From positions 62,001 to 126,000 of the forward strand of contig NZ_AUEC01000021.1 in NCBI RefSeq assembly GCF_000425785.1: a stretch of 64,000 nucleotides of DNA, given 5' to 3'. Numbering within the stretch: position 1 is the stretch's first letter; the number at the start of each line of letters is the position of its first letter. The translations under genes were made by a program, and so were the position numbers. Positions 1-64,000 of this stretch are shown here, in pieces. Under the pieces are notes generated by a model, which was not told where the DNA came from, did not search any database, and saw only the letters and a list, made by a program, of their open reading frames with translations. The DNA comes from Pseudomonas taiwanensis DSM 21245 (GTDB lineage: Bacteria; Pseudomonadota; Gammaproteobacteria; Pseudomonadales; Pseudomonadaceae).

Positions 1-794
1 GCCTTCAGCTCAGTGGTGCGCGACGAGACGATGTCTTCCAGTTCATTGAGGTACTGGGTGAGGCGGTTCTCGGCACTGCGCCGCTGCTGGATTTCGGTGG
101 CCATGCTGACGAACTGCTGGTTGGCGACCTTCACCAATACGCCGATCTCGTCTTTTTCGTGACCGTGCGGGCAGTCCACCCGGGTTTGCCTGCGTTGGCC
201 CGCGTCGTTGCTGAGCGCGCCGATGACGGTCACCAGGGGTTTGGTCAGCATGAAGTAGAACAGGGCCAGGAGGATGCCGGTAAGCACCAGGCTGCGGGCG
301 AAACCGTTGACCAGGGTGACGCCGGCGCGGTCGAGGAAGCGGCTGCCGAAGGCGTAGGTGTCCACGTCCAGGTAGAGGGTGCCCAGGTACTCGTTGGGCA
401 TGTGGGTCAGGAACAGGCGGTCCTGGAACTGGCGCTGTTCGCCGAACAGGAAGTCACTCAGCGGCCGGTAGCGGTCCTCCAGGCGCGAGCGTTGCACGTC
501 GGCCAGTACGGTGTCGTTGTTGTCGATCAGCCGCGCGCGGATGACGGCTGGCGATTGCAGCAGGCCACGGGTCAGCTCCAGGGCCAGTTCGGCGTCGATG
601 TTGTAGGCGATGCGCGAGGCCGGGTTGTGGCTGATCTGTAGCAACGCCTGCACTTCGCGGTTGATGGACGCGTCTTCACTGGCATAATCAATGCCGATCT
701 GGATGAGACTGAGCAATGTTCCCAGGATGAAGCCGACCAGGACTGTCAACCGGGCTTGCTTGTATGACAGGCGATTGGTGAACTTGATATCCAT
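1..794 (-). CDS. MorA-like membrane c-di-GMP signalling protein, N-terminal part
   Basis: The first about 264 codons of a minus-strand gene that runs off the left edge. The ATG at 794 opens the reading MDIKFTNRLSYKQARLTVLV. A first membrane segment lies at about residues 14-32, then a periplasmic sensor region containing the stretch ASRIAYNIDAELALEL, a second membrane segment at about 165-185, and the beginning of a cytoplasmic coiled coil (QQRRSAENRLTQYLNELEDI) as seen before PAS/GGDEF/EAL modules. The N-terminus recalls Pseudomonas MorA, which controls flagellar development and biofilm through cyclic di-GMP. The output domains are outside the window, so a histidine kinase with the same input architecture cannot be excluded. 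Confidence 0.6.
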   Translation of the reverse strand, partial: MDIKFTNRLSYKQARLTVLVGFILGTLLSLIQIGIDYASEDASINREVQALLQISHNPASRIAYNIDAELALELTRGLLQSPAVIRARLIDNNDTVLADVQRSRLEDRYRPLSDFLFGEQRQFQDRLFLTHMPNEYLGTLYLDVDTYAFGSRFLDRAGVTLVNGFARSLVLTGILLALFYFMLTKPLVTVIGALSNDAGQRRQTRVDCPHGHEKDEIGVLVKVANQQFVSMATEIQQRRSAENRLTQYLNELEDIVSSRTTELK

Positions 795-1018
795 GGGTCC
801 CGAGCCGGTTTCATGTCCCTTGCGCTGCGCAAGCATAGCCGATCAGCCCCGGCTGCTGGCGGGTCTGTCAAACATTCAAACTTGATTGTTGTTGGTTGTA
901 CCGGTGTCTTCGCGGGTAGACCCGCTTATACAGGCCGTAGCCACCTTTCAGGGGGCTGGATTGTTCGCGACAGGGCCGGTACCGCCGTAAAACTCATGTT
1001 GTCTTGCTAGGAGTCGTC

Positions 1019-1906
1019 ATGGACGCCCGCTTGTATGCTTTCCTGGAACGCGCCGAATCGGTACTGGCGCGTCTTGAACCCCTGTTGCCAGCACCACGCC
1101 CGGACATCGACTGGCATACCACCCTGGCCGCCCGCTGGCAGCGCGACGGCCGCACCGGTTACCTGATGCCGCTGGAGGTCAGCCTCGACATCCGCCTGAG
1201 CGACCTGATCGGCGTCGACCAGCAGCGCGACCAGCTGGGCCGCAACACCCATCAGTTCATCAACGGTCTGCCGGCCAACCATGCCTTGCTGTGGGGCTCG
1301 CGCGGTACTGGCAAGTCGTCGCTGGTGCGTGCGCTGCTGGCCGAACATGCCGGTGCCGGTCTGCGCCTTATCGAAATCGAGCGCGATCACCTGGCCGACC
1401 TGCCGCGTGTGGTCGAACAACTGCAGACGCTGCCGCAGCGCTTCATCCTGTTCTGCGACGACCTGTCGTTCGAAGCAGGGGAGGGCGACTACCGGGTGCT
1501 CAAGAGCGTGCTCGACGGCTCGCTGGAGCAAGCCCCGGACAACGTGCTGCTGTACGCCACCTCGAACCGCCGCCACCTGGTCCCGGAAAAAGAGAGCGAC
1601 AACGAAAACTGGAAGCGCGTCGATGGCGAGCTGCACCCCAGTGAAGCGGTGGAGGACAAGATCGCGTTGTCCGACCGTTTTGGCCTGTGGCTGTCGTTCT
1701 ACCCCTTCACCCAGGACCACTTCCTCAATGTGGTGGAACATTGGATCGGCCAGTTGGCCGCCAAGGCCGGGTTGCGCTGGCAGCGTGACGAAGCCCTGGA
1801 TATTCTCGCCGTGCGCTGGGCAACCGGGCGCGGCAACCGTAATGGCCGTTGTGCCTATCAGTTCGCCCGCTATTGGGTCGGGCTGCAATTGTTGGAGCAG
1901 AAATAA
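1019..1906 (+). CDS. DUF815-type AAA ATPase
   Basis: A 295-residue cytoplasmic ATPase. The start at 1019 is chosen because TAGGAG lies just upstream; a TTG five codons earlier is possible but lacks this spacing. A glycine-rich Walker A loop, GSRGTGKS, sits at residues 93-100 and a Walker B strand, FILFCDD, at 142-148. The sequence NENWKRVDGELHPSEAVEDK followed by LSDRFGLWLSFYPF is typical of the DUF815 ATPases of proteobacteria, whose precise role is not established. The stop is directly followed by the ATG of the fRMsr gene (TAAATG), so the two are translationally coupled. Function beyond ATP binding is unknown. Confidence 0.85.
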   Translation: MDARLYAFLERAESVLARLEPLLPAPRPDIDWHTTLAARWQRDGRTGYLMPLEVSLDIRLSDLIGVDQQRDQLGRNTHQFINGLPANHALLWGSRGTGKSSLVRALLAEHAGAGLRLIEIERDHLADLPRVVEQLQTLPQRFILFCDDLSFEAGEGDYRVLKSVLDGSLEQAPDNVLLYATSNRRHLVPEKESDNENWKRVDGELHPSEAVEDKIALSDRFGLWLSFYPFTQDHFLNVVEHWIGQLAAKAGLRWQRDEALDILAVRWATGRGNRNGRCAYQFARYWVGLQLLEQK

Positions 1907-2389
1907 ATGATCGACCTCAACGCCAGCGGCACTGGCCTCGATGGCTATGACCTGCTGGCTGCGCAAGTGCAGGCGCTGTTCGCCGACGAGCGCGACTTCA
2001 TCGCCAATGCCGCGCAGTTTTCCGCGTTTCTCTACCACCAGGTGGATGACCTGAACTGGGCGGGGTTCTACCTCAATCGCAACGAACAACTGGTGCTCGG
2101 CCCGTTCCAGGGGCAGGTGGCCTGCGTGCGCATCCCGTTCGACAAGGGCGTGTGCGGGGCGGCGGCGGCAACGCGTCAGACCCAGCGCGTGGAGGACGTG
2201 CACGCATTCCCAGGGCATATCGCCTGTGACAGTGCGTCAAACAGTGAGTTGGTGATTCCGCTGGTCAAGGAGGGCAGGCTGATTGGCGTGCTGGACCTGG
2301 ACAGCCCGAAGCTTGCGCGTTTCAGTGAGGCGGATCAGGTGGGGCTGGAGCGTTTGGCAGCGATTTTTCTCGACTTGACCGACTGCTGA
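1907..2389 (+). CDS. msrC: Free methionine-(R)-sulfoxide reductase (GAF domain)
   Basis: A 160-residue single GAF-domain protein of the fRMsr (YebR/MsrC) family, which reduces free L-methionine-(R)-sulfoxide in the cytosol with thioredoxin as donor. The three family cysteines are all present: Cys73 (QVACVRIP), Cys83 (KGVCGAA) and Cys107 (HIACDSASNSELV). The spacing of 10 and 24 residues agrees with the E. coli enzyme. The acidic ESD-like substrate patch is represented by SNSELVIPL and GVLDLDSP. It begins one base after the stop of the upstream ATPase gene and is probably in the same transcript. Confidence 0.9.
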   Translation: MIDLNASGTGLDGYDLLAAQVQALFADERDFIANAAQFSAFLYHQVDDLNWAGFYLNRNEQLVLGPFQGQVACVRIPFDKGVCGAAAATRQTQRVEDVHAFPGHIACDSASNSELVIPLVKEGRLIGVLDLDSPKLARFSEADQVGLERLAAIFLDLTDC

Positions 2390-2475
2390 GACCGCAGCGT
2401 CGGGGTATTCACCAGAATGACTGAAGCTGGCGAGCTGCCTTTTCGCGCCCCAAGGCTGCTCACCAGCTTCCGCGC

Positions 2476-3243
2476 TCAGTCGTAGATGACGCGCTTCTTC
2501 CAGGTCTCTTCTTCATCGGTCTTGAGCCCTTGGGTCAGCGCGTTCTCGTCATTCTCGGCCGGCTCCATCTTGTCCAGCACCTGGGCATTGGCCCGCGCCA
2601 ACAGTTTTTCCAGATAAGTCAGCTGCTCTTCGTAGAGCTTCGGCTCAGGCTGCTTGCGCAGGTACTGCACGCCCCGTTCGAACGCCAGGCGTGCCTGGCC
2701 GGGTTGTTCCTGTTGCAGGGCCTGCTGGCCGAGGTTGTTGAAGAACTCGATATGCAGCAGCACCAGGATATGGCGGATTTCCTTTACCCAATACTTGCCC
2801 TCGTTGGTTTGCAGGACGTTTTCCTGGGTGGCGCGGACGATCTGGGTGTGCAGTGCCTCAAGCAGAAACCGCACGTCCTTGGCCTTGACCTCGGTCTGGA
2901 TCGGGCTTGGCGGGTTGTTAACCGGAATCTGCTCACCCTTGGCGACCAGGCCTTCGAGCTCGGCGATGCGCGCTTTCAGGTCGCCGTTGTGCTTGTCCAG
3001 TGCCAACTGGCGCTGGTTGAGGTTGAGCTCGAGCCGGGCGAGCATCAGCTTCAGCGCTGGCGTCATGAACTGGCCTGGGAAGGTTTCGGTGATTTCGCCA
3101 CAGCGGCGTACACGGTCGGCCAGCTCGACCTTCAACCGGGCGCGTTCGAGCTTGCTGTTTTCGACCACGTTGTTGAGGTAGCCGATCACGATCAGCAACG
3201 CGATGCCCGCCACGATGAGCAGAGTGATCAGAAGTGGTGTCAC
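2476..3243 (-). CDS. Membrane-anchored coiled-coil protein of unknown function
   Basis: A 255-residue protein starting at a GTG at 3243 (MTPLLITLLIVAGIALL). One N-terminal membrane helix (about residues 4-21) is followed by a charged, helix-rich body with strong heptad character around residues 65-105 (LKLMLARLELNLNQRQLAL) and 190-225. The part near 175-215 (GQQALQQEQPGQARLAFERG) has the look of a TPR unit. The C-terminus is highly acidic then ends in KKRVIYD. I recognise the type from Pseudomonas genomes but know no function. It is convergent with msrC and divergent from the tRNA cluster. Confidence 0.75.
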   Translation of the reverse strand: MTPLLITLLIVAGIALLIVIGYLNNVVENSKLERARLKVELADRVRRCGEITETFPGQFMTPALKLMLARLELNLNQRQLALDKHNGDLKARIAELEGLVAKGEQIPVNNPPSPIQTEVKAKDVRFLLEALHTQIVRATQENVLQTNEGKYWVKEIRHILVLLHIEFFNNLGQQALQQEQPGQARLAFERGVQYLRKQPEPKLYEEQLTYLEKLLARANAQVLDKMEPAENDENALTQGLKTDEEETWKKRVIYD

Positions 3244-3473
3244 CTTTAACGCCTCATCAAGAAGTTTTGCTTTATTGAGTGTAGTGAGTTCGCCGAGGGG
3301 CGAACAGCGCAGCCTGGCGGACGACTCTGTGTCGGCTCGGGCTGCGTTATCTAAAGCCTGATGGCACTTTGCTTGGGCTGCGTCAGAAAATCAACGCCAA
3401 TCCTCGGACGCCCCTTGCCGTGGCCGGCCCGAAGGGTGGAAGTCATTGATTTAAATAAATTTCTACAAAGGGG
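3244..3473. other. Intergenic region before the tRNA cluster
   Basis: Between the coiled-coil gene and the tRNA promoter I see no gene. A short AT-rich tract (about 3450-3470) lies directly upstream of the tRNA promoter and may act as an UP element. Confidence 0.4.
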
Positions 3474-3502
3474 TTGACGACCTGCCAAGGCATCCATAGA
3501 AT
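3474..3502 (+). promoter_or_regulatory. Sigma-70 promoter of the tRNA cluster
   Basis: TTGACG at 3474-3479 and TAGAAT at 3497-3502 are separated by 17 bases, close to the sigma-70 consensus. The following GCGCGCC is a GC-rich discriminator, as is usual for stable RNA promoters under stringent control. The AT-rich stretch upstream fits an UP element. The first tRNA begins 76 bases after the -10 box. Confidence 0.75.
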
Positions 3503-3577
3503 GCGCGCCACTTGCAGCGTAAAGCACACAGCGAAACGCAGCAGGGAGTGAAAGCAGCATGTGAATGCTTGCAGCGT

Positions 3578-3653
3578 GTCCCCTTCGTCTAGTGGCCTAG
3601 GACACCGCCCTTTCACGGCGGTAACAGGGGTTCGAGTCCCCTAGGGGACGCCA
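3578..3653 (+). tRNA. tRNA-Glu (anticodon TTC), copy 1
   Basis: A 76-base gene with encoded CCA. The acceptor arm GTCCCCT pairs with AGGGGAC, the anticodon loop is CTTTCAC with TTC, and the T arm is CAGGGGTTCGAGTCCCCT. Identical to the copy at 3822. Confidence 0.97.
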
Positions 3654-3655
3654 AT

Positions 3656-3731
<76 letters not shown>

Positions 3732-3821
3732 GTTTCTCCGGCAACGCCTTGTGGCGCGGCAGGAAAAGAAAATCCAGGCTGAATCGTGAGGTTCATGTGC
3801 TGGTGCACTGAAAAGTGTTGT

Positions 3822-3897
3822 GTCCCCTTCGTCTAGTGGCCTAGGACACCGCCCTTTCACGGCGGTAACAGGGGTTCGAGTCCCCTAGGGGACGCCA
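3822..3897 (+). tRNA. tRNA-Glu (anticodon TTC), copy 2
   Basis: Second, identical copy of the 76-base tRNA-Glu with CCA. The spacer from the first pair is about 90 bases and is not itself duplicated, pointing to an older tandem duplication of the Glu-Gly pair. Confidence 0.97.
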
Positions 3898-3900
3898 AAT

Positions 3901-3976
<76 letters not shown>

Positions 3977-4017
3977 AATACAGGTATGCAAGGCTGAATC
4001 CAACCTTGCAAACCTTC

Positions 4018-4044
4018 AAAAAAAGACGCTTAGGCGTCTTTTTT
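4018..4044 (+). terminator. Rho-independent terminator of the tRNA cluster
   Basis: An A-run, the stem AAGACGC with loop TTAG and GCGTCTT, then a run of T. The A/T flanks extend the stem, giving a classic intrinsic terminator reading plus-ward. A weaker dyad (TGCAAGG ... CCTTGCA, 3987-4010) lies just before it. Confidence 0.85.
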
Positions 4045-4073
4045 CGTTTCTGACCATTTATTCTTATCGTGAC

Positions 4074-4109
4074 AAAGGCCGCAGGGTATTCGCCCTGTGG
4101 CCTTTTTTT
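4074..4109. terminator. Terminator between tRNA cluster and fimbrial genes
   Basis: The dyad AAAGGCCGCAGGG, loop TATTCG, CCCTGTGGCCTTT is followed by further T residues on the plus strand. It ends six bases from the stop codon of the minus-strand adhesin gene, so it can serve both as a backup for tRNA transcripts and as the end of the fimbrial transcript. Confidence 0.75.
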
Positions 4110-4114
4110 GCGTG

Positions 4115-5197
4115 TTATTTGTAGCTTACGGTAAAGGTCAAGCCTCCTTCGGCCAAGCCTGGCGTTACCACCGGTGCGCTCTGGTAATAGCGTGCCTGAA
4201 AGTCCAGCTGGGTGATGCCAATACTGACTGGCTTGACCAGCTCGTCGGATTGCAGTGGCATGGGCGTTCCATCGCTGCGCAGTAGTTGAATTTCAACCCC
4301 GGCGGCATCGGAAGCGGCACCCAGGCTGAAGCGCCCCTCGGCCGGAACGGTCGGTACCGAGCCGTTGGCGCCATCCAGTTCGATGTACACATTCGCGGCC
4401 GCTGGATTGGGGGCGCTGGCGTCTTCGCAATCACTGAGCGTGATATGGAACGGGACGGACGCGGTCGTGGTACCTACCCCTGTGAAGTCAGCAAGGGTGT
4501 GATCACCCAGTTTCACGGGGTCGGCGCTTACGGCATTGGATTTCAGGGAGCACTGTGCCTGGTTCACCGTCGCGCTCAAGCGGTATTCCATGACCTTGCC
4601 CAGATTATGCAAGAATCCATGAAACATCTCGCCGTTGACACGTTGGGGGCCGGGTGCAATTGGCCCGGTCTTGATGAACCAGGCATTGCCGCGCATGACC
4701 GACACCAGTACGTTGAAGGGCTGGTCTCGCAGGGTCCCCGAGTAGGGGATAACCGCAGAGGTGCCAGGATCAGGGATAAAGGAGTTGTTGGCTGCGCCGT
4801 CAAAAGGTGAACCAAGCTCCATGTACACGCCGATGCCGGGAATGTTGGTTTCCATGACATGCCCATTGATGTCCTTGCCACCCAGCGGGGGCAGGGTGCC
4901 CGTGAAGATTGGCGCGGTGTTGGGCAGCCTTGCCTGGGGCGGGCTGGCGGAGTCCCAAAGGCACGAGGCCCTCGCGCCTTCGTTGTTGCTTCTGGTAAGC
5001 GAGCTGGTACCGATCACGGTACCGATTGCGGCATCGCGGGGTACCCAGAATGTCCCCATGTCACGCTCGAAGGTCATGTAGTTGCTGGCTGTCTGGAACG
5101 AACAGCTGGCGTAAGCGTTGCCAGAGAACAGGCCTAGGGTCAGGCAGCAGGCGGTCAGCCGCAAGCTGCGGTCGATGTTGAAGGTCAATGCGGTCAT
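4115..5197 (-). CDS. Fimbrial tip adhesin (FimH-like)
   Basis: A 360-residue secreted protein. The ATG at 5197 overlaps the usher stop (TGATG), and this start gives a clear signal peptide, MTALTFNIDRSLRLTACCLT through NAYA, with cleavage before SCSFQTASNY. A Cys-containing N-terminal receptor-binding-like half is followed at about residue 215 by a pilin domain (QAQCSLKSNAV ... LSDCEDA) with the usual cysteine pair and a C-terminal donor strand ending GGLTFTVSYK. The two-domain layout and its place after an usher indicate a chaperone-usher tip adhesin. No chaperone gene is nearby, so export would need one encoded elsewhere. Confidence 0.8.
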   Translation of the reverse strand: MTALTFNIDRSLRLTACCLTLGLFSGNAYASCSFQTASNYMTFERDMGTFWVPRDAAIGTVIGTSSLTRSNNEGARASCLWDSASPPQARLPNTAPIFTGTLPPLGGKDINGHVMETNIPGIGVYMELGSPFDGAANNSFIPDPGTSAVIPYSGTLRDQPFNVLVSVMRGNAWFIKTGPIAPGPQRVNGEMFHGFLHNLGKVMEYRLSATVNQAQCSLKSNAVSADPVKLGDHTLADFTGVGTTTASVPFHITLSDCEDASAPNPAAANVYIELDGANGSVPTVPAEGRFSLGAASDAAGVEIQLLRSDGTPMPLQSDELVKPVSIGITQLDFQARYYQSAPVVTPGLAEGGLTFTVSYK

Positions 5198-7770
5198 CAA
5201 AGCATTTCCTGGGTATTGTCGCCGGGCAGAAGAGGCTGGCCGCTGGCCACGGGCCGTGCGCAGCGCAGGGTTTGCAGGCGGTAGCCACCTTCTTGTGCAA
5301 GTGCCTGCGGATCTATGTTGAGTGTGCAGTCCGTATCGCTGGCCTCGCCCCACATCACGCCTATCGCCTGCGGGCCTGTGGTGCGGGTGGACACTAGTGC
5401 TTGGCCGGCCTGCCCGACCACGCCCAAGCTCTGGCCATCGGCATCGAGCACCTGGGCGCCAAATGGCACGGGTTGCCCATTGGCTTGCAGCAGGGTCAGC
5501 ACCAGGCGGGCCACATGCTCGGCCTCGTAGCTGGCCTTGACCACGGCGCCGCGGCGCGGAACCACTTGCTGGCTGGCATTGGCAATCACCACTTCCGGCG
5601 AAAGGTCGTCGGTTTGCAGCACCAATGCATTGAGCCGATAGGGGCGCAGGTACGGCACTAGCGCGTAGCCATGGGAATTGGTGCGCGCCGAGGGTGTATT
5701 CTGCACGCCGACACCTGGCACGTCGGGCACATGCACCAGGGCCATGGTTTCTCCCAAGTGGCTGCCAAATGCCACGCCGTCTCCATGCAGCATGACGGCA
5801 CCGCTGGCGTTCACCGACATGCTGCGGTAATCGTTGCCTTCGTTGTAGCCCATGCCGACACTGGCCTGGCTGCCCTGATAGTTGATGGACAGCCCGCCAC
5901 TACTGCGACCTTGACTGTCGTTGGTCAGCGAGGTGCTGTAGGTCAGCTGGTTGTCCAGCAAGCCGCCGCTCAGGCTGGCGCGTTCGCTGGCGCGGCCATT
6001 GTCGTTGCGCAGGTCGAAGCTGGCCTGTTGCTGCCGGCCGAAGTCTAGCGGCACGCTCAAGCTCAGGCCGAACAGGCGGCTATCGTCGTTTTTCGAGTCC
6101 AGCGCCTGGGAGGCAAACAGATTGATCGCGACCTTGCCCACGCGGGTGGTGTATTGCAGTTGGTACTGGCGGCGCTGGAGGCTGGTTTGCCAGTAGGTGT
6201 CCTGGGAAAAGGTCAGGTTTAGCGCGCTGCGTTCGCTCACGCGCTGGTACACCGATGCTTCCAGGCGGCTGCGGCGGTTGCCCAGGTAGCGGCTGGCATT
6301 GCTGCGTTGCTGCACGGCTTCGTCGAAGTCGCGGTAGCCCTGGGTCGAGTAGCGATAACCGGCAAAGCGCAGGTTGGTGCGGGTTTGGAAGCTTTTGCCA
6401 TAGCGCAAGGCAAAACTGTGGCCCTGGGTCTCACCCAGCGTGTTGCCCAGGTCGCTGGAGGAACGGGTGACATCGAACGATAGCGCGCCCAGATGGCCGA
6501 CGTCGCGGGCCATGCCCAGCACACTGGCGTTGTAGTACTCACTGGAAAGCAGGCCGCCGTAGAGGGTGGTATCCCAGGCCCCGCCACGGGCCAGGGTGGC
6601 TTGCCAGAACAGTGGGTCGTCAAGCTGCTCGGCGCCGTCGTAACGGCCCACGGTCGCGCTGTAGCGCCATACGCCTTCGCGCAGCAGGCTGCCCATGCTC
6701 GAATAGGGTTGGGTAAAGCGACGCACCTGGCCGTCAGCCTCGGTGATCACCACTTCCAGCTCGCCGTGGCCGGAGCCCACGCTGAGGTCATCGATGGCAT
6801 AGGGCCCGGGGGCCACGTAGCTGGAGTAGATGGGGTAGCCGTTGTGCAGGATCTCGACCTTGGCGCGGCTCTGGGCCACCCCGCGGATCACCGGGGCGTA
6901 ATGCTGCATCGCGTCGGGCAGCATGCCGATGTCCGAGGCCACCTGTGCGCCGGTAAAGCGTACGCTGCGGAACATGTCGCTGTTGGTGAAGGTTTCACCC
7001 AGGGTGAAGTTGGCCTGTAGGCCTGGCAGGTCGCGCTGTGCGTAGGTGTCGCTGCGGGTCCAGCGGCGCGCCCCGTTGGCCTCCTCGCGCAGCGCCTGCT
7101 TGCTGCGTAGCCGCCAGGCACCCAGGTTGAGGCCGCTGTTGAGGTACAGGTCCTGGCTGCTGCGGTTGCCGCCGCCGTGTTGGCTGCTGTGCTGGGCCGA
7201 GGCCTGGTAGCTGATGAAGGCGGCGTTGATGCCGTTGCTCCATCTGGCCTCGGGGACGCTGCCTGAACGGTCCTGGCGCAGGGCGATTTGCGGGATCGAC
7301 AGGGACAAGTGCAACTGCGCAGGGTCGAACATGACGCTGGCGTGCGGCACCAGTTGCATCAGGTTCACGCAGCTGTCGTCGTCTGGCAGTGGCGTTTCCA
7401 GGGCCTGTTCGCGCAGGTCGAGGGTGCGTAAAACCTCGGCCGTCAGGCAGGGCTGCAGCCCTTTACCATTTCGGGCCTCGAAGAAGTTGATGTCTTGCTC
7501 GGGCTGAGGGCTGAGGTTGAGCGAGACCCGCACCCGGTAGCGTCCTGGCGGCAGGTGTGCCTGCGCGGCCAGGTTTTGCAGCGCCAGGGCACCGGCCTCG
7601 GAAGACTGGCCGGGGGGCTGGCGCATGAAACCGGGTAGGAAGGCAATGCCGGCTTGGTCTGCCAAGGCGGCGGGGGCGAGGGCCAACGCCAGGCAGCCGC
7701 CGAGCAGGGGCGGCAGCGGGGCGAAGCGCGGGCGCAACGGCAATAGCCTGCGCCATTCGAGCTGGAGCAT
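5197..7770 (-). CDS. Fimbrial outer-membrane usher (FimD/PapC family)
   Basis: An 857-residue usher, full length for the family. An N-terminal basic segment and hydrophobic stretch (LLGGCLALALAPAALA) form a long signal peptide, then a PapC-N-like region. Central barrel signatures include APGPYAIDDLSVGSGHGELE and the plug-proximal RFTQPYSSMGSLLREG. The C-terminal carbohydrate-binding-like domain ends in PLLPGDNTQEML. Expected role: it gates secretion and orders assembly of pilus subunits in the outer membrane. The stop overlaps the adhesin start by one base. The chaperone and major pilin genes that normally precede an usher are missing; a Rhs gene lies there instead. Confidence 0.9.
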   Translation of the reverse strand: MLQLEWRRLLPLRPRFAPLPPLLGGCLALALAPAALADQAGIAFLPGFMRQPPGQSSEAGALALQNLAAQAHLPPGRYRVRVSLNLSPQPEQDINFFEARNGKGLQPCLTAEVLRTLDLREQALETPLPDDDSCVNLMQLVPHASVMFDPAQLHLSLSIPQIALRQDRSGSVPEARWSNGINAAFISYQASAQHSSQHGGGNRSSQDLYLNSGLNLGAWRLRSKQALREEANGARRWTRSDTYAQRDLPGLQANFTLGETFTNSDMFRSVRFTGAQVASDIGMLPDAMQHYAPVIRGVAQSRAKVEILHNGYPIYSSYVAPGPYAIDDLSVGSGHGELEVVITEADGQVRRFTQPYSSMGSLLREGVWRYSATVGRYDGAEQLDDPLFWQATLARGGAWDTTLYGGLLSSEYYNASVLGMARDVGHLGALSFDVTRSSSDLGNTLGETQGHSFALRYGKSFQTRTNLRFAGYRYSTQGYRDFDEAVQQRSNASRYLGNRRSRLEASVYQRVSERSALNLTFSQDTYWQTSLQRRQYQLQYTTRVGKVAINLFASQALDSKNDDSRLFGLSLSVPLDFGRQQQASFDLRNDNGRASERASLSGGLLDNQLTYSTSLTNDSQGRSSGGLSINYQGSQASVGMGYNEGNDYRSMSVNASGAVMLHGDGVAFGSHLGETMALVHVPDVPGVGVQNTPSARTNSHGYALVPYLRPYRLNALVLQTDDLSPEVVIANASQQVVPRRGAVVKASYEAEHVARLVLTLLQANGQPVPFGAQVLDADGQSLGVVGQAGQALVSTRTTGPQAIGVMWGEASDTDCTLNIDPQALAQEGGYRLQTLRCARPVASGQPLLPGDNTQEML

Positions 7771-8077
7771 GAGCGTGTCCTGGGCGGCGCCTACGGACGA
7801 TGCTCAGGTGGGCTCGTGGTGGGCGCCTGAAGCTGGAAATGAGGGGTGAAGGCAGGTGGTGCTGCCGGGTCACGGTTTTCAGGCGGGGACAGGGTAGGTG
7901 GGAGGGGGAGGTTTGAAATGTAGGAAAAGCCAGTAGCTGGAAGGGGATGATTCGACGAAGTAAGTGTTGGGAGGCCTTCGGGATCTTGCCCGCCACCTTT
8001 CGGCAGCGGGCTTCGAGATTGACTGGCGGCGCGCGTCGTCCATGCAGGCGCCGTGGGGTTGTGCAGGGTCGGTGTGG
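7771..8077. other. Gap where fimbrial chaperone/pilin would be expected
   Basis: About 300 GC-rich bases between the Rhs stop and the usher start. No reading frame on either strand resembles a chaperone, pilin or Rhs immunity protein. A six-base-pair stem (GCCCGC ... GCGGGC, about 7987-8010) without a T-run might weakly end the Rhs transcript. Confidence 0.4.
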
Positions 8078-11000
8078 TCACCAGTACCCGGGCAGCGTTG
8101 GCGGGGCCACCCGTGACGAGTCTATCCTGCCGCCCCTAAGACTACTGGGTTTAAATACCCCGCCTTTGTATTTGCCAACAATGAAAACTCCCCATTGGTT
8201 GCCATTCGGCGCCGCCGGTGCACCGTTTTGCATTGGTAGTGCCATACCTCCGTTTTGTGGAGCGGCTACGGAGCGGGTCGCTTGTGCAGACCCGGTAGCA
8301 TTGCTGCTTGCGGCAGGGGCAGGCGTAGATGCCGAGCTTGGTCCCGGAGCTGACGAAGGGCGTTCGGTCAATGACCGTAAACTCGCGCGAGGTCGCCGAA
8401 TAATACCTCTTGATGATCTACTCGAGTAGGAAATGTGAGTTGTATAATTGTTCGTGATGTTCTGAATGGTCTTCCCACCCGCATTCGCCGTCACAGGCGC
8501 CGCGTGCGTTCCATTCGCCCCCTCTCTGAGTGCTTTCACCGCCCCTCTGGTCGCCGCAGCCCCATACCCTGACGCGAACATACCGATGACGGAAAACACG
8601 ATCGCAAAGTTCTGCAGCAGGCCCGACACTTCCGGGTTGCTGTAAGTCATCGCCGTCGCCACCCCTTGCATGACCAAGGCGATGCCGTTGGCTGCCACAC
8701 CGATCACGCCGACGACATAACTGGTGGTCACGCCGATGATGGCCGGTGCTGTCCATGGCATTGCTATCGCCGATGCCACGAAAATGGCGGCGGCGGCAGC
8801 CACGCCAATCCAGGCATACCAAGGCACCTTGGGCTTTTCCTCTTCGATGCGTTCCAGTGGTGCCTCGCGGCCGCGGGTTACGGGCACGTTGCGGTGGCCG
8901 CTCGGGTCTTGCCAGTAAACGGGGTTGCCCAGGGCGTAGACGTACGGGTTGATGCCGGCCTCTTCGGGCGGCAGCGAATCAGGGCTGTGGAAGCGCATCA
9001 AGACCGGGTTGTAGGCCCGGTAGCCGCTGCCCAGCAGATACCAGCCAAAAGCACGCTCGCGCGCCTCGCCGTTGAAGGCCAGCAGGCTGCGCATTTGCTT
9101 TTCAGTATCCTCAGGCAGTTGCTCACCATAGGGGGCATAGTGGGCATGGCGCGTGCCGTCTGCATCGTGCTCGGTGTTCACGCTGCCTGCATGGTCGGTC
9201 AGCAGCAATATGGCGCTGCCTGCTTGCTGCTGGCCCTGGGCTTGGCCGCCGGCATACAAGTACTCTGTGAGCAGGCCGTCTTCCAGAATGCTGTCCAGGG
9301 TATGCCCCTGATAGCGCCGCTGCGACTTGCGCTCATCGGTGCCCGAGTAAAGCAACTGATCATGCCCGTCGTAGCCGTACTGTGCCGCTACCTTGTTGTT
9401 GGCATCCTGCACCCGGTGCAGGCGACCGAGGCTGTCGTAGTACAGGGCATTGCCGCATTCATCATTGAGCATGTTGCCCAACTCATCGTATTGGAACGAC
9501 TGTTCTGCCGGGCACCCTTCAGGAGGCAGGGTATGGGTGACCTTCTGTAACCGGAACCTGTCTTGAGATGAGTAGGTAAAGTTCGCGTCGTCCCGGTCTC
9601 CATTGTTGAACGTTGTGCGGCAACGCTCGATGTTGTCTACCGCGTCGAACCTGAACAGTTGGGTTGTTATCTGCTGGCCGCCGGCGGTTTCGACGGGGCA
9701 ATCGTACCTGATCAGGCGGCCAAGGTCGTCATACTCGAACATCTCCTCACGCAGCTTTTGCTCGCCTTGCCAAAGTGTTCGCGAATGCAGCATGTCGTTG
9801 TCCAGCCACACTTGCACCAACGTGCGCACGTGGGTGCCGGCGCTCAACGTGCGGCGGGTCTCCCTGCCCAGGGTGTCGTAGTGCAGGGTGCACAGGGTGA
9901 CGGGCTGTTTTTTCAGGTCGGGGTTGGTCGTGTCGCGCGTCTCTGTGCTTTCCAGCAGCCCGGTGTCTTTGGAGTAGCTCAGCGTCGACTGGAGTTTGCC
10001 CTGTGTCACCGTTTTCAGCCGGCCCAACTCATCATAGGCGTAGTCACAGGCCTGGCCATCGCTGTGCTTGCGTCGCGTGGGCAGCCCTTGCCAGGAGTGC
10101 TGGTAAGTGGCGCTGTACGATGTGCCGTCAGTGTCGGTCAAGTGCTCTTCGCTAAGGTCGCCCTGGTCGTTGTACACATATCGGCGTTTACCCAACGCGT
10201 TGTTGGCATGGATAATTTCCGAGCTCTCACCGTCATAGTCGAAGTCTGCTGCCTGCTGGCCTTCTTGTGTCGCACGCCCGTGTTCATCTTCCCGTGTTGC
10301 AACGAGCTTGCTGGGTTGCTCGGTCAGCTCCGGCTTGTATTCATAGGCGATGACCCGCTTGCGGACGCCCTTGCCTGTTGCTTCGCGGCTAAATGATGTG
10401 CGCGTGTCGACCAGGTGGGTCATGCCCTGATAGGTGTATTCTTCTACCCGCGCACCCACACTCATGTGGACAAGGCGGCCAAGCCCGTCGAACTTGCGCT
10501 CGTAGAGCATTTGCTCAGGTGAACTGCTGTCCACTTTCAAATGCAGTTCCGTGACCAGCTCGCCCATGCTGTGGTTGGCGAACGTGCGCGACAGGGTGCT
10601 GTTGTCAGGCCGCTGGTGGGTGGTCATGCGCCCGAGGGCGTCGTAGGTAAACCTGCTGGTGAATGTTCTGAGTTCCGGAACGTTGAGTGTTTCGGTTCGG
10701 CTCAGGCAGCGACCAAGGCCGTCGTAGGTAGAGTCAGTGCGACCGGCCACGCGTGAAACCCATTTCGCACCGCTTTCAGGGGCTTCGGGGTCATCCACTG
10801 CTTCTTCTACCAGGCGGTACTCATAAACGGGTTTGTTGAAGCGATTGAGCTTGCTTACGGTCTGCTGCAGCCTGCGCCCAGGCGCATCCGGGCTCTCGAT
10901 CCAGCGGGTGACCAGCGGGCCACCGGGTTCGAGCGGCGATGTGTCAACGCATTCCTTGATGCCATCGGGGCGCACGGTTTCACACAGTTGGCCCCAGCCA

Positions 11001-13180
11001 TCATAGGCGTAGCGTGACTCCAGCTCGAGAACGTGCGGCTCTGGCGCCCCGTCCTTGCCCGGTAGATAGTCATAGGTGGTTTCGCTCTGCAAGCGGCCGG
11101 CCGAGTCATAATGCTGCTCGGCCATCGTGCGCTTGACGACCACCCCGGTCACGGCATCCTTGGCTTCGCGCTCCTCCCGGATCGGGCGGTGACTGCCATC
11201 GAAAACGATCCGTGTGATTACACCTTTGCTGTCGGTGGCTTCTTCGCAAGCGCGTTTGCGGCGGTTGTCGTCGATCAGCTTATAGACGGTGGTACGTGTG
11301 GTGGCAAAGTCAGTACCGGGGCTTGCGATCGTCGCAGTGACGCGGCCAAGTACATCATGGTGGTAACGGGTGAACACATCGTTGGCATCGTGTTCCAGCA
11401 CCACCTGGCCGTCGTACATGGAATAGGTGGTGGCCGTTTTTTTCACAAGCGTATGGGTGTGGTCGGTAAAGGTTTCGGTACTGCGGCTCCAGGTGAGTTC
11501 GCCGTTGTCGTCCTTGACCTTTTCGTACTTCCACTCGCTGGTGGTTGTCTTGTCGTTGATCGTCAGCGATTGTTGATCGAGTCGCCCATGCAGGAACGGC
11601 GTGTCCATTTTGTCCAGGTAGCGGCGATGCTTGCTGTTCAGTAGTTTGCGTTCTTTACCGAGGCCTTCGAATGTGTCTTCCTGTTCCAGTGACAACCATG
11701 CTGGCAGGTCCAGGTCAGGATCCGTTTGTGGCAGTGCGGCCAGGCGGGTATAGACGTATTCGCTACTGATGGTCTGGGCCTGTGGTTCTCCCGGGCTGGA
11801 TGGGGCGGCAGGGTGGATGACGACGGACTTGAGGTTGCGTTCAAAGCCTTCCGGGTCATCCGCACCAGGGTAATAGGTGCGTTCCATGCGCGAGCCGTCA
11901 GCTTTGAGCTCCGTCAACAAGTTGCCATGGTCATCGTAGGTGGTTTGCGTCTGCTCGTAGTCGCCCACCGTCGGATCGCCCACCTTACCCCAGGACTTCG
12001 TCACGCTGGCTGGCAGCTGGAAATACGTAGGTTGATCTTTGAACTGTACGTTTGCTCTTTCGTGATACACCGTTTTGATGGTCTCGATACAGCCGTTATC
12101 CGTGGTCGCCTGAGACGTCATCAAGTGGAACCGGTTGAACGTGCTTTCGACCGTTCGGTAGATTTTATTGTCGCGGTAGTGCTCGGCGGTAGATCCGTAT
12201 TCAAAGGTATGACCTGTAAACTTGTAGAGTTGGTCCGTTCCATCCTCAGTGCCATACACCAGCCCTGTGCCGTTACCTAAGAAGTTATTGCTGGAATAAG
12301 TGTATTTCGTGAGGATATGCGTGCTGCTGTCACGCTCATCGGGTTTGACCCAGTGCTCATTGACGGAGGGTAAGTACCGGTCGATGCCTGGATATTTATG
12401 GCCAGCAGTCCCCTCGTGATAACTGATCGTTTCCAGGCCTTTGTCGGGGTTTTCGACACTGACGAGGAAGGGCAGTTGATCGTAATGTTTGTATTTCAGT
12501 TCCCAGTATTCGTCGGCCGATGTGGGCAGGGTTAATTTTCTAAGTTCGTTGTTCTCCAGGTCCAACGTGTACTTGGCCGGGCGGCGCGTTGTGGGGTTGA
12601 CGATCACCTCTGCCTGGATGTCGGAGGGGTATTTTATCTCCAGCAGTGTACGACCCGTGTCATCTTTGATGAGCTGCAGACGTGCCTTGGACTTACGGGT
12701 GTCGTAACTCAGGTTGATGCCATGGCCAGAGGCTCCCATGACACGGACAGGCACGGCAATGGTCGCGTCGTTTACCTGAGGCTCGAGTATCTCCACCAGG
12801 CCGCCTTTATGGGCAACGCGAAGGCGTTTCCGATTGCCTTTACTGATGTTGCTGAAGCGAAAGCTGTCCAGTTTCTTTTCTACGATAACAGGCGGATTGC
12901 CCGGTCCGTTGTCGGCGACGTTAAACGATTCGCCGGTGTGCAGGGCGAGCATGCCGGTGCTGATATTGAACGTGCTTAGTTTAAGGCTCCAGCCCATGCC
13001 AAACCCGTTGTTATCGTTGCTCATTGGGTTGAAGTTCAATTGCAAGGGCAGGTCTGGGCCGCACTGATCGTTGGCATTCAAAGCGGGAAGGGCAATGGAC
13101 AACGTGTAGAGGCCAGTACGAGGGTCGACGCTGCTCTGCATGAAACTTGAGAAATTGAATGCATTCGATGTGGTTGCCAT
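8078..13180 (-). CDS. Rhs/YD-repeat protein with membrane-type C-terminal domain
   Basis: A protein of 1,700 residues starting at the ATG at 13180 (MATTSNAFNFSSF), preceded by CAGGAA. An SpvB-like N-terminal region leads into a long series of YD repeats (for example DALGRMTTHQRPDN, YDELGRLKTVTQG, YDSLGRLHRVQDAN). The conserved Rhs core end MRFHSPDSLPPEEAGINPYV ... ALGNPVYWQDPSGH appears near residue 1,450. Beyond it is a variable tail with two or three hydrophobic helices (WYAWIGVAAAAAIFVASAIA; IIGVTTSYVVGVIGVAANGI) and a Ser/Ala/Pro-rich linker. Rhs shells encapsulate a C-terminal toxin released after cleavage near the core end. The toxin class here is not recognised, and no cognate immunity gene is evident downstream. 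Confidence 0.88.
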   Translation of the reverse strand: MATTSNAFNFSSFMQSSVDPRTGLYTLSIALPALNANDQCGPDLPLQLNFNPMSNDNNGFGMGWSLKLSTFNISTGMLALHTGESFNVADNGPGNPPVIVEKKLDSFRFSNISKGNRKRLRVAHKGGLVEILEPQVNDATIAVPVRVMGASGHGINLSYDTRKSKARLQLIKDDTGRTLLEIKYPSDIQAEVIVNPTTRRPAKYTLDLENNELRKLTLPTSADEYWELKYKHYDQLPFLVSVENPDKGLETISYHEGTAGHKYPGIDRYLPSVNEHWVKPDERDSSTHILTKYTYSSNNFLGNGTGLVYGTEDGTDQLYKFTGHTFEYGSTAEHYRDNKIYRTVESTFNRFHLMTSQATTDNGCIETIKTVYHERANVQFKDQPTYFQLPASVTKSWGKVGDPTVGDYEQTQTTYDDHGNLLTELKADGSRMERTYYPGADDPEGFERNLKSVVIHPAAPSSPGEPQAQTISSEYVYTRLAALPQTDPDLDLPAWLSLEQEDTFEGLGKERKLLNSKHRRYLDKMDTPFLHGRLDQQSLTINDKTTTSEWKYEKVKDDNGELTWSRSTETFTDHTHTLVKKTATTYSMYDGQVVLEHDANDVFTRYHHDVLGRVTATIASPGTDFATTRTTVYKLIDDNRRKRACEEATDSKGVITRIVFDGSHRPIREEREAKDAVTGVVVKRTMAEQHYDSAGRLQSETTYDYLPGKDGAPEPHVLELESRYAYDGWGQLCETVRPDGIKECVDTSPLEPGGPLVTRWIESPDAPGRRLQQTVSKLNRFNKPVYEYRLVEEAVDDPEAPESGAKWVSRVAGRTDSTYDGLGRCLSRTETLNVPELRTFTSRFTYDALGRMTTHQRPDNSTLSRTFANHSMGELVTELHLKVDSSSPEQMLYERKFDGLGRLVHMSVGARVEEYTYQGMTHLVDTRTSFSREATGKGVRKRVIAYEYKPELTEQPSKLVATREDEHGRATQEGQQAADFDYDGESSEIIHANNALGKRRYVYNDQGDLSEEHLTDTDGTSYSATYQHSWQGLPTRRKHSDGQACDYAYDELGRLKTVTQGKLQSTLSYSKDTGLLESTETRDTTNPDLKKQPVTLCTLHYDTLGRETRRTLSAGTHVRTLVQVWLDNDMLHSRTLWQGEQKLREEMFEYDDLGRLIRYDCPVETAGGQQITTQLFRFDAVDNIERCRTTFNNGDRDDANFTYSSQDRFRLQKVTHTLPPEGCPAEQSFQYDELGNMLNDECGNALYYDSLGRLHRVQDANNKVAAQYGYDGHDQLLYSGTDERKSQRRYQGHTLDSILEDGLLTEYLYAGGQAQGQQQAGSAILLLTDHAGSVNTEHDADGTRHAHYAPYGEQLPEDTEKQMRSLLAFNGEARERAFGWYLLGSGYRAYNPVLMRFHSPDSLPPEEAGINPYVYALGNPVYWQDPSGHRNVPVTRGREAPLERIEEEKPKVPWYAWIGVAAAAAIFVASAIAMPWTAPAIIGVTTSYVVGVIGVAANGIALVMQGVATAMTYSNPEVSGLLQNFAIVFSVIGMFASGYGAAATRGAVKALREGANGTHAAPVTANAGGKTIQNITNNYTTHISYSSRSSRGIIRRPRASLRSLTERPSSAPGPSSASTPAPAASSNATGSAQATRSVAAPQNGGMALPMQNGAPAAPNGNQWGVFIVGKYKGGVFKPSSLRGGRIDSSRVAPPTLPGYW

Positions 13181-13593
13181 GATGCAGGTTCCTGGGGGTG
13201 CGGTATGCGTTGAATGGCCTGTGTTCAGCGATGGGCCCACTACCAGAATTTTTCCGCTGGGGCGGATACGCCCTCGTCATAACTGCGGTGCGGTAGTCAG
13301 GGATCGCATTCGAGACAAGCTGTCTACCCCGAAGGCTAAGAAAAAAGCCAACTACATGCACCTGGCAAAACTGCTAGGTCTGTGCGCTTCCCCGCGTTTC
13401 GGGCCGTGCGCGGTCAACCTGTTATTTTTGCTAGTTGTGGGGCAGGCGAGGTCGGACTAAAACTGTCCGGGCAAGCAACCGAGCCGGGTGACAGGCATTG
13501 TAAGAATGCCGTTTTCGCGCTGTTTATTTAGCTAATTGATGGATGCGCACCTGAGCGAAGTGCAGGTGTTCGCCCTTTTATGGAAGTTTCGAT
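13181..13593. other. Divergent promoter region between Rhs and the 204-residue gene
   Basis: About 410 bases, presumably carrying the promoters of both divergent genes. A small dyad GGCATT ... AATGCC (13494-13510) is followed by GTTTTC. No coding signal. Confidence 0.35.
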
Positions 13594-14208
13594 ATGAATG
13601 AGCAGCTTGATAAAGACGAGGCTTTGGAGGCGCCCGCGATTGAGGGCTTGACTGCATTCGGTGAAATTGATCTGGATGAACTCGGCAACAAGCCTCTGAA
13701 GACCTTGATCAAATACACAGGTATGAAGATTGACGATCTGGTGCGGGTGCGCTGGCTGGGCCGTAGTGTTGCCGGCGAAGCGTATGACTTCGCAGCGGAC
13801 TATCCCGTCCAGGACGAACATCTGGACGACGGACTCCAAATAGAGATCGCGAATGCTTATATCGCAAATGCCGCAGGCGGTGAGGCATTTTATTCCTATA
13901 CCCGTCTGGCTGATGGCCCGGTGCCTGACGCTGAGTCGTTACGAACGTTTTGCTATATCGGCGTGAGGCCGCGCGGACAAGTTGAAACACCGTCTGTACT
14001 GCACGCTATTCATTCCCATGGATTGATCATTCAACCCGATAAGCTGCCAGGCGCAGGTATGACCGTTGTGGTGCCCCGCTACCAGTCAATGCAGGAGGGA
14101 GACAAGGTCACTCTAACGGTCGAGTGCTATGAGCCGGACGGGACGCGCGATGACACCTGGAAAAAGGTGGTCACGGTCGGTAAAATGTCGGCGCTGATTG
14201 AAAATTGA
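13594..14208 (+). CDS. Hypothetical protein truncated by the IS21 element
   Basis: The frame encodes 204 residues starting MNEQLDKDEALEAPAIEG. The last host-derived codon is at about 14185; the final eight residues (MSALIEN region) are read from the left end of the insertion sequence, so the natural protein was longer. The body looks like a beta-rich, Ig-like fold (VRVRWLGRSVAGEAYDF; GDKVTLTVECYEPDG), a type often found as repeated modules in Pseudomonas surface or Rhs-linked proteins. It is divergent from the Rhs gene. I assign no function. The missing 3' part is not recognisable to the right of the element. Confidence 0.65.
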   Translation: MNEQLDKDEALEAPAIEGLTAFGEIDLDELGNKPLKTLIKYTGMKIDDLVRVRWLGRSVAGEAYDFAADYPVQDEHLDDGLQIEIANAYIANAAGGEAFYSYTRLADGPVPDAESLRTFCYIGVRPRGQVETPSVLHAIHSHGLIIQPDKLPGAGMTVVVPRYQSMQEGDKVTLTVECYEPDGTRDDTWKKVVTVGKMSALIEN

Positions 14209-14238
14209 CCCACCCTGCCGATTGAAAAATGACCCAGG
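14186..14238 (+). repeat. IS21 left-end repeats (L1, L2)
   Basis: Two tandem copies of a transposase-binding motif: CTGATTGAAAATTGACCC (outer) and CCGATTGAAAAATGACCCAGG (inner). They mirror the pair at the right end. Confidence 0.8.
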
Positions 14239-14339
14239 GCTGCTTGCCGATTTAGACCCCGGCAATTGTGGATAAGCCTAGCAGTCGACAGCGTCGTAAA
14301 AGTGCTGACCCTGCACTCAGCAAGGCCAGCCCAAAGAGG

Positions 14340-15140
14340 TCAAAACGGGTCGTCCTCCGCCTCCTCGATATCCTGTCGCCTACGCTCCCTCGCCTGGATC
14401 TTGGTCTTGGCCACCAAGGTGCTGTTTTGCAGGCGGTACGATTCATTCCCCGTCTCGACGATGTGGCAGTGGTGTGTCAATCGGTCGAGCAAGGCCGTGG
14501 TCATCTTGGCGTCGCCAAATACGCTCGACCATTCGGCGAAGCTGAGATTGGTGGTGATGATCACGCTGGTGTGCTCGTAAAGCTTCGAGAGCAGGTGGAA
14601 CAGCAAGGCTCCGCCGCTCTGACTGAAAGGTAGGTAACCAAGCTCATCAAGGATTACCAGATCTGCACGCAGTAGCCCCCGGGCGATCCGCCCCGTTTTG
14701 CCCTCGTGCTTATCACGTTCCAGCAGGTTGACCAGATCGACCGTGGAGTGGAAGCGTACACGCTTGTTGTGTTGGGTGATGCCGGCCACCGCCAGGGCGG
14801 TGGCGAGGTGCGTTTTACCGGTGCCAGGGCCGCCGATGAACACCACATTTTGAGCTGTGTCGGTGAAGGTCAGAGTGGACAGTTCCTTGATCAGCCGGGC
14901 ATCAGCGCTGGATACACCGAAGTCGAAGCCAGCCAGATCGCGGTGCATGGGCAGTTTCGCCATATTCATCTGATGATGTACCGAGCGCACTGCCCGGTCG
15001 GCGTGTTCCTGATCGAGGAGATGCTCGATCAGCCATTTCGATGAGGCGGTGGTGGATTCACCTTGTGCGGCCAGATCTGCCCAGGCAGTGGCCATGCCGT
15101 GCAGGCGTAAGTCTTTGAGTTCCTCTGTAAGATCACGCAT
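14340..15140 (-). CDS. istB: IS21 transposition helper ATPase IstB
   Basis: A 266-residue AAA+ helper protein (start [15 protein letters not shown] at 15140, overlapping the istA end by eight bases). The Walker A loop [11 protein letters not shown] lies near residue 108 and Walker [12 protein letters not shown], near 165. IstB assembles on target DNA and recruits the IstA transposase. It is intact and ends in an acidic tail (EEAEDDPF). Confidence 0.93.
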
Positions 15141-16641
15141 TGCGCACCTCCTCATCTGTGCTGCGCAACCGGTCATAGCGCGCGGTATTGGCGATAGGGG
15201 TAACTTTCAGTTGCAGGTTGGTTTCGACCGAGGGTGGTGCGTCACGGGCGGTCAGACGGGCCACGATATTGAGGATGTGGTCAGCGCTCAGGCTGCCGGA
15301 CTCCAAAACCAGCTCAACCGCTACGAGGACAGCATCCAGCCCAGCGATGGGCACGGCGGCCAAGACCTGGGTCATGACCCGATCACCCTGTAGATGCCGC
15401 CGCAGCCCGCGCCTGAGCAGGCGTAGTGGCTTGGGCAGGTCGGCAAACGGGGCACCATTGCGTAGGGCTCCCGGTTTACGCTCAATGAGGGGGATATAGT
15501 GTTGCCAGTCGTAGCTGACCTGATCGCGATCAAACAGGCGCTCATGGCTGGCAATCACACCATCATCGGCAATCACGACGATCCGCGAGGGATAGAGCTG
15601 ACTGCTAACCCACTGTCCAACACGCTCGCAGGGTACTGAATAGCGGTTGCGAGCCACGTTGATCAGACAGGTGCTGGAAACGCGAACCGTGCGCTCTACA
15701 TAGCCGTTGAAGGGCGTCGGCATCGGCATCATTTCGACGCGCTCCAGCTCCAAGACTTCTGCGACGGTGAGGCCGTTGTACTGCGGATGGATCAGCTCGT
15801 GCCACAGAGCCCGGCAGCGCTGGGCAAGCCAGGCATTCAGCTCTTCGAAGCTATGGAAAGTGTTGTCGCGGGCGGCCAGCCAGATGCGGCGCCGACTGTC
15901 TTGGACGTTCTTTTCGACGATACCTTTTTCCCAGCCGGACGCTACGTTGCAGAAGTCCGGGTCGAACAGGTAGTGCGAGCACATCACCATGAAACGAGCA
16001 TTGACCGTGCGACCTTTACCCTTGGAGACCTTGTCGACCGCCGTTTTCATGTTGTCGTAGATGCCGCGACGCGGCACGCCGCCCAAGGCGGCGAATGAGC
16101 GGGTATGGGCATCGAACAGCATCTCATGCCCTTGGCTGGGATAGGCCACAAGCCAGAAGGCTCGGCTGGCACAGAGCTTCATATGCGCGACCTGGACGCG
16201 CCTGAAAACACCGCCAATCAGCAGACCTTCCTCGCTCCAATCGAACTGGAAGGCCTCGCCCAGCGCGAACGCCAACGGCACAAATGCCCGTACCGCCTTG
16301 CCTTGTTCTCCGCGCCAATGACGAACGAAGGCAGTGAGCTGGCTGTAGCCGCCGTCATAGCCTTCAGCGCGAATCATGGCCAGTAGCGCCTTGGCACTGC
16401 GGCGATGTTGCTTCGCCCTCAAGGCATCAGCCCGCAGCGCCTGCTCCAACATCTCGTGAAAGGGACTGAGCTTGTTGAACACGGCTCGACGCTGATAAAC
16501 CGGCTGCTTGGACTCCGGCGCTCTGACCCATTTTCGGATGGTGTTGCGCGACAGGCCGGTGCGCTTGACTATCTCATGCAACGACAGCTTGTCGCGGAAA
16601 TACATCCGCCGAATTTTGCCCATCATTTCCATGCTGATCAC
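15133..16641 (-). CDS. istA: IS21 transposase IstA
   Basis: A 502-residue DDE transposase. The GTG at 16641 is spaced well behind AGGAG; an ATG three codons further in is the alternative. An N-terminal helix-turn-helix ([20 protein letters not shown]) is followed by the integrase core with [19 protein letters not shown] and the glutamate region [14 protein letters not shown]. No frame disruption is visible, so the element may be active. Confidence 0.93.
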
Positions 16642-16684
16642 CCTGTGTTCTCCTGCTCAAAAAATGAGCAGGTGCAGTGGAACA

Positions 16685-16747
16685 CCTGGGTCAGTTTTCA
16701 GTCAGCACAATGGGCGAAACTGGGTCAGTTTTCGGTCAGCGGCAACA
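16685..16747 (-). repeat. IS21 right-end repeats (R1, R2)
   Basis: Two copies of CTGGGTCAGTTTTC(A/G)GTCAGC, at about 16685-16707 and 16720-16747, in inverse orientation to the left-end pair. Confidence 0.8.
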
Positions 16748-16976
16748 TCGAGCAGAAGGACGCTTGAAATCTGTTGCACTGAGCCCCACAGCAAGCATCT
16801 GTAGCAACTGACCACCACCAAGGCACTGTTGCGTGCATAGATTGCGGAATGGATACTTAAAGTGGCTCCTTTCGAAATGTAACGTGCTGGCAGAGAGGCC
16901 GAGGCTTGAAGCGCTACGAATGCCTTTTTTCTGCTCTTCCGCCTGCTTACAAAGTTGCATCTGAGGTCACAACGCA

Positions 16977-17345
16977 TCAGCCTGGCTGCTGAGCCCACCC
17001 GCCGCCAAGCGATACCATCAAGCCAATGCATGTCTCTACCTGCTTGATATGTAGCGCTTGAAGATCCTGCTTCGTCTGCAGCGCATCGAGCTGGGCGGTG
17101 AGAACGTCGAGAAGGCTTACCGCTCCCTGCTTGTAGCTATTCATGGCAATACTTTCTGCTGCCGTGGCAGCATCTGCAGCGCTTTTCACATCCCTGGCTT
17201 GTTGGCCAAGATCGCCGATCTGGGCAAGGTTATCTTCAACCTCGCGCACAGCATGAAGCACCTTATTGTGATAGGACTCAGCAGCCTCATCGAACTCAGC
17301 CACGACTTTCTGCTCAGCCGCATCTCGTTTCCCCCAGATGTTGGG
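16977..17345 (-). pseudogene. Remnant of an efflux outer-membrane factor (TolC/OprM type)
   Basis: A C-terminal fragment of about 122 residues. After an in-frame stop it reads PNIWGKRDAAEQKVVAEFDE, AVREVEDNLAQIGDLGQQAR and AMNSYKQGAVSLLDVLTAQL, which is the second periplasmic hairpin and final strand of an OEP/TolC-like channel; intact members have 450-500 residues. The N-terminal three quarters and any RND partner genes are absent. It lies 230 bases from the IS21 right end, so a deletion event next to the element probably removed the rest. Confidence 0.75.
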
Positions 17346-17814
17346 CTAGACCACTTCTCCGCTGGATGGCGACATCATCCCCCACTCGCTTATGGGCCGA
17401 AAAAACCAGCGCCCGGAGATACGCGTCTTATATAAAAATGCGACGCTTCAGGCATATGTTAGAAGCGAAATTAACAGACTAGCCACACGCCCCACAAATT
17501 CCTTCACACCTTCCCTCTAACCATCCCTCGCACCGATCAAGATGAAGAGTTACTTGAGCCGACCAAGTCAGACCACGCTTACCAAATCTCTCAGCATCTA
17601 TCCCAACAATTCCAATAAGTTCAGCATCGCAGCCTGATTGCTTCATATTCATGATATCCATCGTAGAGCACACCCGTATACCATGCTTGCTTCAACGACG
17701 CGATTCAAACCAAATACTTTGTCATGAATCGCATGAATTATTTCACTTATAAACCTGTTTAGAAACATGATTCTCGACTAGGATTCCGCTCTTTCCATTG
17801 CAGGGCTTAGCTCC
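17346..17814. other. Intergenic region, no confident gene
   Basis: About 470 AT-richer bases. A 64-codon minus-strand frame (17479-17673, MCSTMDIMNMKQSGCDAELI) has no good ribosome-binding site and matches nothing I know. The base composition drops compared with the first 16 kb, marking the start of foreign-looking DNA. Confidence 0.3.
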
Positions 17815-18357
17815 ATGAATCTCTGGTTCCGTTTGTTACTACTGCTGCTGCGCCGTCCTTGGCGGAATCCAACTTCAGGTTTAGCTACAACTGTAACCCG
17901 TTTAAGGGTTTGGCCTCTAGACCTTGACTTTAACCGGCACGTCACTAACGGACGTTACTTCACAATGTCTGACGTCGCGCGAATGGATTACGTGTTACGC
18001 ACCGGTGCTTTTCGTGCAGCGCTAAGGCACCGCGCAATACCGATAGTTGGTGACGCTTTAGGCAAGTTTCGCCAAGAACTGAAATTATTCGAGAGTTTTG
18101 AAATCCACACCAGCTTGTTGGGCTGGGATAGCAAGTGGTCATTCATCGAACATCGTTTCGTCAAACATGGGAGGGTAATCGCCGTGATTGTTATTCGTGG
18201 TTTGTTCCGGAGCCCTCGAGGCAACGTCTGTCCAACCGAATTCGCCCGCGAGCTGGGTTTGGAGGAGCACTCACCACCTTTGCCTGAATGGCTGACACAG
18301 TGGTCAGCCAGCTGTGACGGCCTCAGCTCCTGCCTTCGAGACGGGGAGTCGTTATAA
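17815..18357 (+). CDS. THEM6/4HBT-type acyl-CoA thioesterase-like protein
   Basis: A 180-residue hotdog-fold protein. A short hydrophobic N-terminus (LWFRLLLLLLRRPW) precedes the family signature PLDLDFNRHVTNGRYFTMSD and ARMDYVLRTG, in which the Asp/Asn pair is thought to be catalytic or substrate-contacting. Members of this thioesterase_2-like family occur in both Pseudomonas and eukaryotes (THEM6), and their physiological substrate is poorly known. It stands alone, with no operon partner on the plus strand. Confidence 0.7.
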   Translation: MNLWFRLLLLLLRRPWRNPTSGLATTVTRLRVWPLDLDFNRHVTNGRYFTMSDVARMDYVLRTGAFRAALRHRAIPIVGDALGKFRQELKLFESFEIHTSLLGWDSKWSFIEHRFVKHGRVIAVIVIRGLFRSPRGNVCPTEFARELGLEEHSPPLPEWLTQWSASCDGLSSCLRDGESL

Positions 18358-18753
18358 ATAAGCCTAAATTGCGGAACACTAAATAGGATGCGCCAGGTTG
18401 CAGGCATTCCTGAACGACCTGGGCTTTGAACGGTTTCGGATAAGAGCTTCGTTGGCGCATGGAAATCCTGACGATAAGGGCGATCGCGTCCGCTTAAAAA
18501 TACGCGGACACCATCGCCCTTAAAGCTGGAGTTCGGAAGGAGAGTTCGCCGTCCGCTTACTGCCGATTGGGTTTCTCGGCATTTCGTAAAGAGCCTAGGA
18601 AATTAGGCACGATGCAAGCAGTCCAAAGTGGTGGCCCGATTGCGGTAACCAATTATTGGGAGTTGACTCTTTCGCGGCCTGGCGATCTCTGATTAGGAAC
18701 TCGCAGCGAGCAATCCTGAATAGGCATTGCTCGCCGAAACCATGACCTCTTGA
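18358..18753. other. Intergenic region with a long dyad
   Basis: Nearly 400 bases without a recognisable gene. It contains the strong inverted repeat listed at 18475-18522 and otherwise nothing I can assign. Confidence 0.35.
18475..18522. repeat. 48-base interrupted inverted repeat
   Basis: TAAGGGCGAT-CGC-GTCCGC, then TTAAAAATAC, then GCGGAC-ACC-ATCGCCCTTA. Two perfectly paired blocks (10 and 6 base pairs) enclose matching 3-base internal bulges, so as RNA it would form one long hairpin. It may be a terminator-like structure or a relic of a mobile-element end. There is no T-run. Confidence 0.5.
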
Positions 18754-20178
18754 TCAATAACCCACAATGCCTTTCACTTCCAGAAATTCTTCAAGTCCAA
18801 ACTCAGCATACTCCCGACCATTTCCTGACTGCTTGAAACCTCCAAATGGCGCAGCTGGGTTCCAGGCTGGATAATTGATGTAGACCGTCCCTGCCTCCAA
18901 GCTACCTGCAACCCTAGCTAATGCTTCACGATCAGCCCCTTGAACATAGGCGGCCAAGCCATACACAGTATCGTTCGCTAAAGCGATTGCGTCCGCCTCC
19001 GACTCATAAGGAATAATAGCCAGCACTGGGCCAAAAATCTCCTCCTTGGAAATGGTCATCCAAGGTTTGACATTCGCAAAAATAGTTGGCCGTACAAAGT
19101 GACCGCGCATTAAGTCTTCGGGACGACCCACACCACCGGCTATCAAGTCTGCACCTTCATTGATCCCTTTCTGAATCGATGCTTGGATTTTCTCAAATTG
19201 CTGCCTGCTAATCACAGGCCCAATATCAATTCCATCTTCAGTAGGCAGACCCGTGCGGATTTTCGAGGCTGTTGCCGCTGCAATACCGACAGCTTTATCG
19301 TGCAAAGCTGCTGGTACCAGCATCCGGGTTGGGGCATTGCAACTTTGGCCAGCATTGCTAAAACACGCGAAAACGCCCTTTCTAACAGCATCCTCCAGGT
19401 TGGCATCGGGAAGCAAAATGTTAGCGGACTTTCCCCCAAGCTCCTGGTGTACTCGCTTGATGGTGTCTGCAGCGGATTTGGCAACTAGAATGCCAGCCTG
19501 GGTAGAACCTGTGAACGACACCATGTCAATCCCGGGGTGCTGAGAGATCGCACCTCCTACCGTGACGCCATCGCCATTGACCAGATTGAAAACTCCGGGC
19601 GGCACACCCGCTTCGTCCATAATCTCTGCAAACAAAATCGCGTTAAGGGGTGCCAACTCCGAGGGTTTAAGCACCATAGTGCAGCCTGCGGCAATTGCAG
19701 GCGCGACCTTGCAGAGAATCTGGTTCATTGGCCAGTTCCACGGAGTGATCATACCCACCACTCCGATTGGCTCCTTGCTTACGCGCAGCCCTGCTTCACG
19801 TACCTGGACGAAAGAAAACTGTTCAAGAGTTTTGATGATCTGCTGGAGATGTCGGCTGCCGATGCCTGCCTGCCACTGGACTGCAAATGGTAACGGAGCC
19901 CCCATTTCCTGGCTCATCGTCTCCCCAAGCTGATTCAGTCGACTGTCATAAACCTCCAGAATTCGTTGCAATAGAGCCAATCGGTCGCTGGGCGAAGTTT
20001 TGGAGAAACTCTGAAACGCCCTTCTCGCAGCGTGAACAGCCAAGTCGACGTCCTGAGCGTTGCCTAAGCTGATCTCTCCGACAGTTTCTTCGGTTGCAGG
20101 GTTTTCGACTTTCAAGCGCTGCCGATCTGCAGGGGTGACCCATTCGCCGTCAATGTAGAAACTCAGTGAATTGTCCAT
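18754..20178 (-). CDS. NAD(P)+-dependent aldehyde dehydrogenase
   Basis: A 474-residue ALDH-superfamily enzyme. The catalytic residues are in place: Asn148 in TPWNWP, Glu246 in HQELGGKS and the nucleophile Cys280 in NAGQSCNAPTR. The cofactor-binding FTGSTQAG is at 222-229. The start follows AGGAG at good distance. It lies 53 bases downstream of the amidase gene as the last member of a minus-strand operon with the Pot-type transporter. In context it probably oxidises an aminoaldehyde released by the FAD oxidase encoded across the divergent promoter; the exact substrate is inferred. Confidence 0.9.
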   Translation of the reverse strand: MDNSLSFYIDGEWVTPADRQRLKVENPATEETVGEISLGNAQDVDLAVHAARRAFQSFSKTSPSDRLALLQRILEVYDSRLNQLGETMSQEMGAPLPFAVQWQAGIGSRHLQQIIKTLEQFSFVQVREAGLRVSKEPIGVVGMITPWNWPMNQILCKVAPAIAAGCTMVLKPSELAPLNAILFAEIMDEAGVPPGVFNLVNGDGVTVGGAISQHPGIDMVSFTGSTQAGILVAKSAADTIKRVHQELGGKSANILLPDANLEDAVRKGVFACFSNAGQSCNAPTRMLVPAALHDKAVGIAAATASKIRTGLPTEDGIDIGPVISRQQFEKIQASIQKGINEGADLIAGGVGRPEDLMRGHFVRPTIFANVKPWMTISKEEIFGPVLAIIPYESEADAIALANDTVYGLAAYVQGADREALARVAGSLEAGTVYINYPAWNPAAPFGGFKQSGNGREYAEFGLEEFLEVKGIVGY

Positions 20179-20231
20179 ACACCACTCCTTTGGAAGCTCA
20201 GGCTTACCGCCTCAGCACAGGTTGCAGTTGC

Positions 20232-21656
20232 TTAGTGAGACGCAGCTAAAAGCAATTCGATTGTTTTGCCTAGCGCAAGTAATCGCGCGTCTTGTCCCCT
20301 GGACATGACTAGTTGTAGACCAATGGGAATACCGTTTTCGGTCGTACCGCATGGCATCGCCAACGCAGGTTGCTGACTGAGATTGATAGGGAAGCTGAAG
20401 CCTGCCCACTCAGTCCAGTGCTTGTAGGCACCGTCTGGTGGCACCTCCATCCCTGCAGCGAAGGGAAGGATTGAGGCGGCTGGTGAGATCAAGACGTCAT
20501 AGTCGTTAAGCAAGCTCTCCATCGCTGCTCCAAACGCTGCACGACGATTCTGCGCATCCACAAGCTCTGCAGCGCTCCAGTCGCCCCCTTGACGGGCAGT
20601 ACTGATAAAGCCGGGATCCATGAACGCCTGCGCATTTTGAGGTAAAGCCGCCAGACGTGCAGCTGCACCAGAGAACCAATGGCGCTGAAAAATATTCAGA
20701 ATTTCGGCAGCGGGTAGATCAACCACCTCAACTGATGCGCCTTGCTGGACGAGACGCTCAACCACCGCGTCTAGGCGCTGCTGAATGGCAAGGTCAACAT
20801 GGCCCTGTGGGGGGCTGCGCCAGTAAGCGATTCGCTGCCCTCGCAACTCCACTTGGCCGCTGTGCAAGGCAGGTAACGCTCCGGCGCCTTGAGCCCAGTC
20901 CGTAATGCTTCTACCCGACATCGCGTGCAGCATTAACTCCGCATCCGCTACACTGCGCGCCATTGGCCCAAGGTGCGCGACCGTTCCGAAGACGCTTGCC
21001 GGGTACGCAGGCACACGACCGAATGTAGGCTTGAGGCCAACTATGCCTGTAAACGCTGCAGGCACGCGAATTGAACCACCACCATCCGTACCAAGATGAA
21101 GCACTCCAGCGCCAGTGGCTGCAGCCACCGCCGCGCCACCCGAAGAGCCACCTGGCGTCAGCGATGGATCGTATGGGTTACGAGTCACACCAAAACGCGG
21201 GCTGTCAGTAACTGCTTTCCAGCCAAACTCTGGTGTAGTCGTCTGTCCGATGAAAACTGATCCCGCATTTCGCATCAGCCCAACCGCAGGAGCATCTGCG
21301 GAACAGGGAAGCTGAGATGTCGTGTGAGAGCCGTAACTTACGCGCCAGCCTTCAACCCAAACGATGTCTTTAAGTGTTGTCGGAATGCCATCAACGGGTG
21401 ATAAAGGTTTACCGCTTCTCCACCGGCGCTCCGATGCATGGGCCGCTGCCAGCGCTCGCTCTGCGTCAAGGAATGTGAACGCATTAAACTTCGGATTGAT
21501 CTCCTCAGCACGATCCAATGCCGCCTGAGTAGCCTCAACTGGCGACAGCTCCTTGCGCCGGAAAGCTTCGGCCATGGCGACTGCGCCGATCTGTGCCAGC
21601 GCGGAAGCGTCCGCCAACGGAGCAGGTACATCTGTGTGTAGTGGGGGCTTGTTCAC
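20232..21656 (-). CDS. Amidase-signature family amidohydrolase
   Basis: A 474-residue enzyme of the amidase signature family with its Ser-cisSer-Lys triad complete: Lys96 in TTLKD, Ser171 in PGGSSGG and Ser195 in DGGGSIR. The 24-residue Ser-Ser spacing equals that of fatty acid amide hydrolase. It begins with GTG overlapping the stop of the ABC ATPase gene (ATGTGA), showing tight coupling to transport. It may release an amine from an acylated or gamma-glutamylated amine, standing in for a PuuD-type hydrolase, but it could equally act on another amide. It is not GatA, since gatB and gatC are absent. Confidence 0.88.
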   Translation of the reverse strand: MNKPPLHTDVPAPLADASALAQIGAVAMAEAFRRKELSPVEATQAALDRAEEINPKFNAFTFLDAERALAAAHASERRWRSGKPLSPVDGIPTTLKDIVWVEGWRVSYGSHTTSQLPCSADAPAVGLMRNAGSVFIGQTTTPEFGWKAVTDSPRFGVTRNPYDPSLTPGGSSGGAAVAAATGAGVLHLGTDGGGSIRVPAAFTGIVGLKPTFGRVPAYPASVFGTVAHLGPMARSVADAELMLHAMSGRSITDWAQGAGALPALHSGQVELRGQRIAYWRSPPQGHVDLAIQQRLDAVVERLVQQGASVEVVDLPAAEILNIFQRHWFSGAAARLAALPQNAQAFMDPGFISTARQGGDWSAAELVDAQNRRAAFGAAMESLLNDYDVLISPAASILPFAAGMEVPPDGAYKHWTEWAGFSFPINLSQQPALAMPCGTTENGIPIGLQLVMSRGQDARLLALGKTIELLLAASH

Positions 21657-22765
21657 ATCTTTTCCTCTTCATCAGCAGGCGAGTCGTCTGGTAGAAAGAT
21701 GCCGTCCGCTGGGAGCCATTCGACCACTACAACGTCACCGATCTCAAAGAGAGCTTGCCGCGCCGGCATCCGTGAGGTAACCACAGAGCCATTGGATAAA
21801 ATAACGTCGTAGCGCACGTCAGCACCTAAGTAGAGTTTTTCGGTCACCACGGCTGGGAGACTGTTAAATCCGGCAACTCCATTGCCGCGCGCAAGGCGAA
21901 CCTTGTCTGGGCGTATTAACAGTGCGTGAGGGCCAGGGGCTTGGGGCAATTTATCGATTACGACTTCCTGGTTAGCCACATTGAGAAGTACGCGCTGCCC
22001 TTCAATCCGATAGGGGCCTCGGATAATCGAACTCTCGCCAATGAATCGGCCTACAAAAAGGGTTTTGGGTCGTTCGTATAGCTCCTCACTGGAGCCGATT
22101 TGTTCGACCTTGCCCTTGTTGAAAACCGCGATCCGATCCGACAGCACCAGAGCCTCTTCCTGGTCATGGGTCACGTAGATAAAAGTGCTTCCGATCTCAC
22201 GGTGCAGCCGCTTGATCTCCAACTGAAGGACTTCACGCAGCTTCTTATCAAGAGCGCCAAGCGGTTCGTCCATGAGCAACAGAGGGGGAGAAAAAACCAT
22301 TGCCCTAGCAAGGGCTACGCGTTGCTGTTGTCCGCCAGATAGCGCGCTCGGATAACGGTCAGCAAATGCAGCCAGCTCTACTTTGGCCAGCGCATCAGCC
22401 ACCGCTACCTGACGCTCAGCTCTAGGGACGCCTCGTTGGCGTAGCGGATAGGCGACGTTTTGTTCCACCGTCATGTGCGGGAACAATGCGTAGTGCTGAA
22501 ATACAACACCGATATTGCGCTTGTGGGCAGGAACGTGGCTGATAGCCTGCCCTCCCAGATGTATCTCACCTTCACTCAGATTGGTAAAACCAGCGATGGC
22601 GTTAAGGGTCGTGGTTTTTCCCGAACCTGATGGGCCAAGAAACGAGATGAACTCCCCCGGATTGACGTCCAGGTCAATGTTATCGAGCGCTGTGAAGGGC
22701 CCATAGTATTTACTGGCATTGGTGATCTTTATCGCGGCGCCCCGCTGCGGCGTTGCATTGGTCAT
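21653..22765 (-). CDS. Spermidine/putrescine-type ABC transporter ATPase (PotA-like)
   Basis: A 370-residue cytoplasmic ATPase. Walker A GPSGSGKT is at 44-51, the Q-loop near 90, the signature LSGGQ at 142-146 and Walker B LLLMDEP at 162-168. A C-terminal TOBE-type regulatory domain (about 280-355) marks the polyamine/iron/thiosulfate group. It overlaps its neighbours by four bases on each side (amidase downstream, permease upstream), so the cassette is translated as one unit. Confidence 0.92.
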   Translation of the reverse strand: MTNATPQRGAAIKITNASKYYGPFTALDNIDLDVNPGEFISFLGPSGSGKTTTLNAIAGFTNLSEGEIHLGGQAISHVPAHKRNIGVVFQHYALFPHMTVEQNVAYPLRQRGVPRAERQVAVADALAKVELAAFADRYPSALSGGQQQRVALARAMVFSPPLLLMDEPLGALDKKLREVLQLEIKRLHREIGSTFIYVTHDQEEALVLSDRIAVFNKGKVEQIGSSEELYERPKTLFVGRFIGESSIIRGPYRIEGQRVLLNVANQEVVIDKLPQAPGPHALLIRPDKVRLARGNGVAGFNSLPAVVTEKLYLGADVRYDVILSNGSVVTSRMPARQALFEIGDVVVVEWLPADGIFLPDDSPADEEEKM

Positions 22766-23550
22766 GACTTACGTCCTTTAGAACTGAAGAAAAAGCTCGC
22801 ACTGACCGCCAACAGGGTCGCGGCAAACATCAAGGTGCCTAGGGCCGCTACAGTGGGGTCGGAGTCTCGGGTCATGGATGAATAGATCTGTACCGGCAGT
22901 GTTTTAATCTGTGGGCTCGCGATGAACAGGGAAACAACCACCTCGTCAAAGGAGGTGACAAAAGCAAAGATTGCGCCCGAAACGAGACCAGGCATGATTA
23001 AAGGAACTGTCACGCTAAAGAACGTAGAGAGCTTCGAAGCACCCAGACTTGCGGCTGCGGTTTCCAGTCGGTTATCAAACATCGCCAAACTGGCACCTAC
23101 TGCGATGATCACAAATGGGATCGCCAATAGAGTATGAGCCAAAATGAAGCCGCTGTACGTGCCAACCATATGAGTCTGGAGACACACTGCGTAGATACCT
23201 ACTGCCAGCACTACCCCCGGAATGATGATTGGGGTGAGCAGCATCAGGCGAATTACTGCTCCAGCACGACTCTGCATTCGATGGATACCCAATGCCGCCA
23301 TTGCGCCTATAGCAGTAGCTAAGACGGCGACCACCGAACCGATCTTGATCGATGTCCACAAACTTCCAGACCATGCAGCGTCAGTGAAAATGTTCTTGTA
23401 CCACTGCAGCGAAAATCCAGTGGGAGGAAACGCTAGCGATTGGCGATCAGCGAATGACATAGGAATGATTACAAGTGTCGGAGCTACCAGCCAAAGCGCG
23501 ATAAATCCGCAAATTGCCCCCAGAGTCAGACGACCTAACAGCTCGCTCAT
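22762..23550 (-). CDS. ABC transporter permease (PotC/YdcV-like)
   Basis: A 262-residue inner-membrane permease with about six helices. The ATPase-contacting EAA loop is seen as ETAAASLGASKLSTFFSVTV followed by PLIMPGLVSG. It begins LGRLTLGAICGFIALW, typical of the second permease of polyamine systems. Four-base overlaps join it to both neighbours. Confidence 0.9.
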   Translation of the reverse strand: MSELLGRLTLGAICGFIALWLVAPTLVIIPMSFADRQSLAFPPTGFSLQWYKNIFTDAAWSGSLWTSIKIGSVVAVLATAIGAMAALGIHRMQSRAGAVIRLMLLTPIIIPGVVLAVGIYAVCLQTHMVGTYSGFILAHTLLAIPFVIIAVGASLAMFDNRLETAAASLGASKLSTFFSVTVPLIMPGLVSGAIFAFVTSFDEVVVSLFIASPQIKTLPVQIYSSMTRDSDPTVAALGTLMFAATLLAVSASFFFSSKGRKS

Positions 23551-24413
23551 TTGCTACCTCCGGTTGCGTCGTACTTACGCTTCAGGAGCGGTGCGACAAC
23601 CACCAACAGAGCCATTGTCGCCACCAGCAAAACCACTCCCATTGCGCCTCCGCGCCCCCAGTTCAGCAAGGAAAGGACTTGCTGTTGAATCAACGTCGAC
23701 AGCAACGTACTGGCAGGGCCGCCGAGTAACAGAGGTGTGATATAGAAACCGAGAGCCAGAATGAAGACCGTCAGCGCCCCAGCGGCTACGCCAGGCAGCG
23801 ACAGGGGAAGATATACTTGGAAAAAGATGCCAATAGGCGACCCGCCAAGGCTGCTAGCTGCTTGTAGCAGGCGCATATCGATACTGCGCATCACCGAATA
23901 CAACGGCATGACCATAAACGGGAGCAATATTTGCGTCATACCGATATTCACTCCAAGTTGGGTGCGGATGAGCCGAAGCTTATCGAAGCCCAGAGACATC
24001 AGAGCGTGGTTAATCAGCCCTGAGTCCTGAAGCAAAATGACCCAAGCGAACGTTCGGATCACACCTGAAACCAGAAAAGGCACCATCACGCAAAGCATCA
24101 TTAATGTGCGCAGACGAGGTCCTACGACGGACATTGCAAAAGCGAAAGGATAGGCCGTTATCACACAGCACAGAGTGACCCAGAATGCAGTGTTGAACGT
24201 ACGGGCGAGTATGGTGATGTTTACGTCACCACTGAAGAACCATTGATAGTTCTGAAGTCCAAGCGCGGGCTCAGTGAAACTGCGCAAAACGATGATGGCC
24301 AGAGGCGCAATCATCACGCAAATAAACAAGGCTAGCGCCGGCAGGGTGAGTAAGAACGACCGCGTCTGCACCGCCTTGGGCGACTTGGGCGTACTCGGTT
24401 GAATCATGGACAT
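23547..24413 (-). CDS. ABC transporter permease (PotB/YdcU-like)
   Basis: A 288-residue permease with about six membrane helices and the EAA-like loop LLQAASSLGGSPIGIFFQVY leading to LPLSLPGV. The N-terminus (SPKAVQTRSFLLTLPALALF) is cytoplasmic. It pairs with the next permease to form the channel of the Pot-type importer. A gap of 97 bases separates it from the binding-protein gene. Confidence 0.9.
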   Translation of the reverse strand: MSMIQPSTPKSPKAVQTRSFLLTLPALALFICVMIAPLAIIVLRSFTEPALGLQNYQWFFSGDVNITILARTFNTAFWVTLCCVITAYPFAFAMSVVGPRLRTLMMLCVMVPFLVSGVIRTFAWVILLQDSGLINHALMSLGFDKLRLIRTQLGVNIGMTQILLPFMVMPLYSVMRSIDMRLLQAASSLGGSPIGIFFQVYLPLSLPGVAAGALTVFILALGFYITPLLLGGPASTLLSTLIQQQVLSLLNWGRGGAMGVVLLVATMALLVVVAPLLKRKYDATGGSK

Positions 24414-24510
24414 ATTGTGCTACCTTCGGGCAAAGAGGAGTAACTTGCCGCAGCTGTGGCCGCGAAACACGCCACCGATCGGGCGCCTTCGCCCGACCGA
24501 TAGCAATCAC

Positions 24511-25575
24511 TCAGTTACCCGTAATGAACGCGGCCCACTTTTCTTTGAGCTCTGCGTTGTGCTTGACCCAGTAGTCGAGATCGTAATTGAACGCGCTCGC
24601 CAGTTTCTCAGGGGTGTTAGTCATCCACTGTGCGGTTAGCGGATCGAGCTTTGGACGTGCGTCGATGTTCACAGGCGAATATGACGTAGTCTCTGCAAGT
24701 CGCTCTTGGGCAGCCCTACCCAGATAAGCATTGAGTAGCGAGTAGGCCGCATCCCTGTTCGGAGCTCCCACGGGAATCGACAGCTGATCTTTTACGACCA
24801 CCCAGTCCTTCCATACAGGGGCATAGCTCGCACCATTTTCGACTGCGGCCTTCGCTCGACCACTCCACACAATGGCCATGTCCGCCTCGCCACTCTCTAG
24901 GAGTTGCTGGGACTGGGCACCCGTCTGCCACAGGATCAGGTGATCGCGCATACCGCGATATTTATCGAGGGCACGATCAATGTTCGCGGGATGAAGCTGG
25001 TCTTTGGGGACGCCATCAGCGAGCAGCGCGAGGTCGATGATGTACCCCTCAGCATCCCCATATCCAGGCATCGCCCGTGTCCCTGGGAATTTTTTAGTAT
25101 CGAAAAAATCCGCCCAGCTTTGCGGCGGATGGTCGCCGTAGACTTTCTTGTTGTAGACGAGAATGGCGGCATAGTTCATTGCCGGCACGCTACACTCCCC
25201 GACTTGGCCAGAAGGGATTTTCGAGGTATCGATACGCTTGAAGTCGAGTCTCTCGAACAGAGTCCCGCAGTACACGTATGGAATCATGTCGCCGCTGTCG
25301 ACCACGTCCCACATGACATTCCCAGCCTGTGACTGAGCCTGCAACTTGGCCACTTCTGTAGGCCCATCAGAGAGGATGCTGACCCCACTCACGTCAGCGA
25401 ACTCCTTGAGTGCCGCAATCTGCCCGGCCTGGTACACCCCGCCATACGACACGAAGGTAACGCTCTCACCTTTGTGTGATCCTGCAGCTGTCTCCCCGGC
25501 CACAGGTGTTGCTGCGCTCGCGGTAGCTGCGCAGAAAAGGGTGACGCAAGCGCTCAGCGCAAGTGTCTTTTTCAT
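24511..25575 (-). CDS. Periplasmic polyamine-type substrate-binding protein (PotD/YdcS-like)
   Basis: A 354-residue secreted protein. The start at 25575 is set by AGGAGA seven bases upstream and by the signal peptide MKKTLALSACVTLFCAATAS with cleavage after ASA; the longer reading upstream is not supported. The family stretch ESVTFVSYGGVYQAGQIAAL and the pocket segment MWDVVDSGDMIPYV indicate an SBP of the spermidine/putrescine class; which amine it binds cannot be told from sequence. First gene of the minus-strand operon that continues through the transporter to the amidase and aldehyde dehydrogenase. Confidence 0.88.
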   Translation of the reverse strand: MKKTLALSACVTLFCAATASAATPVAGETAAGSHKGESVTFVSYGGVYQAGQIAALKEFADVSGVSILSDGPTEVAKLQAQSQAGNVMWDVVDSGDMIPYVYCGTLFERLDFKRIDTSKIPSGQVGECSVPAMNYAAILVYNKKVYGDHPPQSWADFFDTKKFPGTRAMPGYGDAEGYIIDLALLADGVPKDQLHPANIDRALDKYRGMRDHLILWQTGAQSQQLLESGEADMAIVWSGRAKAAVENGASYAPVWKDWVVVKDQLSIPVGAPNRDAAYSLLNAYLGRAAQERLAETTSYSPVNIDARPKLDPLTAQWMTNTPEKLASAFNYDLDYWVKHNAELKEKWAAFITGN

Positions 25576-25913
25576 GAGCCTTCTCCTAATCATTTTGTGG
25601 TGTGTAGGCACTTGCACCGTAGCCCGGATGACCGAGCGGGTGGGTGTTTCATTTCCATCCCTATCCGACGTTTACGCTGCCTAGATCGAAATCATTTCTG
25701 GCGTCGTCGCATCTCTTCAAGCGCCAAGCGGCGGTTGGAAGCGGGACGTGCAAAAAGGCTGTGGCAAAAGAAAACCACTATTTATTTTCCATTGCAATAA
25801 AAATTTGTACGTATTTTTTTATTGCTTTTAAAAAAAACCATGCGTAAATTTATTTTCGTTAGCTGGATTGCTCTGCCAGCCCACTGCCACTCTGATGAAC
25901 CGGAGACCCTGCG
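25576..25913. promoter_or_regulatory. Divergent control region of the polyamine-type module
   Basis: A 338-base region between the divergent binding-protein and FAD-oxidase genes. It must hold both promoters and is strongly AT-rich around 25780-25860. It contains the dyad listed separately. No gene is evident within it. Confidence 0.6.
25794..25825. promoter_or_regulatory. Candidate operator in the divergent region
   Basis: GCAATAAAAAT and ATTTTTTTATTGC form an imperfect dyad around an 8-base centre. Its place midway between two divergent operons and near an XRE-cupin regulator gene makes it a likely binding site for that regulator. AT-rich palindromes arise by chance more easily, so this stays tentative. 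Confidence 0.45.
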
Positions 25914-27185
25914 ATGAAGAACTTGTACGAGGCAACCGCACGCCCGGTGGTTGAGACTAGCCGTCTTGCAGGCGTGGTCAGTGCCGACGTTGCGATCATC
26001 GGCGGTGGATACACAGGCCTCAGCGCTGCTCTTCGGCTTGCTGAAGGCGGAGCCAATGTTGTGCTTCTTGAAGCTGCCGACATTGGTCACGGATGCTCTG
26101 GACGTAATGGAGGGCAGGTTAATCCTGGGTTGAAAGAGCTCCCCGACGACGTTGAGAAACACTGGGGCTCTTCACTCGGCGCACGCATGAACCGGATGGC
26201 GAGTGACGCTGCAGGTGAGGTGTTCGATCTCATTGGAACATTGGGAATAGACTGTGAGCCCCGTCGAACCGGATCTATACGAGCAGCTGTAGACGCTGCG
26301 GGGTTGCGTCAGGTGAATGCCCACGTCCATCAGAATTCGGCCGCTGGGCACCCGGTTCGTTATCTAGATGCTCAAGAGATAGCCCGACTGACGGGTACCA
26401 ATGTTTATCTCGGCGGCGCCATGGATGGACGCGGTGGGCACATCAACCCATTGGCTTATGCCAGAGGACTCGCGCTAGCTGCTCAAGGGAAAGGGGCGGC
26501 CTTGTTCACACAGAGCCGGGTCGAATCGATCTCAAGGCAAAATGGCGGCTTCCGACTCAAGACTCAGATCGGGCAAGCGCAGGCTACACAGCTCATTGTA
26601 TGTACCAACGGTTACGCCGATGGAGTATGGCCAGGCCTGCAAAAGGCAATGGTGCCCGTTTACACCTACCTCACAGCAACCGAACCACTTCCGCAGGCCA
26701 TGAGAGACGCCATCATGCCGTGCGGATCAGCACTATTTGAAACCGCTTGGGACGTCGTTTATTACCGCCTGGATGACGCAGGCCGACTGATCATTGGTGG
26801 ACGCGGCCCGCAACGAGACGCCCGTGGAAACGGGGACTACCAGCACCTTCGAAAATACGCATTGAAGCTGTGGCCCTTTCTGCAAGGAATTAAATTCCCT
26901 TGGGGCTGGTATGGCCAGGTATCAGTAACACCAGATCACTATCCACATCTTGTTGAACCTGAACCAGGCGTCCGCCTGATGTATGGCTATAACGGCCGAG
27001 GCATCGCGGTAGCGACCGCCGCTGGAAAAATGCTGGCAGATCGAGTGCTCTCTGGAGGTCAGACAGAAATAGCGCTGCCAGTGCGCACAGCACTCCACCC
27101 TGTTCCCTTTCATCGATTTTGGCGGGCTGGCGCTCACGCGACCATCGTTTGGAACCTACTCAAAGACACGTTCGCCGGGCGATAA
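25914..27185 (+). CDS. FAD-dependent amine oxidase (PuuB/DAO family)
   Basis: A 423-residue flavoprotein of the D-amino acid oxidase/PuuB group. The Rossmann FAD motif VAIIGGGYTGLSAALRLAEG starts at residue 27 with an acidic strand end (LLEAADIG), and the SGRNGGQVNPG segment at 62-72 is characteristic of gamma-glutamylputrescine oxidoreductases and related amine oxidases. The C-terminal FAD-contacting MYGYNGRGIAVATAAGK is intact. Expected reaction: oxidative deamination of an amine to an aldehyde with release of hydrogen peroxide and ammonia, feeding the aldehyde dehydrogenase. The ATG follows GGAGACC. First gene of a plus-strand operon. Confidence 0.88.
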   Translation: MKNLYEATARPVVETSRLAGVVSADVAIIGGGYTGLSAALRLAEGGANVVLLEAADIGHGCSGRNGGQVNPGLKELPDDVEKHWGSSLGARMNRMASDAAGEVFDLIGTLGIDCEPRRTGSIRAAVDAAGLRQVNAHVHQNSAAGHPVRYLDAQEIARLTGTNVYLGGAMDGRGGHINPLAYARGLALAAQGKGAALFTQSRVESISRQNGGFRLKTQIGQAQATQLIVCTNGYADGVWPGLQKAMVPVYTYLTATEPLPQAMRDAIMPCGSALFETAWDVVYYRLDDAGRLIIGGRGPQRDARGNGDYQHLRKYALKLWPFLQGIKFPWGWYGQVSVTPDHYPHLVEPEPGVRLMYGYNGRGIAVATAAGKMLADRVLSGGQTEIALPVRTALHPVPFHRFWRAGAHATIVWNLLKDTFAGR

Positions 27186-27214
27186 CCGGCTTTCAGAAAA
27201 AAGTGAGATTGAAT

Positions 27215-27631
27215 ATGCATTCAACAGTCAAATACCCTACATTAGTACTGCCCACAGCCCCTACCGCTCCACGCCCTAGCCCTAGCGGTACGGCATCAGA
27301 ATTGGCAGACGCAGCGCCCTACTCTCAATCCTGGCCTGCGGGAAAACTGCCCAGCGGGAGCGGCGTACGCTATGGCGCGTGGATGGGGGAGCCAGGGTTT
27401 ATCAAAGTCGACTCTTACCCCCATGATGAGTTTTTCATCATGGGCTCCGGGATCGTGAGGCTCCTGGGCACAGAAGGTGATGAGCTCGAAGTGCGCGCGG
27501 GCGACACCTGCCTTATTCATCGAGGCTGGGCTGGTACCTGGCAGACAGTTGAAACGACACACAAGGTATTCATCATCATTGATCCTCAGGATGCGAGCGG
27601 TACAGATACGACAGTTGATGTAGTATCATGA
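27215..27631 (+). CDS. DUF861 (EutQ/ureidoglycine-type) cupin protein
   Basis: A 138-residue small cupin. The start at 27215 is chosen because the longer frame overlaps the oxidase gene. The core GVRYGAWMGEPGFIKVDSYP and EFFIMGSGIVRLL, then GDTCLIHRGWAGTWQTVE is the cupin_3 (DUF861) pattern. Proteins like this accompany amine and polyamine oxidases in many Pseudomonas clusters, but no activity is firmly known. It lies 29 bases after the oxidase gene. Confidence 0.8.
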   Translation: MHSTVKYPTLVLPTAPTAPRPSPSGTASELADAAPYSQSWPAGKLPSGSGVRYGAWMGEPGFIKVDSYPHDEFFIMGSGIVRLLGTEGDELEVRAGDTCLIHRGWAGTWQTVETTHKVFIIIDPQDASGTDTTVDVVS

Positions 27632-27652
27632 GAGATCTCCCGAGAGCTAAGC

Positions 27653-28294
27653 ATGAATCAATTACCTGAAAACCCGATGGACATCACTGATCTCGACATT
27701 GATTTGCATGCCTCGGTTGAAAATGGCCCCATTGACGAACTTGGTTCGCGAATTCGGCTACGGCGCAAGATGAAACGGTTAAAACTTGTGCAGGTAGCAA
27801 AAGCTGCAGGGATTTCTCCCGCCCAGCTAAGCCAGATTGAACGCGGTAATTCCCGGCCTTCAATCGGGAAACTTGTACTGCTTTGCAAAGCTCTTGGCAT
27901 GCCGATTAGCTGGTTGTTCGATGATGGCCAACGGGAAAGTGTAGACGCCGAGGAAAGCAATGTCGTCGTCCGCAAAGCAAACCGCCGCCATGTCAATTTT
28001 CCCGCGAGCGGCATGGAGAAGGACATGCTCACGCCAGATACCATGCCGGATATCCAAATGATGCGCGTGGTGCTGAAGGCCGACGGGACAACCGGCGAAG
28101 CTCCCTACAACGAAAATGAAGGAGCTAAATGTGGTCTGGTCTTACGAGGTTCGATAGTTCTCGAAATCGATGGAGTTGCTCACCACTTGAATGCAGGCGA
28201 CTCTTTTGCATTTAGCGCGACATCATTGACAAGATTCTGGGGAAATGGCGAAGAAAGCGAAGTCATTTGGGCATGCTCTCCAGCATTCTATTGA
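27653..28294 (+). CDS. XRE-family regulator with C-terminal cupin (PuuR-like)
   Basis: A 213-residue transcription regulator. The helix-turn-helix covers about residues 29-85 (KLVQVAKAAGISPAQLSQIE, RGNSRPSIGKLVLLCKALG) and the cupin effector domain about 130-212 (EGAKCGLVLRGSIVLEIDG). This architecture is that of PuuR-type regulators of amine catabolism. It ends the plus-strand operon and probably controls the divergent promoters. It lies 22 bases from the cupin gene. Confidence 0.88.
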   Translation: MNQLPENPMDITDLDIDLHASVENGPIDELGSRIRLRRKMKRLKLVQVAKAAGISPAQLSQIERGNSRPSIGKLVLLCKALGMPISWLFDDGQRESVDAEESNVVVRKANRRHVNFPASGMEKDMLTPDTMPDIQMMRVVLKADGTTGEAPYNENEGAKCGLVLRGSIVLEIDGVAHHLNAGDSFAFSATSLTRFWGNGEESEVIWACSPAFY

Positions 28295-28532
28295 TCAAGC
28301 TCGACGTGCTCAGACGCTAGCCATAACCTGCAATATCCAGCGATCTAGAGTCTTGCTTTACCAGTAGGCGGTATACTCGCGAAAGCGTATTTCAGGCACC
28401 TCAAACCATTTCGACTTCACATTATTGAGAACTCGTTTGATGGACGATGAGGATGTGCGCTCTCCATGTATCACCGCCCACTCTAGCAGAGACGCTGTGT
28501 AGCGGCGGCATAGGCGATCTCAGACATGCTGC
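28295..28532. other. Intergenic region before the IS3 left end
   Basis: About 240 bases with no coding signal, running up to the terminal repeat of the broken IS3-type element. Confidence 0.3.
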
Positions 28533-28705
28533 TGTCTGAATCGCGCCTGGTTTCCTAGACACCTCCAAGCCTCATAATGAGGTCCAAACAGGAGGTGCCA
28601 TGAGTCGTCAGCATTACCCCGAAGAATTCAAAATCGAAGCGGTCAAGCACGTGACCGAGAAAGGCAAATCTGTCGCCTATGTCGCTCAGCGCTTGCGGAT
28701 ATCGG
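28533..28705 (+). mobile_element. Left end of a broken IS3-family element
   Basis: It begins with the terminal repeat TGTCTGAATCGCGCCTGGTT, which is matched in inverse form at about 39423-39447. A ribosome-binding site and the first 35 codons of orfA follow, then homology stops abruptly at about 28705. The rest of the element reappears only at 38.59 kb in the same orientation. Confidence 0.8.
28600..28705 (+). pseudogene. IS3 transposase OrfA, N-terminal fragment
   Basis: The fragment reads MSRQHYPEEFKIEAVKHVTE then KGKSVAYVAQRLRIS, the helix-turn-helix start of an IS3-type OrfA (normally about 90-100 residues). It is cut in the recognition helix region; the following codons are foreign. AGGAGG-like sequence precedes the ATG. 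Confidence 0.85.
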
Positions 28706-28802
28706 TTCCATGGGCGACCTCTTTTTATTGTTTGAGTGTCAACGCCTGTCGCCGACCCGGCGATATTTCCCAGGCCGACAGCGTGAGTCCAGCTCATGGG
28801 CC
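28706..28802 (-). other. Start of a beheaded minus-strand gene at the IS junction
   Basis: Downstream of the acetylpolyamine amidohydrolase, the minus strand shows AAGAGG and, seven bases on, an ATG at 28711, exactly where IS sequence begins. This looks like the first codon of the next gene of the operon, the rest having been lost. Confidence 0.4.
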
Positions 28803-29834
28803 TTAGCGCCCGCCTTCAAATCCTTGTAGGGTGTTAACGGCGTTGATGCCGATTTCATCGACCATGTAGCCGCCTTCCATCACGGACAGCGTCGCAATGC
28901 CAGCTCCCGCGATGTCCGCGCCTAAGCGTAGGAAGTCCTCGCTGGTGAGTTTGAAGTGGCTGATTGGGTCGTCCTCGAAGGTATCGACGCCCAGCGAGAT
29001 CACCAGAAAGTCGGGTTTGTACGCGACGATCCGGATCAGGGCGTCGGTCAGCGCCTGTCGGTAACTGGCCCAGGCGGTACCTCTGGCCAGTGGATAGTTC
29101 ACGGTGAAGCCCTCCCCCGCTCCCGCCCCCCGCTCGTGTTCAAAGCCCGAGAAGTACGGGTAGGACACATGCGGGTCACCATGAAGGGAGGCAAAGAAGA
29201 CATCAGGGCGGTCGTAGAAAATGTTCTGCGTGCCATTACCGTGATGGAAATCCACATCCAGCACGGCAACTCGTTTGGCCCCCTGGCTCAGGCATCGCTC
29301 TGCGGCAATGGCCGCATTGTTCAGGTAGCAGTAGCCGCCCATGTATTCGCGGGCGGCGTGGTGGCCAGGCGGACGGCAAAGAGCAAATGCACTGGGCGCA
29401 CCGTCGATCACGCGTTGTATTCCGGTAAGGGCCACATCGGCACTACTGCGCACCGCCTCCCAAGTGCCACCGGTAATCGGCGCGCCGGCATCCATGGCGT
29501 AGAAGCCAAGTTTGCCGTCTATGAAGCCTGGCTCGCGGTCGATGGCAAGATCACGCACCGGCCAGACTAATGGCAAGGCATCATGGGTCTTGCCGGTTGC
29601 AGTCCACTCAGCCCAAGCGTTCTCCAGAAAGGCCACATAGCGCTCACTGTGTGCGGCGACGTAGCAGGCACGATCGAACGCCTGCGCACTGATCACATCA
29701 CCCAAGCCGGCGCTCTTAACCCGCGCCAATACGGTCTCGGCGCGCTGCGGACTTTCAAAAGACGGTGTTACGGCTCCGTCCTTGAGCTCACACCCATGGT
29801 GTAAGCGATGGTTTTCACTGAAGACCGTCAGCAC
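28803..29834 (-). CDS. Acetylpolyamine amidohydrolase (histone-deacetylase family)
   Basis: A 343-residue zinc deacetylase. I choose the GTG at 29834 because AGAAGGAT lies upstream and because the numbering then puts all catalytic residues exactly where the Mycoplana acetylpolyamine amidohydrolase has them: His158 and His159 (RPPGHHA), zinc ligands Asp195 and His197 (DVDFHHG) and Asp284 (GVDTFED), and Tyr323 (EGGYMV). The enzyme should remove acetyl groups from acetylputrescine, acetylcadaverine or similar amines in the cytosol. It diverges from an Lrp-type regulator gene 120 bases away. Its downstream operon partner is cut off by the IS3 junction. Confidence 0.9.
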   Translation of the reverse strand: MLTVFSENHRLHHGCELKDGAVTPSFESPQRAETVLARVKSAGLGDVISAQAFDRACYVAAHSERYVAFLENAWAEWTATGKTHDALPLVWPVRDLAIDREPGFIDGKLGFYAMDAGAPITGGTWEAVRSSADVALTGIQRVIDGAPSAFALCRPPGHHAAREYMGGYCYLNNAAIAAERCLSQGAKRVAVLDVDFHHGNGTQNIFYDRPDVFFASLHGDPHVSYPYFSGFEHERGAGAGEGFTVNYPLARGTAWASYRQALTDALIRIVAYKPDFLVISLGVDTFEDDPISHFKLTSEDFLRLGADIAGAGIATLSVMEGGYMVDEIGINAVNTLQGFEGGR

Positions 29835-29956
29835 GCGAGTATCCTTCTGATCAGGTTTCTGGATGAACAATTCTCGCGTTATGCTGCAGAAAATTCTTTG
29901 CTTTATGCTCACACTATCGGTATTTTTGAGCAAAATACCCACATTAAATGGGATAC

Positions 29957-30460
29957 ATGAGCAAAGATTTTGCTTACGATCAAATCGACGCAGTGGATCT
30001 GGATCTGCTGCGGCTTTTACAAGAGGACGGCACACTTTCCAGCGCTGCGCTGAGCGAGCGACTATCAATGACCGTTACACCATGTTGGCGCCGACGAAAG
30101 CGAATGGAAGAACTGGGCATCATCAAGGACTATCAGACCAACCTGGATCGACGCAAACTTGGTTACGACGTGATGGCATTCGCCCAGGTGCGCTTTGGAA
30201 ACCACTCGGCAAACGCGCCTGACGAGTTCGAACAGGTGATCATGAAGCTGCCTCAGGTGCTGTCTTGCCATAAAGTCACGGGCGAGGCTGACTATGTTCT
30301 TACAGTGTTGGCCACTGACCTCGAAAGTTACGGAATTTTCGTAGAAGAGGTGCTCCGTCGCCAGCCTGGAATTTCCTCAATCCAGTCCAGCTTGGCTCTA
30401 AGAGAAATTAAGGCAGTATCAAGGATACCCGTTGGAAAAACAGGCCGCCAGCAGACTTAA
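29957..30460 (+). CDS. Lrp/AsnC-family transcription regulator
   Basis: A 167-residue regulator. The ATG at 29957 is preferred to one three codons earlier because GGGA lies just ahead of it. The N-terminal helix-turn-helix spans about residues 10-60 (VDLDLLRLLQEDGTLSSAAL; MTVTPCWRRRKRMEELGII) and the ligand-binding RAM domain about 65-150 (VTGEADYVLTVLATDLESYG). Divergent from the acetylpolyamine amidohydrolase gene, which it most likely controls. Confidence 0.88.
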   Translation: MSKDFAYDQIDAVDLDLLRLLQEDGTLSSAALSERLSMTVTPCWRRRKRMEELGIIKDYQTNLDRRKLGYDVMAFAQVRFGNHSANAPDEFEQVIMKLPQVLSCHKVTGEADYVLTVLATDLESYGIFVEEVLRRQPGISSIQSSLALREIKAVSRIPVGKTGRQQT

Positions 30461-30902
30461 TGCTCAGCGAGAATCAGTTATCACCGACCATCAAATAAAT
30501 TCTTCTCAATGCACTATATCGAATTAACCCTAACCAGAGTTAAACCACGAATATGACAGAGATCACTCAAGAAATCGATCAATAGATTGCACACACGACC
30601 GAATGCTAAACTTGTGTTCACAAAGAAACACCACCAGACCCAAAACAAAACCCTAACAACTGATTAAAGCACATCACCACACGTGCAAAACGAAATTCGA
30701 AAATCGCTAGACAAGCACTCAATAAAAACAAACACCCCAAATCATCAATTACATCAAACAAAGGCGTTAGCGACTCACCGCTCACCTATAAAAAAGCTCA
30801 CTTTTGAGAATATTATCGACTTTTAAACCCGCCCCAGGCTATTGAGCAAAACGGCACCTTGATGTATATTTCCAAATCCTATAGTCAGTAGAGATCAATT
30901 CG
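30461..30902. other. AT-rich intergenic region
   Basis: About 440 bases of strikingly AT-rich sequence with no open reading frame of note, ahead of the IclR gene. The composition differs sharply from its neighbours and suggests foreign or degenerate DNA. Confidence 0.4.
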
Positions 30903-31628
30903 ATGCAAGAAAAGCCGCAAGCTGTCGACAGGTCCGTAGCCGCGGCAGACAGAACGTTGGCTCTGTTAGATGCTTTCATCGGAGCTGAGACCGAGCTATC
31001 TTTAACGGACTTAGAAAAGCGCACAGATCTTTTTAAGAGTGTCATCTTGCGCTACATGATCTCGTTTGAGCGCTGGGGATACGTGCGAAAAGGGCAAGAT
31101 GGGAATTACCGCCTAGGCCCCAGAGCCTTCCAGTTAGGACGTGCGTTTGAACGCTCACTGAAAGCTACCGAGATTATTCAAACGGCTCTTGACCAACTCA
31201 CTCACAAGGTTGGCGAAACCTCTTCCGTATATATCCGAGATGGCGAGTGGCGGGTTTGCTGGCTGCGATCAGAATCCAACCATTTCATCAAAGTAGGCAT
31301 GCAACCTGGCAAGCGCTTACCGATGGATGAGACGTCAACAGCACGGATATTGCGTCGATTTAGCGAAGAGCCTTTGTCTGACGTAGACAGCATGAGTCTT
31401 GACTTTGTCATAGCATCAGTAGGTATCGCAGATCCTCTACTCGCATCCATCGCAGCACCACTGTTTGGTGCAAACAACGAATTTATCGGGTCGTTGACTC
31501 TATCAGGGATCAACAATCGTTTCGACGCCACTCGTACCGATCTTCAGGAAATATTGCTGGCCGAAGCAATTCGCATCAGCAAGGCCCTCGGTGCATCAAA
31601 TAACCGCCAGGGCGGGCGATTGGAGTAA
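30903..31628 (+). CDS. IclR-family transcription regulator
   Basis: A 241-residue regulator. The winged helix-turn-helix is at about residues 13-72 (RTLALLDAFIGAETELSLTD; KRTDLFKSVILRYMISFERW) and the IclR effector domain at about 80-235 (LTHKVGETSSVYIRDGEWRV; LTLSGINNRFD). It is convergent with the dioxygenase gene, from which it is separated by a shared terminator hairpin. It is the nearest regulator for the dioxygenase/permease module. Confidence 0.88.
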   Translation: MQEKPQAVDRSVAAADRTLALLDAFIGAETELSLTDLEKRTDLFKSVILRYMISFERWGYVRKGQDGNYRLGPRAFQLGRAFERSLKATEIIQTALDQLTHKVGETSSVYIRDGEWRVCWLRSESNHFIKVGMQPGKRLPMDETSTARILRRFSEEPLSDVDSMSLDFVIASVGIADPLLASIAAPLFGANNEFIGSLTLSGINNRFDATRTDLQEILLAEAIRISKALGASNNRQGGRLE

Positions 31629-31642
31629 TCACCCACCCTGCC

Positions 31643-31670
31643 CTTCACCCCAGAAATTACTGGGGTGAAG
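31643..31670. terminator. Bidirectional terminator hairpin
   Basis: CTTCACCCCAG, loop AAATTA, CTGGGGTGAAG: a perfect 11-base-pair stem between the convergent IclR and dioxygenase genes. There is no clear U-tract, so its efficiency is uncertain. Confidence 0.65.
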
Positions 31671-31672
31671 CT

Positions 31673-32695
31673 TCACTCCTCACTGATATCACGATCGAAT
31701 TTCGGCACCCCCATGCGCGCGGTGCCAGGGCCGAAACGCTCTGCAAACTCCAACGCCAACGGCCGAGTGTCGTTGCGCAGCCACAGCCGCAACAAGTGGC
31801 GCTTGCGATCATCTTCCTCGAAGTCGACGAACTCAGTCCGCGAATGAACAATCGTATGATTGTTCAACATCTGCATGTCGCCAGGCTCGAACTGCATCTC
31901 AAAGCACTGCTCAGGAGCGGTGGCCAAGGCGTCGAACAGATTCAGGGCCTCTTCCTGCAGGGCAGTCTTAGCTTCGCCGCTTTTAGCGAAAGCAGGTTCG
32001 ATGGCGTTACGGACGTACCGCGCACTGAGATACCCCTCGTAATCGCTAAAGACCGGAATTTTGTGGTCGCTCAGTTCGCCGGCACCTGGGCGCTGTTCAC
32101 CTTTAAGGTCATAGTAGAAGCCCTCGAAAAGCGGCTCCAGCAGATCTGGACGAGTCTCGAGAATTCTATTGAAAATCGTGTTCGAACTCGAGAAACGACT
32201 CAGCCCGCCCGATTGAGGTGTACGCAGGCATAGCAGGCCAACTACGTCGGCGTTGTCTGTATGGAAGTTCAATTTCGCCTTGGTGTTGTAGCCTCGAGTC
32301 TTTTGGCTATAAGTGACACCTTCATCTTTAACGTGACCCAAAAGATGAGCACGCTTGTTCTGGGTCACCGGTGTACCCAGGTACAGGCCAATCCCCCAGT
32401 AGATCCGTGAAGCATCTTCTTTCGTGTAGCGCTGCACGGGAAGCCCACGAATCACCGCCATGCCAAAACCGTGCTGCACTTCGCGATCCACTGCTTCGAC
32501 GAACGGCACCAGATAGTCGAGGGGGAAATCTGCCTTGGTAATTTCCGTAATCGGCAGGTGGCGAACCTTATCCAGCAGAGCCTCCAGCTCTTCGACCCCG
32601 CGGGAGTCGAGGCGGTACAGCCACGAGTTGTCATTGGCCAGATCGTGAGGCGTCCACGCGCTCTTAGCGGTGACAGGGGTAGTGCGAATGCTCAT
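31673..32695 (-). CDS. TauD/TfdA-family Fe(II)/2-oxoglutarate dioxygenase
   Basis: A 340-residue oxygenase. The ATG at 32695 is set by GAGGAG upstream. The iron-binding facial triad is present: His145 and Asp147 in NFHTDNAD and the distal His284 in IVHSRTEF, followed by the 2-oxoglutarate-binding Arg around 299-303 (RHLLRLW). Such enzymes hydroxylate or open substrates such as sulfonates, carnitine-like betaines or phenoxyacids. Members of this length with the N-terminal LPVQRYTKEDASRIYWG segment are often near transport genes for organic acids. Substrate unknown here. Two CATAA/TTATG dyads lie immediately upstream and probably control it. Confidence 0.85.
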   Translation of the reverse strand: MSIRTTPVTAKSAWTPHDLANDNSWLYRLDSRGVEELEALLDKVRHLPITEITKADFPLDYLVPFVEAVDREVQHGFGMAVIRGLPVQRYTKEDASRIYWGIGLYLGTPVTQNKRAHLLGHVKDEGVTYSQKTRGYNTKAKLNFHTDNADVVGLLCLRTPQSGGLSRFSSSNTIFNRILETRPDLLEPLFEGFYYDLKGEQRPGAGELSDHKIPVFSDYEGYLSARYVRNAIEPAFAKSGEAKTALQEEALNLFDALATAPEQCFEMQFEPGDMQMLNNHTIVHSRTEFVDFEEDDRKRHLLRLWLRNDTRPLALEFAERFGPGTARMGVPKFDRDISEE

Positions 32696-32741
32696 TGTTT
32701 TCTCCTCTGAGAGGCCAGATGGGGGGGATGGCCCTAGGCAA

Positions 32742-32760
32742 ATCATAATGACGTTATGAT
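32742..32760. promoter_or_regulatory. Operator-like dyad 1 before the dioxygenase gene
   Basis: ATCATAA-TGACG-TTATGAT, a perfect 7-base inverted repeat with a 5-base spacer, 47 bases upstream of the dioxygenase start. Its twin lies 43 bases further on. Confidence 0.7.
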
Positions 32761-32784
32761 TTTTTGCAATGCCCCTTTACAAAA

Positions 32785-32803
32785 ATCATAATCTGGTTAT
32801 GAA
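32785..32803. promoter_or_regulatory. Operator-like dyad 2 before the dioxygenase gene
   Basis: ATCATAA-TCTGG-TTATGAA, the same dyad as the preceding one, with the last base changed. Centre-to-centre distance is 43 bases, about four helical turns, so both sites face the same side of the DNA. Confidence 0.7.
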
Positions 32804-32880
32804 TATAGGTAAGCGGGCCGTGGGCCCCCTGGTTTCCCCCAAACCACTGATAGAAAAAAATAATCGAGGGGTGATGAGTT

Positions 32881-33357
32881 ATGCGTGCCGATAATGAGTC
32901 CCAACAAGCCACAACCCCAGGTGCTAAGCACCACTGGCGCCTAGCCTGCCTGCTATCGCTATGTGGTTTCACGAGCCTGGCCGATACGACCGGAACCTCA
33001 CAGAGCATCCTTGCGTTCGTTACCTGCTGCTGTGTGTTTTTGATCAAAAGCGTGCCCACCAGATCAACCGTCAACGCTCATCGGAATTTATCGTCCCTTA
33101 CCGGGATCGCTTGGGCGTGCGCGGCAGGAAACGTTGCCGGGACGATCGGCAGTGCGCTGATAGCCCTCGACGGCTCTACAATTAGCAGACCTGCGGGCAC
33201 TGCTATCACCATTTCAGCGCTGGCACTGACGTTGTGCTTCGCGCTGACCCGTTCATCGGTTGGCGAGAAACCCGGCATGGTGCCTCGGGTTGCAAGGACT
33301 GCTCTCAAGCCGACAACAGCAAAACTGAGCTTTGCTATGTGCGCTAAAATTAAATAA
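32881..33357 (+). CDS. Putative four-helix membrane protein
   Basis: A 158-residue frame starting at 32881, with GAGGGG about 11 bases ahead. Four hydrophobic stretches are visible (about residues 20-36, 44-58, 80-100 and 108-124), with AWACAAGNVAGTIGSALIAL and TAITISALALTLCFALTRSS. It precedes the DctM-like permease gene and could be its small membrane subunit, but the C-terminus is basic and unlike DctQ. I do not recognise the family, and decay by frameshift is possible. Confidence 0.4.
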   Translation: MRADNESQQATTPGAKHHWRLACLLSLCGFTSLADTTGTSQSILAFVTCCCVFLIKSVPTRSTVNAHRNLSSLTGIAWACAAGNVAGTIGSALIALDGSTISRPAGTAITISALALTLCFALTRSSVGEKPGMVPRVARTALKPTTAKLSFAMCAKIK

Positions 33358-33469
33358 CGCGCAGCACTGAGCCCAGTTTTATATCCATTGAAATGGATAA
33401 TCCGAGTGCTTTGGTTGTTTGGTTTAAACATCAAGAGCGGTTCATTGATAATAACAAAGGTATACCGTT

Positions 33470-34816
33470 ATGGGTCTTGCAGTGTGGGCATTAGCCACTT
33501 ACATAGCCGTAATCATTTTATGGAGTACATGGCTTAAGCGAGGCATCGCTGAAGCTATGGTTATTGGCTTCGTAGCTGTCTGTCTATTTGGTAAAGGCGA
33601 TTTTTTAGGTATTGCAGTTGGCGGCATGTCGTCTGCTTTCCAAGAACAGGTCGTTTTCTCAGCCCTGGCGTTCACATTCATCGGTTTCCTGCTCTCGAAG
33701 ACCGGTATCATCGACTTGCAGGTCGCCATGCTGAACTCGATGATGGGAAGGCTTCCCGGTGGAGCCGGTTACGTAGCGACGATAGGCGCCGCACTTTTCG
33801 GCTCTGTTGCCCATGCTGGCTCTGCTAATGCCGCAACGATCGGGACTGTCACCATTCCTTGGATGAAGAAGTCGAAATGGCCAGCAGAAGTATCAGCAAC
33901 TGTGGTTGCGGGCAACTCAGGCCTGGGCAACGTGATTCCACCAAGTGGCTCCTTCTTCATACTGGTTGGACTGGGTACAGTCGCCCCTTTTGTCACCGTC
34001 GAGAAGCTACTGCTTACCATGTATGCAGTCTCCGCTTGGTGTTTGCTCTGGCGCCTCATCATGGTTTTCATGTTTGTGAGGAAGCACAAGATTGGTCGCG
34101 ACGGTAACGATGACATCCAGCCACTGCGTCACACCTTGAGCCAAGGCTGGTGGACCATGTTGATCTTCATTGCCATCGCTATTCCGATCTGTCTGACGCT
34201 TGGCCCTGTCAGCGAGATGCTGTCGGCTGCGCTCGGTAGCGGCAACATGAAGTCGATCTCACTGATGATCTGGATGCCTGTCATGCTTGGCATCTTCGCT
34301 CTGCTCATGGGTTGGAGGAAGCTGCCTAAAACCTTCAAAGGGTGGCATCAACTGATTGCATCTACAGCACCTCGTTATCGCGAAGTCGGTACTACTCTGG
34401 TTTTTGCTTTCGCTGGTGGTGCTTCGCTGGGGCTGCTTGGTCTGGGCGAACAGCTTTCCGACTTGCTGCAGGGCATGAATGCTTCGCCACTTACTGCATG
34501 CTTCATCGTGGTTGTGCTGGTGATCCTAGTAGCTGGCCCACTGAGCTCCACAGCAACGGTTGCAACTATTGGCGGTATTGGTTTCAGCGTGCTGATGTAC
34601 GCCGGAGTGAATCCCTATCTGGCTGCAGCCTTGGTACTAATCGCTGCTTCGACGGAGGGTGCGTCCCCGCCAGGTTCAGCTTCGATATACATCGCATCCG
34701 GCATCGCCCAGGTACCACCAGCGAGGACTTTCATCCCGCTGATTGTTTACTACGTGGTGCCTTTCATCTTCATTGGTGTCGGCGTTGGTATGGGCTGGCT
34801 TCCGGTACCGGCGTAA
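33470..34816 (+). CDS. DctM-like (TRAP-type) large permease
   Basis: A 448-residue membrane protein with about 11-12 helices. The motif AGSANAATIGTVTIPWMKKS, then SGLGNVIPPSGSFFILVGLG resembles the double-glycine/proline loop of the DctM family, and ASTEGASPPGSASIYIASGI repeats it in the second half, as expected for the inverted topology. Function: uptake of an organic acid or similar solute driven by an ion gradient. No DctP-type binding protein is encoded nearby, so it may act alone or with a distant partner. It is followed 25 bases later by a small membrane-protein gene. Confidence 0.75.
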   Translation: MGLAVWALATYIAVIILWSTWLKRGIAEAMVIGFVAVCLFGKGDFLGIAVGGMSSAFQEQVVFSALAFTFIGFLLSKTGIIDLQVAMLNSMMGRLPGGAGYVATIGAALFGSVAHAGSANAATIGTVTIPWMKKSKWPAEVSATVVAGNSGLGNVIPPSGSFFILVGLGTVAPFVTVEKLLLTMYAVSAWCLLWRLIMVFMFVRKHKIGRDGNDDIQPLRHTLSQGWWTMLIFIAIAIPICLTLGPVSEMLSAALGSGNMKSISLMIWMPVMLGIFALLMGWRKLPKTFKGWHQLIASTAPRYREVGTTLVFAFAGGASLGLLGLGEQLSDLLQGMNASPLTACFIVVVLVILVAGPLSSTATVATIGGIGFSVLMYAGVNPYLAAALVLIAASTEGASPPGSASIYIASGIAQVPPARTFIPLIVYYVVPFIFIGVGVGMGWLPVPA

Positions 34817-34841
34817 AATTTCTCAAGATTTGGAGCGAATA

Positions 34842-35162
34842 ATGAGCGAATCTATGACTGTACCTCGGAAAACCGCGGCCTCAGCTCACTCAGAGCCCAA
34901 CGCAAAAGTGGCCAGCCCTGAAACTGAGCAAAGCATTGCTCAGAAAATCATGATCAACGGCTACGTTGGGCTTCTAGTCTTAATGCTCGGTCTCGGTTTT
35001 CTGCTCGTAACACTGCAGTCCGTGGGTCTTTTCATGCAAAGTGGAGCCCTGATTAAATACTGGGCAGATGCCCTTAACCCATGGCTTTTCACTGTTTCAG
35101 GCACCTTCGGAATCTGGACGTTGCTTACCGCCTACGTGTGCGGTTGGAAACCCCAGGAGTAA
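34842..35162 (+). CDS. Small two-helix membrane protein, permease partner
   Basis: A 106-residue protein whose ATG at 34842 follows TGGAGCG. A polar N-terminal tail of about 35 residues is followed by two helices (GYVGLLVLMLGLGFLLVTLQ and PWLFTVSGTFGIWTLLTAYV). Position and topology suggest an accessory subunit of the preceding permease, although it is smaller than a classical DctQ. No homologue is recognised. Confidence 0.6.
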   Translation: MSESMTVPRKTAASAHSEPNAKVASPETEQSIAQKIMINGYVGLLVLMLGLGFLLVTLQSVGLFMQSGALIKYWADALNPWLFTVSGTFGIWTLLTAYVCGWKPQE

Positions 35163-35255
35163 CAGCACCAATCTAGGACGTTTTAAAACCTCACACCAGA
35201 GGCTCTTCAATGGGCCTCCCCTCCGTGCCGGTTATAAATTAGCCGGATTACCTGC

Positions 35256-35285
35256 AGCCGCTGGAGCTTAACTGTCCCAGCGGCT
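35256..35285 (+). terminator. Terminator or attenuator before the TerC gene
   Basis: AGCCGCTGG and CCAGCGGCT form a perfect 9-base-pair stem around a 12-base loop, followed by ACCTTTTGG. It ends the permease operon and sits only 18 bases before the TerC start, so it could also act as a leader hairpin for that gene. Confidence 0.6.
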
Positions 35286-35303
35286 ACCTTTTGGGCGACC
35301 TCA

Positions 35304-36002
35304 ATGCTGGAAATATTCAACTCATTCTCATGGGCGGCACTCGCCCAGATTGTGGCAATCGACATTCTGCTGGGAGGCGACAACGCTGTTGTGATCGCTC
35401 TGGCTTGTAGAAACTTACCGGCTGATCTCAGGAAAAGAGCTATCACCGCCGGCGTTGCAGGCGCGATACTGCTTCGAATCGCTCTACTATTTTTTGCCAT
35501 TCAAATTCTTGCTCTGCCCGCACTCAAAATTGTTGGCGGACTCATGTTGCTCTGGATCGGAATAAAGCTGTTTCAGGCTGAGCAGGAAGATACCGGTGAA
35601 ATTGCCGGCGGGACTAAACTGATTTCCGCGGTCAAAACGATCATCATTGCAGATGCGGTCATGTCCTTGGATAACGTACTGGCGCTTGCTGGCGCAGCCG
35701 GCGGCGACCTCCTTCTCGTATCCTTGGGTGTGCTGATCAGTATTCCAATCATCGTATGGGGCAGTCGCTTTGTTCTCGCCTTGATGGATAGATTCCCACA
35801 GGTCATCGCACTCGGGGCCGCGTTGCTTGGCTGGATCGCAGGCGGCATGATCGCCGCTGATGCGCTAGTGGCAAAACATCTGGCTACAATGCCGATCACA
35901 CCCTCCACCATGCACTATGCTTCAGCTGCCGTCGGTGCTGTCCTGGTCATAGCGCTTGGATATTTGATTTCGAGAAAGCGAGCATTGCCCGCGCGGAGTT
36001 GA
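35304..36002 (+). CDS. TerC-family membrane protein (YjbE type)
   Basis: A 232-residue protein with seven or so helices. The two family motifs are intact: LLGGDNAVVIAL with Asp26/Asn27, and IIADAVMSLDNVLALAG with Asp117 and Asp123/Asn124, which form the proposed metal-binding site. TerC/YjbE proteins export or handle manganese or calcium, often helping metalation of exported enzymes. The Shine-Dalgarno sequence is weak. It has no obvious operon partner; no yybP-ykoY riboswitch sequence could be seen in the leader. Confidence 0.85.
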   Translation: MLEIFNSFSWAALAQIVAIDILLGGDNAVVIALACRNLPADLRKRAITAGVAGAILLRIALLFFAIQILALPALKIVGGLMLLWIGIKLFQAEQEDTGEIAGGTKLISAVKTIIIADAVMSLDNVLALAGAAGGDLLLVSLGVLISIPIIVWGSRFVLALMDRFPQVIALGAALLGWIAGGMIAADALVAKHLATMPITPSTMHYASAAVGAVLVIALGYLISRKRALPARS

Positions 36003-36243
36003 TCTACCCGTCCAAGAACAGTGTTGGCGGAGCAATGAGGAATAAAGCTACACTTCATTGCCTTTGCCATCCGATAAAACAACCTCACGCTACTTTATTG
36101 TTTCCAATCGACCATCTGCCCCCTCCACTTTGATATCACGACAGTCTGCCCACTGCTCTTCCAGAAGAAATAAATGCCAGAGCAATGACGGCTAAGTGTT
36201 CACTATGCTGTCCGTACTCACAGCAACCCGTGGGGACGGAAAC
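36003..36243. other. Intergenic, no gene seen
   Basis: Sequence after the TerC gene leading into a patch of gene remnants. No coding or structural signal recognised. Confidence 0.3.
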
Positions 36244-36447
36244 CTACTCCGATACCTTTTGGGCCACTCTCACATTCGAGAGCAAAGCTACACTCCAATA
36301 CGGCCTACGGCCACTTTTTGTGGTGCCAAAGGTGATCCGCTTGCATTTCACCAAGGGAGCGCGGCGTAGCAGTAGTTCTGCCACGCGCCAACACAGTGGG
36401 TCATGCGCTCCAGCAACTGCAACGCGTCGGCCTTTATTGAACGTCAT
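36244..36447 (-). pseudogene. Possible remnant of an NmrA/Rossmann-type protein
   Basis: A 67-codon frame with a very good AGGAGA five bases before its ATG. The start, MTFNKGRRVAVAGAHDPLCW then VAELLLRR, resembles the nucleotide-binding first strand and helix of NAD(P)H-binding NmrA-like proteins, but the glycine motif is degraded and the frame ends early. I read it as the leftover 5' end of a gene. Confidence 0.35.
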
Positions 36448-36519
36448 GGAGATCTCCTGTTCGAGTTTCACAGGCAGTCCCGCGACCTGTGAAAGCGAAT
36501 ACTCGCTAGTGCTGGCTTA

Positions 36520-37092
36520 TTGTCGTTGGCAAGGCGCCGTCGCCAAACGGCCATCAACATGGCGTCGATAGCAAGGTCGCTGCACATCCTTGATCCAGGC
36601 GTAGAGGCTGTGAACGGACATGCCCAGGCATTCAGGGCGGGCTCGTTGTTTGAGCGAGACAGCGAGACTCGTTTGCTGTCCTTGGGCGTCGATGGATCTT
36701 TCCTAAACGTCGGCCGTGTACGCGCCCGGATCGCTGCTGCCAATGCTGCGACCGCCGCGGATCTTGCAACCTACGAGCGCACCGTGCTCACTGCGATTGA
36801 GGAGACTGAGAACGCGCTGGTGGGAGTCAATCGTACTGAGCAGGAGAGCAGTCACCTGCAGCAGGCGGCTGAAGCAGGTGTTCGCGCAGCTGACGTGGCA
36901 AGGCTGCGCTTCGATCAGGGCTCGATCGACGTACTTGAGCTATTGGATGCCGAGAATGCGCGGCTCCTTGCACAAGACGCCTACATTCAGAGTCGTGCGC
37001 GCAGCACCCTGGCCACCGTAGCTCTGTACAAAGCAATGGCCGGCGGATGGGGGGACTATGTCCCCAACACGAAGATCGCCGGTAGGCAATAA
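36520..37092 (+). pseudogene. C-terminal fragment of an RND-type outer-membrane efflux protein
   Basis: The homologous part starts at about 36660 (LNVGRVRARIAAANAATAAD) and runs to the stop. It contains VLTAIEETENALVGVNRTEQ and LRFDQGSIDVLELLDAENAR, the second half of an OprM/NodT-like channel. About 60 percent of the protein is missing, and the upstream in-frame sequence is unrelated. GC-rich third positions contrast with the flanking DNA. Confidence 0.75.
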
Positions 37093-37223
37093 GAGGGGGC
37101 ATGGTCTGTGCCGTTGGGCTCGTACCCACGCCACGCCGGCACAGCGCCTTCAAACTGAAAATCGGGTACGCTGCACATGCTCCGTGCGTGGTGAGAGTTA
37201 TTGGAGTGAGTCGAGGGAAAAGG

Positions 37224-37655
37224 ATGGAATTACGTCACCTCCGCTGCTTTATTGTTCTGGCCGAGGAATTGCATTTCAGCCGTGCCGCTGACCGTCCGCA
37301 TATCGAGCAGCCACCGCTGTCACGAACAATCAAAGAACTTGAGGATAGTCTAGGCGTCGTGCTTTTTGATCGAGACCGCAGGGGAACTCGACTGACTGCG
37401 GCAGGAGCGGTTTTCCGACAGGACATCTATCGACTGTTCACAGTACTTGAGCAAGCTCGCAAGAATGCGAGAGCACTCGCCGCAGGATTACAAGGGCGTG
37501 TCCGCATCACTGCTTCAGAAAGAGAGTTGAATCAACATATTTCGGCATTTCTTGCCGAATGTCGGGCGGAAGAGCCAGAGATCGAAATTCGCCTGTCGGA
37601 AGTAGCTTTAAACGAACAGTTGCGCGACCTTAGGACAGACGATGCCGGGCTGTAG
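37224..37655 (+). pseudogene. Truncated LysR-family regulator
   Basis: A 143-residue reading from the ATG at 37224 (GAGGGAAAAGG upstream). The helix-turn-helix is clear (MELRHLRCFIVLAEELHFSR; HIEQPPLSRTIKELEDSLGV) and the beginning of the effector domain (GRVRITASERELNQHISAFL) follows, but the frame stops at less than half the usual 300 residues. It is probably inactive, although a DNA-binding-only product cannot be excluded. Confidence 0.75.
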
Positions 37656-37859
37656 GCATCAACACTGCACCTGCAAAGTCGAAAGCCTAAGAGTCAGCTT
37701 GGCCGGCAATCACCGATGAAATCTTGCGGAAAACATTGTTGATGATCACTTGCACAACTGCTCAGGCTGCCTATAGATGCGGCGAGATCACTTGAACCCG
37801 CTTCGACGTCGCGCAATGGCGAATCAGCGAAGCAATCACCACAACAAAGGAAAGCCCTC

Positions 37860-38201
37860 ATGACATTCAATATTGCAAGCATCCTGACTTGGGTGCTCGT
37901 CGCCTTCTTCCTCGTCGGAGGCGTCATCAATGGAATTGCACCCAAAAAGGTGCAGGATGAGTACGCCCGATGGGGGTACCCCGGTTGGTTCCACTATGTC
38001 ACCGCCGCGAGCGAATTGCTCACAGCACTCTTGCTGATTTTCCCCACCACTAGGATTTCTGGCGCGATTATCGGCGCTGCTGTGATGGCAGGTGCAATTG
38101 CTACCGTGCTGCGCCATCGTGAATATGCTCACGCATTCCCACCATCTATCGTCTTGGTGTTAACGGCGGCCTGCGGCTGGCTTGCTTTCAATGCAGCCTA
38201 G
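37860..38201 (+). CDS. DoxX-like membrane protein
   Basis: A 113-residue, four-helix DoxX-family protein (VLVAFFLVGGVINGIAPKKV; YVTAASELLTALLLIFPTTR). Such proteins are associated with thiosulfate:quinone oxidation or oxidative stress in some species, but small members are mostly uncharacterised. Its ATG follows AAAGGAAAG. It stands intact within a run of broken genes, between two LysR fragments. Confidence 0.75.
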   Translation: MTFNIASILTWVLVAFFLVGGVINGIAPKKVQDEYARWGYPGWFHYVTAASELLTALLLIFPTTRISGAIIGAAVMAGAIATVLRHREYAHAFPPSIVLVLTAACGWLAFNAA

Positions 38202-38215
38202 CTAGCCTTCTGGGC

Positions 38216-38344
38216 ATGGAGTTGCGGCAGCTTCATTGCTTCTTGGCCGTTGTTGAGAAGATTCACTTCACCCTCGAGACAGAGCAGATCCATGAGCACA
38301 CGCCGGTGAGTTCATGGACCGATTGTACGCCAATGTCGGACTGA
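38216..38344 (+). pseudogene. LysR N-terminal scrap
   Basis: About 20 codons of a LysR start (MELRQLHCFLAVVEKIHFT) followed by unrelated codons and a stop. It begins 15 bases after the DoxX gene. This is a second LysR relic within 1 kb of the first. Confidence 0.6.
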
Positions 38345-38589
38345 ATGGCTTTGGCGAAAATACGCAAAATCTGCGAGAGCGTGCTCTGAGTGACCGTAGC
38401 ACTCGCCCCCTTGCCCCCATGCAAGGAGAACTGCCCAACAGACCAGCAACACCAATCATCATCCCCGAATCAATGTAAGCGTCCGCGCAACTCACCTTGC
38501 GTAAGTCAGGCCGGTACCCACATATGCGGCAACAGTTGCCCGATCTCACTGGCCCGCTGTGTCGGCAGAGCGAGACATCTTAAAGTAGG
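38345..38589. other. Unassigned remnant sequence
   Basis: No frame gives a recognisable product. It lies directly before the resumed IS3 sequence and is probably degenerate coding DNA. Confidence 0.3.
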
Positions 38590-38610
38590 CCGCCGCGTAC
38601 TTTCCAAGGA

Positions 38611-38694
38611 GTGCGGCTGAAGTACGCCTTCATCAAAGAGCACTCGACCGATTGGCGACGCAAGCCACAGCAGCAAGTGATGATTCACTCAGAC
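38611..38694 (+). pseudogene. IS3 transposase OrfB, first fragment
   Basis: RLKYAFIKEHSTDWR is a typical OrfB beginning; it is joined by an internal deletion to RKPQQQVMIHSD, which carries the second catalytic aspartate of the DDE core. Homology stops right after this Asp. Confidence 0.7.
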
Positions 38695-39129
38695 AGTAAG
38701 AATGTACTGGCCAGTGTTTCCATATGGTCTGACTCACACAGCGATAGACCGATGATGGATGATCTGGTCGTGGAGTGTCCCGGGTGGCCTGACCCACACT
38801 CCGATCGACCCTTGTGTCTTTCCCTGGACCTGTCGACCATCCGGGAACACTGCACGTCAAGGTGACCGCCTTGCCGATACGTGTGACCCAAGAAGGGCCT
38901 GACGCCACGTCACTTTACTGTCTTGTCCAGGTGTCCGGTTGGAGCGGTTAAGTTCGTGCTCGGTGAACCCAGGCTTATGTCAGTCGACGTCTCGCAGAGG
39001 GACATTCGAAGCTGGAAGCTATCCGCTGCCTAAAGCGCTACATCGCACGGGAGGTCTACGGCATCATCCAGAGGCGAAATAGCATCATCAACCAAAGCGC
39101 AGTATCCACTTGACACTTAGAAGGGCGTC
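38695..39129. mobile_element. 435-base insertion in orfB, possible IS110-type relic
   Basis: It separates HSD from QGSQFSSSEW in the transposase frame. Near 39019-39060 the plus strand reads LEAIRCLKRYIAREVYGIIQ, which resembles a conserved C-terminal stretch of IS110/IS1111 transposases. The left part carries a 26-base imperfect direct repeat with 60-base period. No complete gene. Confidence 0.45.
38725..38810. repeat. Two 26-base direct repeats, 60-base period
   Basis: TGGTCTGACTCACACAGCGA and TAGACC (38725-38750) recur as TGGCCTGACCCACACTCCGA and TCGACC (38785-38810), 21 of 26 bases equal. The first copy can fold through GGTCT/AGACC. Confidence 0.6.
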
Positions 39130-39426
39130 CAAGGCAGTCAGTTCAGTAGCTCAGAATGGCAAAGCTTCCTTAAGGCCAACAATGTGATCAGCAGCATGAG
39201 CAGACGGGGAAACTGCCATGACAACGCCGTGGCCGAGAGCTTTTTCCAGCTTTTGAAGCGGGAGCGGATCCGGCGAAAAATCTACGGAACGCGTGACGAA
39301 GCCCGAAGTGATATTTTCGATTACATCGAGATGTTCTATAACCCAAAACGTCGACAAAGCAGTGATATGCAGCTATCTCCAGTAGAGTATGAGAAACGCT
39401 ATTTTCTGAGCTTGGAGAGTGTATAG
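39130..39426 (+). pseudogene. IS3 transposase OrfB, C-terminal fragment
   Basis: Ninety-eight codons in one frame: QGSQFSSSEWQSFLKANN, then SRRGNCHDNAVAESFFQLLK with the catalytic glutamate, and FYNPKRRQSSDMQLSPVEYE near the end. The homology is strong and the stop is followed by the right terminal repeat. Confidence 0.88.
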
Positions 39427-39497
39427 GAAACTTGGGGCGATTCAATACTGCTGAGTGCTCCCCCCTCCTTTCAACGACTGCACACTTAGTAATCACG

Positions 39498-39519
39498 AAA
39501 AAAAGCGCCCGAAGGCGCT
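39498..39519 (-). terminator. Intrinsic terminator of the aminotransferase-aldolase operon
   Basis: On the minus strand AGCGCC, loop TTCG, GGCGCT is followed by TTTTTTT. It lies 29 bases after the stop of the RraA-like gene and is the best terminator in the window. Confidence 0.9.
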
Positions 39520-39547
39520 GAGGAAAGTCCGTCAGATCAAAAGTGCA

Positions 39548-40225
39548 TTATTCCTCAAAGAAACAACCCTTGGATCGCAAGGAGTTAACGACCCAATCAC
39601 GGCTGTTAGTACCATTGGCGATGTCGTCCAGCTGCTTGGTCTCAGCCGCATGTTTTGCGCTGGCCTTTTTCAGGATGCCGGCAGCCTCAGCCAGAGATAT
39701 TGCTACGAAACCGTCATCATCGCCCACGATGAGGTCGCCTGGTTCGATGACCATACCGTTGATCGCAATCGGTACGTTGATCTCGCCAGGGCCGTCTTTA
39801 TATGGGCCGCGGTGGGTCACACCAGCAGCAAAGACCGGGAAGCTGCCTTTACGGATCGCTGCAGAATCTCGAACGGCACCGTTGATGACAAAACCAGCGA
39901 CTTTTTTCTTGATCGCATAAGTAATCATCAACTCGCCGGTCAAGGCGTTGGTCAGATCCCCACCAGCATCGACAACGATCACATCGCCTGGCTGTGCGAT
40001 ATCGAGCGCGTAGTGCAGCATCAGGTTGTCACCTGGACGACACTTTACCGTCAAAGCAGGACCGGCCAGCACTGTACCGTCATGCAACGGTCGAAGGTCG
40101 GCACCACCTGCAAACATACGATTGATGGAATCACTGATGTTGGCAACCGGTACTTCACGGAAGGCAGCTACCAGTTCATCCGAAGCAACTTGTTTTCTTT
40201 TAAGAACACGAAATCCAGTCGACAT
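39548..40225 (-). CDS. RraA-family / 4-hydroxy-4-methyl-2-oxoglutarate aldolase-like protein
   Basis: A 225-residue protein of the RraA/HMG aldolase fold. The segment DVIVVDAGGD (81-90), the conserved glycine-glutamate of LTGELM (96-100) and the Arg119-Asp120 pair of INGAVRD match the pyruvate- and metal-binding site of class II HMG/CHA aldolases. Reaction expected: retro-aldol cleavage of a 4-hydroxy-2-oxo acid to pyruvate plus a second oxo acid. Oxaloacetate decarboxylation is a common side activity of the family. It is last in a seven-gene operon with an aminotransferase and amino-acid ABC importer, which argues for a catabolic enzyme and against the RNase E regulator role. Confidence 0.82.
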   Translation of the reverse strand: MSTGFRVLKRKQVASDELVAAFREVPVANISDSINRMFAGGADLRPLHDGTVLAGPALTVKCRPGDNLMLHYALDIAQPGDVIVVDAGGDLTNALTGELMITYAIKKKVAGFVINGAVRDSAAIRKGSFPVFAAGVTHRGPYKDGPGEINVPIAINGMVIEPGDLIVGDDDGFVAISLAEAAGILKKASAKHAAETKQLDDIANGTNSRDWVVNSLRSKGCFFEE

Positions 40226-40278
40226 ATTATCTCCTCGGCCAGTCTGCCTTAGAACTGTTGTTGCGGTTTAGGAAACGA

Positions 40279-41313
40279 TTAAAAGCTGAGCTTGTAAGTA
40301 TCTATCGCATTATTACTGAAGAGCAACGTACGCTCATCAGAATTAAAATCGGAAACAAGTCGTTTAAAGCTATTCCACAAGACACTGTACGAGAACATTC
40401 CCTTATCAACAGGAAAATTGCTTTCAAACATACAGCGCTCAACACCAAACAGCTCGATCACGGTAAGGATGTATGGCGCCCAATCCATAGCCAAAGTTTC
40501 AGACGAAGGCGGTTTTTGTCTGAGATGGTAATCGAAGCCACCGATACTCATGCCCAGGCCGCCCAATTTGACTCGGACATTCGGAAGCTCTGCAAGTCTG
40601 GCTAGACTTGCCCGCCACTCGTTGAAAACCAGCCCTCGGTTGTTAGCGTACTCGCGAACGCCCAGTGGCCCCCCGACATGATCCAGTACAATCACCACCT
40701 CTGGATTTGCTAGCGCGAGATCCAGAACTTCTGCCAACTGGGTGTGGTACGCCCATACATCGAGCACGAGGCCATAGTCCTTCAACGCGCGAACGCCTTG
40801 CCGAAACTTTGAACTGCTCAACAACCCAGCGGGTGGGGGGTTGGGGTTCGAGACAATTTCAGAATCCCTGTGCCATGCCGTCGTGTTCCTCACGCCGCAA
40901 AGCCGGGGGCCGGCTCGCTCCTGCATTTCAGCCAACACCCGCCGCACCGCGTCCCCCAGGCTCAAGTCGGCTCCGGCCACGATGCCTGCGCAGAGCCTGG
41001 CATCACCGTACAGTCCGCTAGCAGAGAGGGCCGCAATGCAGTTGGCGAACTCAACTTCTCCCACAGTCTTGAATGCGTCCACTCGCCCTTCCTGGAACAT
41101 CGAACGACACTGAACGTAAACCGACGCAATGATGTTGTGCTTACCGGATGTATCCGCTCGGAGTTCGTCAAATAGGTAACGACCGCTCGGCCGATCCCAA
41201 AGGTGGTGATGAGCATCAACGATCGGCAGGTCTGCATCAAGAGCCTCCTCCTGATGCAATGCCAACCATTCCTCCCGAACAGCGATGTGTGGCGAGCGAG
41301 CTGCAGTGTTCAT
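40279..41313 (-). CDS. Amidohydrolase-2 (LigI-like) family hydrolase
   Basis: A 344-residue TIM-barrel hydrolase. The ATG at 41313 overlaps the ABC ATPase stop (TGATG). The metal or substrate-binding IVDAHHHLWD has His35-His37; later barrel signatures are VVIVLDHVGGP and CMFESNFPVDKG. The family includes 2-pyrone-4,6-dicarboxylate lactonase (LigI) and decarboxylases. Here, between an importer and an HMG-aldolase-like gene, lactone hydrolysis is the best guess: it could open the cyclic form of a 4-hydroxy-2-oxoglutarate. A 53-base gap precedes the aldolase gene. Confidence 0.82.
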   Translation of the reverse strand: MNTAARSPHIAVREEWLALHQEEALDADLPIVDAHHHLWDRPSGRYLFDELRADTSGKHNIIASVYVQCRSMFQEGRVDAFKTVGEVEFANCIAALSASGLYGDARLCAGIVAGADLSLGDAVRRVLAEMQERAGPRLCGVRNTTAWHRDSEIVSNPNPPPAGLLSSSKFRQGVRALKDYGLVLDVWAYHTQLAEVLDLALANPEVVIVLDHVGGPLGVREYANNRGLVFNEWRASLARLAELPNVRVKLGGLGMSIGGFDYHLRQKPPSSETLAMDWAPYILTVIELFGVERCMFESNFPVDKGMFSYSVLWNSFKRLVSDFNSDERTLLFSNNAIDTYKLSF

Positions 41314-42041
41314 CAGTGGGCCCGGATGTCCGAAATGAACTTCGCCGCTCGCGGATGCTTCGGCGCGGTGAAGAAGTCCTCCGGGGTCCCCCGCTCCAAC
41401 ACTGTGCCGGCATCCATAAACCAGATACGATCCGCCACTTCGCGGGCGAAGCCCATCTCGTGGGTGACGCAAATCATGGTCATACCTTCCGATGCCAAGT
41501 CCTTCATGACCTGCAGCACCTCCCCTACCATCTCGGGGTCAAGCGCGCTGGTCGGCTCATCAAAAAGCATGACCGGCGGATCCATCGCCAATGCTCGGGC
41601 AATCGCGACGCGCTGCTGCTGACCGCCCGAGAGCTGGGGAGGCATGGCGTCGGCCTTGTGCGCAAGACCCACCTTGGCCAGCAACGCCAGGGCTTTGTCC
41701 TTGATCTCTTTGCGATCGGCTTTGAGAACCGTCAGCGGGCCGATCATGACGTTATCGAGCACGCTCATGTGCGGGAATAAGTTGAACGACTGGAAGACGA
41801 AACCAATGCGGCTACGAATGGCGTTCAACTGCGTTTTGTGAGCATGCACTTCAGAGCCGCAGACTACGATGCTCCCGTCCTGAATCTCTTCCAGGCGATT
41901 GACTGTACGAATTAACGTCGACTTGCCAGACCCCGAAGGACCGCAGACCACCACAACCTCCCCTTTCTCGACGGTTTCGGTGATGTTGTTGAGCGCGTGA
42001 TAATCGCCGTACCACTTGTTTACATTTTTAAATTCGATCAT
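41313..42041 (-). CDS. Polar amino acid ABC transporter ATPase (GlnQ/GltL-like)
   Basis: A 242-residue ATPase: Walker A GPSGSGKS at 34-41, signature LSGGQ at 137-141, Walker [14 protein letters not shown] at about 157-169. Length and the [17 protein letters not shown] start fit the polar amino acid subgroup. It overlaps both neighbours (four bases with the permease, one with the hydrolase). Confidence 0.93.
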
Positions 42042-42781
42042 TTCGAGGCCTCCAGGTGCACTGGCGTATCAATATTGTTTTGGGACTGGCGACCTACGCC
42101 CGAACGCTTACGGCCGATATAGCCTTCAAGCCACTTGACCATGCGGCTCAGCGAGAAGCAGAGGACGAAGTAGCATAGAGCTAGCAGGATGTAGACCTGG
42201 AACGGTTTGGTGAGCAGTTGGTTGTTGATCTGATAAGCCGCGAACGTAACCTCCTGAGTACCAATGAGGTAGGCCAGTGAGGTATTTTTGGTGATCAGAA
42301 CAAACTGGTTGAGGATGCTCGGTATCATGTTGAAGAGCGCCTGCGGCAGAATGATCTTTCGCATGCATTGCCAATAGGTCATTCCCAAGGCGCGCGCAGC
42401 CTCGGTCTGCCCTTTGTTCACCGAATCGATCCCAGCACGGATCACCTCTCCGAGGTATGCGCCCTCGTAAAGAACAAGCGCTACCACCATGGTGACGAAA
42501 CCAGAGATGTTGTAGCCAGTTACCAAGGGGACGACAAAGTAGGCCCAGAACACCAGAAGCACCAATGGAACGGCCCGAACCACGTAGGTGTAGGCTGCGG
42601 CAACTTGATAAATCGCCTTGATCTTCGAGGTTCGTGCAAGGCCGATGCAGATCGCCAACGGGAACGACACGAGCAAACTGGTAACAGCAAGAACAATGGT
42701 AAGCGCCAAACCGCCGAGCGGGCCGTTGGGAAACTGGCCGACCATCAGCATCACGCCATATTCATTAATGATGTCGATCAT
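42038..42781 (-). CDS. Amino acid ABC transporter permease (GltK type)
   Basis: A 247-residue permease with about five helices and the EAA loop [20 protein letters not shown] followed by [10 protein letters not shown]. It has a hydrophilic C-terminal tail ([20 protein letters not shown]). It lies three bases downstream of the other permease. Confidence 0.92.
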
Positions 42782-42784
42782 TTC

Positions 42785-43486
42785 TCACCTCGACCCTTGA
42801 ATTTGAATACGGCGCTGCCAGATGCCACCCAATGCCATGATGGTCCAAGAGCCAATCAGGTAAATGATGCTGGCTACCGCATAGGTCTGGAACGTCATGT
42901 AGGTCTCGCCCTCAATCTGCCGCGTCATATACATGACTTCCGCAGTACCGATCGCCATCGCCAGCGCGGTAGTCTTGAACAGGCCTAAAGTCTGGTTAAC
43001 CAGTGCAGGAGCTGCCGCCCGGATCGCTTGAGGGATCAGGATCTTGCGCAGTGTCTGGAAGTAGTTGATGCCCAGCGCACGCGCAGCTTCCGTTTGCCCG
43101 GTAGGCAGCGAGCGGAAGCCACTTCTGAGATCCTCGGAGATGTAAGCAGCCGCGTTGAGGGTGAGCGACACGATGGCAAAGAACACCTCACCGCCGTGCA
43201 CGTTAATCCAGTCCTGGGTAGATTGCGGCAAAAGCTGCGGCACCCCAAAGTACCATACGAACAGCTGAACCAGGCTGGGCACGTTGCGATGGTATTCAAC
43301 ATACACCGTAACCAGTGAATCACCGATGCGCCCTGGGGTGAGCCGGATCATCATCAAGATGCAACCCAGCAATAAGGCAGCGATGAGCGAGACCACAAAA
43401 AGCTGGGCCGTCAGGGCTATACCTTGTAAGAACAAGTCGAGATAGCTTCCCGTCAAAAGGGAGCTAAATCCAGAGAAGATTGCCAT
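42785..43486 (-). CDS. Amino acid ABC transporter permease (GltJ type)
   Basis: A 233-residue permease, about five helices, EAA loop [20 protein letters not shown] and IPQAIRAAAPALVNQ. Partner of the next permease in a heterodimeric channel of the His/Glu/Gln family. Confidence 0.92.
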   Translation of the reverse strand: MAIFSGFSSLLTGSYLDLFLQGIALTAQLFVVSLIAALLLGCILMMIRLTPGRIGDSLVTVYVEYHRNVPSLVQLFVWYFGVPQLLPQSTQDWINVHGGEVFFAIVSLTLNAAAYISEDLRSGFRSLPTGQTEAARALGINYFQTLRKILIPQAIRAAAPALVNQTLGLFKTTALAMAIGTAEVMYMTRQIEGETYMTFQTYAVASIIYLIGSWTIMALGGIWQRRIQIQGSR

Positions 43487-43516
43487 TTATGCGCCTCCAA
43501 AAGCCGCAACTGTCAA

Positions 43517-44320
43517 TTAACGAAACTCGGTAACAGCCGTGAGCTTCTTCTCTCTGGCCAGCTTGTATTCCGTTTCTGGACCGTACCAGTGGTCCCACAT
43601 GGCCTGCAGCTCTCCTGAATCCTCCATGGCCTTTAGCGCCCCATCTACCGCCGCCGTCAGAGAGGTTTCCCCCTTCTTGATACCGATGCAGCTCGGTTCA
43701 AAATGAAGGCTTTGAGCCAGGAAGTGCATACTTTCAGTTCGAGTATGGAATCGAATGGCTGCCGGCTCAGTCATTGCCATCCCTTGAACCTTGTTCTGCT
43801 CCAACGCCATGAATGCTCCCGGCGCATCCTCGAAGCCGATTACCTTGGCACCTGGAATCTGCTGTCGCGCGTACAGTTCAGGCGTAGAGCTCTTTATAGC
43901 GCTGATTCGTTTGCCATTTAAGTCAGAGAACTCGCTGACGTTGGAGTCTTTTCTGACCAGAATCTTTACGGGAATTTGATAATAAGCCGAGCTGAAGTCG
44001 ATCTGCGAAGCACGGGCCTCGGTATAACCCAACGCTGCAGCGACCAAGTCAACTCGACCGGTCATGAGGCTGGGAATCCGTGCGCTGACGGCTACTCCTT
44101 GAATATCAGCTTTCACGCCAAGATGCTTTGCAACGCCTTTGCAGACATCAACATCCAAACCAACCAGCTGACGACTGGTCGGATCCTGGTAACCCAAGGG
44201 CACGCTGTCGGTGAGTGTTGCACAGCGAATCGATCCACGTGCCTTGATGTCACTCAAAGCATCGGCGTGTACAACACTCGATGCGATGAGGCCAAGAGCG
44301 ATAAAAATTATACTTTTCAT
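43517..44320 (-). CDS. Periplasmic amino acid-binding protein (family 3), paralogue A
   Basis: A 267-residue binding protein. Signal peptide MKSIIFIALGLIASSVVHA, mature start DALSDIKARGS. Family 3 features: CATLTDSVPLGYQDP, LVGLDVDVCKGVAKHLGV and KSSTPELYARQQ. It aligns without obvious gaps to the binding protein at 48615 through nearly the whole length (same CATLTDSVPLGYQDP, same EPAAIRFH). It supplies the permease pair encoded just downstream. The ligand is unknown, presumably an acidic or lactam amino acid. Confidence 0.9.
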   Translation of the reverse strand: MKSIIFIALGLIASSVVHADALSDIKARGSIRCATLTDSVPLGYQDPTSRQLVGLDVDVCKGVAKHLGVKADIQGVAVSARIPSLMTGRVDLVAAALGYTEARASQIDFSSAYYQIPVKILVRKDSNVSEFSDLNGKRISAIKSSTPELYARQQIPGAKVIGFEDAPGAFMALEQNKVQGMAMTEPAAIRFHTRTESMHFLAQSLHFEPSCIGIKKGETSLTAAVDGALKAMEDSGELQAMWDHWYGPETEYKLAREKKLTAVTEFR

Positions 44321-44392
44321 GCGATACCACTCAAAAGTTACGGCAGGTCAAAGCCATTTTGTTTTATTTAATTATTCTGGCCAGCGGAAATC

Positions 44393-45595
44393 TCACACCA
44401 GCTTGCTGCATGCTTCCTTGATCTGCTTACAGCCTTCCTCAATGATCTCAGTCGAAGTAGCGAACGACAGTCGCAGATACGGAGAAAGCCCGTATGCTCC
44501 GCCGTCTAGGACTGCGACATTGGCCTCCTCGAGTAGGTAGTTACGAACATCAGTATCAGTCTCCAGGATCTCGCCCGACGGGGTTCGTTTGCCGATCAGT
44601 CCACCGCAGTTCGGGTAGGCGTAGAAGGCACCCTCTACCTGGGTGCAGGTTAGACCTGGAACTTCGTTGAGCATTTTGACGACCAGGTCGCGGCGAGCAC
44701 CGAACACTCGAGCGGCCTCGTCGACGAAAGGCTTGGAATTGGTCAGCGCCTCGATGGCTGCAGCCTGGCTGATAGAGCACGCGCCGCCGATGCTTTGCGA
44801 CATGAACTTGTCCATTGCCTTGGTCAAGCTCTGCGGGCCGCCGGCGTAGCCGATACGCCAGCCAGTCATGGCATAAGCCTTAGAGACACCATTGATGATC
44901 AGCGTGCGATCACGAAGTTCCGGATACAGGTTAGTGATCGCTACTTGGGAAACACCACCGTAGTTGAAGTGCTCATAGATCTCATCAGTCAACAGCCAGA
45001 CGTGGTTATGACGTACCAGTACCTCGCCGAGCGCTTTGATTTCTGCCTCGCTGTAGACAGCGCCACTTGGGTTATTTGGCGTGTTCAGCACCAGCCATTT
45101 AGTACGCGGGGTAATCGCCGCCTCGAGCTGCTCCGCGGTGAGCTTGAACCCCTGGGTATCCGGGCATTCGACTACCACCGGCACACCGCCGTTGAGCTTA
45201 ACGATGTCCGGGTACGACACCCAGTAAGGTGCTGGAACAATAACTTCGTCACCGTCGTCCACGGTGCAGGTGAAGGCTGTGAAGATCAGTTGCTTCGCTC
45301 CCGACCCAACAACGATCTCTGCCGGATCGAAGTCAAGTCCATTCTCGGACTTGAACTTATTGATGACTGCCAGCTTCATCGGCCGAGTACCAGTGGTCGG
45401 TGTATAGCGAGTTTCGCCGCGCAAGGCCGCCGCAAACGCAGCTTCGCTGATATTGCTTGCCGTCACGAAATCCGGTTCACCGACGCAGAAGTCAAGGATT
45501 CTTTTGCCCTGAGCTTCAAGCTCAGTCACGCGGGCTTTAGCACTGACGCTTGCAGATGGAGAAAAACGGTTTAGACGTTCAGACAGCGGATACAT
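44393..45595 (-). CDS. Class I PLP aminotransferase (aspartate-type)
   Basis: A 400-residue fold-type I aminotransferase of the AspAT I-gamma group. Cofactor and substrate residues are present: Asn175 (NNPSG), Asp204 and Tyr207 (LTDEIYEHF), the Schiff-base Lys239 in NGVSKAYAMTGWRIGY and Arg247. It is the first gene of the minus-strand operon and therefore likely converts the imported amino acid into its 2-oxo acid. A housekeeping AspC role is less likely given the dedicated transporter and aldolase downstream. Confidence 0.88.
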   Translation of the reverse strand: MYPLSERLNRFSPSASVSAKARVTELEAQGKRILDFCVGEPDFVTASNISEAAFAAALRGETRYTPTTGTRPMKLAVINKFKSENGLDFDPAEIVVGSGAKQLIFTAFTCTVDDGDEVIVPAPYWVSYPDIVKLNGGVPVVVECPDTQGFKLTAEQLEAAITPRTKWLVLNTPNNPSGAVYSEAEIKALGEVLVRHNHVWLLTDEIYEHFNYGGVSQVAITNLYPELRDRTLIINGVSKAYAMTGWRIGYAGGPQSLTKAMDKFMSQSIGGACSISQAAAIEALTNSKPFVDEAARVFGARRDLVVKMLNEVPGLTCTQVEGAFYAYPNCGGLIGKRTPSGEILETDTDVRNYLLEEANVAVLDGGAYGLSPYLRLSFATSTEIIEEGCKQIKEACSKLV

Positions 45596-45709
45596 GACCT
45601 TCGACCTTTTTGTGTGCGAGTCACTGGAGCTTAAGGTCCGTCGAGTTGGACAAAAAGCGAATTTTTCACCTAGAATAAAATCGCAAAATACGATGAAAGG
45701 TTTTTCACT
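45596..45709. promoter_or_regulatory. Divergent promoter of aminotransferase operon and LysR gene
   Basis: Between the two divergent starts lie ATTTTTCACC, then AAAATACGATGAA (45685-45697) and GGTTTTTCAC. The 13-mer AAAATACGATGAA occurs again at 48370-48382, upstream of the paralogous binding-protein gene. This is a plausible LysR-type target. Confidence 0.55.
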
Positions 45710-46636
45710 ATGATTACTCTCAAGCAGATCGAAGCGCTCTACTGGGTAGCCCGCCTAGGTAGCTTTGAAGCCGCGGCCGATTACCTGAATACAACCCAAT
45801 CCGCCATATCCAAGCGTATTCAAGACCTCGAGGCCCGGTATGGCCAAGCCCTCCTCGATCGAACTCGCCGCAGCTCCCAGCTCACTCCGCTCGGCGAAGA
45901 GGTGGTGGAACTCACCACCAAGCTGCTCGGCCAGCGAGACGCCATCGTTCAGCAGCTAGAGCGGCCCGAAACGCTCAAACGCAAATTGCGTCTTGGTGTT
46001 ACCGAGCTCACCGCCTTGACCTGGCTGCCGATCATGGTAAGCGCCCTGCGTGAGCGATACCCTCAAGTTGAAATCATCCCCGAGGTCGATCTCAGCCCGA
46101 ATCTTCTTGAACGCTTAAGTAGCAATACAATTGATCTCATCATTATTCCCGACATTTTCCCTGACAACCGATTTGAATCTGAACTTCTAAGCGACGTCGA
46201 AAATGCCTGGATGGGCTCACCTACCCTGATTGGGGACAAGCAGATCCAATCCCTTGAAGAACTGGCCGATTTGCCCTTGATTGTCCAAGGCACTACTTCT
46301 GGCATGGGAGTGGCGTATGGACAATGGTTCAAACAGCTTGGCCTTCACATTAACAAACCAATCATCTGTAGCAACCTGTTAGCACAGATCGGTCTGGCGG
46401 TATCTGGCCTAGGCGTCTCCTACCTGCCGCTACATTACCTAGGCGCACTTTTGGACAGCGGAACGCTCGTTCGCCTCGATGTCCAACCACTTCTACCACG
46501 CATCAAATACCGAGCACTGCATCGTAATGATGCCAATGATCTCTTTATGCAGGATCTTTTGGCCATCGCCAAAAAAACTTGTGACTTCGGCTCGTACGTA
46601 ACTCAGCCACAACCCGTCATCATGACTCGCTCATAG
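45710..46636 (+). CDS. LysR-family regulator, paralogue A
   Basis: A 308-residue regulator. Helix-turn-helix at residues 3-60 (LKQIEALYWVARLGSFEAAA; LNTTQSAISKRIQDLEARYG), effector domain from about 90 (LRLGVTELTALTWLP). It is a close relative of the regulator at 56598: the first 75 residues are nearly the same and GVTELTALTWLP, SNLLAQIGLAVSGL recur. It probably activates the divergent aminotransferase operon. Its last codons overlap the convergent MFS gene by 17 bases. Confidence 0.9.
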   Translation: MITLKQIEALYWVARLGSFEAAADYLNTTQSAISKRIQDLEARYGQALLDRTRRSSQLTPLGEEVVELTTKLLGQRDAIVQQLERPETLKRKLRLGVTELTALTWLPIMVSALRERYPQVEIIPEVDLSPNLLERLSSNTIDLIIIPDIFPDNRFESELLSDVENAWMGSPTLIGDKQIQSLEELADLPLIVQGTTSGMGVAYGQWFKQLGLHINKPIICSNLLAQIGLAVSGLGVSYLPLHYLGALLDSGTLVRLDVQPLLPRIKYRALHRNDANDLFMQDLLAIAKKTCDFGSYVTQPQPVIMTRS

Positions 46637-47861
46637 ACGACTGCTTGGCTCGAGCGAACTGGAAATAAAGCCCGATCGCCAATATGGCAAGTATTGATCC
46701 TTCAACGCCGAAAGTAACCTTCGCACCGTAGTAGCTGGCCAACCAACCAGCCACTAACCCACCAACAGCCTCGAACCCTGAGCGTAACGATATATACAAT
46801 GAAACGACACGCCCCCGCATGTGATCGGGCGAATAAGTCTGCAATAAAATATTGGAACTCACATTCGTGCAACTGATGCCAAATCCCATCATGCATAATG
46901 CTAAAAGGCTGAGGTTAAATTCAGAAAAGCTACTAAGCAGTAACATGCCACCGCAGCTGACGATCAATGCCGCCGCAATGATACGTTTCAAGTGGGTAGT
47001 ATTACTCAGGGCTGACAAGAGAATCGTAGCTGCCAATGCGCCAAAACCCGCTGCCCCCCACAGCCCGCCTAGCGTTTTCGAATCACCATCCAGCATGTCT
47101 TTGGTGACAATAGGCAAAAGCACTGCATAACTGGCTGCCGTAACATTAATTACAACAACCGAGAGCATTAGCACTCGAATAATCGGCGTTGAAAACGAGT
47201 AACTTAGCCCTTCCTTGAAAGCGTTCAGCAGCGAGGACTGCACAGCCGGCTGTGGCCGACCTGGAATCAGCACTATGGCGATCAGCGGCGCAATGAATGC
47301 CAATGAGTTCAACGCGAAGCATGCCGCCTCTCCAGTCAAGGCTACAAGCAACCCAGCAAAAGGGGGACCGATGAAACGCGAGGCGTTGAATAACATGGCA
47401 TTCAAAGCTAGACCATTAGGGATGTCATCCTTATGACCGATAAAGCCCGAGATCATGGCCTGCCTTAATGGGTTCTCAATAGCGTTGAGCACACCGAGCA
47501 ACAGCGACATCAATATGATCACGATAGGCGTAACCAGCTCTAGCGCTGTGAGCACTGCCAGGGTCAACGCTTGAATCGCTAGTAATGCCAGCACCACAAT
47601 CAAAAGAGAACGCTTGTTGACCTTATCGGCCCAAGCACCAGCGGCTGGACCGACTATAAGCTGGGGCGCCAACGAACAGAACGTAGCGATACCAAGCAAC
47701 GTCGCAGAAGACGTCAGGTGATAAACCAACCACGAAAGGCCCACCTGCTGGATCCATTTGCCTAGGTGCGAAAACGCCTGCCCAAAGAAATAGAACCGGA
47801 ACTCACGGTGGCGCAGTGCACGGATCGGTGTGGGCCACGAGCTGATACTGGTAGATTGCAA
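46620..47861 (-). CDS. MFS transporter (EmrE/Bcr-like, DHA3 type)
   Basis: A 413-residue 12-helix major facilitator. The start has ALRHREFRFYFFGQAFSHLG, then WIQQVGLSWLVYHLTSSATL and the loop motif GPAAGAWADKVNKRSLL, all typical of the DHA3/enterobactin-exporter-like group. It may export a metabolite or toxic intermediate of the pathway, or an unrelated compound. Tail-to-tail overlap with the LysR gene. An operator-like dyad lies about 230 bases upstream of its start. Confidence 0.82.
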   Translation of the reverse strand: MQSTSISSWPTPIRALRHREFRFYFFGQAFSHLGKWIQQVGLSWLVYHLTSSATLLGIATFCSLAPQLIVGPAAGAWADKVNKRSLLIVVLALLAIQALTLAVLTALELVTPIVIILMSLLLGVLNAIENPLRQAMISGFIGHKDDIPNGLALNAMLFNASRFIGPPFAGLLVALTGEAACFALNSLAFIAPLIAIVLIPGRPQPAVQSSLLNAFKEGLSYSFSTPIIRVLMLSVVVINVTAASYAVLLPIVTKDMLDGDSKTLGGLWGAAGFGALAATILLSALSNTTHLKRIIAAALIVSCGGMLLLSSFSEFNLSLLALCMMGFGISCTNVSSNILLQTYSPDHMRGRVVSLYISLRSGFEAVGGLVAGWLASYYGAKVTFGVEGSILAILAIGLYFQFARAKQSSMSES

Positions 47862-48088
47862 ATCATATTCCTATCGCAGCAATGCTGCTTGACAACCGCA
47901 GATTCACGCCAGCCCCAAGCTGGGCTCAGGTCACGCCTCGACGCATGGCTGCAGCCAAAGAGCTTGTTCGCATCGGAGCTTGATTAGGCTATCCCTAAAA
48001 TGAGAAGAGGAGCTTCCCTGCGGTCACTAACGATAACGAAGGCCGACGCTTGGATTTTCATGGAGCATGGAATGCATCAATAGGACCA

Positions 48089-48107
48089 ATCATAACCGCG
48101 TTATGAA
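48089..48107. promoter_or_regulatory. Operator-like dyad, third copy
   Basis: ATCATAA-CCGCG-TTATGAA, the same dyad and spacing as the two sites before the dioxygenase gene 15 kb away. It lies 228 bases before the MFS start and about 510 before the binding-protein start. Confidence 0.6.
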
Positions 48108-48369
48108 AAATTAAGCAACGCTTGACCGCCCCCTCCTCCCGACTGCCAGCTCAGCCGGACTGGGGAAATCCTGCTGCACCGCCGCTGAGCGGCCTGGACG
48201 AACTCGTATCATCAGCCCCTGAATAGCTTCCTAGAGCCTGGGATACCTATCCACCCTACGTAAAACGACAGAAATTGACCTGGCGAGCCAGAGTGAATCT
48301 CGTTCTCAACTGTTCGATAAGGCTCGAATGCGCAAAAAGCTCAAGGCGTCTTAGGGGCAGGCTGCGGAA

Positions 48370-48382
48370 AAAATACGATGAA
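48370..48382 (+). promoter_or_regulatory. Shared 13-mer, second copy
   Basis: AAAATACGATGAA, identical to 45685-45697 in the LysR/aminotransferase divergent region. It lies about 230 bases upstream of the binding-protein gene. Confidence 0.45.
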
Positions 48383-48614
48383 TAGAATGGAAAAAAACTC
48401 GCTTTTCTTCATTTCAGATGGCTCATAGGCTGCCTCCATCGATGCGACGACAATGCGGACTCCCCCGCAATTTTAGGCGTTCGATAGGCTGTAAGGACAC
48501 TGAGCTCGACCACTCCTAATCGCTAAAAAATATAGAGTCGGGCCGCATGGAGCGAATAACAGAATGCAATACAAATTTTATAAAAACTGCCCTATCTGTT
48601 AACGAGAGACACTC

Positions 48615-49421
48615 ATGAAAAAGATTCCTTTGATCGCTCTGACATTTGGCTTGATATCCTGTCATGCAATGGCTGACGCACTGCAAGACATTAAAGATCG
48701 AGGCACGCTGCGATGCGCAACGCTCACAGACAGCGTGCCCTTGGGCTATCAAGATCCGAAAACTCGAGAAATTGTTGGCCTTGACGTAGATCTGTGCAAG
48801 AGTTTGGCCAAGCATCTCGGAGTAACTTTAGAACATCAAGGGATCGCAGTAAGTGCCCGAATCCCAACGCTGATTGCCGGTCGCGCCGATGTCGTAGCCG
48901 CCGCCCTTGGATACACTAAGGATCGGGCAACCCAAATCGACTTTACTGCTGCGTATTACCAAACCCCCATCAAGATCCTCGTCAAAGATAGCAGTGGAAT
49001 CAAGTCTTTTGCAGATCTGGCAGGCAAGCGAGTCAGCTCTGTAAAAAGTTCAACTCCAGAATTGTATGCTCGACAACAACTCACCGACTCAAAAGTTGTC
49101 GGCTTTGAAGATGCGCCTGCGGCTTTTGTAGCACTGGAGCAAGGAAAAGTGCAGGGGCTGGCTATGTCCGAACCTGCGGCAATCCGATTCCACGCGCGTA
49201 CTTCCGGCATGCATTTCCTTGATCAAAACCTGCATTTCGAGCCCAACTGCCTGGGGGTCAAGAAGGGTGAAACTTCCCTGCTGGCCGCTCTGGACGGCGC
49301 TCTCCAAGACATGGAAAAAAGTGGTGAACTTCAGTCCATCTGGGACAAATGGTATGGCGATCACACTGAGTACAAAATGATCCGTCAAAAGAAACTGACC
49401 CAGATCGCAGACTTCGAATAA
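48615..49421 (+). CDS. Periplasmic amino acid-binding protein (family 3), paralogue B
   Basis: A 268-residue protein with signal peptide MKKIPLIALTFGLISCHAMA and mature start DALQDIKDRGT. It is the close paralogue of the protein at 43517 (CATLTDSVPLGYQDP, KSSTPELYARQQ, EPAAIRFHAR). No permease or ATPase gene accompanies it, so it probably uses the transporter encoded at 41.3-43.5 kb. It is followed by the porin gene. The ATG follows ACGAGAG. Confidence 0.88.
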   Translation: MKKIPLIALTFGLISCHAMADALQDIKDRGTLRCATLTDSVPLGYQDPKTREIVGLDVDLCKSLAKHLGVTLEHQGIAVSARIPTLIAGRADVVAAALGYTKDRATQIDFTAAYYQTPIKILVKDSSGIKSFADLAGKRVSSVKSSTPELYARQQLTDSKVVGFEDAPAAFVALEQGKVQGLAMSEPAAIRFHARTSGMHFLDQNLHFEPNCLGVKKGETSLLAALDGALQDMEKSGELQSIWDKWYGDHTEYKMIRQKKLTQIADFE

Positions 49422-49555
49422 AGTTATCTCCCCGCCACCACTTGATCGAGCTCCAGCGATCGCTGTAGCTTGTATCACCGAGCACTGACAACTTTCAGCC
49501 ACAATACGCGGCTAACCAAATAGTGCCGGCTATAAGAAATGTAACAGGAGCATCA

Positions 49556-50911
49556 ATGAAACTTTCGATTTCAGCGTCGACTGCACTGATGGGCTTTGGC
49601 GTATCTGTACTCCTATCGAATAATGCACATGCTGACTTTCTCAAAGACAGTAAGTCAGTCATTAGTTCACGTACCCTTTACTTTGATAGCAACGCCCGTG
49701 AACAGGATGCCGATCAAAGGCAGACAGTGACCGGCCTTAGGCTTGACTTTATTTCCGGTTACACCAATGGCCCCGTTGGGTTCGGCTTGGATCTGCAAGC
49801 TGTCGGAGCAGCAACGCTGGGTGGCGGCACGGACAACCATTCGGCCAGCACCGTGAACACCGTCTCCCCAGTCACAACCGACGGCACCCCCGTTGATGCA
49901 TGGTCCAGTCTGCGAGGGGCGGCGAAAATGCGCATCTCCAAAACAGAAGTCAAGGTGGGCAACAGTTTGCAACCGCAAGTCCCAGTCCTGATGTCCAACG
50001 ATGGGCGCGTGCTGCCTGCCGCTTACAACGGCACCCTTTTCACCTCGAACGAATTCGATTCGGTGACCCTCAACGCCGGTCGCCTGGACCGCGAGATCGG
50101 CCGCGCCTCCAGCAACTGGGCAGGTATCGCAGCGAACGGCGGTACACGCGGTGCGGACGCATTTTGGTATGGCGGCGCGGACTGGCGGATTAACAAGAAT
50201 CTGCTGGTGCAGTATTACTACGCAAACCTCCAAGATTACTACAAGCAGAACTTCCTGGGACTGGTGCACACATACCCGATTGCCTCTAACCAATCACTCA
50301 AAACCGACTTGCGTTTCTTCAATAGCCGGTCGGATGGTCGCAACGGCCAAACCGGCTACCTGTTCAATAATAATAGTGGCTACGCGAAGAACCCAGGCGA
50401 AGTCGACAACAACACTTGGTCGGCCATGTTCACCTATGCATTGGGTGCTCATTCATTCCTGCTCGGTCATCAACAGGTCAGTGACGACGGCGGCATGGCA
50501 TCCGTCAACAATGGCAGCGTCCGAGACGGCCGCGGCCGGCCCGAAGGCGAAGGCGGTTCCAGCTACTACCTGTTCACAGACTCAATGATCAACGCATTTG
50601 TAAGAGCCGGCGAGAACACGTCCTTTGGGCAGTATGCCTACGACTTTGCTGGCTTGGGCGTCCCCGGATTGAAAGCATCCGTGACTTATCTGCACGGTGA
50701 CTCGATCAAGGACGCTACCGGTAACGGCAAGACCTACAAGGAGTGGGAGCGTGATTATCGCCTCGATTACACCATTCAGTCTGGCCCAGCCAAAAACCTT
50801 AATTTCTCGCTGCGCCGCGCGAACTACCGGACCGGCGTCCCCGATGCACAAGGCGGTTATGACGTCGACCAAACCCGCTTCTTCGTGAACTACTCGTACA
50901 CCTTCAACTAG
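49556..50911 (+). CDS. OprD-family outer-membrane porin
   Basis: A 451-residue porin. The start at 49556 follows CAGGAG; the signal peptide is MKLSISASTALMGFGVSVLL with cleavage near NAHA. OprD features are SRTLYFDSNAREQD at the first strand, QTVTGLRLDFISGYTNGPVG, and the C-terminal strand FFVNYSYTFN ending in an aromatic-terminated motif for BAM insertion. OprD-type channels admit specific basic amino acids, aromatic acids or similar solutes. Placed between a binding-protein gene and a lactonase gene, it is likely the entry pore of this module. Confidence 0.9.
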   Translation: MKLSISASTALMGFGVSVLLSNNAHADFLKDSKSVISSRTLYFDSNAREQDADQRQTVTGLRLDFISGYTNGPVGFGLDLQAVGAATLGGGTDNHSASTVNTVSPVTTDGTPVDAWSSLRGAAKMRISKTEVKVGNSLQPQVPVLMSNDGRVLPAAYNGTLFTSNEFDSVTLNAGRLDREIGRASSNWAGIAANGGTRGADAFWYGGADWRINKNLLVQYYYANLQDYYKQNFLGLVHTYPIASNQSLKTDLRFFNSRSDGRNGQTGYLFNNNSGYAKNPGEVDNNTWSAMFTYALGAHSFLLGHQQVSDDGGMASVNNGSVRDGRGRPEGEGGSSYYLFTDSMINAFVRAGENTSFGQYAYDFAGLGVPGLKASVTYLHGDSIKDATGNGKTYKEWERDYRLDYTIQSGPAKNLNFSLRRANYRTGVPDAQGGYDVDQTRFFVNYSYTFN

Positions 50912-51025
50912 ACCTCATCGTCGCGAGCTCGACTCCGTCCACTTTCAGCCGGTGTCGAGCCTCGCTGTTGCAGCTCGTCTAGTACAACTGCACCTTTCCA
51001 AGACCAGACGGCAAACGGACACATC

Positions 51026-51958
51026 ATGAGCTTTTACTCGCCACCCGCCCCCATCTCAACGGATCTATTCACCAGTCTGCCGCGGGAGTTCTGGAAGAAT
51101 GGCGACTCAGATTGGGTTCGAGCCAACAAGCCTGGCAAGAAGGTGACTTCCTTCTTGGAGGGCCCATCTTTTGATCGAGACGGTAATCTGTATGTGACCG
51201 ACATCCCCTATGGACGAATTTTCAGGATCAACCCAGACGGTGAGTGGTCCTTAGTGGTCGAATATGATGGATGGCCCAATGGCTTGAAGATCCACAAAGA
51301 TGGCAGGTTGTTTGTAGCAGATTATAAGTACGGCATCTTGGTGATCGACCCTATCAACGGGAAAGTTGAGCCCTTCCTAACGCATCGCAAAAGTGAAGCT
51401 TTCAAAGGGGTCAATGACCTGTTTTTTGATATGTCCGGCAATCTGTTTTTCACCGACCAAGGACAGACAGGGATGCATGACCCTTCAGGTCGTGTCTATC
51501 GCTATGATGTCGAGAGGCACCGGCTCGAGTGCCTAGTAGATAACTGCCCTAGCCCGAATGGCCTGGTGATGGACCTGAGTGAGAACAACCTTTTCGTGGC
51601 CATGACCCGTGGCAATGCAATCTGGAGGATGCCCATTCAGAAAGACGGCACGACCAGCAAAGTAGGCATATTCACCGCCATGGCGGGCGGCGCATCAGGC
51701 GCAGACGGCTTGGCCTTGGACGAACGCGGGAATCTCTATGCATGTGATGCCGGAAATGGCTGTGTTTGGGTTTTCGACCGCGACGCCGTACCACTCTATC
51801 GCATAGCATCCTGTACGCCAGGGCGGACAGTGACCAACTTGGCGTTTGGTGGCCCTAACAATAACTTGCTCTTCATCGTTGAGTCTGCAACGGGCCACAT
51901 CGTTAAGGCCAAAGCGCCTTACCCAGGCAAGTTCATGTTCTCGCATGTAGCAGGCTAA
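51026..51958 (+). CDS. SMP-30/gluconolactonase-family lactonase
   Basis: A 310-residue six-bladed propeller hydrolase. Metal-ligand regions: FLEGPSFDRDGNLYVTD with the Glu at blade 1, CPSPNGLVMDLSENNLFVAM with the Asn, and GADGLALDERGNLYACDAGN with the catalytic Asp. Members hydrolyse sugar lactones or other lactones. There is no signal peptide, so it is cytosolic. Its start is about 115 bases after the porin stop. Confidence 0.88.
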   Translation: MSFYSPPAPISTDLFTSLPREFWKNGDSDWVRANKPGKKVTSFLEGPSFDRDGNLYVTDIPYGRIFRINPDGEWSLVVEYDGWPNGLKIHKDGRLFVADYKYGILVIDPINGKVEPFLTHRKSEAFKGVNDLFFDMSGNLFFTDQGQTGMHDPSGRVYRYDVERHRLECLVDNCPSPNGLVMDLSENNLFVAMTRGNAIWRMPIQKDGTTSKVGIFTAMAGGASGADGLALDERGNLYACDAGNGCVWVFDRDAVPLYRIASCTPGRTVTNLAFGGPNNNLLFIVESATGHIVKAKAPYPGKFMFSHVAG

Positions 51959-52037
51959 TCCCTCTCCAGATCCAGCCCCTCTCTTGCGAGCGGCTCCGCA
52001 GCCACACGGAAGACAGGGTCAACGAATGAGGTGAGGC

Positions 52038-52985
52038 ATGATCTCGACTCGACCACTGAACCTTCGGCGGCTGATGTACTTCGTGAAAAGCGTTGAGATT
52101 GGCAGCCTCACACAGGCAGCGGAGGTTCTCTACATTGCTCAACCAGCTTTGAGCCAACAGTTGGCCGTGCTCGAGAGCGAACTGAAGCAGACGCTGTTGA
52201 TTCGTACAAAACGCGGTGTAGCCCCCACCCCGGCCGGAGCCGCCCTCTATAGGCATGCGCTGCTGATCATTCGGCAGTGCGAGCAAGCCCAATCGGAGGT
52301 CCACTCGGTTGCCGGGGACATCTCAGGCAAAGTTCGCATCGCTCTGGCCCAAAGCTCGATGGCCGAGCTATTAGCAATGCCATTACTACATCAGATACGC
52401 GACCGACATCCTGGCATTGTTTTGGACCTGAACCAGAACTCAGGATTGCGCCAAAGTGAGTTGGTCATGAGCGGCCGTATTGACTTGGCGATTCTGGGCA
52501 CAAGCCTGTATACCGCCGGCATACCATATGGCATTCGTTTCACCCCGGTCTTTGAAGAACCGCTGTACTACCTCTCGGCGCGAAGGGATATACCCGAAGG
52601 TCCGATCAAACTTGCTGACATCCTTGATGACTACTACATCCTGGCAAACACAGAGCACTTCTTGCGACGCATTGTCGAGGATGCGTTTCAACGCATGAAC
52701 AGGCAACCGAAGGTGGTTGCCGAAATCTGCAAAACATCGACACTAGGAGAAGCCATCGCTTCCGGCCTCGGCTCATCTGTCCTCCCCCGCTCCGTAGCCA
52801 TGCATTTACGCTCTGAGATGCCCAGCATCAGCTGTCATCCCATCGAGGCTCCTGTTATCGCACATCTAGCCTTGTGCGAAGCAGAACGCATCCAGCCAAC
52901 CCAAGCAGTGCAGGCCGCCCGTCAAGTGCTGTTGGAGGTTCTCGAACGACACGTCCACACGATGCGGGATCACCATAAGCAATAA
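52038..52985 (+). CDS. LysR-family regulator (Nac/Cbl subgroup-like)
   Basis: A 315-residue LysR protein. The helix-turn-helix reads LNLRRLMYFVKSVEIGSLTQ, AEVLYIAQPALSQQLAVLES; the effector domain is full length (to about 300). The sequence type RLMYFVKSVEIGSLTQAA resembles Nac-type regulators and differs from the two paralogous LysR proteins of this region. It probably controls the flanking lactonase/porin or the 5-oxoprolinase genes; direction and spacing do not decide which. Confidence 0.88.
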   Translation: MISTRPLNLRRLMYFVKSVEIGSLTQAAEVLYIAQPALSQQLAVLESELKQTLLIRTKRGVAPTPAGAALYRHALLIIRQCEQAQSEVHSVAGDISGKVRIALAQSSMAELLAMPLLHQIRDRHPGIVLDLNQNSGLRQSELVMSGRIDLAILGTSLYTAGIPYGIRFTPVFEEPLYYLSARRDIPEGPIKLADILDDYYILANTEHFLRRIVEDAFQRMNRQPKVVAEICKTSTLGEAIASGLGSSVLPRSVAMHLRSEMPSISCHPIEAPVIAHLALCEAERIQPTQAVQAARQVLLEVLERHVHTMRDHHKQ

Positions 52986-53153
52986 TTATATCTGCATAGG
53001 CCCGTGATATTTCTTTGCAACGCCTAAACTGTGTATTCTGGAAATGTAGCCAGATAGTAAAACCCAAAAACTTACTGACTCTGCATCCGGCTGCATCACC
53101 TTTTTACGTCTGCCCTACAAAAACTCACAACCCATAGCGAGGCGGATTTAGAT

Positions 53154-53984
53154 ATGCGTACATTATTTATTGGTTTGAGTGCAGCCGCAAGCCTTGCATC
53201 AATGAGCGTTCAAGCGGATCAACTTGCAGACATCCAGAGCCGTAAGTTTCTGACCTGTGCGGTCCAGTCGAGCACTCCGCCTTTCGGATTCATTGATCCG
53301 CAAACCCGTAACCCCAGTGGTCACGATGTCGACCTTTGCCGTGCCATCGCTGAAAAAATTGGCGTAAAAGCCATAATTAAACCGGTAGCCACTGAAGCTC
53401 GAGTTGCTGAGCTTATCTCCGGCAAAGTGGATTTAGCTGTCGCAAACCTGGCGTATACCAGTGTGAGGGCCAAGCAGATCCAATTCAGCCATGCTTACTA
53501 TATCACCAGCGAAGTTATCGTAACGCCTGAAGAGCGCAAACACCTCACCATTGCAGACTTCAGAGGGCTGAAGCTGGCGACGCCAACAGGCTCCACTTCA
53601 GAAAGTGCGGCCAAGAGCAACTCAATATCAACGATCGCGTTTCACGATACTGCGTCCTCCTACCTATCCGTGATGCAGAATAAAGCAGCAGGTTTCGTAA
53701 CTTCAAACATTACGGCCAAATACTACGTCCATAAATCTCAGGATTCAGATAAGAAACTGGCCATCATCAAACAACCGCTGGCAATAGAGCCAATCGGCGT
53801 AGGCATTCGCAAAGACCAACCACAGCTTACCGACGAGGTGAATAAAGCTCTCATCGCCTTGGAAGATGAGGGCACCCTAACATCCATCTGGAATCATTGG
53901 GTCGGGCCCACAACCTATTATGGCCTTGAACGCAAAGACAAAGTTACTCCATTAGAAGACATTGCCATCAACCCTGACATTTAG
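53154..53984 (+). CDS. Periplasmic amino acid-binding protein (family 3), distant member
   Basis: A 276-residue binding protein with signal peptide MRTLFIGLSAAASLASMSVQ and mature DQLADIQSRKFL. Family motifs: CAVQSSTPPFGFIDPQTRNP, HDVDLCRAIAEKIGV. It is clearly more distant from the other two binding proteins. It heads the 5-oxoprolinase gene set, 52 bases before pxpB, so 5-oxoproline or a derivative is a plausible ligand. No permease genes adjoin it. Confidence 0.87.
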   Translation: MRTLFIGLSAAASLASMSVQADQLADIQSRKFLTCAVQSSTPPFGFIDPQTRNPSGHDVDLCRAIAEKIGVKAIIKPVATEARVAELISGKVDLAVANLAYTSVRAKQIQFSHAYYITSEVIVTPEERKHLTIADFRGLKLATPTGSTSESAAKSNSISTIAFHDTASSYLSVMQNKAAGFVTSNITAKYYVHKSQDSDKKLAIIKQPLAIEPIGVGIRKDQPQLTDEVNKALIALEDEGTLTSIWNHWVGPTTYYGLERKDKVTPLEDIAINPDI

Positions 53985-54036
53985 TCCTCATAGCAGCCCT
54001 CGCATGTTCACGGGGGGCGTCGGAGACACATGATTC

Positions 54037-54687
54037 ATGACCTTCACTCCAAGACTTAGCCTCTTAGGTGAGTCAGCTCTACTGCTGGAAGTTCCCGGCC
54101 CTATGTCTCTGGAAACTCAAAGAAAGATCTGGGGATTGCACGATATTGCTGTCGACTGGCCTGGTATTCGAGAAGTCCTGCAAGGGATGAACAACCTGTT
54201 GTTTGTTCATGATCCGCTCACCTTTGACTTTCTTGCGTTTAGCGAACGGGTCACTCGAGCGTGGACAAATCACGACATCAGGCATCGACAACACCATTGC
54301 ATAAAGGAAATGCCAGTTTCCTACGGCGGCCCGGACCTTCTCTACGTTGCTGAGCGCACTGGTTTGTCCCCTGTAGAGGTGGCGGAACTCCACGCCAGCG
54401 CAACCTACACGGTTTTCGCTCTCGGCAGTTCCCCCGGTTTCGCCTATCTCGCCGGCATCCCCGAGCAGCTCATCATTCCAAGGCGCAAAGAGCCATTACT
54501 AGACGCGCCAGCCCTATCCGTAATGATCGCAGGAGAACAGACCGGGGTCCGTGCTGCTGCTGGACCGACAGGCTGGTATTCGATAGGCGTCCCCCTGACG
54601 CCAGTGTTTGATGTCCATCAAACCCCACCCTCGTACTTTTTGCCTGGCGACACTGTCCGCTTTGTAATCGATAAGGTAACCACATGA
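54037..54687 (+). CDS. pxpB: 5-oxoprolinase subunit PxpB (KipI family)
   Basis: A 216-residue protein of the KipI/allophanate-hydrolase-subunit-1 family. FALGSSPGFAYLAGIPEQL and IAGEQTGVRAAAGPTGWYSI are the core signatures. With PxpC and PxpA it forms the ATP-dependent 5-oxoprolinase that opens the lactam of 5-oxo-L-proline to glutamate. Its stop overlaps the pxpC start (ATGA). Confidence 0.88.
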   Translation: MTFTPRLSLLGESALLLEVPGPMSLETQRKIWGLHDIAVDWPGIREVLQGMNNLLFVHDPLTFDFLAFSERVTRAWTNHDIRHRQHHCIKEMPVSYGGPDLLYVAERTGLSPVEVAELHASATYTVFALGSSPGFAYLAGIPEQLIIPRRKEPLLDAPALSVMIAGEQTGVRAAAGPTGWYSIGVPLTPVFDVHQTPPSYFLPGDTVRFVIDKVTT

Positions 54688-55676
54688 TCCAGATCCAGCG
54701 CGCAGCGCCCTTGGCAACAGTCCAAGACTTGGGGCGCAGTGGATATCGCCAGTATGGCGTCGGCCAAGCAGGTGCAATGGACCCTGTCGCAATCCAGCTC
54801 GGCAATGCCCTGGTCGGTAATGAAGCGGGGGCAGCAGCCATCGAACTGTGCATGGCCCCTTTGACGATCAAGTTTCAACAGACCGCAAGTTTCTGCCTCA
54901 CCGGCGCGCATGTTGCCGCACAACTGAATGACACTTTCATCCTCCCGTGGACCTGTTACTGCGCAACGGCTGGGCAGATATTGGACCTGTCAGCCATAGC
55001 GCACGGAGCGCGATCCTACCTCTGCATTTCGGGAGGCATCGACGTGCCGTCCGTACTTGGGTCCAGAAGCACGCAGAACCGAGGTTCGCTTGGCGGTTTT
55101 GAAGGTCGCTATTTGCGTGAGGGCGATCAACTCCAGATTGGCTTATGCACCGACAGTCAAAATGCACCCTTCGGTATTCGCCCGCCAAGGGAGTATCTGA
55201 CTGATATGGCCGCATGCCCGGTTCATGTAGTGGCAGCTGGGGATGCAGAGCTCTTCACCGACGAAAGCGTCTGGCGGTTTTACCAATCGTCCTGGACGAT
55301 CTCTAACCAGAGTAACAGGATGGGTTTTCGTCTCAACGGCGATCCACTGATTTTCAAGCAGCCAGTCGAAATGAAATCCCATGGAATCATTCCGGGTGTG
55401 ATTCAAGTTCCACCAAATGGCTTGCCGGTTGTACAAATGGCCGACGCCAATGTTACCGGCGGCTACCCTAAGATTGGCGCTGTGATAAGGGCCGACCTTT
55501 GGCGCCTGGCTCAGATGCCCATCGGTACCAAGATCCGCTTCGCACCAATCGACTACACCGACGCCCTCGAAATGGAGCGTGCGCTGCAAGAGCGAATCTC
55601 TAGTACTCAAAAGAACATCGAATTCGCCCGGCGCTACATATCCCGAACTCAGCCAGGACATACCCATGCAAATTGA
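54684..55676 (+). CDS. pxpC: 5-oxoprolinase subunit PxpC (KipA family)
   Basis: A 330-residue protein of the biotin-dependent carboxyltransferase-like KipA/AHS2 family. LATVQDLGRSGYRQYGVGQA and GAMDPVAIQLGNALVGNEAG open it; FLLN-type later motifs are SNRMGFRLNGDPL and TVGGYPKIG-like VTGGYPKIGAVI. Its end overlaps pxpA by 11 bases. Confidence 0.88.
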   Translation: MIQIQRAAPLATVQDLGRSGYRQYGVGQAGAMDPVAIQLGNALVGNEAGAAAIELCMAPLTIKFQQTASFCLTGAHVAAQLNDTFILPWTCYCATAGQILDLSAIAHGARSYLCISGGIDVPSVLGSRSTQNRGSLGGFEGRYLREGDQLQIGLCTDSQNAPFGIRPPREYLTDMAACPVHVVAAGDAELFTDESVWRFYQSSWTISNQSNRMGFRLNGDPLIFKQPVEMKSHGIIPGVIQVPPNGLPVVQMADANVTGGYPKIGAVIRADLWRLAQMPIGTKIRFAPIDYTDALEMERALQERISSTQKNIEFARRYISRTQPGHTHAN

Positions 55677-56430
55677 CTTGAACTGCGATATGGGGGAAGG
55701 CTTTGGGCCATACTCAATGGGCGACGATGAAGGACTGCTGCGTATCGTTTCCTCCGCAAACATCGCTTGTGGTTTCCATGCCGGCGATCCTTTGATCATG
55801 ACGCGCACCGTCGCACTAGCAGCTAAAAATGGGGTCGATATTGGGGCCCATCCCGGCTTCCATGACCTTAGGCATTTTGGACGTCGACAACTGCCGCTTG
55901 AACCATCCGAACTGCGGAGTGAGCTGCTCTACCAACTGGGCGCCCTCTCGGCGATCACCAGGGATGCAGGGCATAAGCTTACCCATCTGAGCTTCCATGG
56001 TGCGCTCGGCAATAGACTTTTCCGAGACGAAGAGCTCGCCGACATTCTTGTCAAGACTGTCCACAGGTTTGATTCAGAACTGATATTTCCTGTAGTGCCC
56101 AACGGCGCAGTTGCCCGTGCAGCTATGCGATACGGCATGCGAACACATAACAAATTTTTCTCTGATAGGGCTTACTGTGATGACGGCATGCTAGTCCCTC
56201 GAGGCAATCCCGGGGCAACGATCAAAGATCCCGAGGAGGCGGCACGACGGGTAACGCAGCTACTAGACTCTGGCACCGTGACAACGATCACAGGTAACTC
56301 TATACGGATCAACGCTTCGGTCATCATGGTGCACGGCGATGGCCCGAACGCAGTCGAAATTGCACAAAAGCTTCGCGTTCTTATTGAGAATGGTGGCGGT
56401 GTAATCACCCCATTGTCTGCCATGCGCTAG
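55666..56430 (+). CDS. pxpA: 5-oxoprolinase subunit PxpA (LamB/YcsF family)
   Basis: A 254-residue protein. The start at 55666 opens directly with the family signature MQIDLNCDMGEGFG (Asp4, Asn6, Asp8), then ANIACGFHAGDPLIM with His38 and VDIGAHPGFHDLRHFGRR with His62. Note CGFHAGD and GAHPGFHD, close to but not the most common CGVHAGDP and GAHPSYPD forms; a changed substrate such as a substituted 5-oxoproline is possible. Order B-C-A with overlapping ends; a terminator follows at 56444. Confidence 0.87.
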   Translation: MQIDLNCDMGEGFGPYSMGDDEGLLRIVSSANIACGFHAGDPLIMTRTVALAAKNGVDIGAHPGFHDLRHFGRRQLPLEPSELRSELLYQLGALSAITRDAGHKLTHLSFHGALGNRLFRDEELADILVKTVHRFDSELIFPVVPNGAVARAAMRYGMRTHNKFFSDRAYCDDGMLVPRGNPGATIKDPEEAARRVTQLLDSGTVTTITGNSIRINASVIMVHGDGPNAVEIAQKLRVLIENGGGVITPLSAMR

Positions 56431-56443
56431 AAACCACTGTAAA

Positions 56444-56466
56444 GCCGCCAGCGCAAGGCTGGCGGC
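56444..56466 (+). terminator. Hairpin after pxpBCA
   Basis: GCCGCCAGC, loop GCAAG, GCTGGCGGC, then ATTT. A perfect 9-base-pair stem 13 bases after the pxpA stop. The T-run is short. Confidence 0.65.
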
Positions 56467-56597
56467 ATTTCAAGCTATATCTGCCTCGGCTTGAAGCAAC
56501 TGCATGCTAGGATTGAGCGACGCCTAAAGGGCACATTGTCCAACCTGAGCCGACCTAGCGATGTTCTCGTTAACATCGCGGACTCGAGGAGTAGCCG

Positions 56598-57539
56598 TTG
56601 ATCACATTCAAACAAATCGAAGCCGTCTATTGGGTCGCTCGTCTCGGCAGTTTCGAGGCAGCTGCCGACTTTCTCAACACGACACAATCTGCAGTCTCCA
56701 AACGTGTGCAGGATCTGGAGTCCCGCTACGGCCAACCCTTGTTTGACCGCAGCCGGCGCAGTTCTCAACTGACCCCCCTGGGCGAGCAGATTGTCAGTCT
56801 GGCGCTGCCCTTACTCGATCAGCGCGATGCGATTCTGCAACGCTTAGAAAGCCCGGCAACCTTACGGCGGAAGCTGCGTCTAGGCGTGACCGAGTTGACC
56901 GCCCTTACCTGGCTACCCGATTTGGTTCGAGGAATAAAGGCGACCTACCCACTTGTGGAGATCATTCCTGTAGTCGACCTCAGTGTGACATTGCACGACC
57001 GTCTGCAAAGCAACTCCATTGATCTGATCATTGTGCCCGACATTTTTGACGACAATCGCTACACGACGCAGCCGTTGGGAAAAGTGGAAAATGTTTGGAT
57101 GTGTGCGCCAAGTCTGGCAGGAGATCAGAAGCATTTTACCTTGGATGAACTCACCGGACGCATGCTAATCGTTCAGGGCGTGCTTTCGGGGATGGGCAAG
57201 GCTTACGGACAGTGGTTCAAGGCACAGGGCGCGGACCTATCACGTTCCATAGTCTGCAGCAATCTACTAGCGCAAATCGGTCTCGCGGTGTCGGGCTTGG
57301 CAACCGCGTACCTGCCAAAACACTGCCTTGGCGCCCTGCAGGATAGAAGGCTTCTGGTTGCCTTGGAGGTCACGCCGCCATTACCCAGAGTTCAGTACGT
57401 GGCCATTCACCGTAGTCCGGCGACGGACATTTTCATGGAGGGGATCGTCCACATCGCACAGCAGTCCTGCGACTTCACAAAATTCATCATTCAGGACACG
57501 CTCGACGAAGTTGAGCCTAATGCCGGTGGCGCGCCCTGA
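56598..57539 (+). CDS. LysR-family regulator, paralogue B
   Basis: A 313-residue regulator beginning with TTG at 56598, supported by GAGGAG ten bases upstream and by exact colinearity with paralogue A (MIT-KQIEA-YWVARLGSFEAA). Effector-domain blocks GVTELTALTWLP, IDLIIVPDIF and SNLLAQIGLAVSGL are shared with the protein at 45710. It follows pxpBCA and probably regulates it or the decayed carboxylase operon. Confidence 0.9.
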   Translation: MITFKQIEAVYWVARLGSFEAAADFLNTTQSAVSKRVQDLESRYGQPLFDRSRRSSQLTPLGEQIVSLALPLLDQRDAILQRLESPATLRRKLRLGVTELTALTWLPDLVRGIKATYPLVEIIPVVDLSVTLHDRLQSNSIDLIIVPDIFDDNRYTTQPLGKVENVWMCAPSLAGDQKHFTLDELTGRMLIVQGVLSGMGKAYGQWFKAQGADLSRSIVCSNLLAQIGLAVSGLATAYLPKHCLGALQDRRLLVALEVTPPLPRVQYVAIHRSPATDIFMEGIVHIAQQSCDFTKFIIQDTLDEVEPNAGGAP

Positions 57540-57556
57540 ATTCTTAATGTAAACAA

Positions 57557-57975
57557 TCAACTTAAAACTTCGCCGTCCTTTGCTTGTATAGCAAGCAGTG
57601 GCGTCCCATATTCGACCAATTGGCCATCCTTCACCAAGTAGCCTTGCGCCACCCCACATGCCCCTGAAACGACAGGTAGCGATAATTCACCCACCTCAAT
57701 GATTCCGATTGGATCGCCAACCACCACCAACCGCTCATCAGCGATCATAGGGTCGGCACCCCACGGGGTCGCCGGTAAAAATGCCCACAGAATGATGAGG
57801 CCACAATCTCTACTGTCGGGGGAGCGATGGCCAGTGCTGGTGGGAGCTCAACAGAAGATAAAGTGTGCACCGCACGATGCATCCGTACTTCAACGGTGCT
57901 GCCGGTGAGGTTCAGCTCGGAGAGTTCGGCCTCCCTCATCCAATCAGCCAGCTGGCGCAGCTCTTCAATTTGCAT
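57557..57975 (-). pseudogene. Frameshifted biotin-carrier-like protein without the biotin site
   Basis: Two abutting frames, 57745-57975 (MQIEELRQLADWMREAELSE to FCGHFYRRPRGVPTL) and 57557-57748 (MIADERLVVVGDPIGIIEVG to LVKDGQLVEYGTPLLAIQ), together give about 140 residues of a BCCP (AccB) fold. A +1 shift at about 57747 separates them. Where a functional carrier has EAMKM, this reads IIEVGELSLPV, with no lysine to biotinylate. A strong GGAAGGAG precedes the start. The missing lysine may be ancestral (a non-biotinylated partner), the frameshift recent. Confidence 0.65.
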
Positions 57976-57990
57976 ATATCAGCTCCTTCC

Positions 57991-58116
57991 TTACTTGAGC
58001 TTCAGCCAAGCTTCCAGGTGATGGATATCAACGGCGCCATTCTTGAATGTACCATCCTCGAGAATCTGCAGGTGCAGCGGCAAGTTGGTAGAAACACCTT
58101 CGACATGAAACTTAGC
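57991..58116 (-). pseudogene. C-terminal relic of a biotin carboxylase (AccC)
   Basis: Forty-one codons, KFHVEGVSTNLPLHLQILED followed by GTFKNGAVDIHHLEAWLKLK and a stop. This is the last piece of an acetyl-CoA carboxylase biotin carboxylase subunit (about 450 residues when complete). It is fused out of frame to the accB-like gene, which shows that a deletion of more than 1 kb removed the body of accC. Confidence 0.7.
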
Positions 58117-58516
58117 GTGCGCGGTCAACGATGCCACCCTTCTCCGCTCGCACCGTATGGAACATCTTCATCGCTTCAATGATGCATAGTGCCTGGCCTG
58201 CCTGAACTTCACTTCCCAGGGTCACGAATTCAGGCTCTTCGGGTGAAGGTGTCAGATGCAAAACACCGAATAGCGGTGAGCGAACTTCTCGCGCCAGCGG
58301 CCCAGCGCCGGGATTTTCTTGGACACGTCGCACAGCTTCTCGACTAGATGACGGTTCTTGCGCAGATGAATGTGGCTCGGCGTGGTCACACACGGCGAGC
58401 GCCGAGCGGACGTATCGCTTCAGGTGAAGTGTGCTTCCCCCTTCACTGAACGAAAGATCGGTCAGATCGGATGCCTTGACCAGGTCGATGAAATCTTTAA
58501 TACGTTGCGGATCCAT
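58112..58516 (-). pseudogene. AccB-like biotin carboxyl carrier protein, 3' end lost
   Basis: A 134-residue frame: MDPQRIKDFIDLVKASDLTD, then FSEGGSTLHLKRY, a Pro/Ser-rich linker, and the biotinyl domain with IIEAMKMFHTVRAEKGGIVD. The EAMKM lysine is intact. The normal last 15 or so residues are replaced by RAR-stop at the deletion joint, so the hammerhead fold is incomplete. It was the first gene of an accB-accC-(second carrier) operon. Confidence 0.7.
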
Positions 58517-59149
58517 TCAGTTGCCCTATACGCATGGGTTGCGGATATGGGCAACTGTATCTGGAAGGTTTTGGCTCGCGCCAAGAGCGATTCTATGTAG
58601 AACCATAAGATATACTTATGGACACAGTAGAATCGATAGTTTCCTAACCTCTCCGCCCCCGAATCCAGCAGAGAGGCACAGGCTCAGTGCATTTTTGAAG
58701 AGACTCGCTCGAACACTACATAGCCATTGCCCGGCATGCACGAGATTAACGCCAACTTCATCACATGAGAGTCGTCGGCCTTACTCAAATCGTTCCAACT
58801 CCCAATATAATGAAAGCTTATGACCCCAATCAGGCAATTGCATTTTGGAGGTAAGATCGATATCTTCATGCGACAGGGGATGGACAAACTGAAAGAGCTT
58901 TCGATATAGACGACCAGAGAAGAAGTCGCGAATGAATTCCCACAAAGTAAATTAAGCTTGAGATCCGTGCCAGCAATTGGTGCACGGAGTTAACGAACGC
59001 CCCAATTTACAGCCGATATTGGCGAGCACGCTCAATGTTGAAAAAAATTGGACATCGAGAGGTTAGAACCTCGGCAATGTCCCCAACAGGGCATAGCCAG
59101 GCCACTAAGCGATGAAAGGTGATAAGCAATGGATAGATAGAACAAGGTT
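58517..59149. other. Intergenic region upstream of the carrier gene
   Basis: About 630 bases without a gene. It contains the perfect dyad at 58603. Otherwise AT-rich and structureless. Confidence 0.35.
58603..58621. promoter_or_regulatory. Operator-like perfect dyad CCATAAG-N5-CTTATGG
   Basis: CCATAAG-ATATA-CTTATGG, a perfect 7-base inverted repeat 86 bases upstream of the accB-like start. It shares the CATAA/TTATG half-site type with the other dyads of the window but with two bases more between those halves. Confidence 0.55.
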
Positions 59150-59353
59150 CTACTTCAACAAATATCTGTTAGCAGATCTAATCATACGCCGCCATTCAGA
59201 AGAACTAACCTTCCCATCAAGCGCCAGCATTGATGCAATACGTATCGCCTCAGCATACTGTTCCTCAGATAGGCACCGCGAATTCAGATAAACTTTGCGC
59301 CACTGTCGAATTGCTTGGTTTTTCCTTTTCACATCATGTCTCGCATTCGACAA
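59150..59353 (-). CDS. Possible small helical protein
   Basis: Sixty-seven codons from a TTG start (MSNARHDVKRKNQAIRQWRK; EEQYAEAIRIASMLALDGKV). It is basic and helical, with a YAEAIRIASML stretch that looks like a genuine protein, but start and Shine-Dalgarno are poor. No family recognised. Confidence 0.35.
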   Translation of the reverse strand: MSNARHDVKRKNQAIRQWRKVYLNSRCLSEEQYAEAIRIASMLALDGKVSSSEWRRMIRSANRYLLK

Positions 59354-59412
59354 CTCGTATAAGGCCTTGCAGCACCCATGAAAGCGTATGCTTGATTCAC
59401 GTATGACTATAT

Positions 59413-59441
59413 TTCACACTACCTTGCCAGAGTAGTGTGAA
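59413..59441. promoter_or_regulatory. Inverted repeat in the AraC gene leader
   Basis: TTCACACTAC, nine bases, GTAGTGTGAA: a perfect 10-base dyad 31 bases before the regulator start, with eight T residues about 6 bases after it. It may be an autoregulatory site or a leader terminator (attenuator). Confidence 0.55.
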
Positions 59442-59471
59442 TCGTGATTTTTTTTAGGTAAAATAGGCAGC

Positions 59472-60428
59472 ATGCATACTACAATACTAGTTACAGATCT
59501 ATGCTCATTCACTTCAGCGCATTTAGCCCTAGATTTCCTAGAAGCAGCTAACCTTATAGCAAGCCAGACCACACGCAAATTCACCATAACTATAGCGTCT
59601 CTAAACGGCAAACCAGTATATAACTCTAGTGGACGAGAATTAAAAACTGATGCAGCACTAAATGACATAAAACATACTGATATTGTACTCATTCCAGGCT
59701 ATGTTTTCAGTCTAACTGAAGCACAGCCCAGCTTTAATCAATATAGCGAATGGTTGAAAACGCAGCATGCGCAAGGCGCATTTCTGGCATCTATGTGTAC
59801 ATCTGCTTTCATGCTCGCAGAAGCAGGCCTGCTTAATGAAATTGAGGCCACAACTCACTGGGCATTTTTATCAAAACTGAAGAGAAATTATCCCGGGGTA
59901 TGCATTAACGAAGGGCGCATGGTTTACGAACACAATCGAATTGCCACTTCCGCAGGCGCAAATGCCTCAGTAGATTTATTACTACATATAGTAAGAAAGT
60001 TTATGTCCTTAGAAGTCGCCTTGCGCTGCAGTGAGTATTTTTACGCTCACCCGCCAAAAGCTCAACAATCTGAACACCCTTTTTGGACTCTACCAAAACA
60101 GCATGGTGACCGCGCAATACTGCAAATACAAGATTGGATGGAAGCTAATCTAGCTCGGAAAATAGTTATTGCAGAAATTTGCCAGAAATTTGGATTTGGC
60201 GAAAGAAATTTCAAACGCAGATTCTTGGATGCAACAGGCTTCCCTCCCCTCTCCTATCTTCAACTACTTCGAATTGAAGAAGCCAAACGACTATTGGAAA
60301 TGACAGAAGCGAGTATAGATGCAATAATTAATAAAATTGGCTATGAAGACAGCAACTCCTTCCGCCGCCTGTTCGTGCAACGGGTAGGATTGTCGCCGGC
60401 AAAATATCGAAAAAAATTCCGCCAATAA
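59472..60428 (+). CDS. GlxA-type AraC-family regulator (DJ-1/PfpI plus AraC HTH)
   Basis: A 318-residue regulator. The N-terminal class I glutamine-amidotransferase-like domain spans about 1-170 with a nucleophile-elbow cysteine, Cys109, in ASMCTSAFMLAEAG; the C-terminal double helix-turn-helix spans about 215-318 (ARKIVIAEICQKFGFGERNF; IGYEDSNSFRRLF). GlxA-type regulators of Pseudomonas control carnitine, glycine betaine, arginine and related catabolism (GbdR, CdhR, ArgR). The codons are AT-rich compared with typical pseudomonad genes, a sign of transfer. Convergent with the chemoreceptor gene. Confidence 0.88.
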   Translation: MHTTILVTDLCSFTSAHLALDFLEAANLIASQTTRKFTITIASLNGKPVYNSSGRELKTDAALNDIKHTDIVLIPGYVFSLTEAQPSFNQYSEWLKTQHAQGAFLASMCTSAFMLAEAGLLNEIEATTHWAFLSKLKRNYPGVCINEGRMVYEHNRIATSAGANASVDLLLHIVRKFMSLEVALRCSEYFYAHPPKAQQSEHPFWTLPKQHGDRAILQIQDWMEANLARKIVIAEICQKFGFGERNFKRRFLDATGFPPLSYLQLLRIEEAKRLLEMTEASIDAIINKIGYEDSNSFRRLFVQRVGLSPAKYRKKFRQ

Positions 60429-60431
60429 CCC

Positions 60432-60463
60432 TAACGTCACCGCCCAATAAGGCGGTGACGTTA
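60432..60463. terminator. Bidirectional hairpin between AraC and chemoreceptor genes
   Basis: TAACGTCACCGCC, loop CAATAA, GGCGGTGACGTTA: a perfect 13-base-pair stem in the 43-base gap between convergent genes. U-tracts are short on both sides. Confidence 0.75.
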
Positions 60464-60471
60464 AAAGCTAA

Positions 60472-62094
60472 CTAAATATTAAACCTTCTTACTATGCCGT
60501 TTAGATCGACAGCTAAACGTGAAAGCTCTTGGCTGGCAGAGCTCGTTTGATCCGCCCCCGCAGACGTTTGCAGAGAAAGATCTTTAATATTTAGCAAGTT
60601 ACGATCCACTTCACGCGCGACGTTTGCTTGCTCTTCAGACGCGCTGGCTATCACAAGATTCCGCTCGTTTATCGACGAAATAGCCTGCGCTATTTCATCG
60701 AGTGCAGCCCCAGCAGCACGTGCGACCTCTAAAGTATGATCCACACGATCCCGACTTGACCGCATCGAAGCGACAGCAGTTGTTGCACCCTCCTGAATCG
60801 TATTAATCATTTGTTCAATTTCTTGTGTAGACTGTTGTGTACGGTGCGCTAACGCTCGAACTTCATCTGCAACGACAGCAAAGCCCCTCCCTTGCTCTCC
60901 CGCTCGAGCTGCTTCAATTGCCGCATTCAATGCCAGGAGATTCGTCTGCTCTGCGATGGCGCGAATTACCGACAAAACTTGACCGATGTCACGAACATTA
61001 TTGGCGAGTTCCTCTACTTTAACCGAAGTTCCGCCCATTTCTCCTACAAGCTGGACAATAGACGTTACCGTATGTTCTACCCGATCTCGTCCGCTCCGCG
61101 CTGTTTGATTAGCCTTGACCGAAGCGTCTGAAGTTGATAAGGCATTATTTGCTACCTCCTCAACGGCACTTGTCATTTCATTAACAGCAGTAGCGGCCAG
61201 CTCGATTTCTGCGTTCTGTTGATGCAATCCTCTAGTCGAATCTTCGGTTACTGCATGAAGCTCTTCAGAAGCAGAAGCGAGTTGGGTCGATGAATTAGCG
61301 ATATGCTCGATAGTTTCACGCAAATTACTCCGCATATCTGACAGCGACTTAAGCAATTGCGCAGGCTCGTCGCACCCTTGAATATCAAAGCTATAGGTCA
61401 GATCTCCAGAGGCAACAATTTTCGATGCTTCGATCGCTTGAGAGAGAGGCACCGTTATGGTTCGTGTAAATGTCAATGCCAAAACCAATGTAAGTACTAT
61501 TGCAATGCCAACCATACCTAGAATGAACTGAACAGCGTTAGCGAATGTCTGATCACTTGCTATAGATGAGGCATTTGCGGACTTACTATTAAATTCTGCC
61601 AATTTCATTAGGGCGTCAGCTAAAATTTCCGCGTTGGTCCCAAGTCTCTCTTCTATTATCTCCCTAGCCGCACCTATCTTTCCGGATTGAACTAACGAGA
61701 TAGCTTTCTCCGAATCCTCCAAGTAGTTATCTTTAGCTATTTTGTAAGAGTGAAAAAGCTTCTCCTCTTCTGGGGAGGCAATCATCTCCTTATACATCAA
61801 CTCGGAATTCGCAAGTGCACTTACTGCCCTGTTCAAACTTTCAAGAGTGCTGTTTCGGTATGTACCTTCTACCACCGCGTATCGTAAGGTCATCGAGCGC
61901 ACCCTCGAACTTGCCGCGGTCATATCATTAACCGCCATGATTGCAGGCAACCATTTTCCGTCGATTTCTTCACTTCGATCATCCATTTTATTCATCTGAT
62001 AGAGGGCTACAGCACCTAGAACTAGAAGAAGCCCCGCCAGCAATGAAAAAGACAGCGCAGACCTTCGACCGACACCCAAGTTTCTCAACCACAT
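60472..62094 (-). CDS. Methyl-accepting chemotaxis protein
   Basis: A 540-residue chemoreceptor. The ATG at 62094 is preferred to a GTG three codons upstream because AGGGG lies eight bases before it. A first membrane helix (about 12-30), a four-helix-bundle type periplasmic domain of about 150 residues, a second helix ([20 protein letters not shown]), HAMP ([20 protein letters not shown]) and a full signalling domain follow, with the hairpin tip [20 protein letters not shown]. The ligand is unknown; the four-helix-bundle class often senses organic acids. No CheB/CheR-binding pentapeptide is present at the end (NGIVRRFNI). Confidence 0.92.
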
Positions 62095-63138
62095 ATTACC
62101 CACCCCTATCGATTAGTATGTTGCATTGTTCTGACAGGCCGAAGTAAAGCATGCCGCCGTCACTTTCATCTTCGCCTTTAGCCCCCTGCGATATGACACA
62201 AACATAACCAACTTTCGACTATGCTTGACCAGATCAACGCACACTCACAAGGACAGACAGCATATTTATATCTTCAATGATACTGGCATTCTTTCAGGAA
62301 CGAATACCAAACGAAACACTTTAATGAGTTTTTATTTGACTCCATTATAAATGGTGCGCGAAGCTGCTTCTAGTGCACACCTGCATCTTTAAGGCCATAA
62401 TCACATGCGGAAAATGACTTTTTTTTAGCCAATCGTGAAATGTGGTTAACGCGTCTACACATGACCAAGACTATGCCCTTCGCAAAATTGGCTTTCCCGA
62501 CCAAATCGCTAGGTGCCGTCGAATCATAAATAAGTGAACGCTCACAAAGCGACTTGAAAATTTTTAACCACTTACACTACCTTAATTGCAGGCTCAACAA
62601 TGCAATAACATTTAGATTTACGTCTATCTCACTAGGCCACTGGCTTGAATTAATAATATTTCTAGTAAGAAATACGGGTATCTAGTCATTTATTACTTAG
62701 GCATGACCGCCACTAACCTACGGCACCTCCTACCATGAACCGGAGCATATTTTGTGTATTCAATGTCAGACGCCTGACAAAATGCGAAGTTTCTGCCCCA
62801 ACAACGCTTGAACGGATTGATAGTTTCCGTAGGACTGTACAAAACCCAGAAACCAGGTACCGCCTGTCAAACGCTGAGATTTTTTGAGTCACCGCCATCG
62901 ATGCCCCCTAGGCCGCGCCGTCTTGGTCTGACGCCTAAAAAACCACTTACTCAGCGATGTCTACAAGGCACAAATACACTTCCTCCACTCCTGGCGGGTC
63001 AAGCGGGTGACATCAGCTGCGCCCAGCGCATGTGTTGAACGGCTCCCATCTCCGTGCGTCAGGACGGAACCCTCCCTCCAGTTACCCCTAGCTGAACACT
63101 GCTCATTTCACTTGCAAAGTTAAAAGCTACGATCCTAG
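62095..63138. other. Long intergenic region, no confident gene
   Basis: More than 1 kb with no supported gene. AT-rich from 62.1 to 62.7 kb. Short frames around 62713-63038 look like degenerate coding DNA, possibly mobile-element remnants, but I cannot assign them. Confidence 0.35.
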
Positions 63139-63185
63139 TATTTGTAACGCATGACGATATTGTGTATCGCCAGACGTTACAAATA
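63139..63185. promoter_or_regulatory. 47-base nested palindrome before the MFS gene
   Basis: TATTTGTAACG-CATGA-CGATA-TTGTG-TATCG-CCAGA-CGTTACAAATA. The outer 11-base and inner 5-base arms are all perfect and share one centre. It ends 20 bases before the MFS start. It could be a two-site operator or an mRNA leader hairpin covering the ribosome-binding region. Confidence 0.65.
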
Positions 63186-63205
63186 CAAGCAAGGCGGAGA
63201 ATTGG

Positions 63206-64000
63206 ATGAAGAAGCTGGGATGGTATTCAGAGCTTAATAGCCGGGAGCGGCGGACCTATTGGGCGTGCTTCGGTGGGCTAGCACTTGACTCGATGGACTC
63301 GACAATTTTTGCGCTGGTGATGCCGGTTTTGATCGTCACCTTAGGTATCACCCAAGGTGAAGCGGGCATTCTTGGATCGGTTGCTTTAGTTGGCAGCGCG
63401 ATCGGTGGATGGGGTGCCGGAATGCTGGCTGACCGCTACGGGCGCGTACGCCTGTTGCAAACTACAGTGCTGTGGGTCGCATTCTCCACGCTGATGGCCG
63501 GTGCTTGCTCCGAGTTCTGGCAATTCTTCATCGTTCGAGCACTGCAAGGGATCGGCTACGGGGGTGAAGCAGCGGTCGGTGCCGTACTGATCAGTGAAAC
63601 GGTAGTGCCCAGACTTCGTGGCCGAGTCGCCGCATCGGTACAGAGTGGCTATGCAGTGGGATATGGCGTATCGGTAATGGCGATGCCGCTAATCTTCGCC
63701 TTAGCGCCCGAACACCTGGCATGGCGCTTTTTCTTCGCGATCGGCGTGCTGCCTGCGCTATTCGTCTGGATCATTCGTCGCTTGGTGGTCGAATCCGATG
63801 TATTCCAGGAATCGCGAAAGACCGTCTCCGTAAGGCAGGACGCACCCGACTTCAGGGCCATTTTCCGTGGTCCCCTGTTAAGCGTGACCGTGACCAGCAC
63901 GCTGCTCGCCAGCGGTGTCCTGGGCGGTGCGTATGTCATGATCACCTGGTTACCGACCTATCTTCGAATGTCGCTTGGCTTGCCCATGACATCCACTGCC
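63206..64000 (+). CDS. MFS metabolite transporter (sialate/aromatic acid:H+ symporter type), 5' part
   Basis: The first 265 codons of a major facilitator that runs off the right edge; no stop is met. The ATG at 63206 follows GGAGA. Helix 1 carries ALDSMDSTIFALVMPVLIVT, the loop 2-3 motif is GMLADRYGRVRLL, and helix 4 has RALQGIGYGGEAAVGAVLIS, the pattern of SHS/AAHS-type acid symporters. A long central loop (ESDVFQESRKTVSVRQDAPD) separates the two halves. The substrate is probably an organic acid. Confidence 0.88.
   Translation, partial: MKKLGWYSELNSRERRTYWACFGGLALDSMDSTIFALVMPVLIVTLGITQGEAGILGSVALVGSAIGGWGAGMLADRYGRVRLLQTTVLWVAFSTLMAGACSEFWQFFIVRALQGIGYGGEAAVGAVLISETVVPRLRGRVAASVQSGYAVGYGVSVMAMPLIFALAPEHLAWRFFFAIGVLPALFVWIIRRLVVESDVFQESRKTVSVRQDAPDFRAIFRGPLLSVTVTSTLLASGVLGGAYVMITWLPTYLRMSLGLPMTSTA

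Follow-up and report, generated by a model that had tools for sequence, protein, structure and literature searches.

Among the closest described systems are the HMG/CHA aldolases (ProA/LigK/GalC; structure 3NOJ) of protocatechuate and gallate 4,5-cleavage, which belong to Pfam family PF03737 and whose genes are linked to ring-cleavage genes. Passages of PMC5065237 assign roles to aldolase residues Arg123, Asp124, Glu199 and Lys147, also name Arg195 and Thr145, and state that HMG/CHA aldolase decarboxylates oxaloacetate as well. In the protocatechuate pathway, the aldolase LigK is paired with LigI, a 2-pyrone-4,6-dicarboxylate lactonase; LigI and the galactarolactone isomerase Gli are both COG3618 proteins, and background on them comes from printed sequences and from PMC6353982. 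A further relevant group comprises the aspartate aminotransferases of type Ib (6f77, 1bkg). Here, we describe a locus in a 64,000-nucleotide stretch (the window) of Pseudomonas taiwanensis DSM 21245, in which a gene for an RraA-like PF03737 protein is linked not to ring-cleavage genes but to those of an amino-acid importer.

Gene order and conservation

Seven minus-strand open reading frames are packed at 39548-45595 (Table 1), and the successive junctions from the aminotransferase (AT) gene to the RraA-like gene are gaps of 72, 30 and 3 nt, overlaps of 4 nt and 1 nt (TGATG), and a gap of 53 nt. For the amidohydrolase AMH2, the ATG at 41313 was preferred over the TTG at 41472 given in the ORF listing, because the latter falls within the ATPase gene. 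Terminator-like sites numbered 12 in 9 kb, only modestly more than the mean of 8.7 for shuffled sequence, and the weight of the downstream terminator thus lies in its position. The ORF coordinates and this stem-loop bear out the sequence-only reading, which had described seven genes on the minus strand with a terminator and a divergently oriented LysR gene. GC content (54.3% in the operon, 54.6% in the window) does not point clearly to recent transfer.

Table 1. Features of the operon, its regulator and the region beyond
Feature	Position	Strand	Basis
Intrinsic terminator	39504..39519	-	6-bp stem, 5 G-C pairs, then TTTTTT
Predicted RraA-type class II pyruvate aldolase/decarboxylase, PRK06201 subfamily	39548..40225	-	Profile, alignment
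AMH2, Amidohydro_2/COG3618 protein, LigI/Gli-type fold	40279..41313	-	PF04909, structure comparison, alignment
Amino-acid ABC ATPase, GlnQ-like but under the GlnQ cut-off	41313..42041	-	Profile search
Amino-acid ABC permease 2	42038..42781	-	HEQRo_perm_3TM above cut-off
Amino-acid ABC permease 1	42785..43486	-	HEQRo_perm_3TM above cut-off
SBP, polar-amino-acid ABC binding protein	43517..44320	-	Amino-acid SBP relatives
AT, class I aminotransferase, aspartate-aminotransferase type, first gene of the operon	44393..45595	-	Profile matches, 6f77 relative
Operator palindrome AAAAATTCGCTTTT, AT/LysR intergenic region	45653..45666	-	One of two exact genome copies
LysR-type regulator, divergent	45710..46636	+	Profile match
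MFS (MFS_3) exporter-type protein, membership uncertain	46620..47861	-	Profile match
Second operator copy AAAAACTCGCTTTT, 208 bp before SBP2	48393..48406	+	Pattern search
SBP2, paralogue of operon SBP (68% by tblastn)	48615..49421	+	
OprD-family outer-membrane porin	49523..50911	+	Profile match
SMP-30/gluconolactonase-family protein, probable pathway lactonase	51026..51958	+	Relatives adjoin AMH2 and RraA elsewhere
LysR2, SBP3, PxpB, PxpC, PxpA, LysR3, same direction, membership uncertain	52038..57539	+	

The seven-gene arrangement is not due to chance, since the same genes occur in the same order, with a divergent LysR gene, in P. maioricensis (loci L038 and L105, which represent the same contig), P. 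folii (L104) and another Pseudomonadaceae genus (L046); Herbaspirillum carries a rearranged version. The proposed check for co-occurrence across genomes thus upheld the gene linkage. AMH2 and RraA are also linked across bacterial classes. Among 80 AMH2 loci, 16 include RraA, and these 16 comprise 12 with a dehydrogenase, three with an AT, one with neither and none with both; because the other 64 have no RraA in the flank examined, AMH2 also serves other pathways, as exemplified in S. meliloti. In other bacteria, the AMH2 and RraA families are accompanied by SMP-30, a 2-hydroxyacid dehydrogenase and carboxylate transporters in place of the AT; clusters in Rhizobium binae (L216), Caballeronia (L217) and P. 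oryzihabitans (L106) share the AMH2, RraA and SMP-30 families with the window. While the window combines an aminotransferase with an amino-acid ABC importer, the dehydrogenase-type clusters encode a dehydrogenase (in some, an FMN oxidase), TTT, TRAP, NitT-type ABC or MFS carboxylate transporters and, in most cases, an IclR regulator, which fits a statement in part of PMC8222616 that COG3618 is among the COGs often associated with IclR regulators. In our reading, this exchange of AT and 2-hydroxyacid dehydrogenase reflects a single aldolase pathway whose entry step can be swapped. In a sister cluster (L228), RraA of this subfamily and an AT of this type occur together with an FMN 2-hydroxyacid oxidase and a GltP-like Glu/Asp symporter (559.5 bits, below the cut-off of 638).

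A single clade of AT-linked copies was rejected by the AU test (p-AU 0.0001 for AMH2 and 0.023 for RraA), the AMH2 tree having been built by a quick method and the RraA tree having long branches (L042 above all) that carry a warning of long-branch meeting. As AT-linked copies do not form one clade, the association arose or was retained on more than one occasion. Both this result and the recurrence of AMH2-RraA linkage across classes, along with the largely intact aldolase active site described below, speak against an operon for uptake and transamination of a common acidic amino acid with the RraA-like protein and AMH2 as bystanders or regulators, an explanation that would suit the commonness of all the transporter and AT families but that we regard as very unlikely. 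Literature searches, judged by titles among the matches listed, found no published pathway with this gene set, in agreement with the earlier statement that none with this exact set was known; among the matches listed, there was no paper on bacterial degradation of 4-hydroxy-4-methylglutamate and like compounds, and a search for 4-hydroxyglutamate returned unrelated papers only.

Importer and enzyme residues

The SBP, two 3-TM PAAT permeases (TIGR01726 scores of 80.8 and 61.1 against a cut-off of 42.2) and the ATPase together make up a polar amino-acid ABC importer. In the alignment, the SBP has Glu (in TEP) at the usual position of an Asp that we take to contact the ligand amine. With regard to the AT, the best PDB match is Rhizobium AatA (6f77), and Lys101, Lys239 and Arg375 are kept in all five aligned ATs, its own sequence included. 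Lys101 aligns with Lys101 of the Thermus thermophilus enzyme (1bkg), a residue that presumably binds the distal carboxylate, and the AT thus carries the Lys expected of a dicarboxylic-amino-acid aminotransferase. The type Ib aspartate aminotransferases 6f77 and 1bkg likewise have these three residues; by contrast with them, the AT falls below the cut-off of the aspartate transaminase equivalog PRK06107 (567.3 against 617) and is encoded in a catabolic-type operon. An acidic amino acid as substrate, as envisaged earlier, is supported by the AT residues and by the sister cluster with its GltP-like symporter.

The RraA-like protein clearly belongs to PF03737 (165.3 bits, cut-off 24.5) and passes the "hypothetical protein" model PRK06201 (324.4 against 231), but scores below the cut-offs of the CHA aldolase equivalog PRK09262 (155.6 against 179) and the LigK/PcmE model TIGR02798 (131.9 against 304.5). 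It keeps eight of the ten HMG/CHA-aldolase active-site residues compared: R40, N71, H75, R123, D124, G144, K147 and E199 of 3NOJ correspond to its R36, N67, H71, R119, D120, G140, K143 and E195, all invariant in the 11 aligned proteins (own included), with R119, D120 and K143 present in all 26 rows of the RraA alignment. The enolate-stabilising Arg (R119), the metal-ligand Asp and Glu (D120, E195) and the counterparts of Asn71 and Lys147 (N67, K143) are thus in place, and the two exceptions, Lys191 for Arg195 and Pro141 for Thr145, affect less critical positions. Judged by these residues, the RraA-type aldolase chemistry previously suggested is supported. The main rival, which we consider unlikely, is that the importer takes up an aspartate derivative, the AT turns it into (substituted) oxaloacetate and the RraA-type enzyme acts as a decarboxylase on this product; the AT is nearest to aspartate aminotransferases, and oxaloacetate decarboxylation is among the activities stated for HMG/CHA aldolase in the passages of PMC5065237, but this route explains neither why AMH2 and SMP-30 genes are linked to RraA in several genera nor why versions with a 2-hydroxyacid dehydrogenase exist.

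AMH2 (PF04909, 113.8 bits) is an amidohydrolase TIM barrel with an HxH motif (H35, H37). The nearest solved fold to its AF2 model (pLDDT 90.6) is the COG3618 protein 4dlf (Z 31.5), which we take to be an L-fucono-1,5-lactonase; in the structure comparison, where absence ruled out no family, the Z scores were 23.1 (VIA) against LigI (4d8l) and 22.4 against Gli (4mup). AMH2 shares the HxH motif, His212 and Arg142 with LigI, but Asn299 replaces LigI Asp248, presumably the catalytic general base in the beta-8 motif, and this Asn occurs in all 13 aligned proteins and at all 37 loci, its own included in both counts. LigI Arg183, Arg217 and Tyr156 are not kept in a low-identity alignment. The residue at position 299 therefore does not support the LigI-type hydrolase proposed earlier; a hydrolase role is doubtful, and AMH2 as a plain LigI-type hydrolase was rejected. 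Like AMH2, Gli has Asn in place of the LigI Asp (GTNWPH in 4mup, ESNFPVD in AMH2), but Gln45 where AMH2 has His35, and AMH2 represents a separate ESN(F/Y)P subgroup, apart from LigI and Gli. Its substrate is probably the lactone, which it would either isomerise or convert by a mechanism unlike that of LigI. That AMH2 might open the ring of another ring or lactone amino acid (e.g., an alpha-pyrone or a neutral gamma-hydroxy amino acid), with the RraA-like protein acting late, recalls the pairing of LigI with LigK; we consider it distinctly unlikely, given the loss of the LigI general base and of its three further residues, an operon with no hydratase, and an AT that retains the putative distal-carboxylate Lys.

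A shared operator and a second unit

Exactly two copies of the palindrome AAAAANTCGCTTTT are present in the 5.4-Mb genome, one ahead of the AT gene and the other ahead of a second unit that begins with SBP2; the pattern was absent from 100 shuffles of the window, and the operator is in the same place in P. maioricensis and P. folii. With one mismatch, four further genome matches were found, against one in the control: one lies within a DctM-like gene of the window (33593-33606) and three fall within or next to genes that have no obvious connection. An exact match in genome G547 may be due to chance, as a backward-read control likewise gave two matches in 14 genomes. Because the operator is common to both units, the pathway probably extends beyond seven genes and the operon is probably part of a larger regulon, in which the divergent LysR likely regulates both units. 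The seven-gene operon proposed earlier is thus confirmed in its gene set but incomplete, as the second unit with its SMP-30 lactonase shares the operator.

The extent of the second unit is less clear. SMP-30 relatives were absent from the flanks of the AT operons L038/L105, L104, L046 and L107 (the L104 and L105 flanks being truncated). Despite having the operon, the P. maioricensis genome contains no SMP-30 relative at E<=1e-40, which counts against the enlarged unit. The window SMP-30 protein is nearer (70-74%) to copies in a CoA-transferase/HMG-CoA-lyase cluster. L-Ascorbate-type pathways that combine SMP-30 with an amidohydrolase were also considered. The operator was not found before SBP3/pxpB or LysR3, and the 5-oxoprolinase genes pxpABC (54037-56430) were not counted among its established members. 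LysR3 shares 64% identity with the operon LysR, and the window MFS protein is 49-52% identical to MFS proteins next to RraA in L040 and L043.

Proposed pathway and its meaning

With roughly even confidence, we propose a LysR-controlled catabolic regulon of two units that would convert an acidic L-amino acid to pyruvate. The operon (AT-SBP-permease-permease-ATPase-AMH2-RraA) would import the amino acid, the AT would transaminate it to a 2-oxo acid and the RraA-like protein, as an HMG/CHA-type class II aldolase, would release pyruvate; SBP2, OprD and SMP-30, perhaps with further genes, would bring the same or a related compound across the outer membrane and open its lactone. What the data show directly is the gene order and its conservation, the residues, the operator sequence common to both units and the replacement of AT by a 2-hydroxyacid dehydrogenase elsewhere; we infer the reactions and their order, the substrate, and LysR binding to the operator. 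A substrate of the 4-hydroxyglutamate type (4-H or 4-alkyl) is plausible and fits best, because it can lactonise and its 2-oxo acid is of the type cleaved by HMG/CHA aldolase. The earlier interpretation is thus upheld in part.

Several observations count against the proposal, namely Lys191 and Pro141 in the RraA-like protein, the missed equivalog cut-offs, the SBP Glu and the frequent occurrence of AMH2 without RraA. The dehydrogenase found elsewhere could also act on what the aldolase releases instead of forming the 2-oxo acid.

Only tentatively, and with confidence well short of even, do we extend the proposed regulon to a widespread undescribed pathway that would break down lactonisable 2-X-4-hydroxyglutarates. 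Its entry enzyme would be matched to the 2-substituent (AT for amino acids; D-2-hydroxyacid dehydrogenase or FMN L-2-hydroxyacid oxidase for hydroxy acids), all routes would lead to one PRK06201 aldolase, and lactones would be handled by an SMP-30 lactonase together with a COG3618 lactone isomerase of the Asn type; the window regulon would be the amino-acid version. New here are the operator pair that joins the second unit and the occurrence of the AMH2 and RraA families with SMP-30 and a dehydrogenase in other bacteria. That a hydroxyacid dehydrogenase takes the place of the AT elsewhere limits the chemistry to a 2-oxo acid cleavable by an HMG/CHA-type aldolase, and the operator joining the two units suggests which further genes belong to the pathway. 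If true, the proposal would assign a function to the "hypothetical" PRK06201 subfamily of RraA as well as to COG3618 proteins of the ESN(F/Y)P subgroup, and would reduce the substrate question to a short list of assays.

Layout, distribution and relatives of the operon

The sequence-only reading had described a seven-gene minus-strand operon with a terminator and a divergent LysR gene; all of these elements are present and the junctions are tight, with overlaps of 4 and 1 nt and gaps of 3-72 nt between ORF calls. Profile searches assigned the products to a class I aminotransferase (AT), an amino-acid binding protein (SBP), two PAAT permeases, a GlnQ-like ATPase, an Amidohydro_2 protein (AMH2) and an RraA-like protein (RraA). 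Left of the operon, fragment-like ORFs of two kinds suggest decayed remnants, one kind matching an outer-membrane efflux protein and the other only the HTH domain of a LysR regulator. A separate cluster, its genes named from sequence reading alone, encodes an aldehyde dehydrogenase, an amidase, a polyamine-type ABC importer, an FAD oxidoreductase and an acetylpolyamine-amidohydrolase-like protein.

Coordinates of the features discussed (window positions unless a locus is named)
Feature	Position	Strand	Remark
Separate cluster	18754-30068
IclR regulator	30903-31628
TauD-family dioxygenase	31673-32746
DctM-type TRAP large permease	33470-34816
One-mismatch operator	33593-33606
Fragment-like ORFs	36520-37655
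Terminator	39519-39504		end of seven-gene operon
Seven-gene operon	39548-45595	-
Operator, first copy	45653-45666
LysR	45710-46636		divergent from operon
Operator, second copy	48393-48406
Nine same-direction genes	48615-57539
SBP2	48615-49421	+	SBP paralogue
SMP-30	51026-51958	+	gluconolactonase family
Second COG3618 protein	L106:101-1033	-	Tat-like signal by eye

Since close relatives of SBP (E<=1e-85) occurred in just 2 of 298 genus genomes, one of them its own, the operon is rare; AMH2 relatives were found in 7 of 199 genus genomes at E<=1e-60, own counted, and in 30 of 398 phylum genomes at E<=1e-40. Where the operon occurred, the order AT-SBP-permease-permease-ATPase-AMH2-RraA with divergent LysR was intact in P. 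maioricensis (L038/L105), P. folii (L104) and another Pseudomonadaceae genus (L046), and rearranged to permease-permease-ATPase-AT-RraA-AMH2 in Herbaspirillum chlorophenolicum (L107), whose AT is only 50% identical to that of the window. A single clade was rejected for AT-linked AMH2 in a tree of 37 selected rows (p-AU 0.0001) and for AT-linked RraA in a tree of 26 selected rows (p-AU 0.023); given these rejections and the low AT identity, the AT-AMH2-RraA association probably arose, or was retained, more than once.

Residue comparisons of the operon products

The nearest relatives of AT are Rhizobium AatA/AatB. In T. thermophilus AspAT, the lysine that pairs with AT Lys101 in the alignment is also numbered Lys101 (conventionally Lys109), and we take it to bind the distal carboxylate. 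Across four aligned close copies, SBP keeps the arginine that presumably contacts the ligand carboxylate and carries Glu in place of Asp at the presumed amine contact.

Aligned to the HMG/CHA aldolase structure 3NOJ, RraA keeps eight of the ten residues compared, these being named in PMC5065237: R40, N71, H75, R123, D124, G144, K147 and E199 correspond to R36, N67, H71, R119, D120, G140, K143 and E195, all eight present in every one of the 11 proteins aligned, and the changes are Arg195 to Lys191 and Thr145 to Pro141. That source describes Arg123 as essential, Asp124 and Glu199 as binding the metal, 1114-fold decreases in kcat for N71A and K147A each, and oxaloacetate decarboxylation as an additional activity.

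AMH2 was modeled (pLDDT 90.6) as a COG3618 barrel, with structural matches to 4dlf (Z 31.5), LigI (23.1) and Gli (22.4). The LigI-type hydrolase role first proposed for it was not supported, as LigI Asp248 is replaced by Asn in 13/13 aligned proteins and 37/37 loci from the genome searches for AMH2 relatives, own counted. The lactone isomerase Gli likewise has Asn at this site; however, the HxH that is partly missing from Gli is complete in AMH2, which, judged by these residues, is thus a full match to neither LigI nor Gli.

A candidate operator and a probable second unit

The AT/LysR intergenic region carries AAAAATTCGCTTTT, and the equivalent position in P. maioricensis and P. folii is occupied by AACAAAAAATCGCTTTTTGTT; in the operon of genome G547 the operator form is degenerate. 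The pattern AAAAANTCGCTTTT has exactly two sites in its own 5.4-Mb genome (67 contigs), both in the window, with no matches for the controls (backward-read pattern in the genome; 100 window shuffles). With one mismatch permitted there were six sites in total, one of them within the DctM-type permease gene, versus one for the control. Among 14 other genomes, AAAAANTCGCTTTT had a single site in the P. maioricensis genome G050, ahead of the AT operon, and another in G547, ahead of an MFS-RraA unit, compared with two matches in total for the backward-read control.

The second copy lies 208 bp ahead of SBP2, which is 68% identical to SBP. OprD and SMP-30 come next on the same strand, and no terminator-like sites were found in the gaps of this run. 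The shared sites and the terminator-free, same-direction arrangement make it probable that the regulon takes in SBP2-OprD-SMP-30 as well, and the unit is thus probably larger than seven genes. Counting against this enlarged regulon, SMP-30 was not found at E<=1e-40 in G050, which carries the operon, and copies from nine Pseudomonas genomes resemble the window SMP-30 more closely (70-74%) than do those of Pseudomonadaceae RraA clusters (52-55%). In the eight of these nine that were examined (L201-L208), SMP-30 belongs to a conserved cluster, with families named from the one locus L202, that encodes IclR, MFS, type III CoA-transferase-like and HMG-CoA-lyase-like proteins and, in 7/8, a CitMHS-like transporter, an apparent lactone/hydroxy-acid CoA-lyase pathway.

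The nine same-direction genes are SBP2, OprD, SMP-30, LysR2, SBP3, the 5-oxoprolinase subunits PxpB, PxpC and PxpA, and LysR3. SBP3 has Asn at the site that is Asp/Glu in the other amino-acid binding proteins, as would be fitting if its ligand had no free amine, e.g., a lactam.

The wider module and a proposed pathway

Pattern searches gave at least 595 AMH2 matches, of which 570 were confirmed and the best 80 examined; as one of the two patterns includes SNFPVDKG, these 80 loci are uninformative on the Asn within that motif. RraA lay inside the flank in 16 of the best 80, and a chance copy within 10 kb of AMH2 would be rare, since the 12 genomes counted hold one to eight RraA-family genes each. 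These 16 loci included a D-2-hydroxyacid dehydrogenase (12), an AT (3, two of which end at a contig edge shortly past RraA) or neither (1), and never both. SMP-30 relatives were present at 13 of the best 80, one at 27% identity only. An annotated Rhizobium binae locus combines AMH2, SMP-30, IclR, an ABC transporter, a hydroxyacid dehydrogenase, RraA, an alpha-hydroxy acid oxidase and a TTT transporter; the AMH2/RraA/SMP-30 module is likewise visible in an annotated Caballeronia record, Klebsiella aerogenes has parts of the module but no SMP-30 annotation, and RraA is absent from an AMH2 locus of Sinorhizobium. In G547, a sister cluster (L228, G547:C4) joins a PRK06201 RraA, which keeps 7/8 of the aldolase residues (His to Tyr), to a PRK06107-type AT, a GltP-like glutamate/aspartate symporter, an FMN 2-hydroxyacid oxidase and a LysR; the exact operator copy of G547 lies in this cluster, ahead of its MFS-RraA unit. 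Amino, D-hydroxy and L-hydroxy acids are all convertible to one common 2-oxo acid, and we therefore infer that RraA chemistry can be entered alternatively by way of AT, the dehydrogenase or the oxidase.

A second COG3618 protein, close to LigI and with the Asp kept (GSDWPH), recurs in Pseudomonadaceae RraA/SMP-30 clusters (L106, L043, L045, L210-L213). The window's DctM-type permease, upstream of which a TauD-family dioxygenase gene adjoins an IclR gene, is 72% identical to one within AMH2 cluster L041 (itself 86% identical to that of L106) and is possibly a further transporter of the module.

In outline, the amino-acid degradation proposed by the sequence-only reading stands. An acidic amino acid would be imported and transaminated by AT, RraA would release pyruvate as an HMG/CHA-type aldolase, and SMP-30 and AMH2 would deal with lactone forms; a 4-hydroxyglutamate-type substrate would account jointly for the aminotransferase, aldolase and lactonase families.
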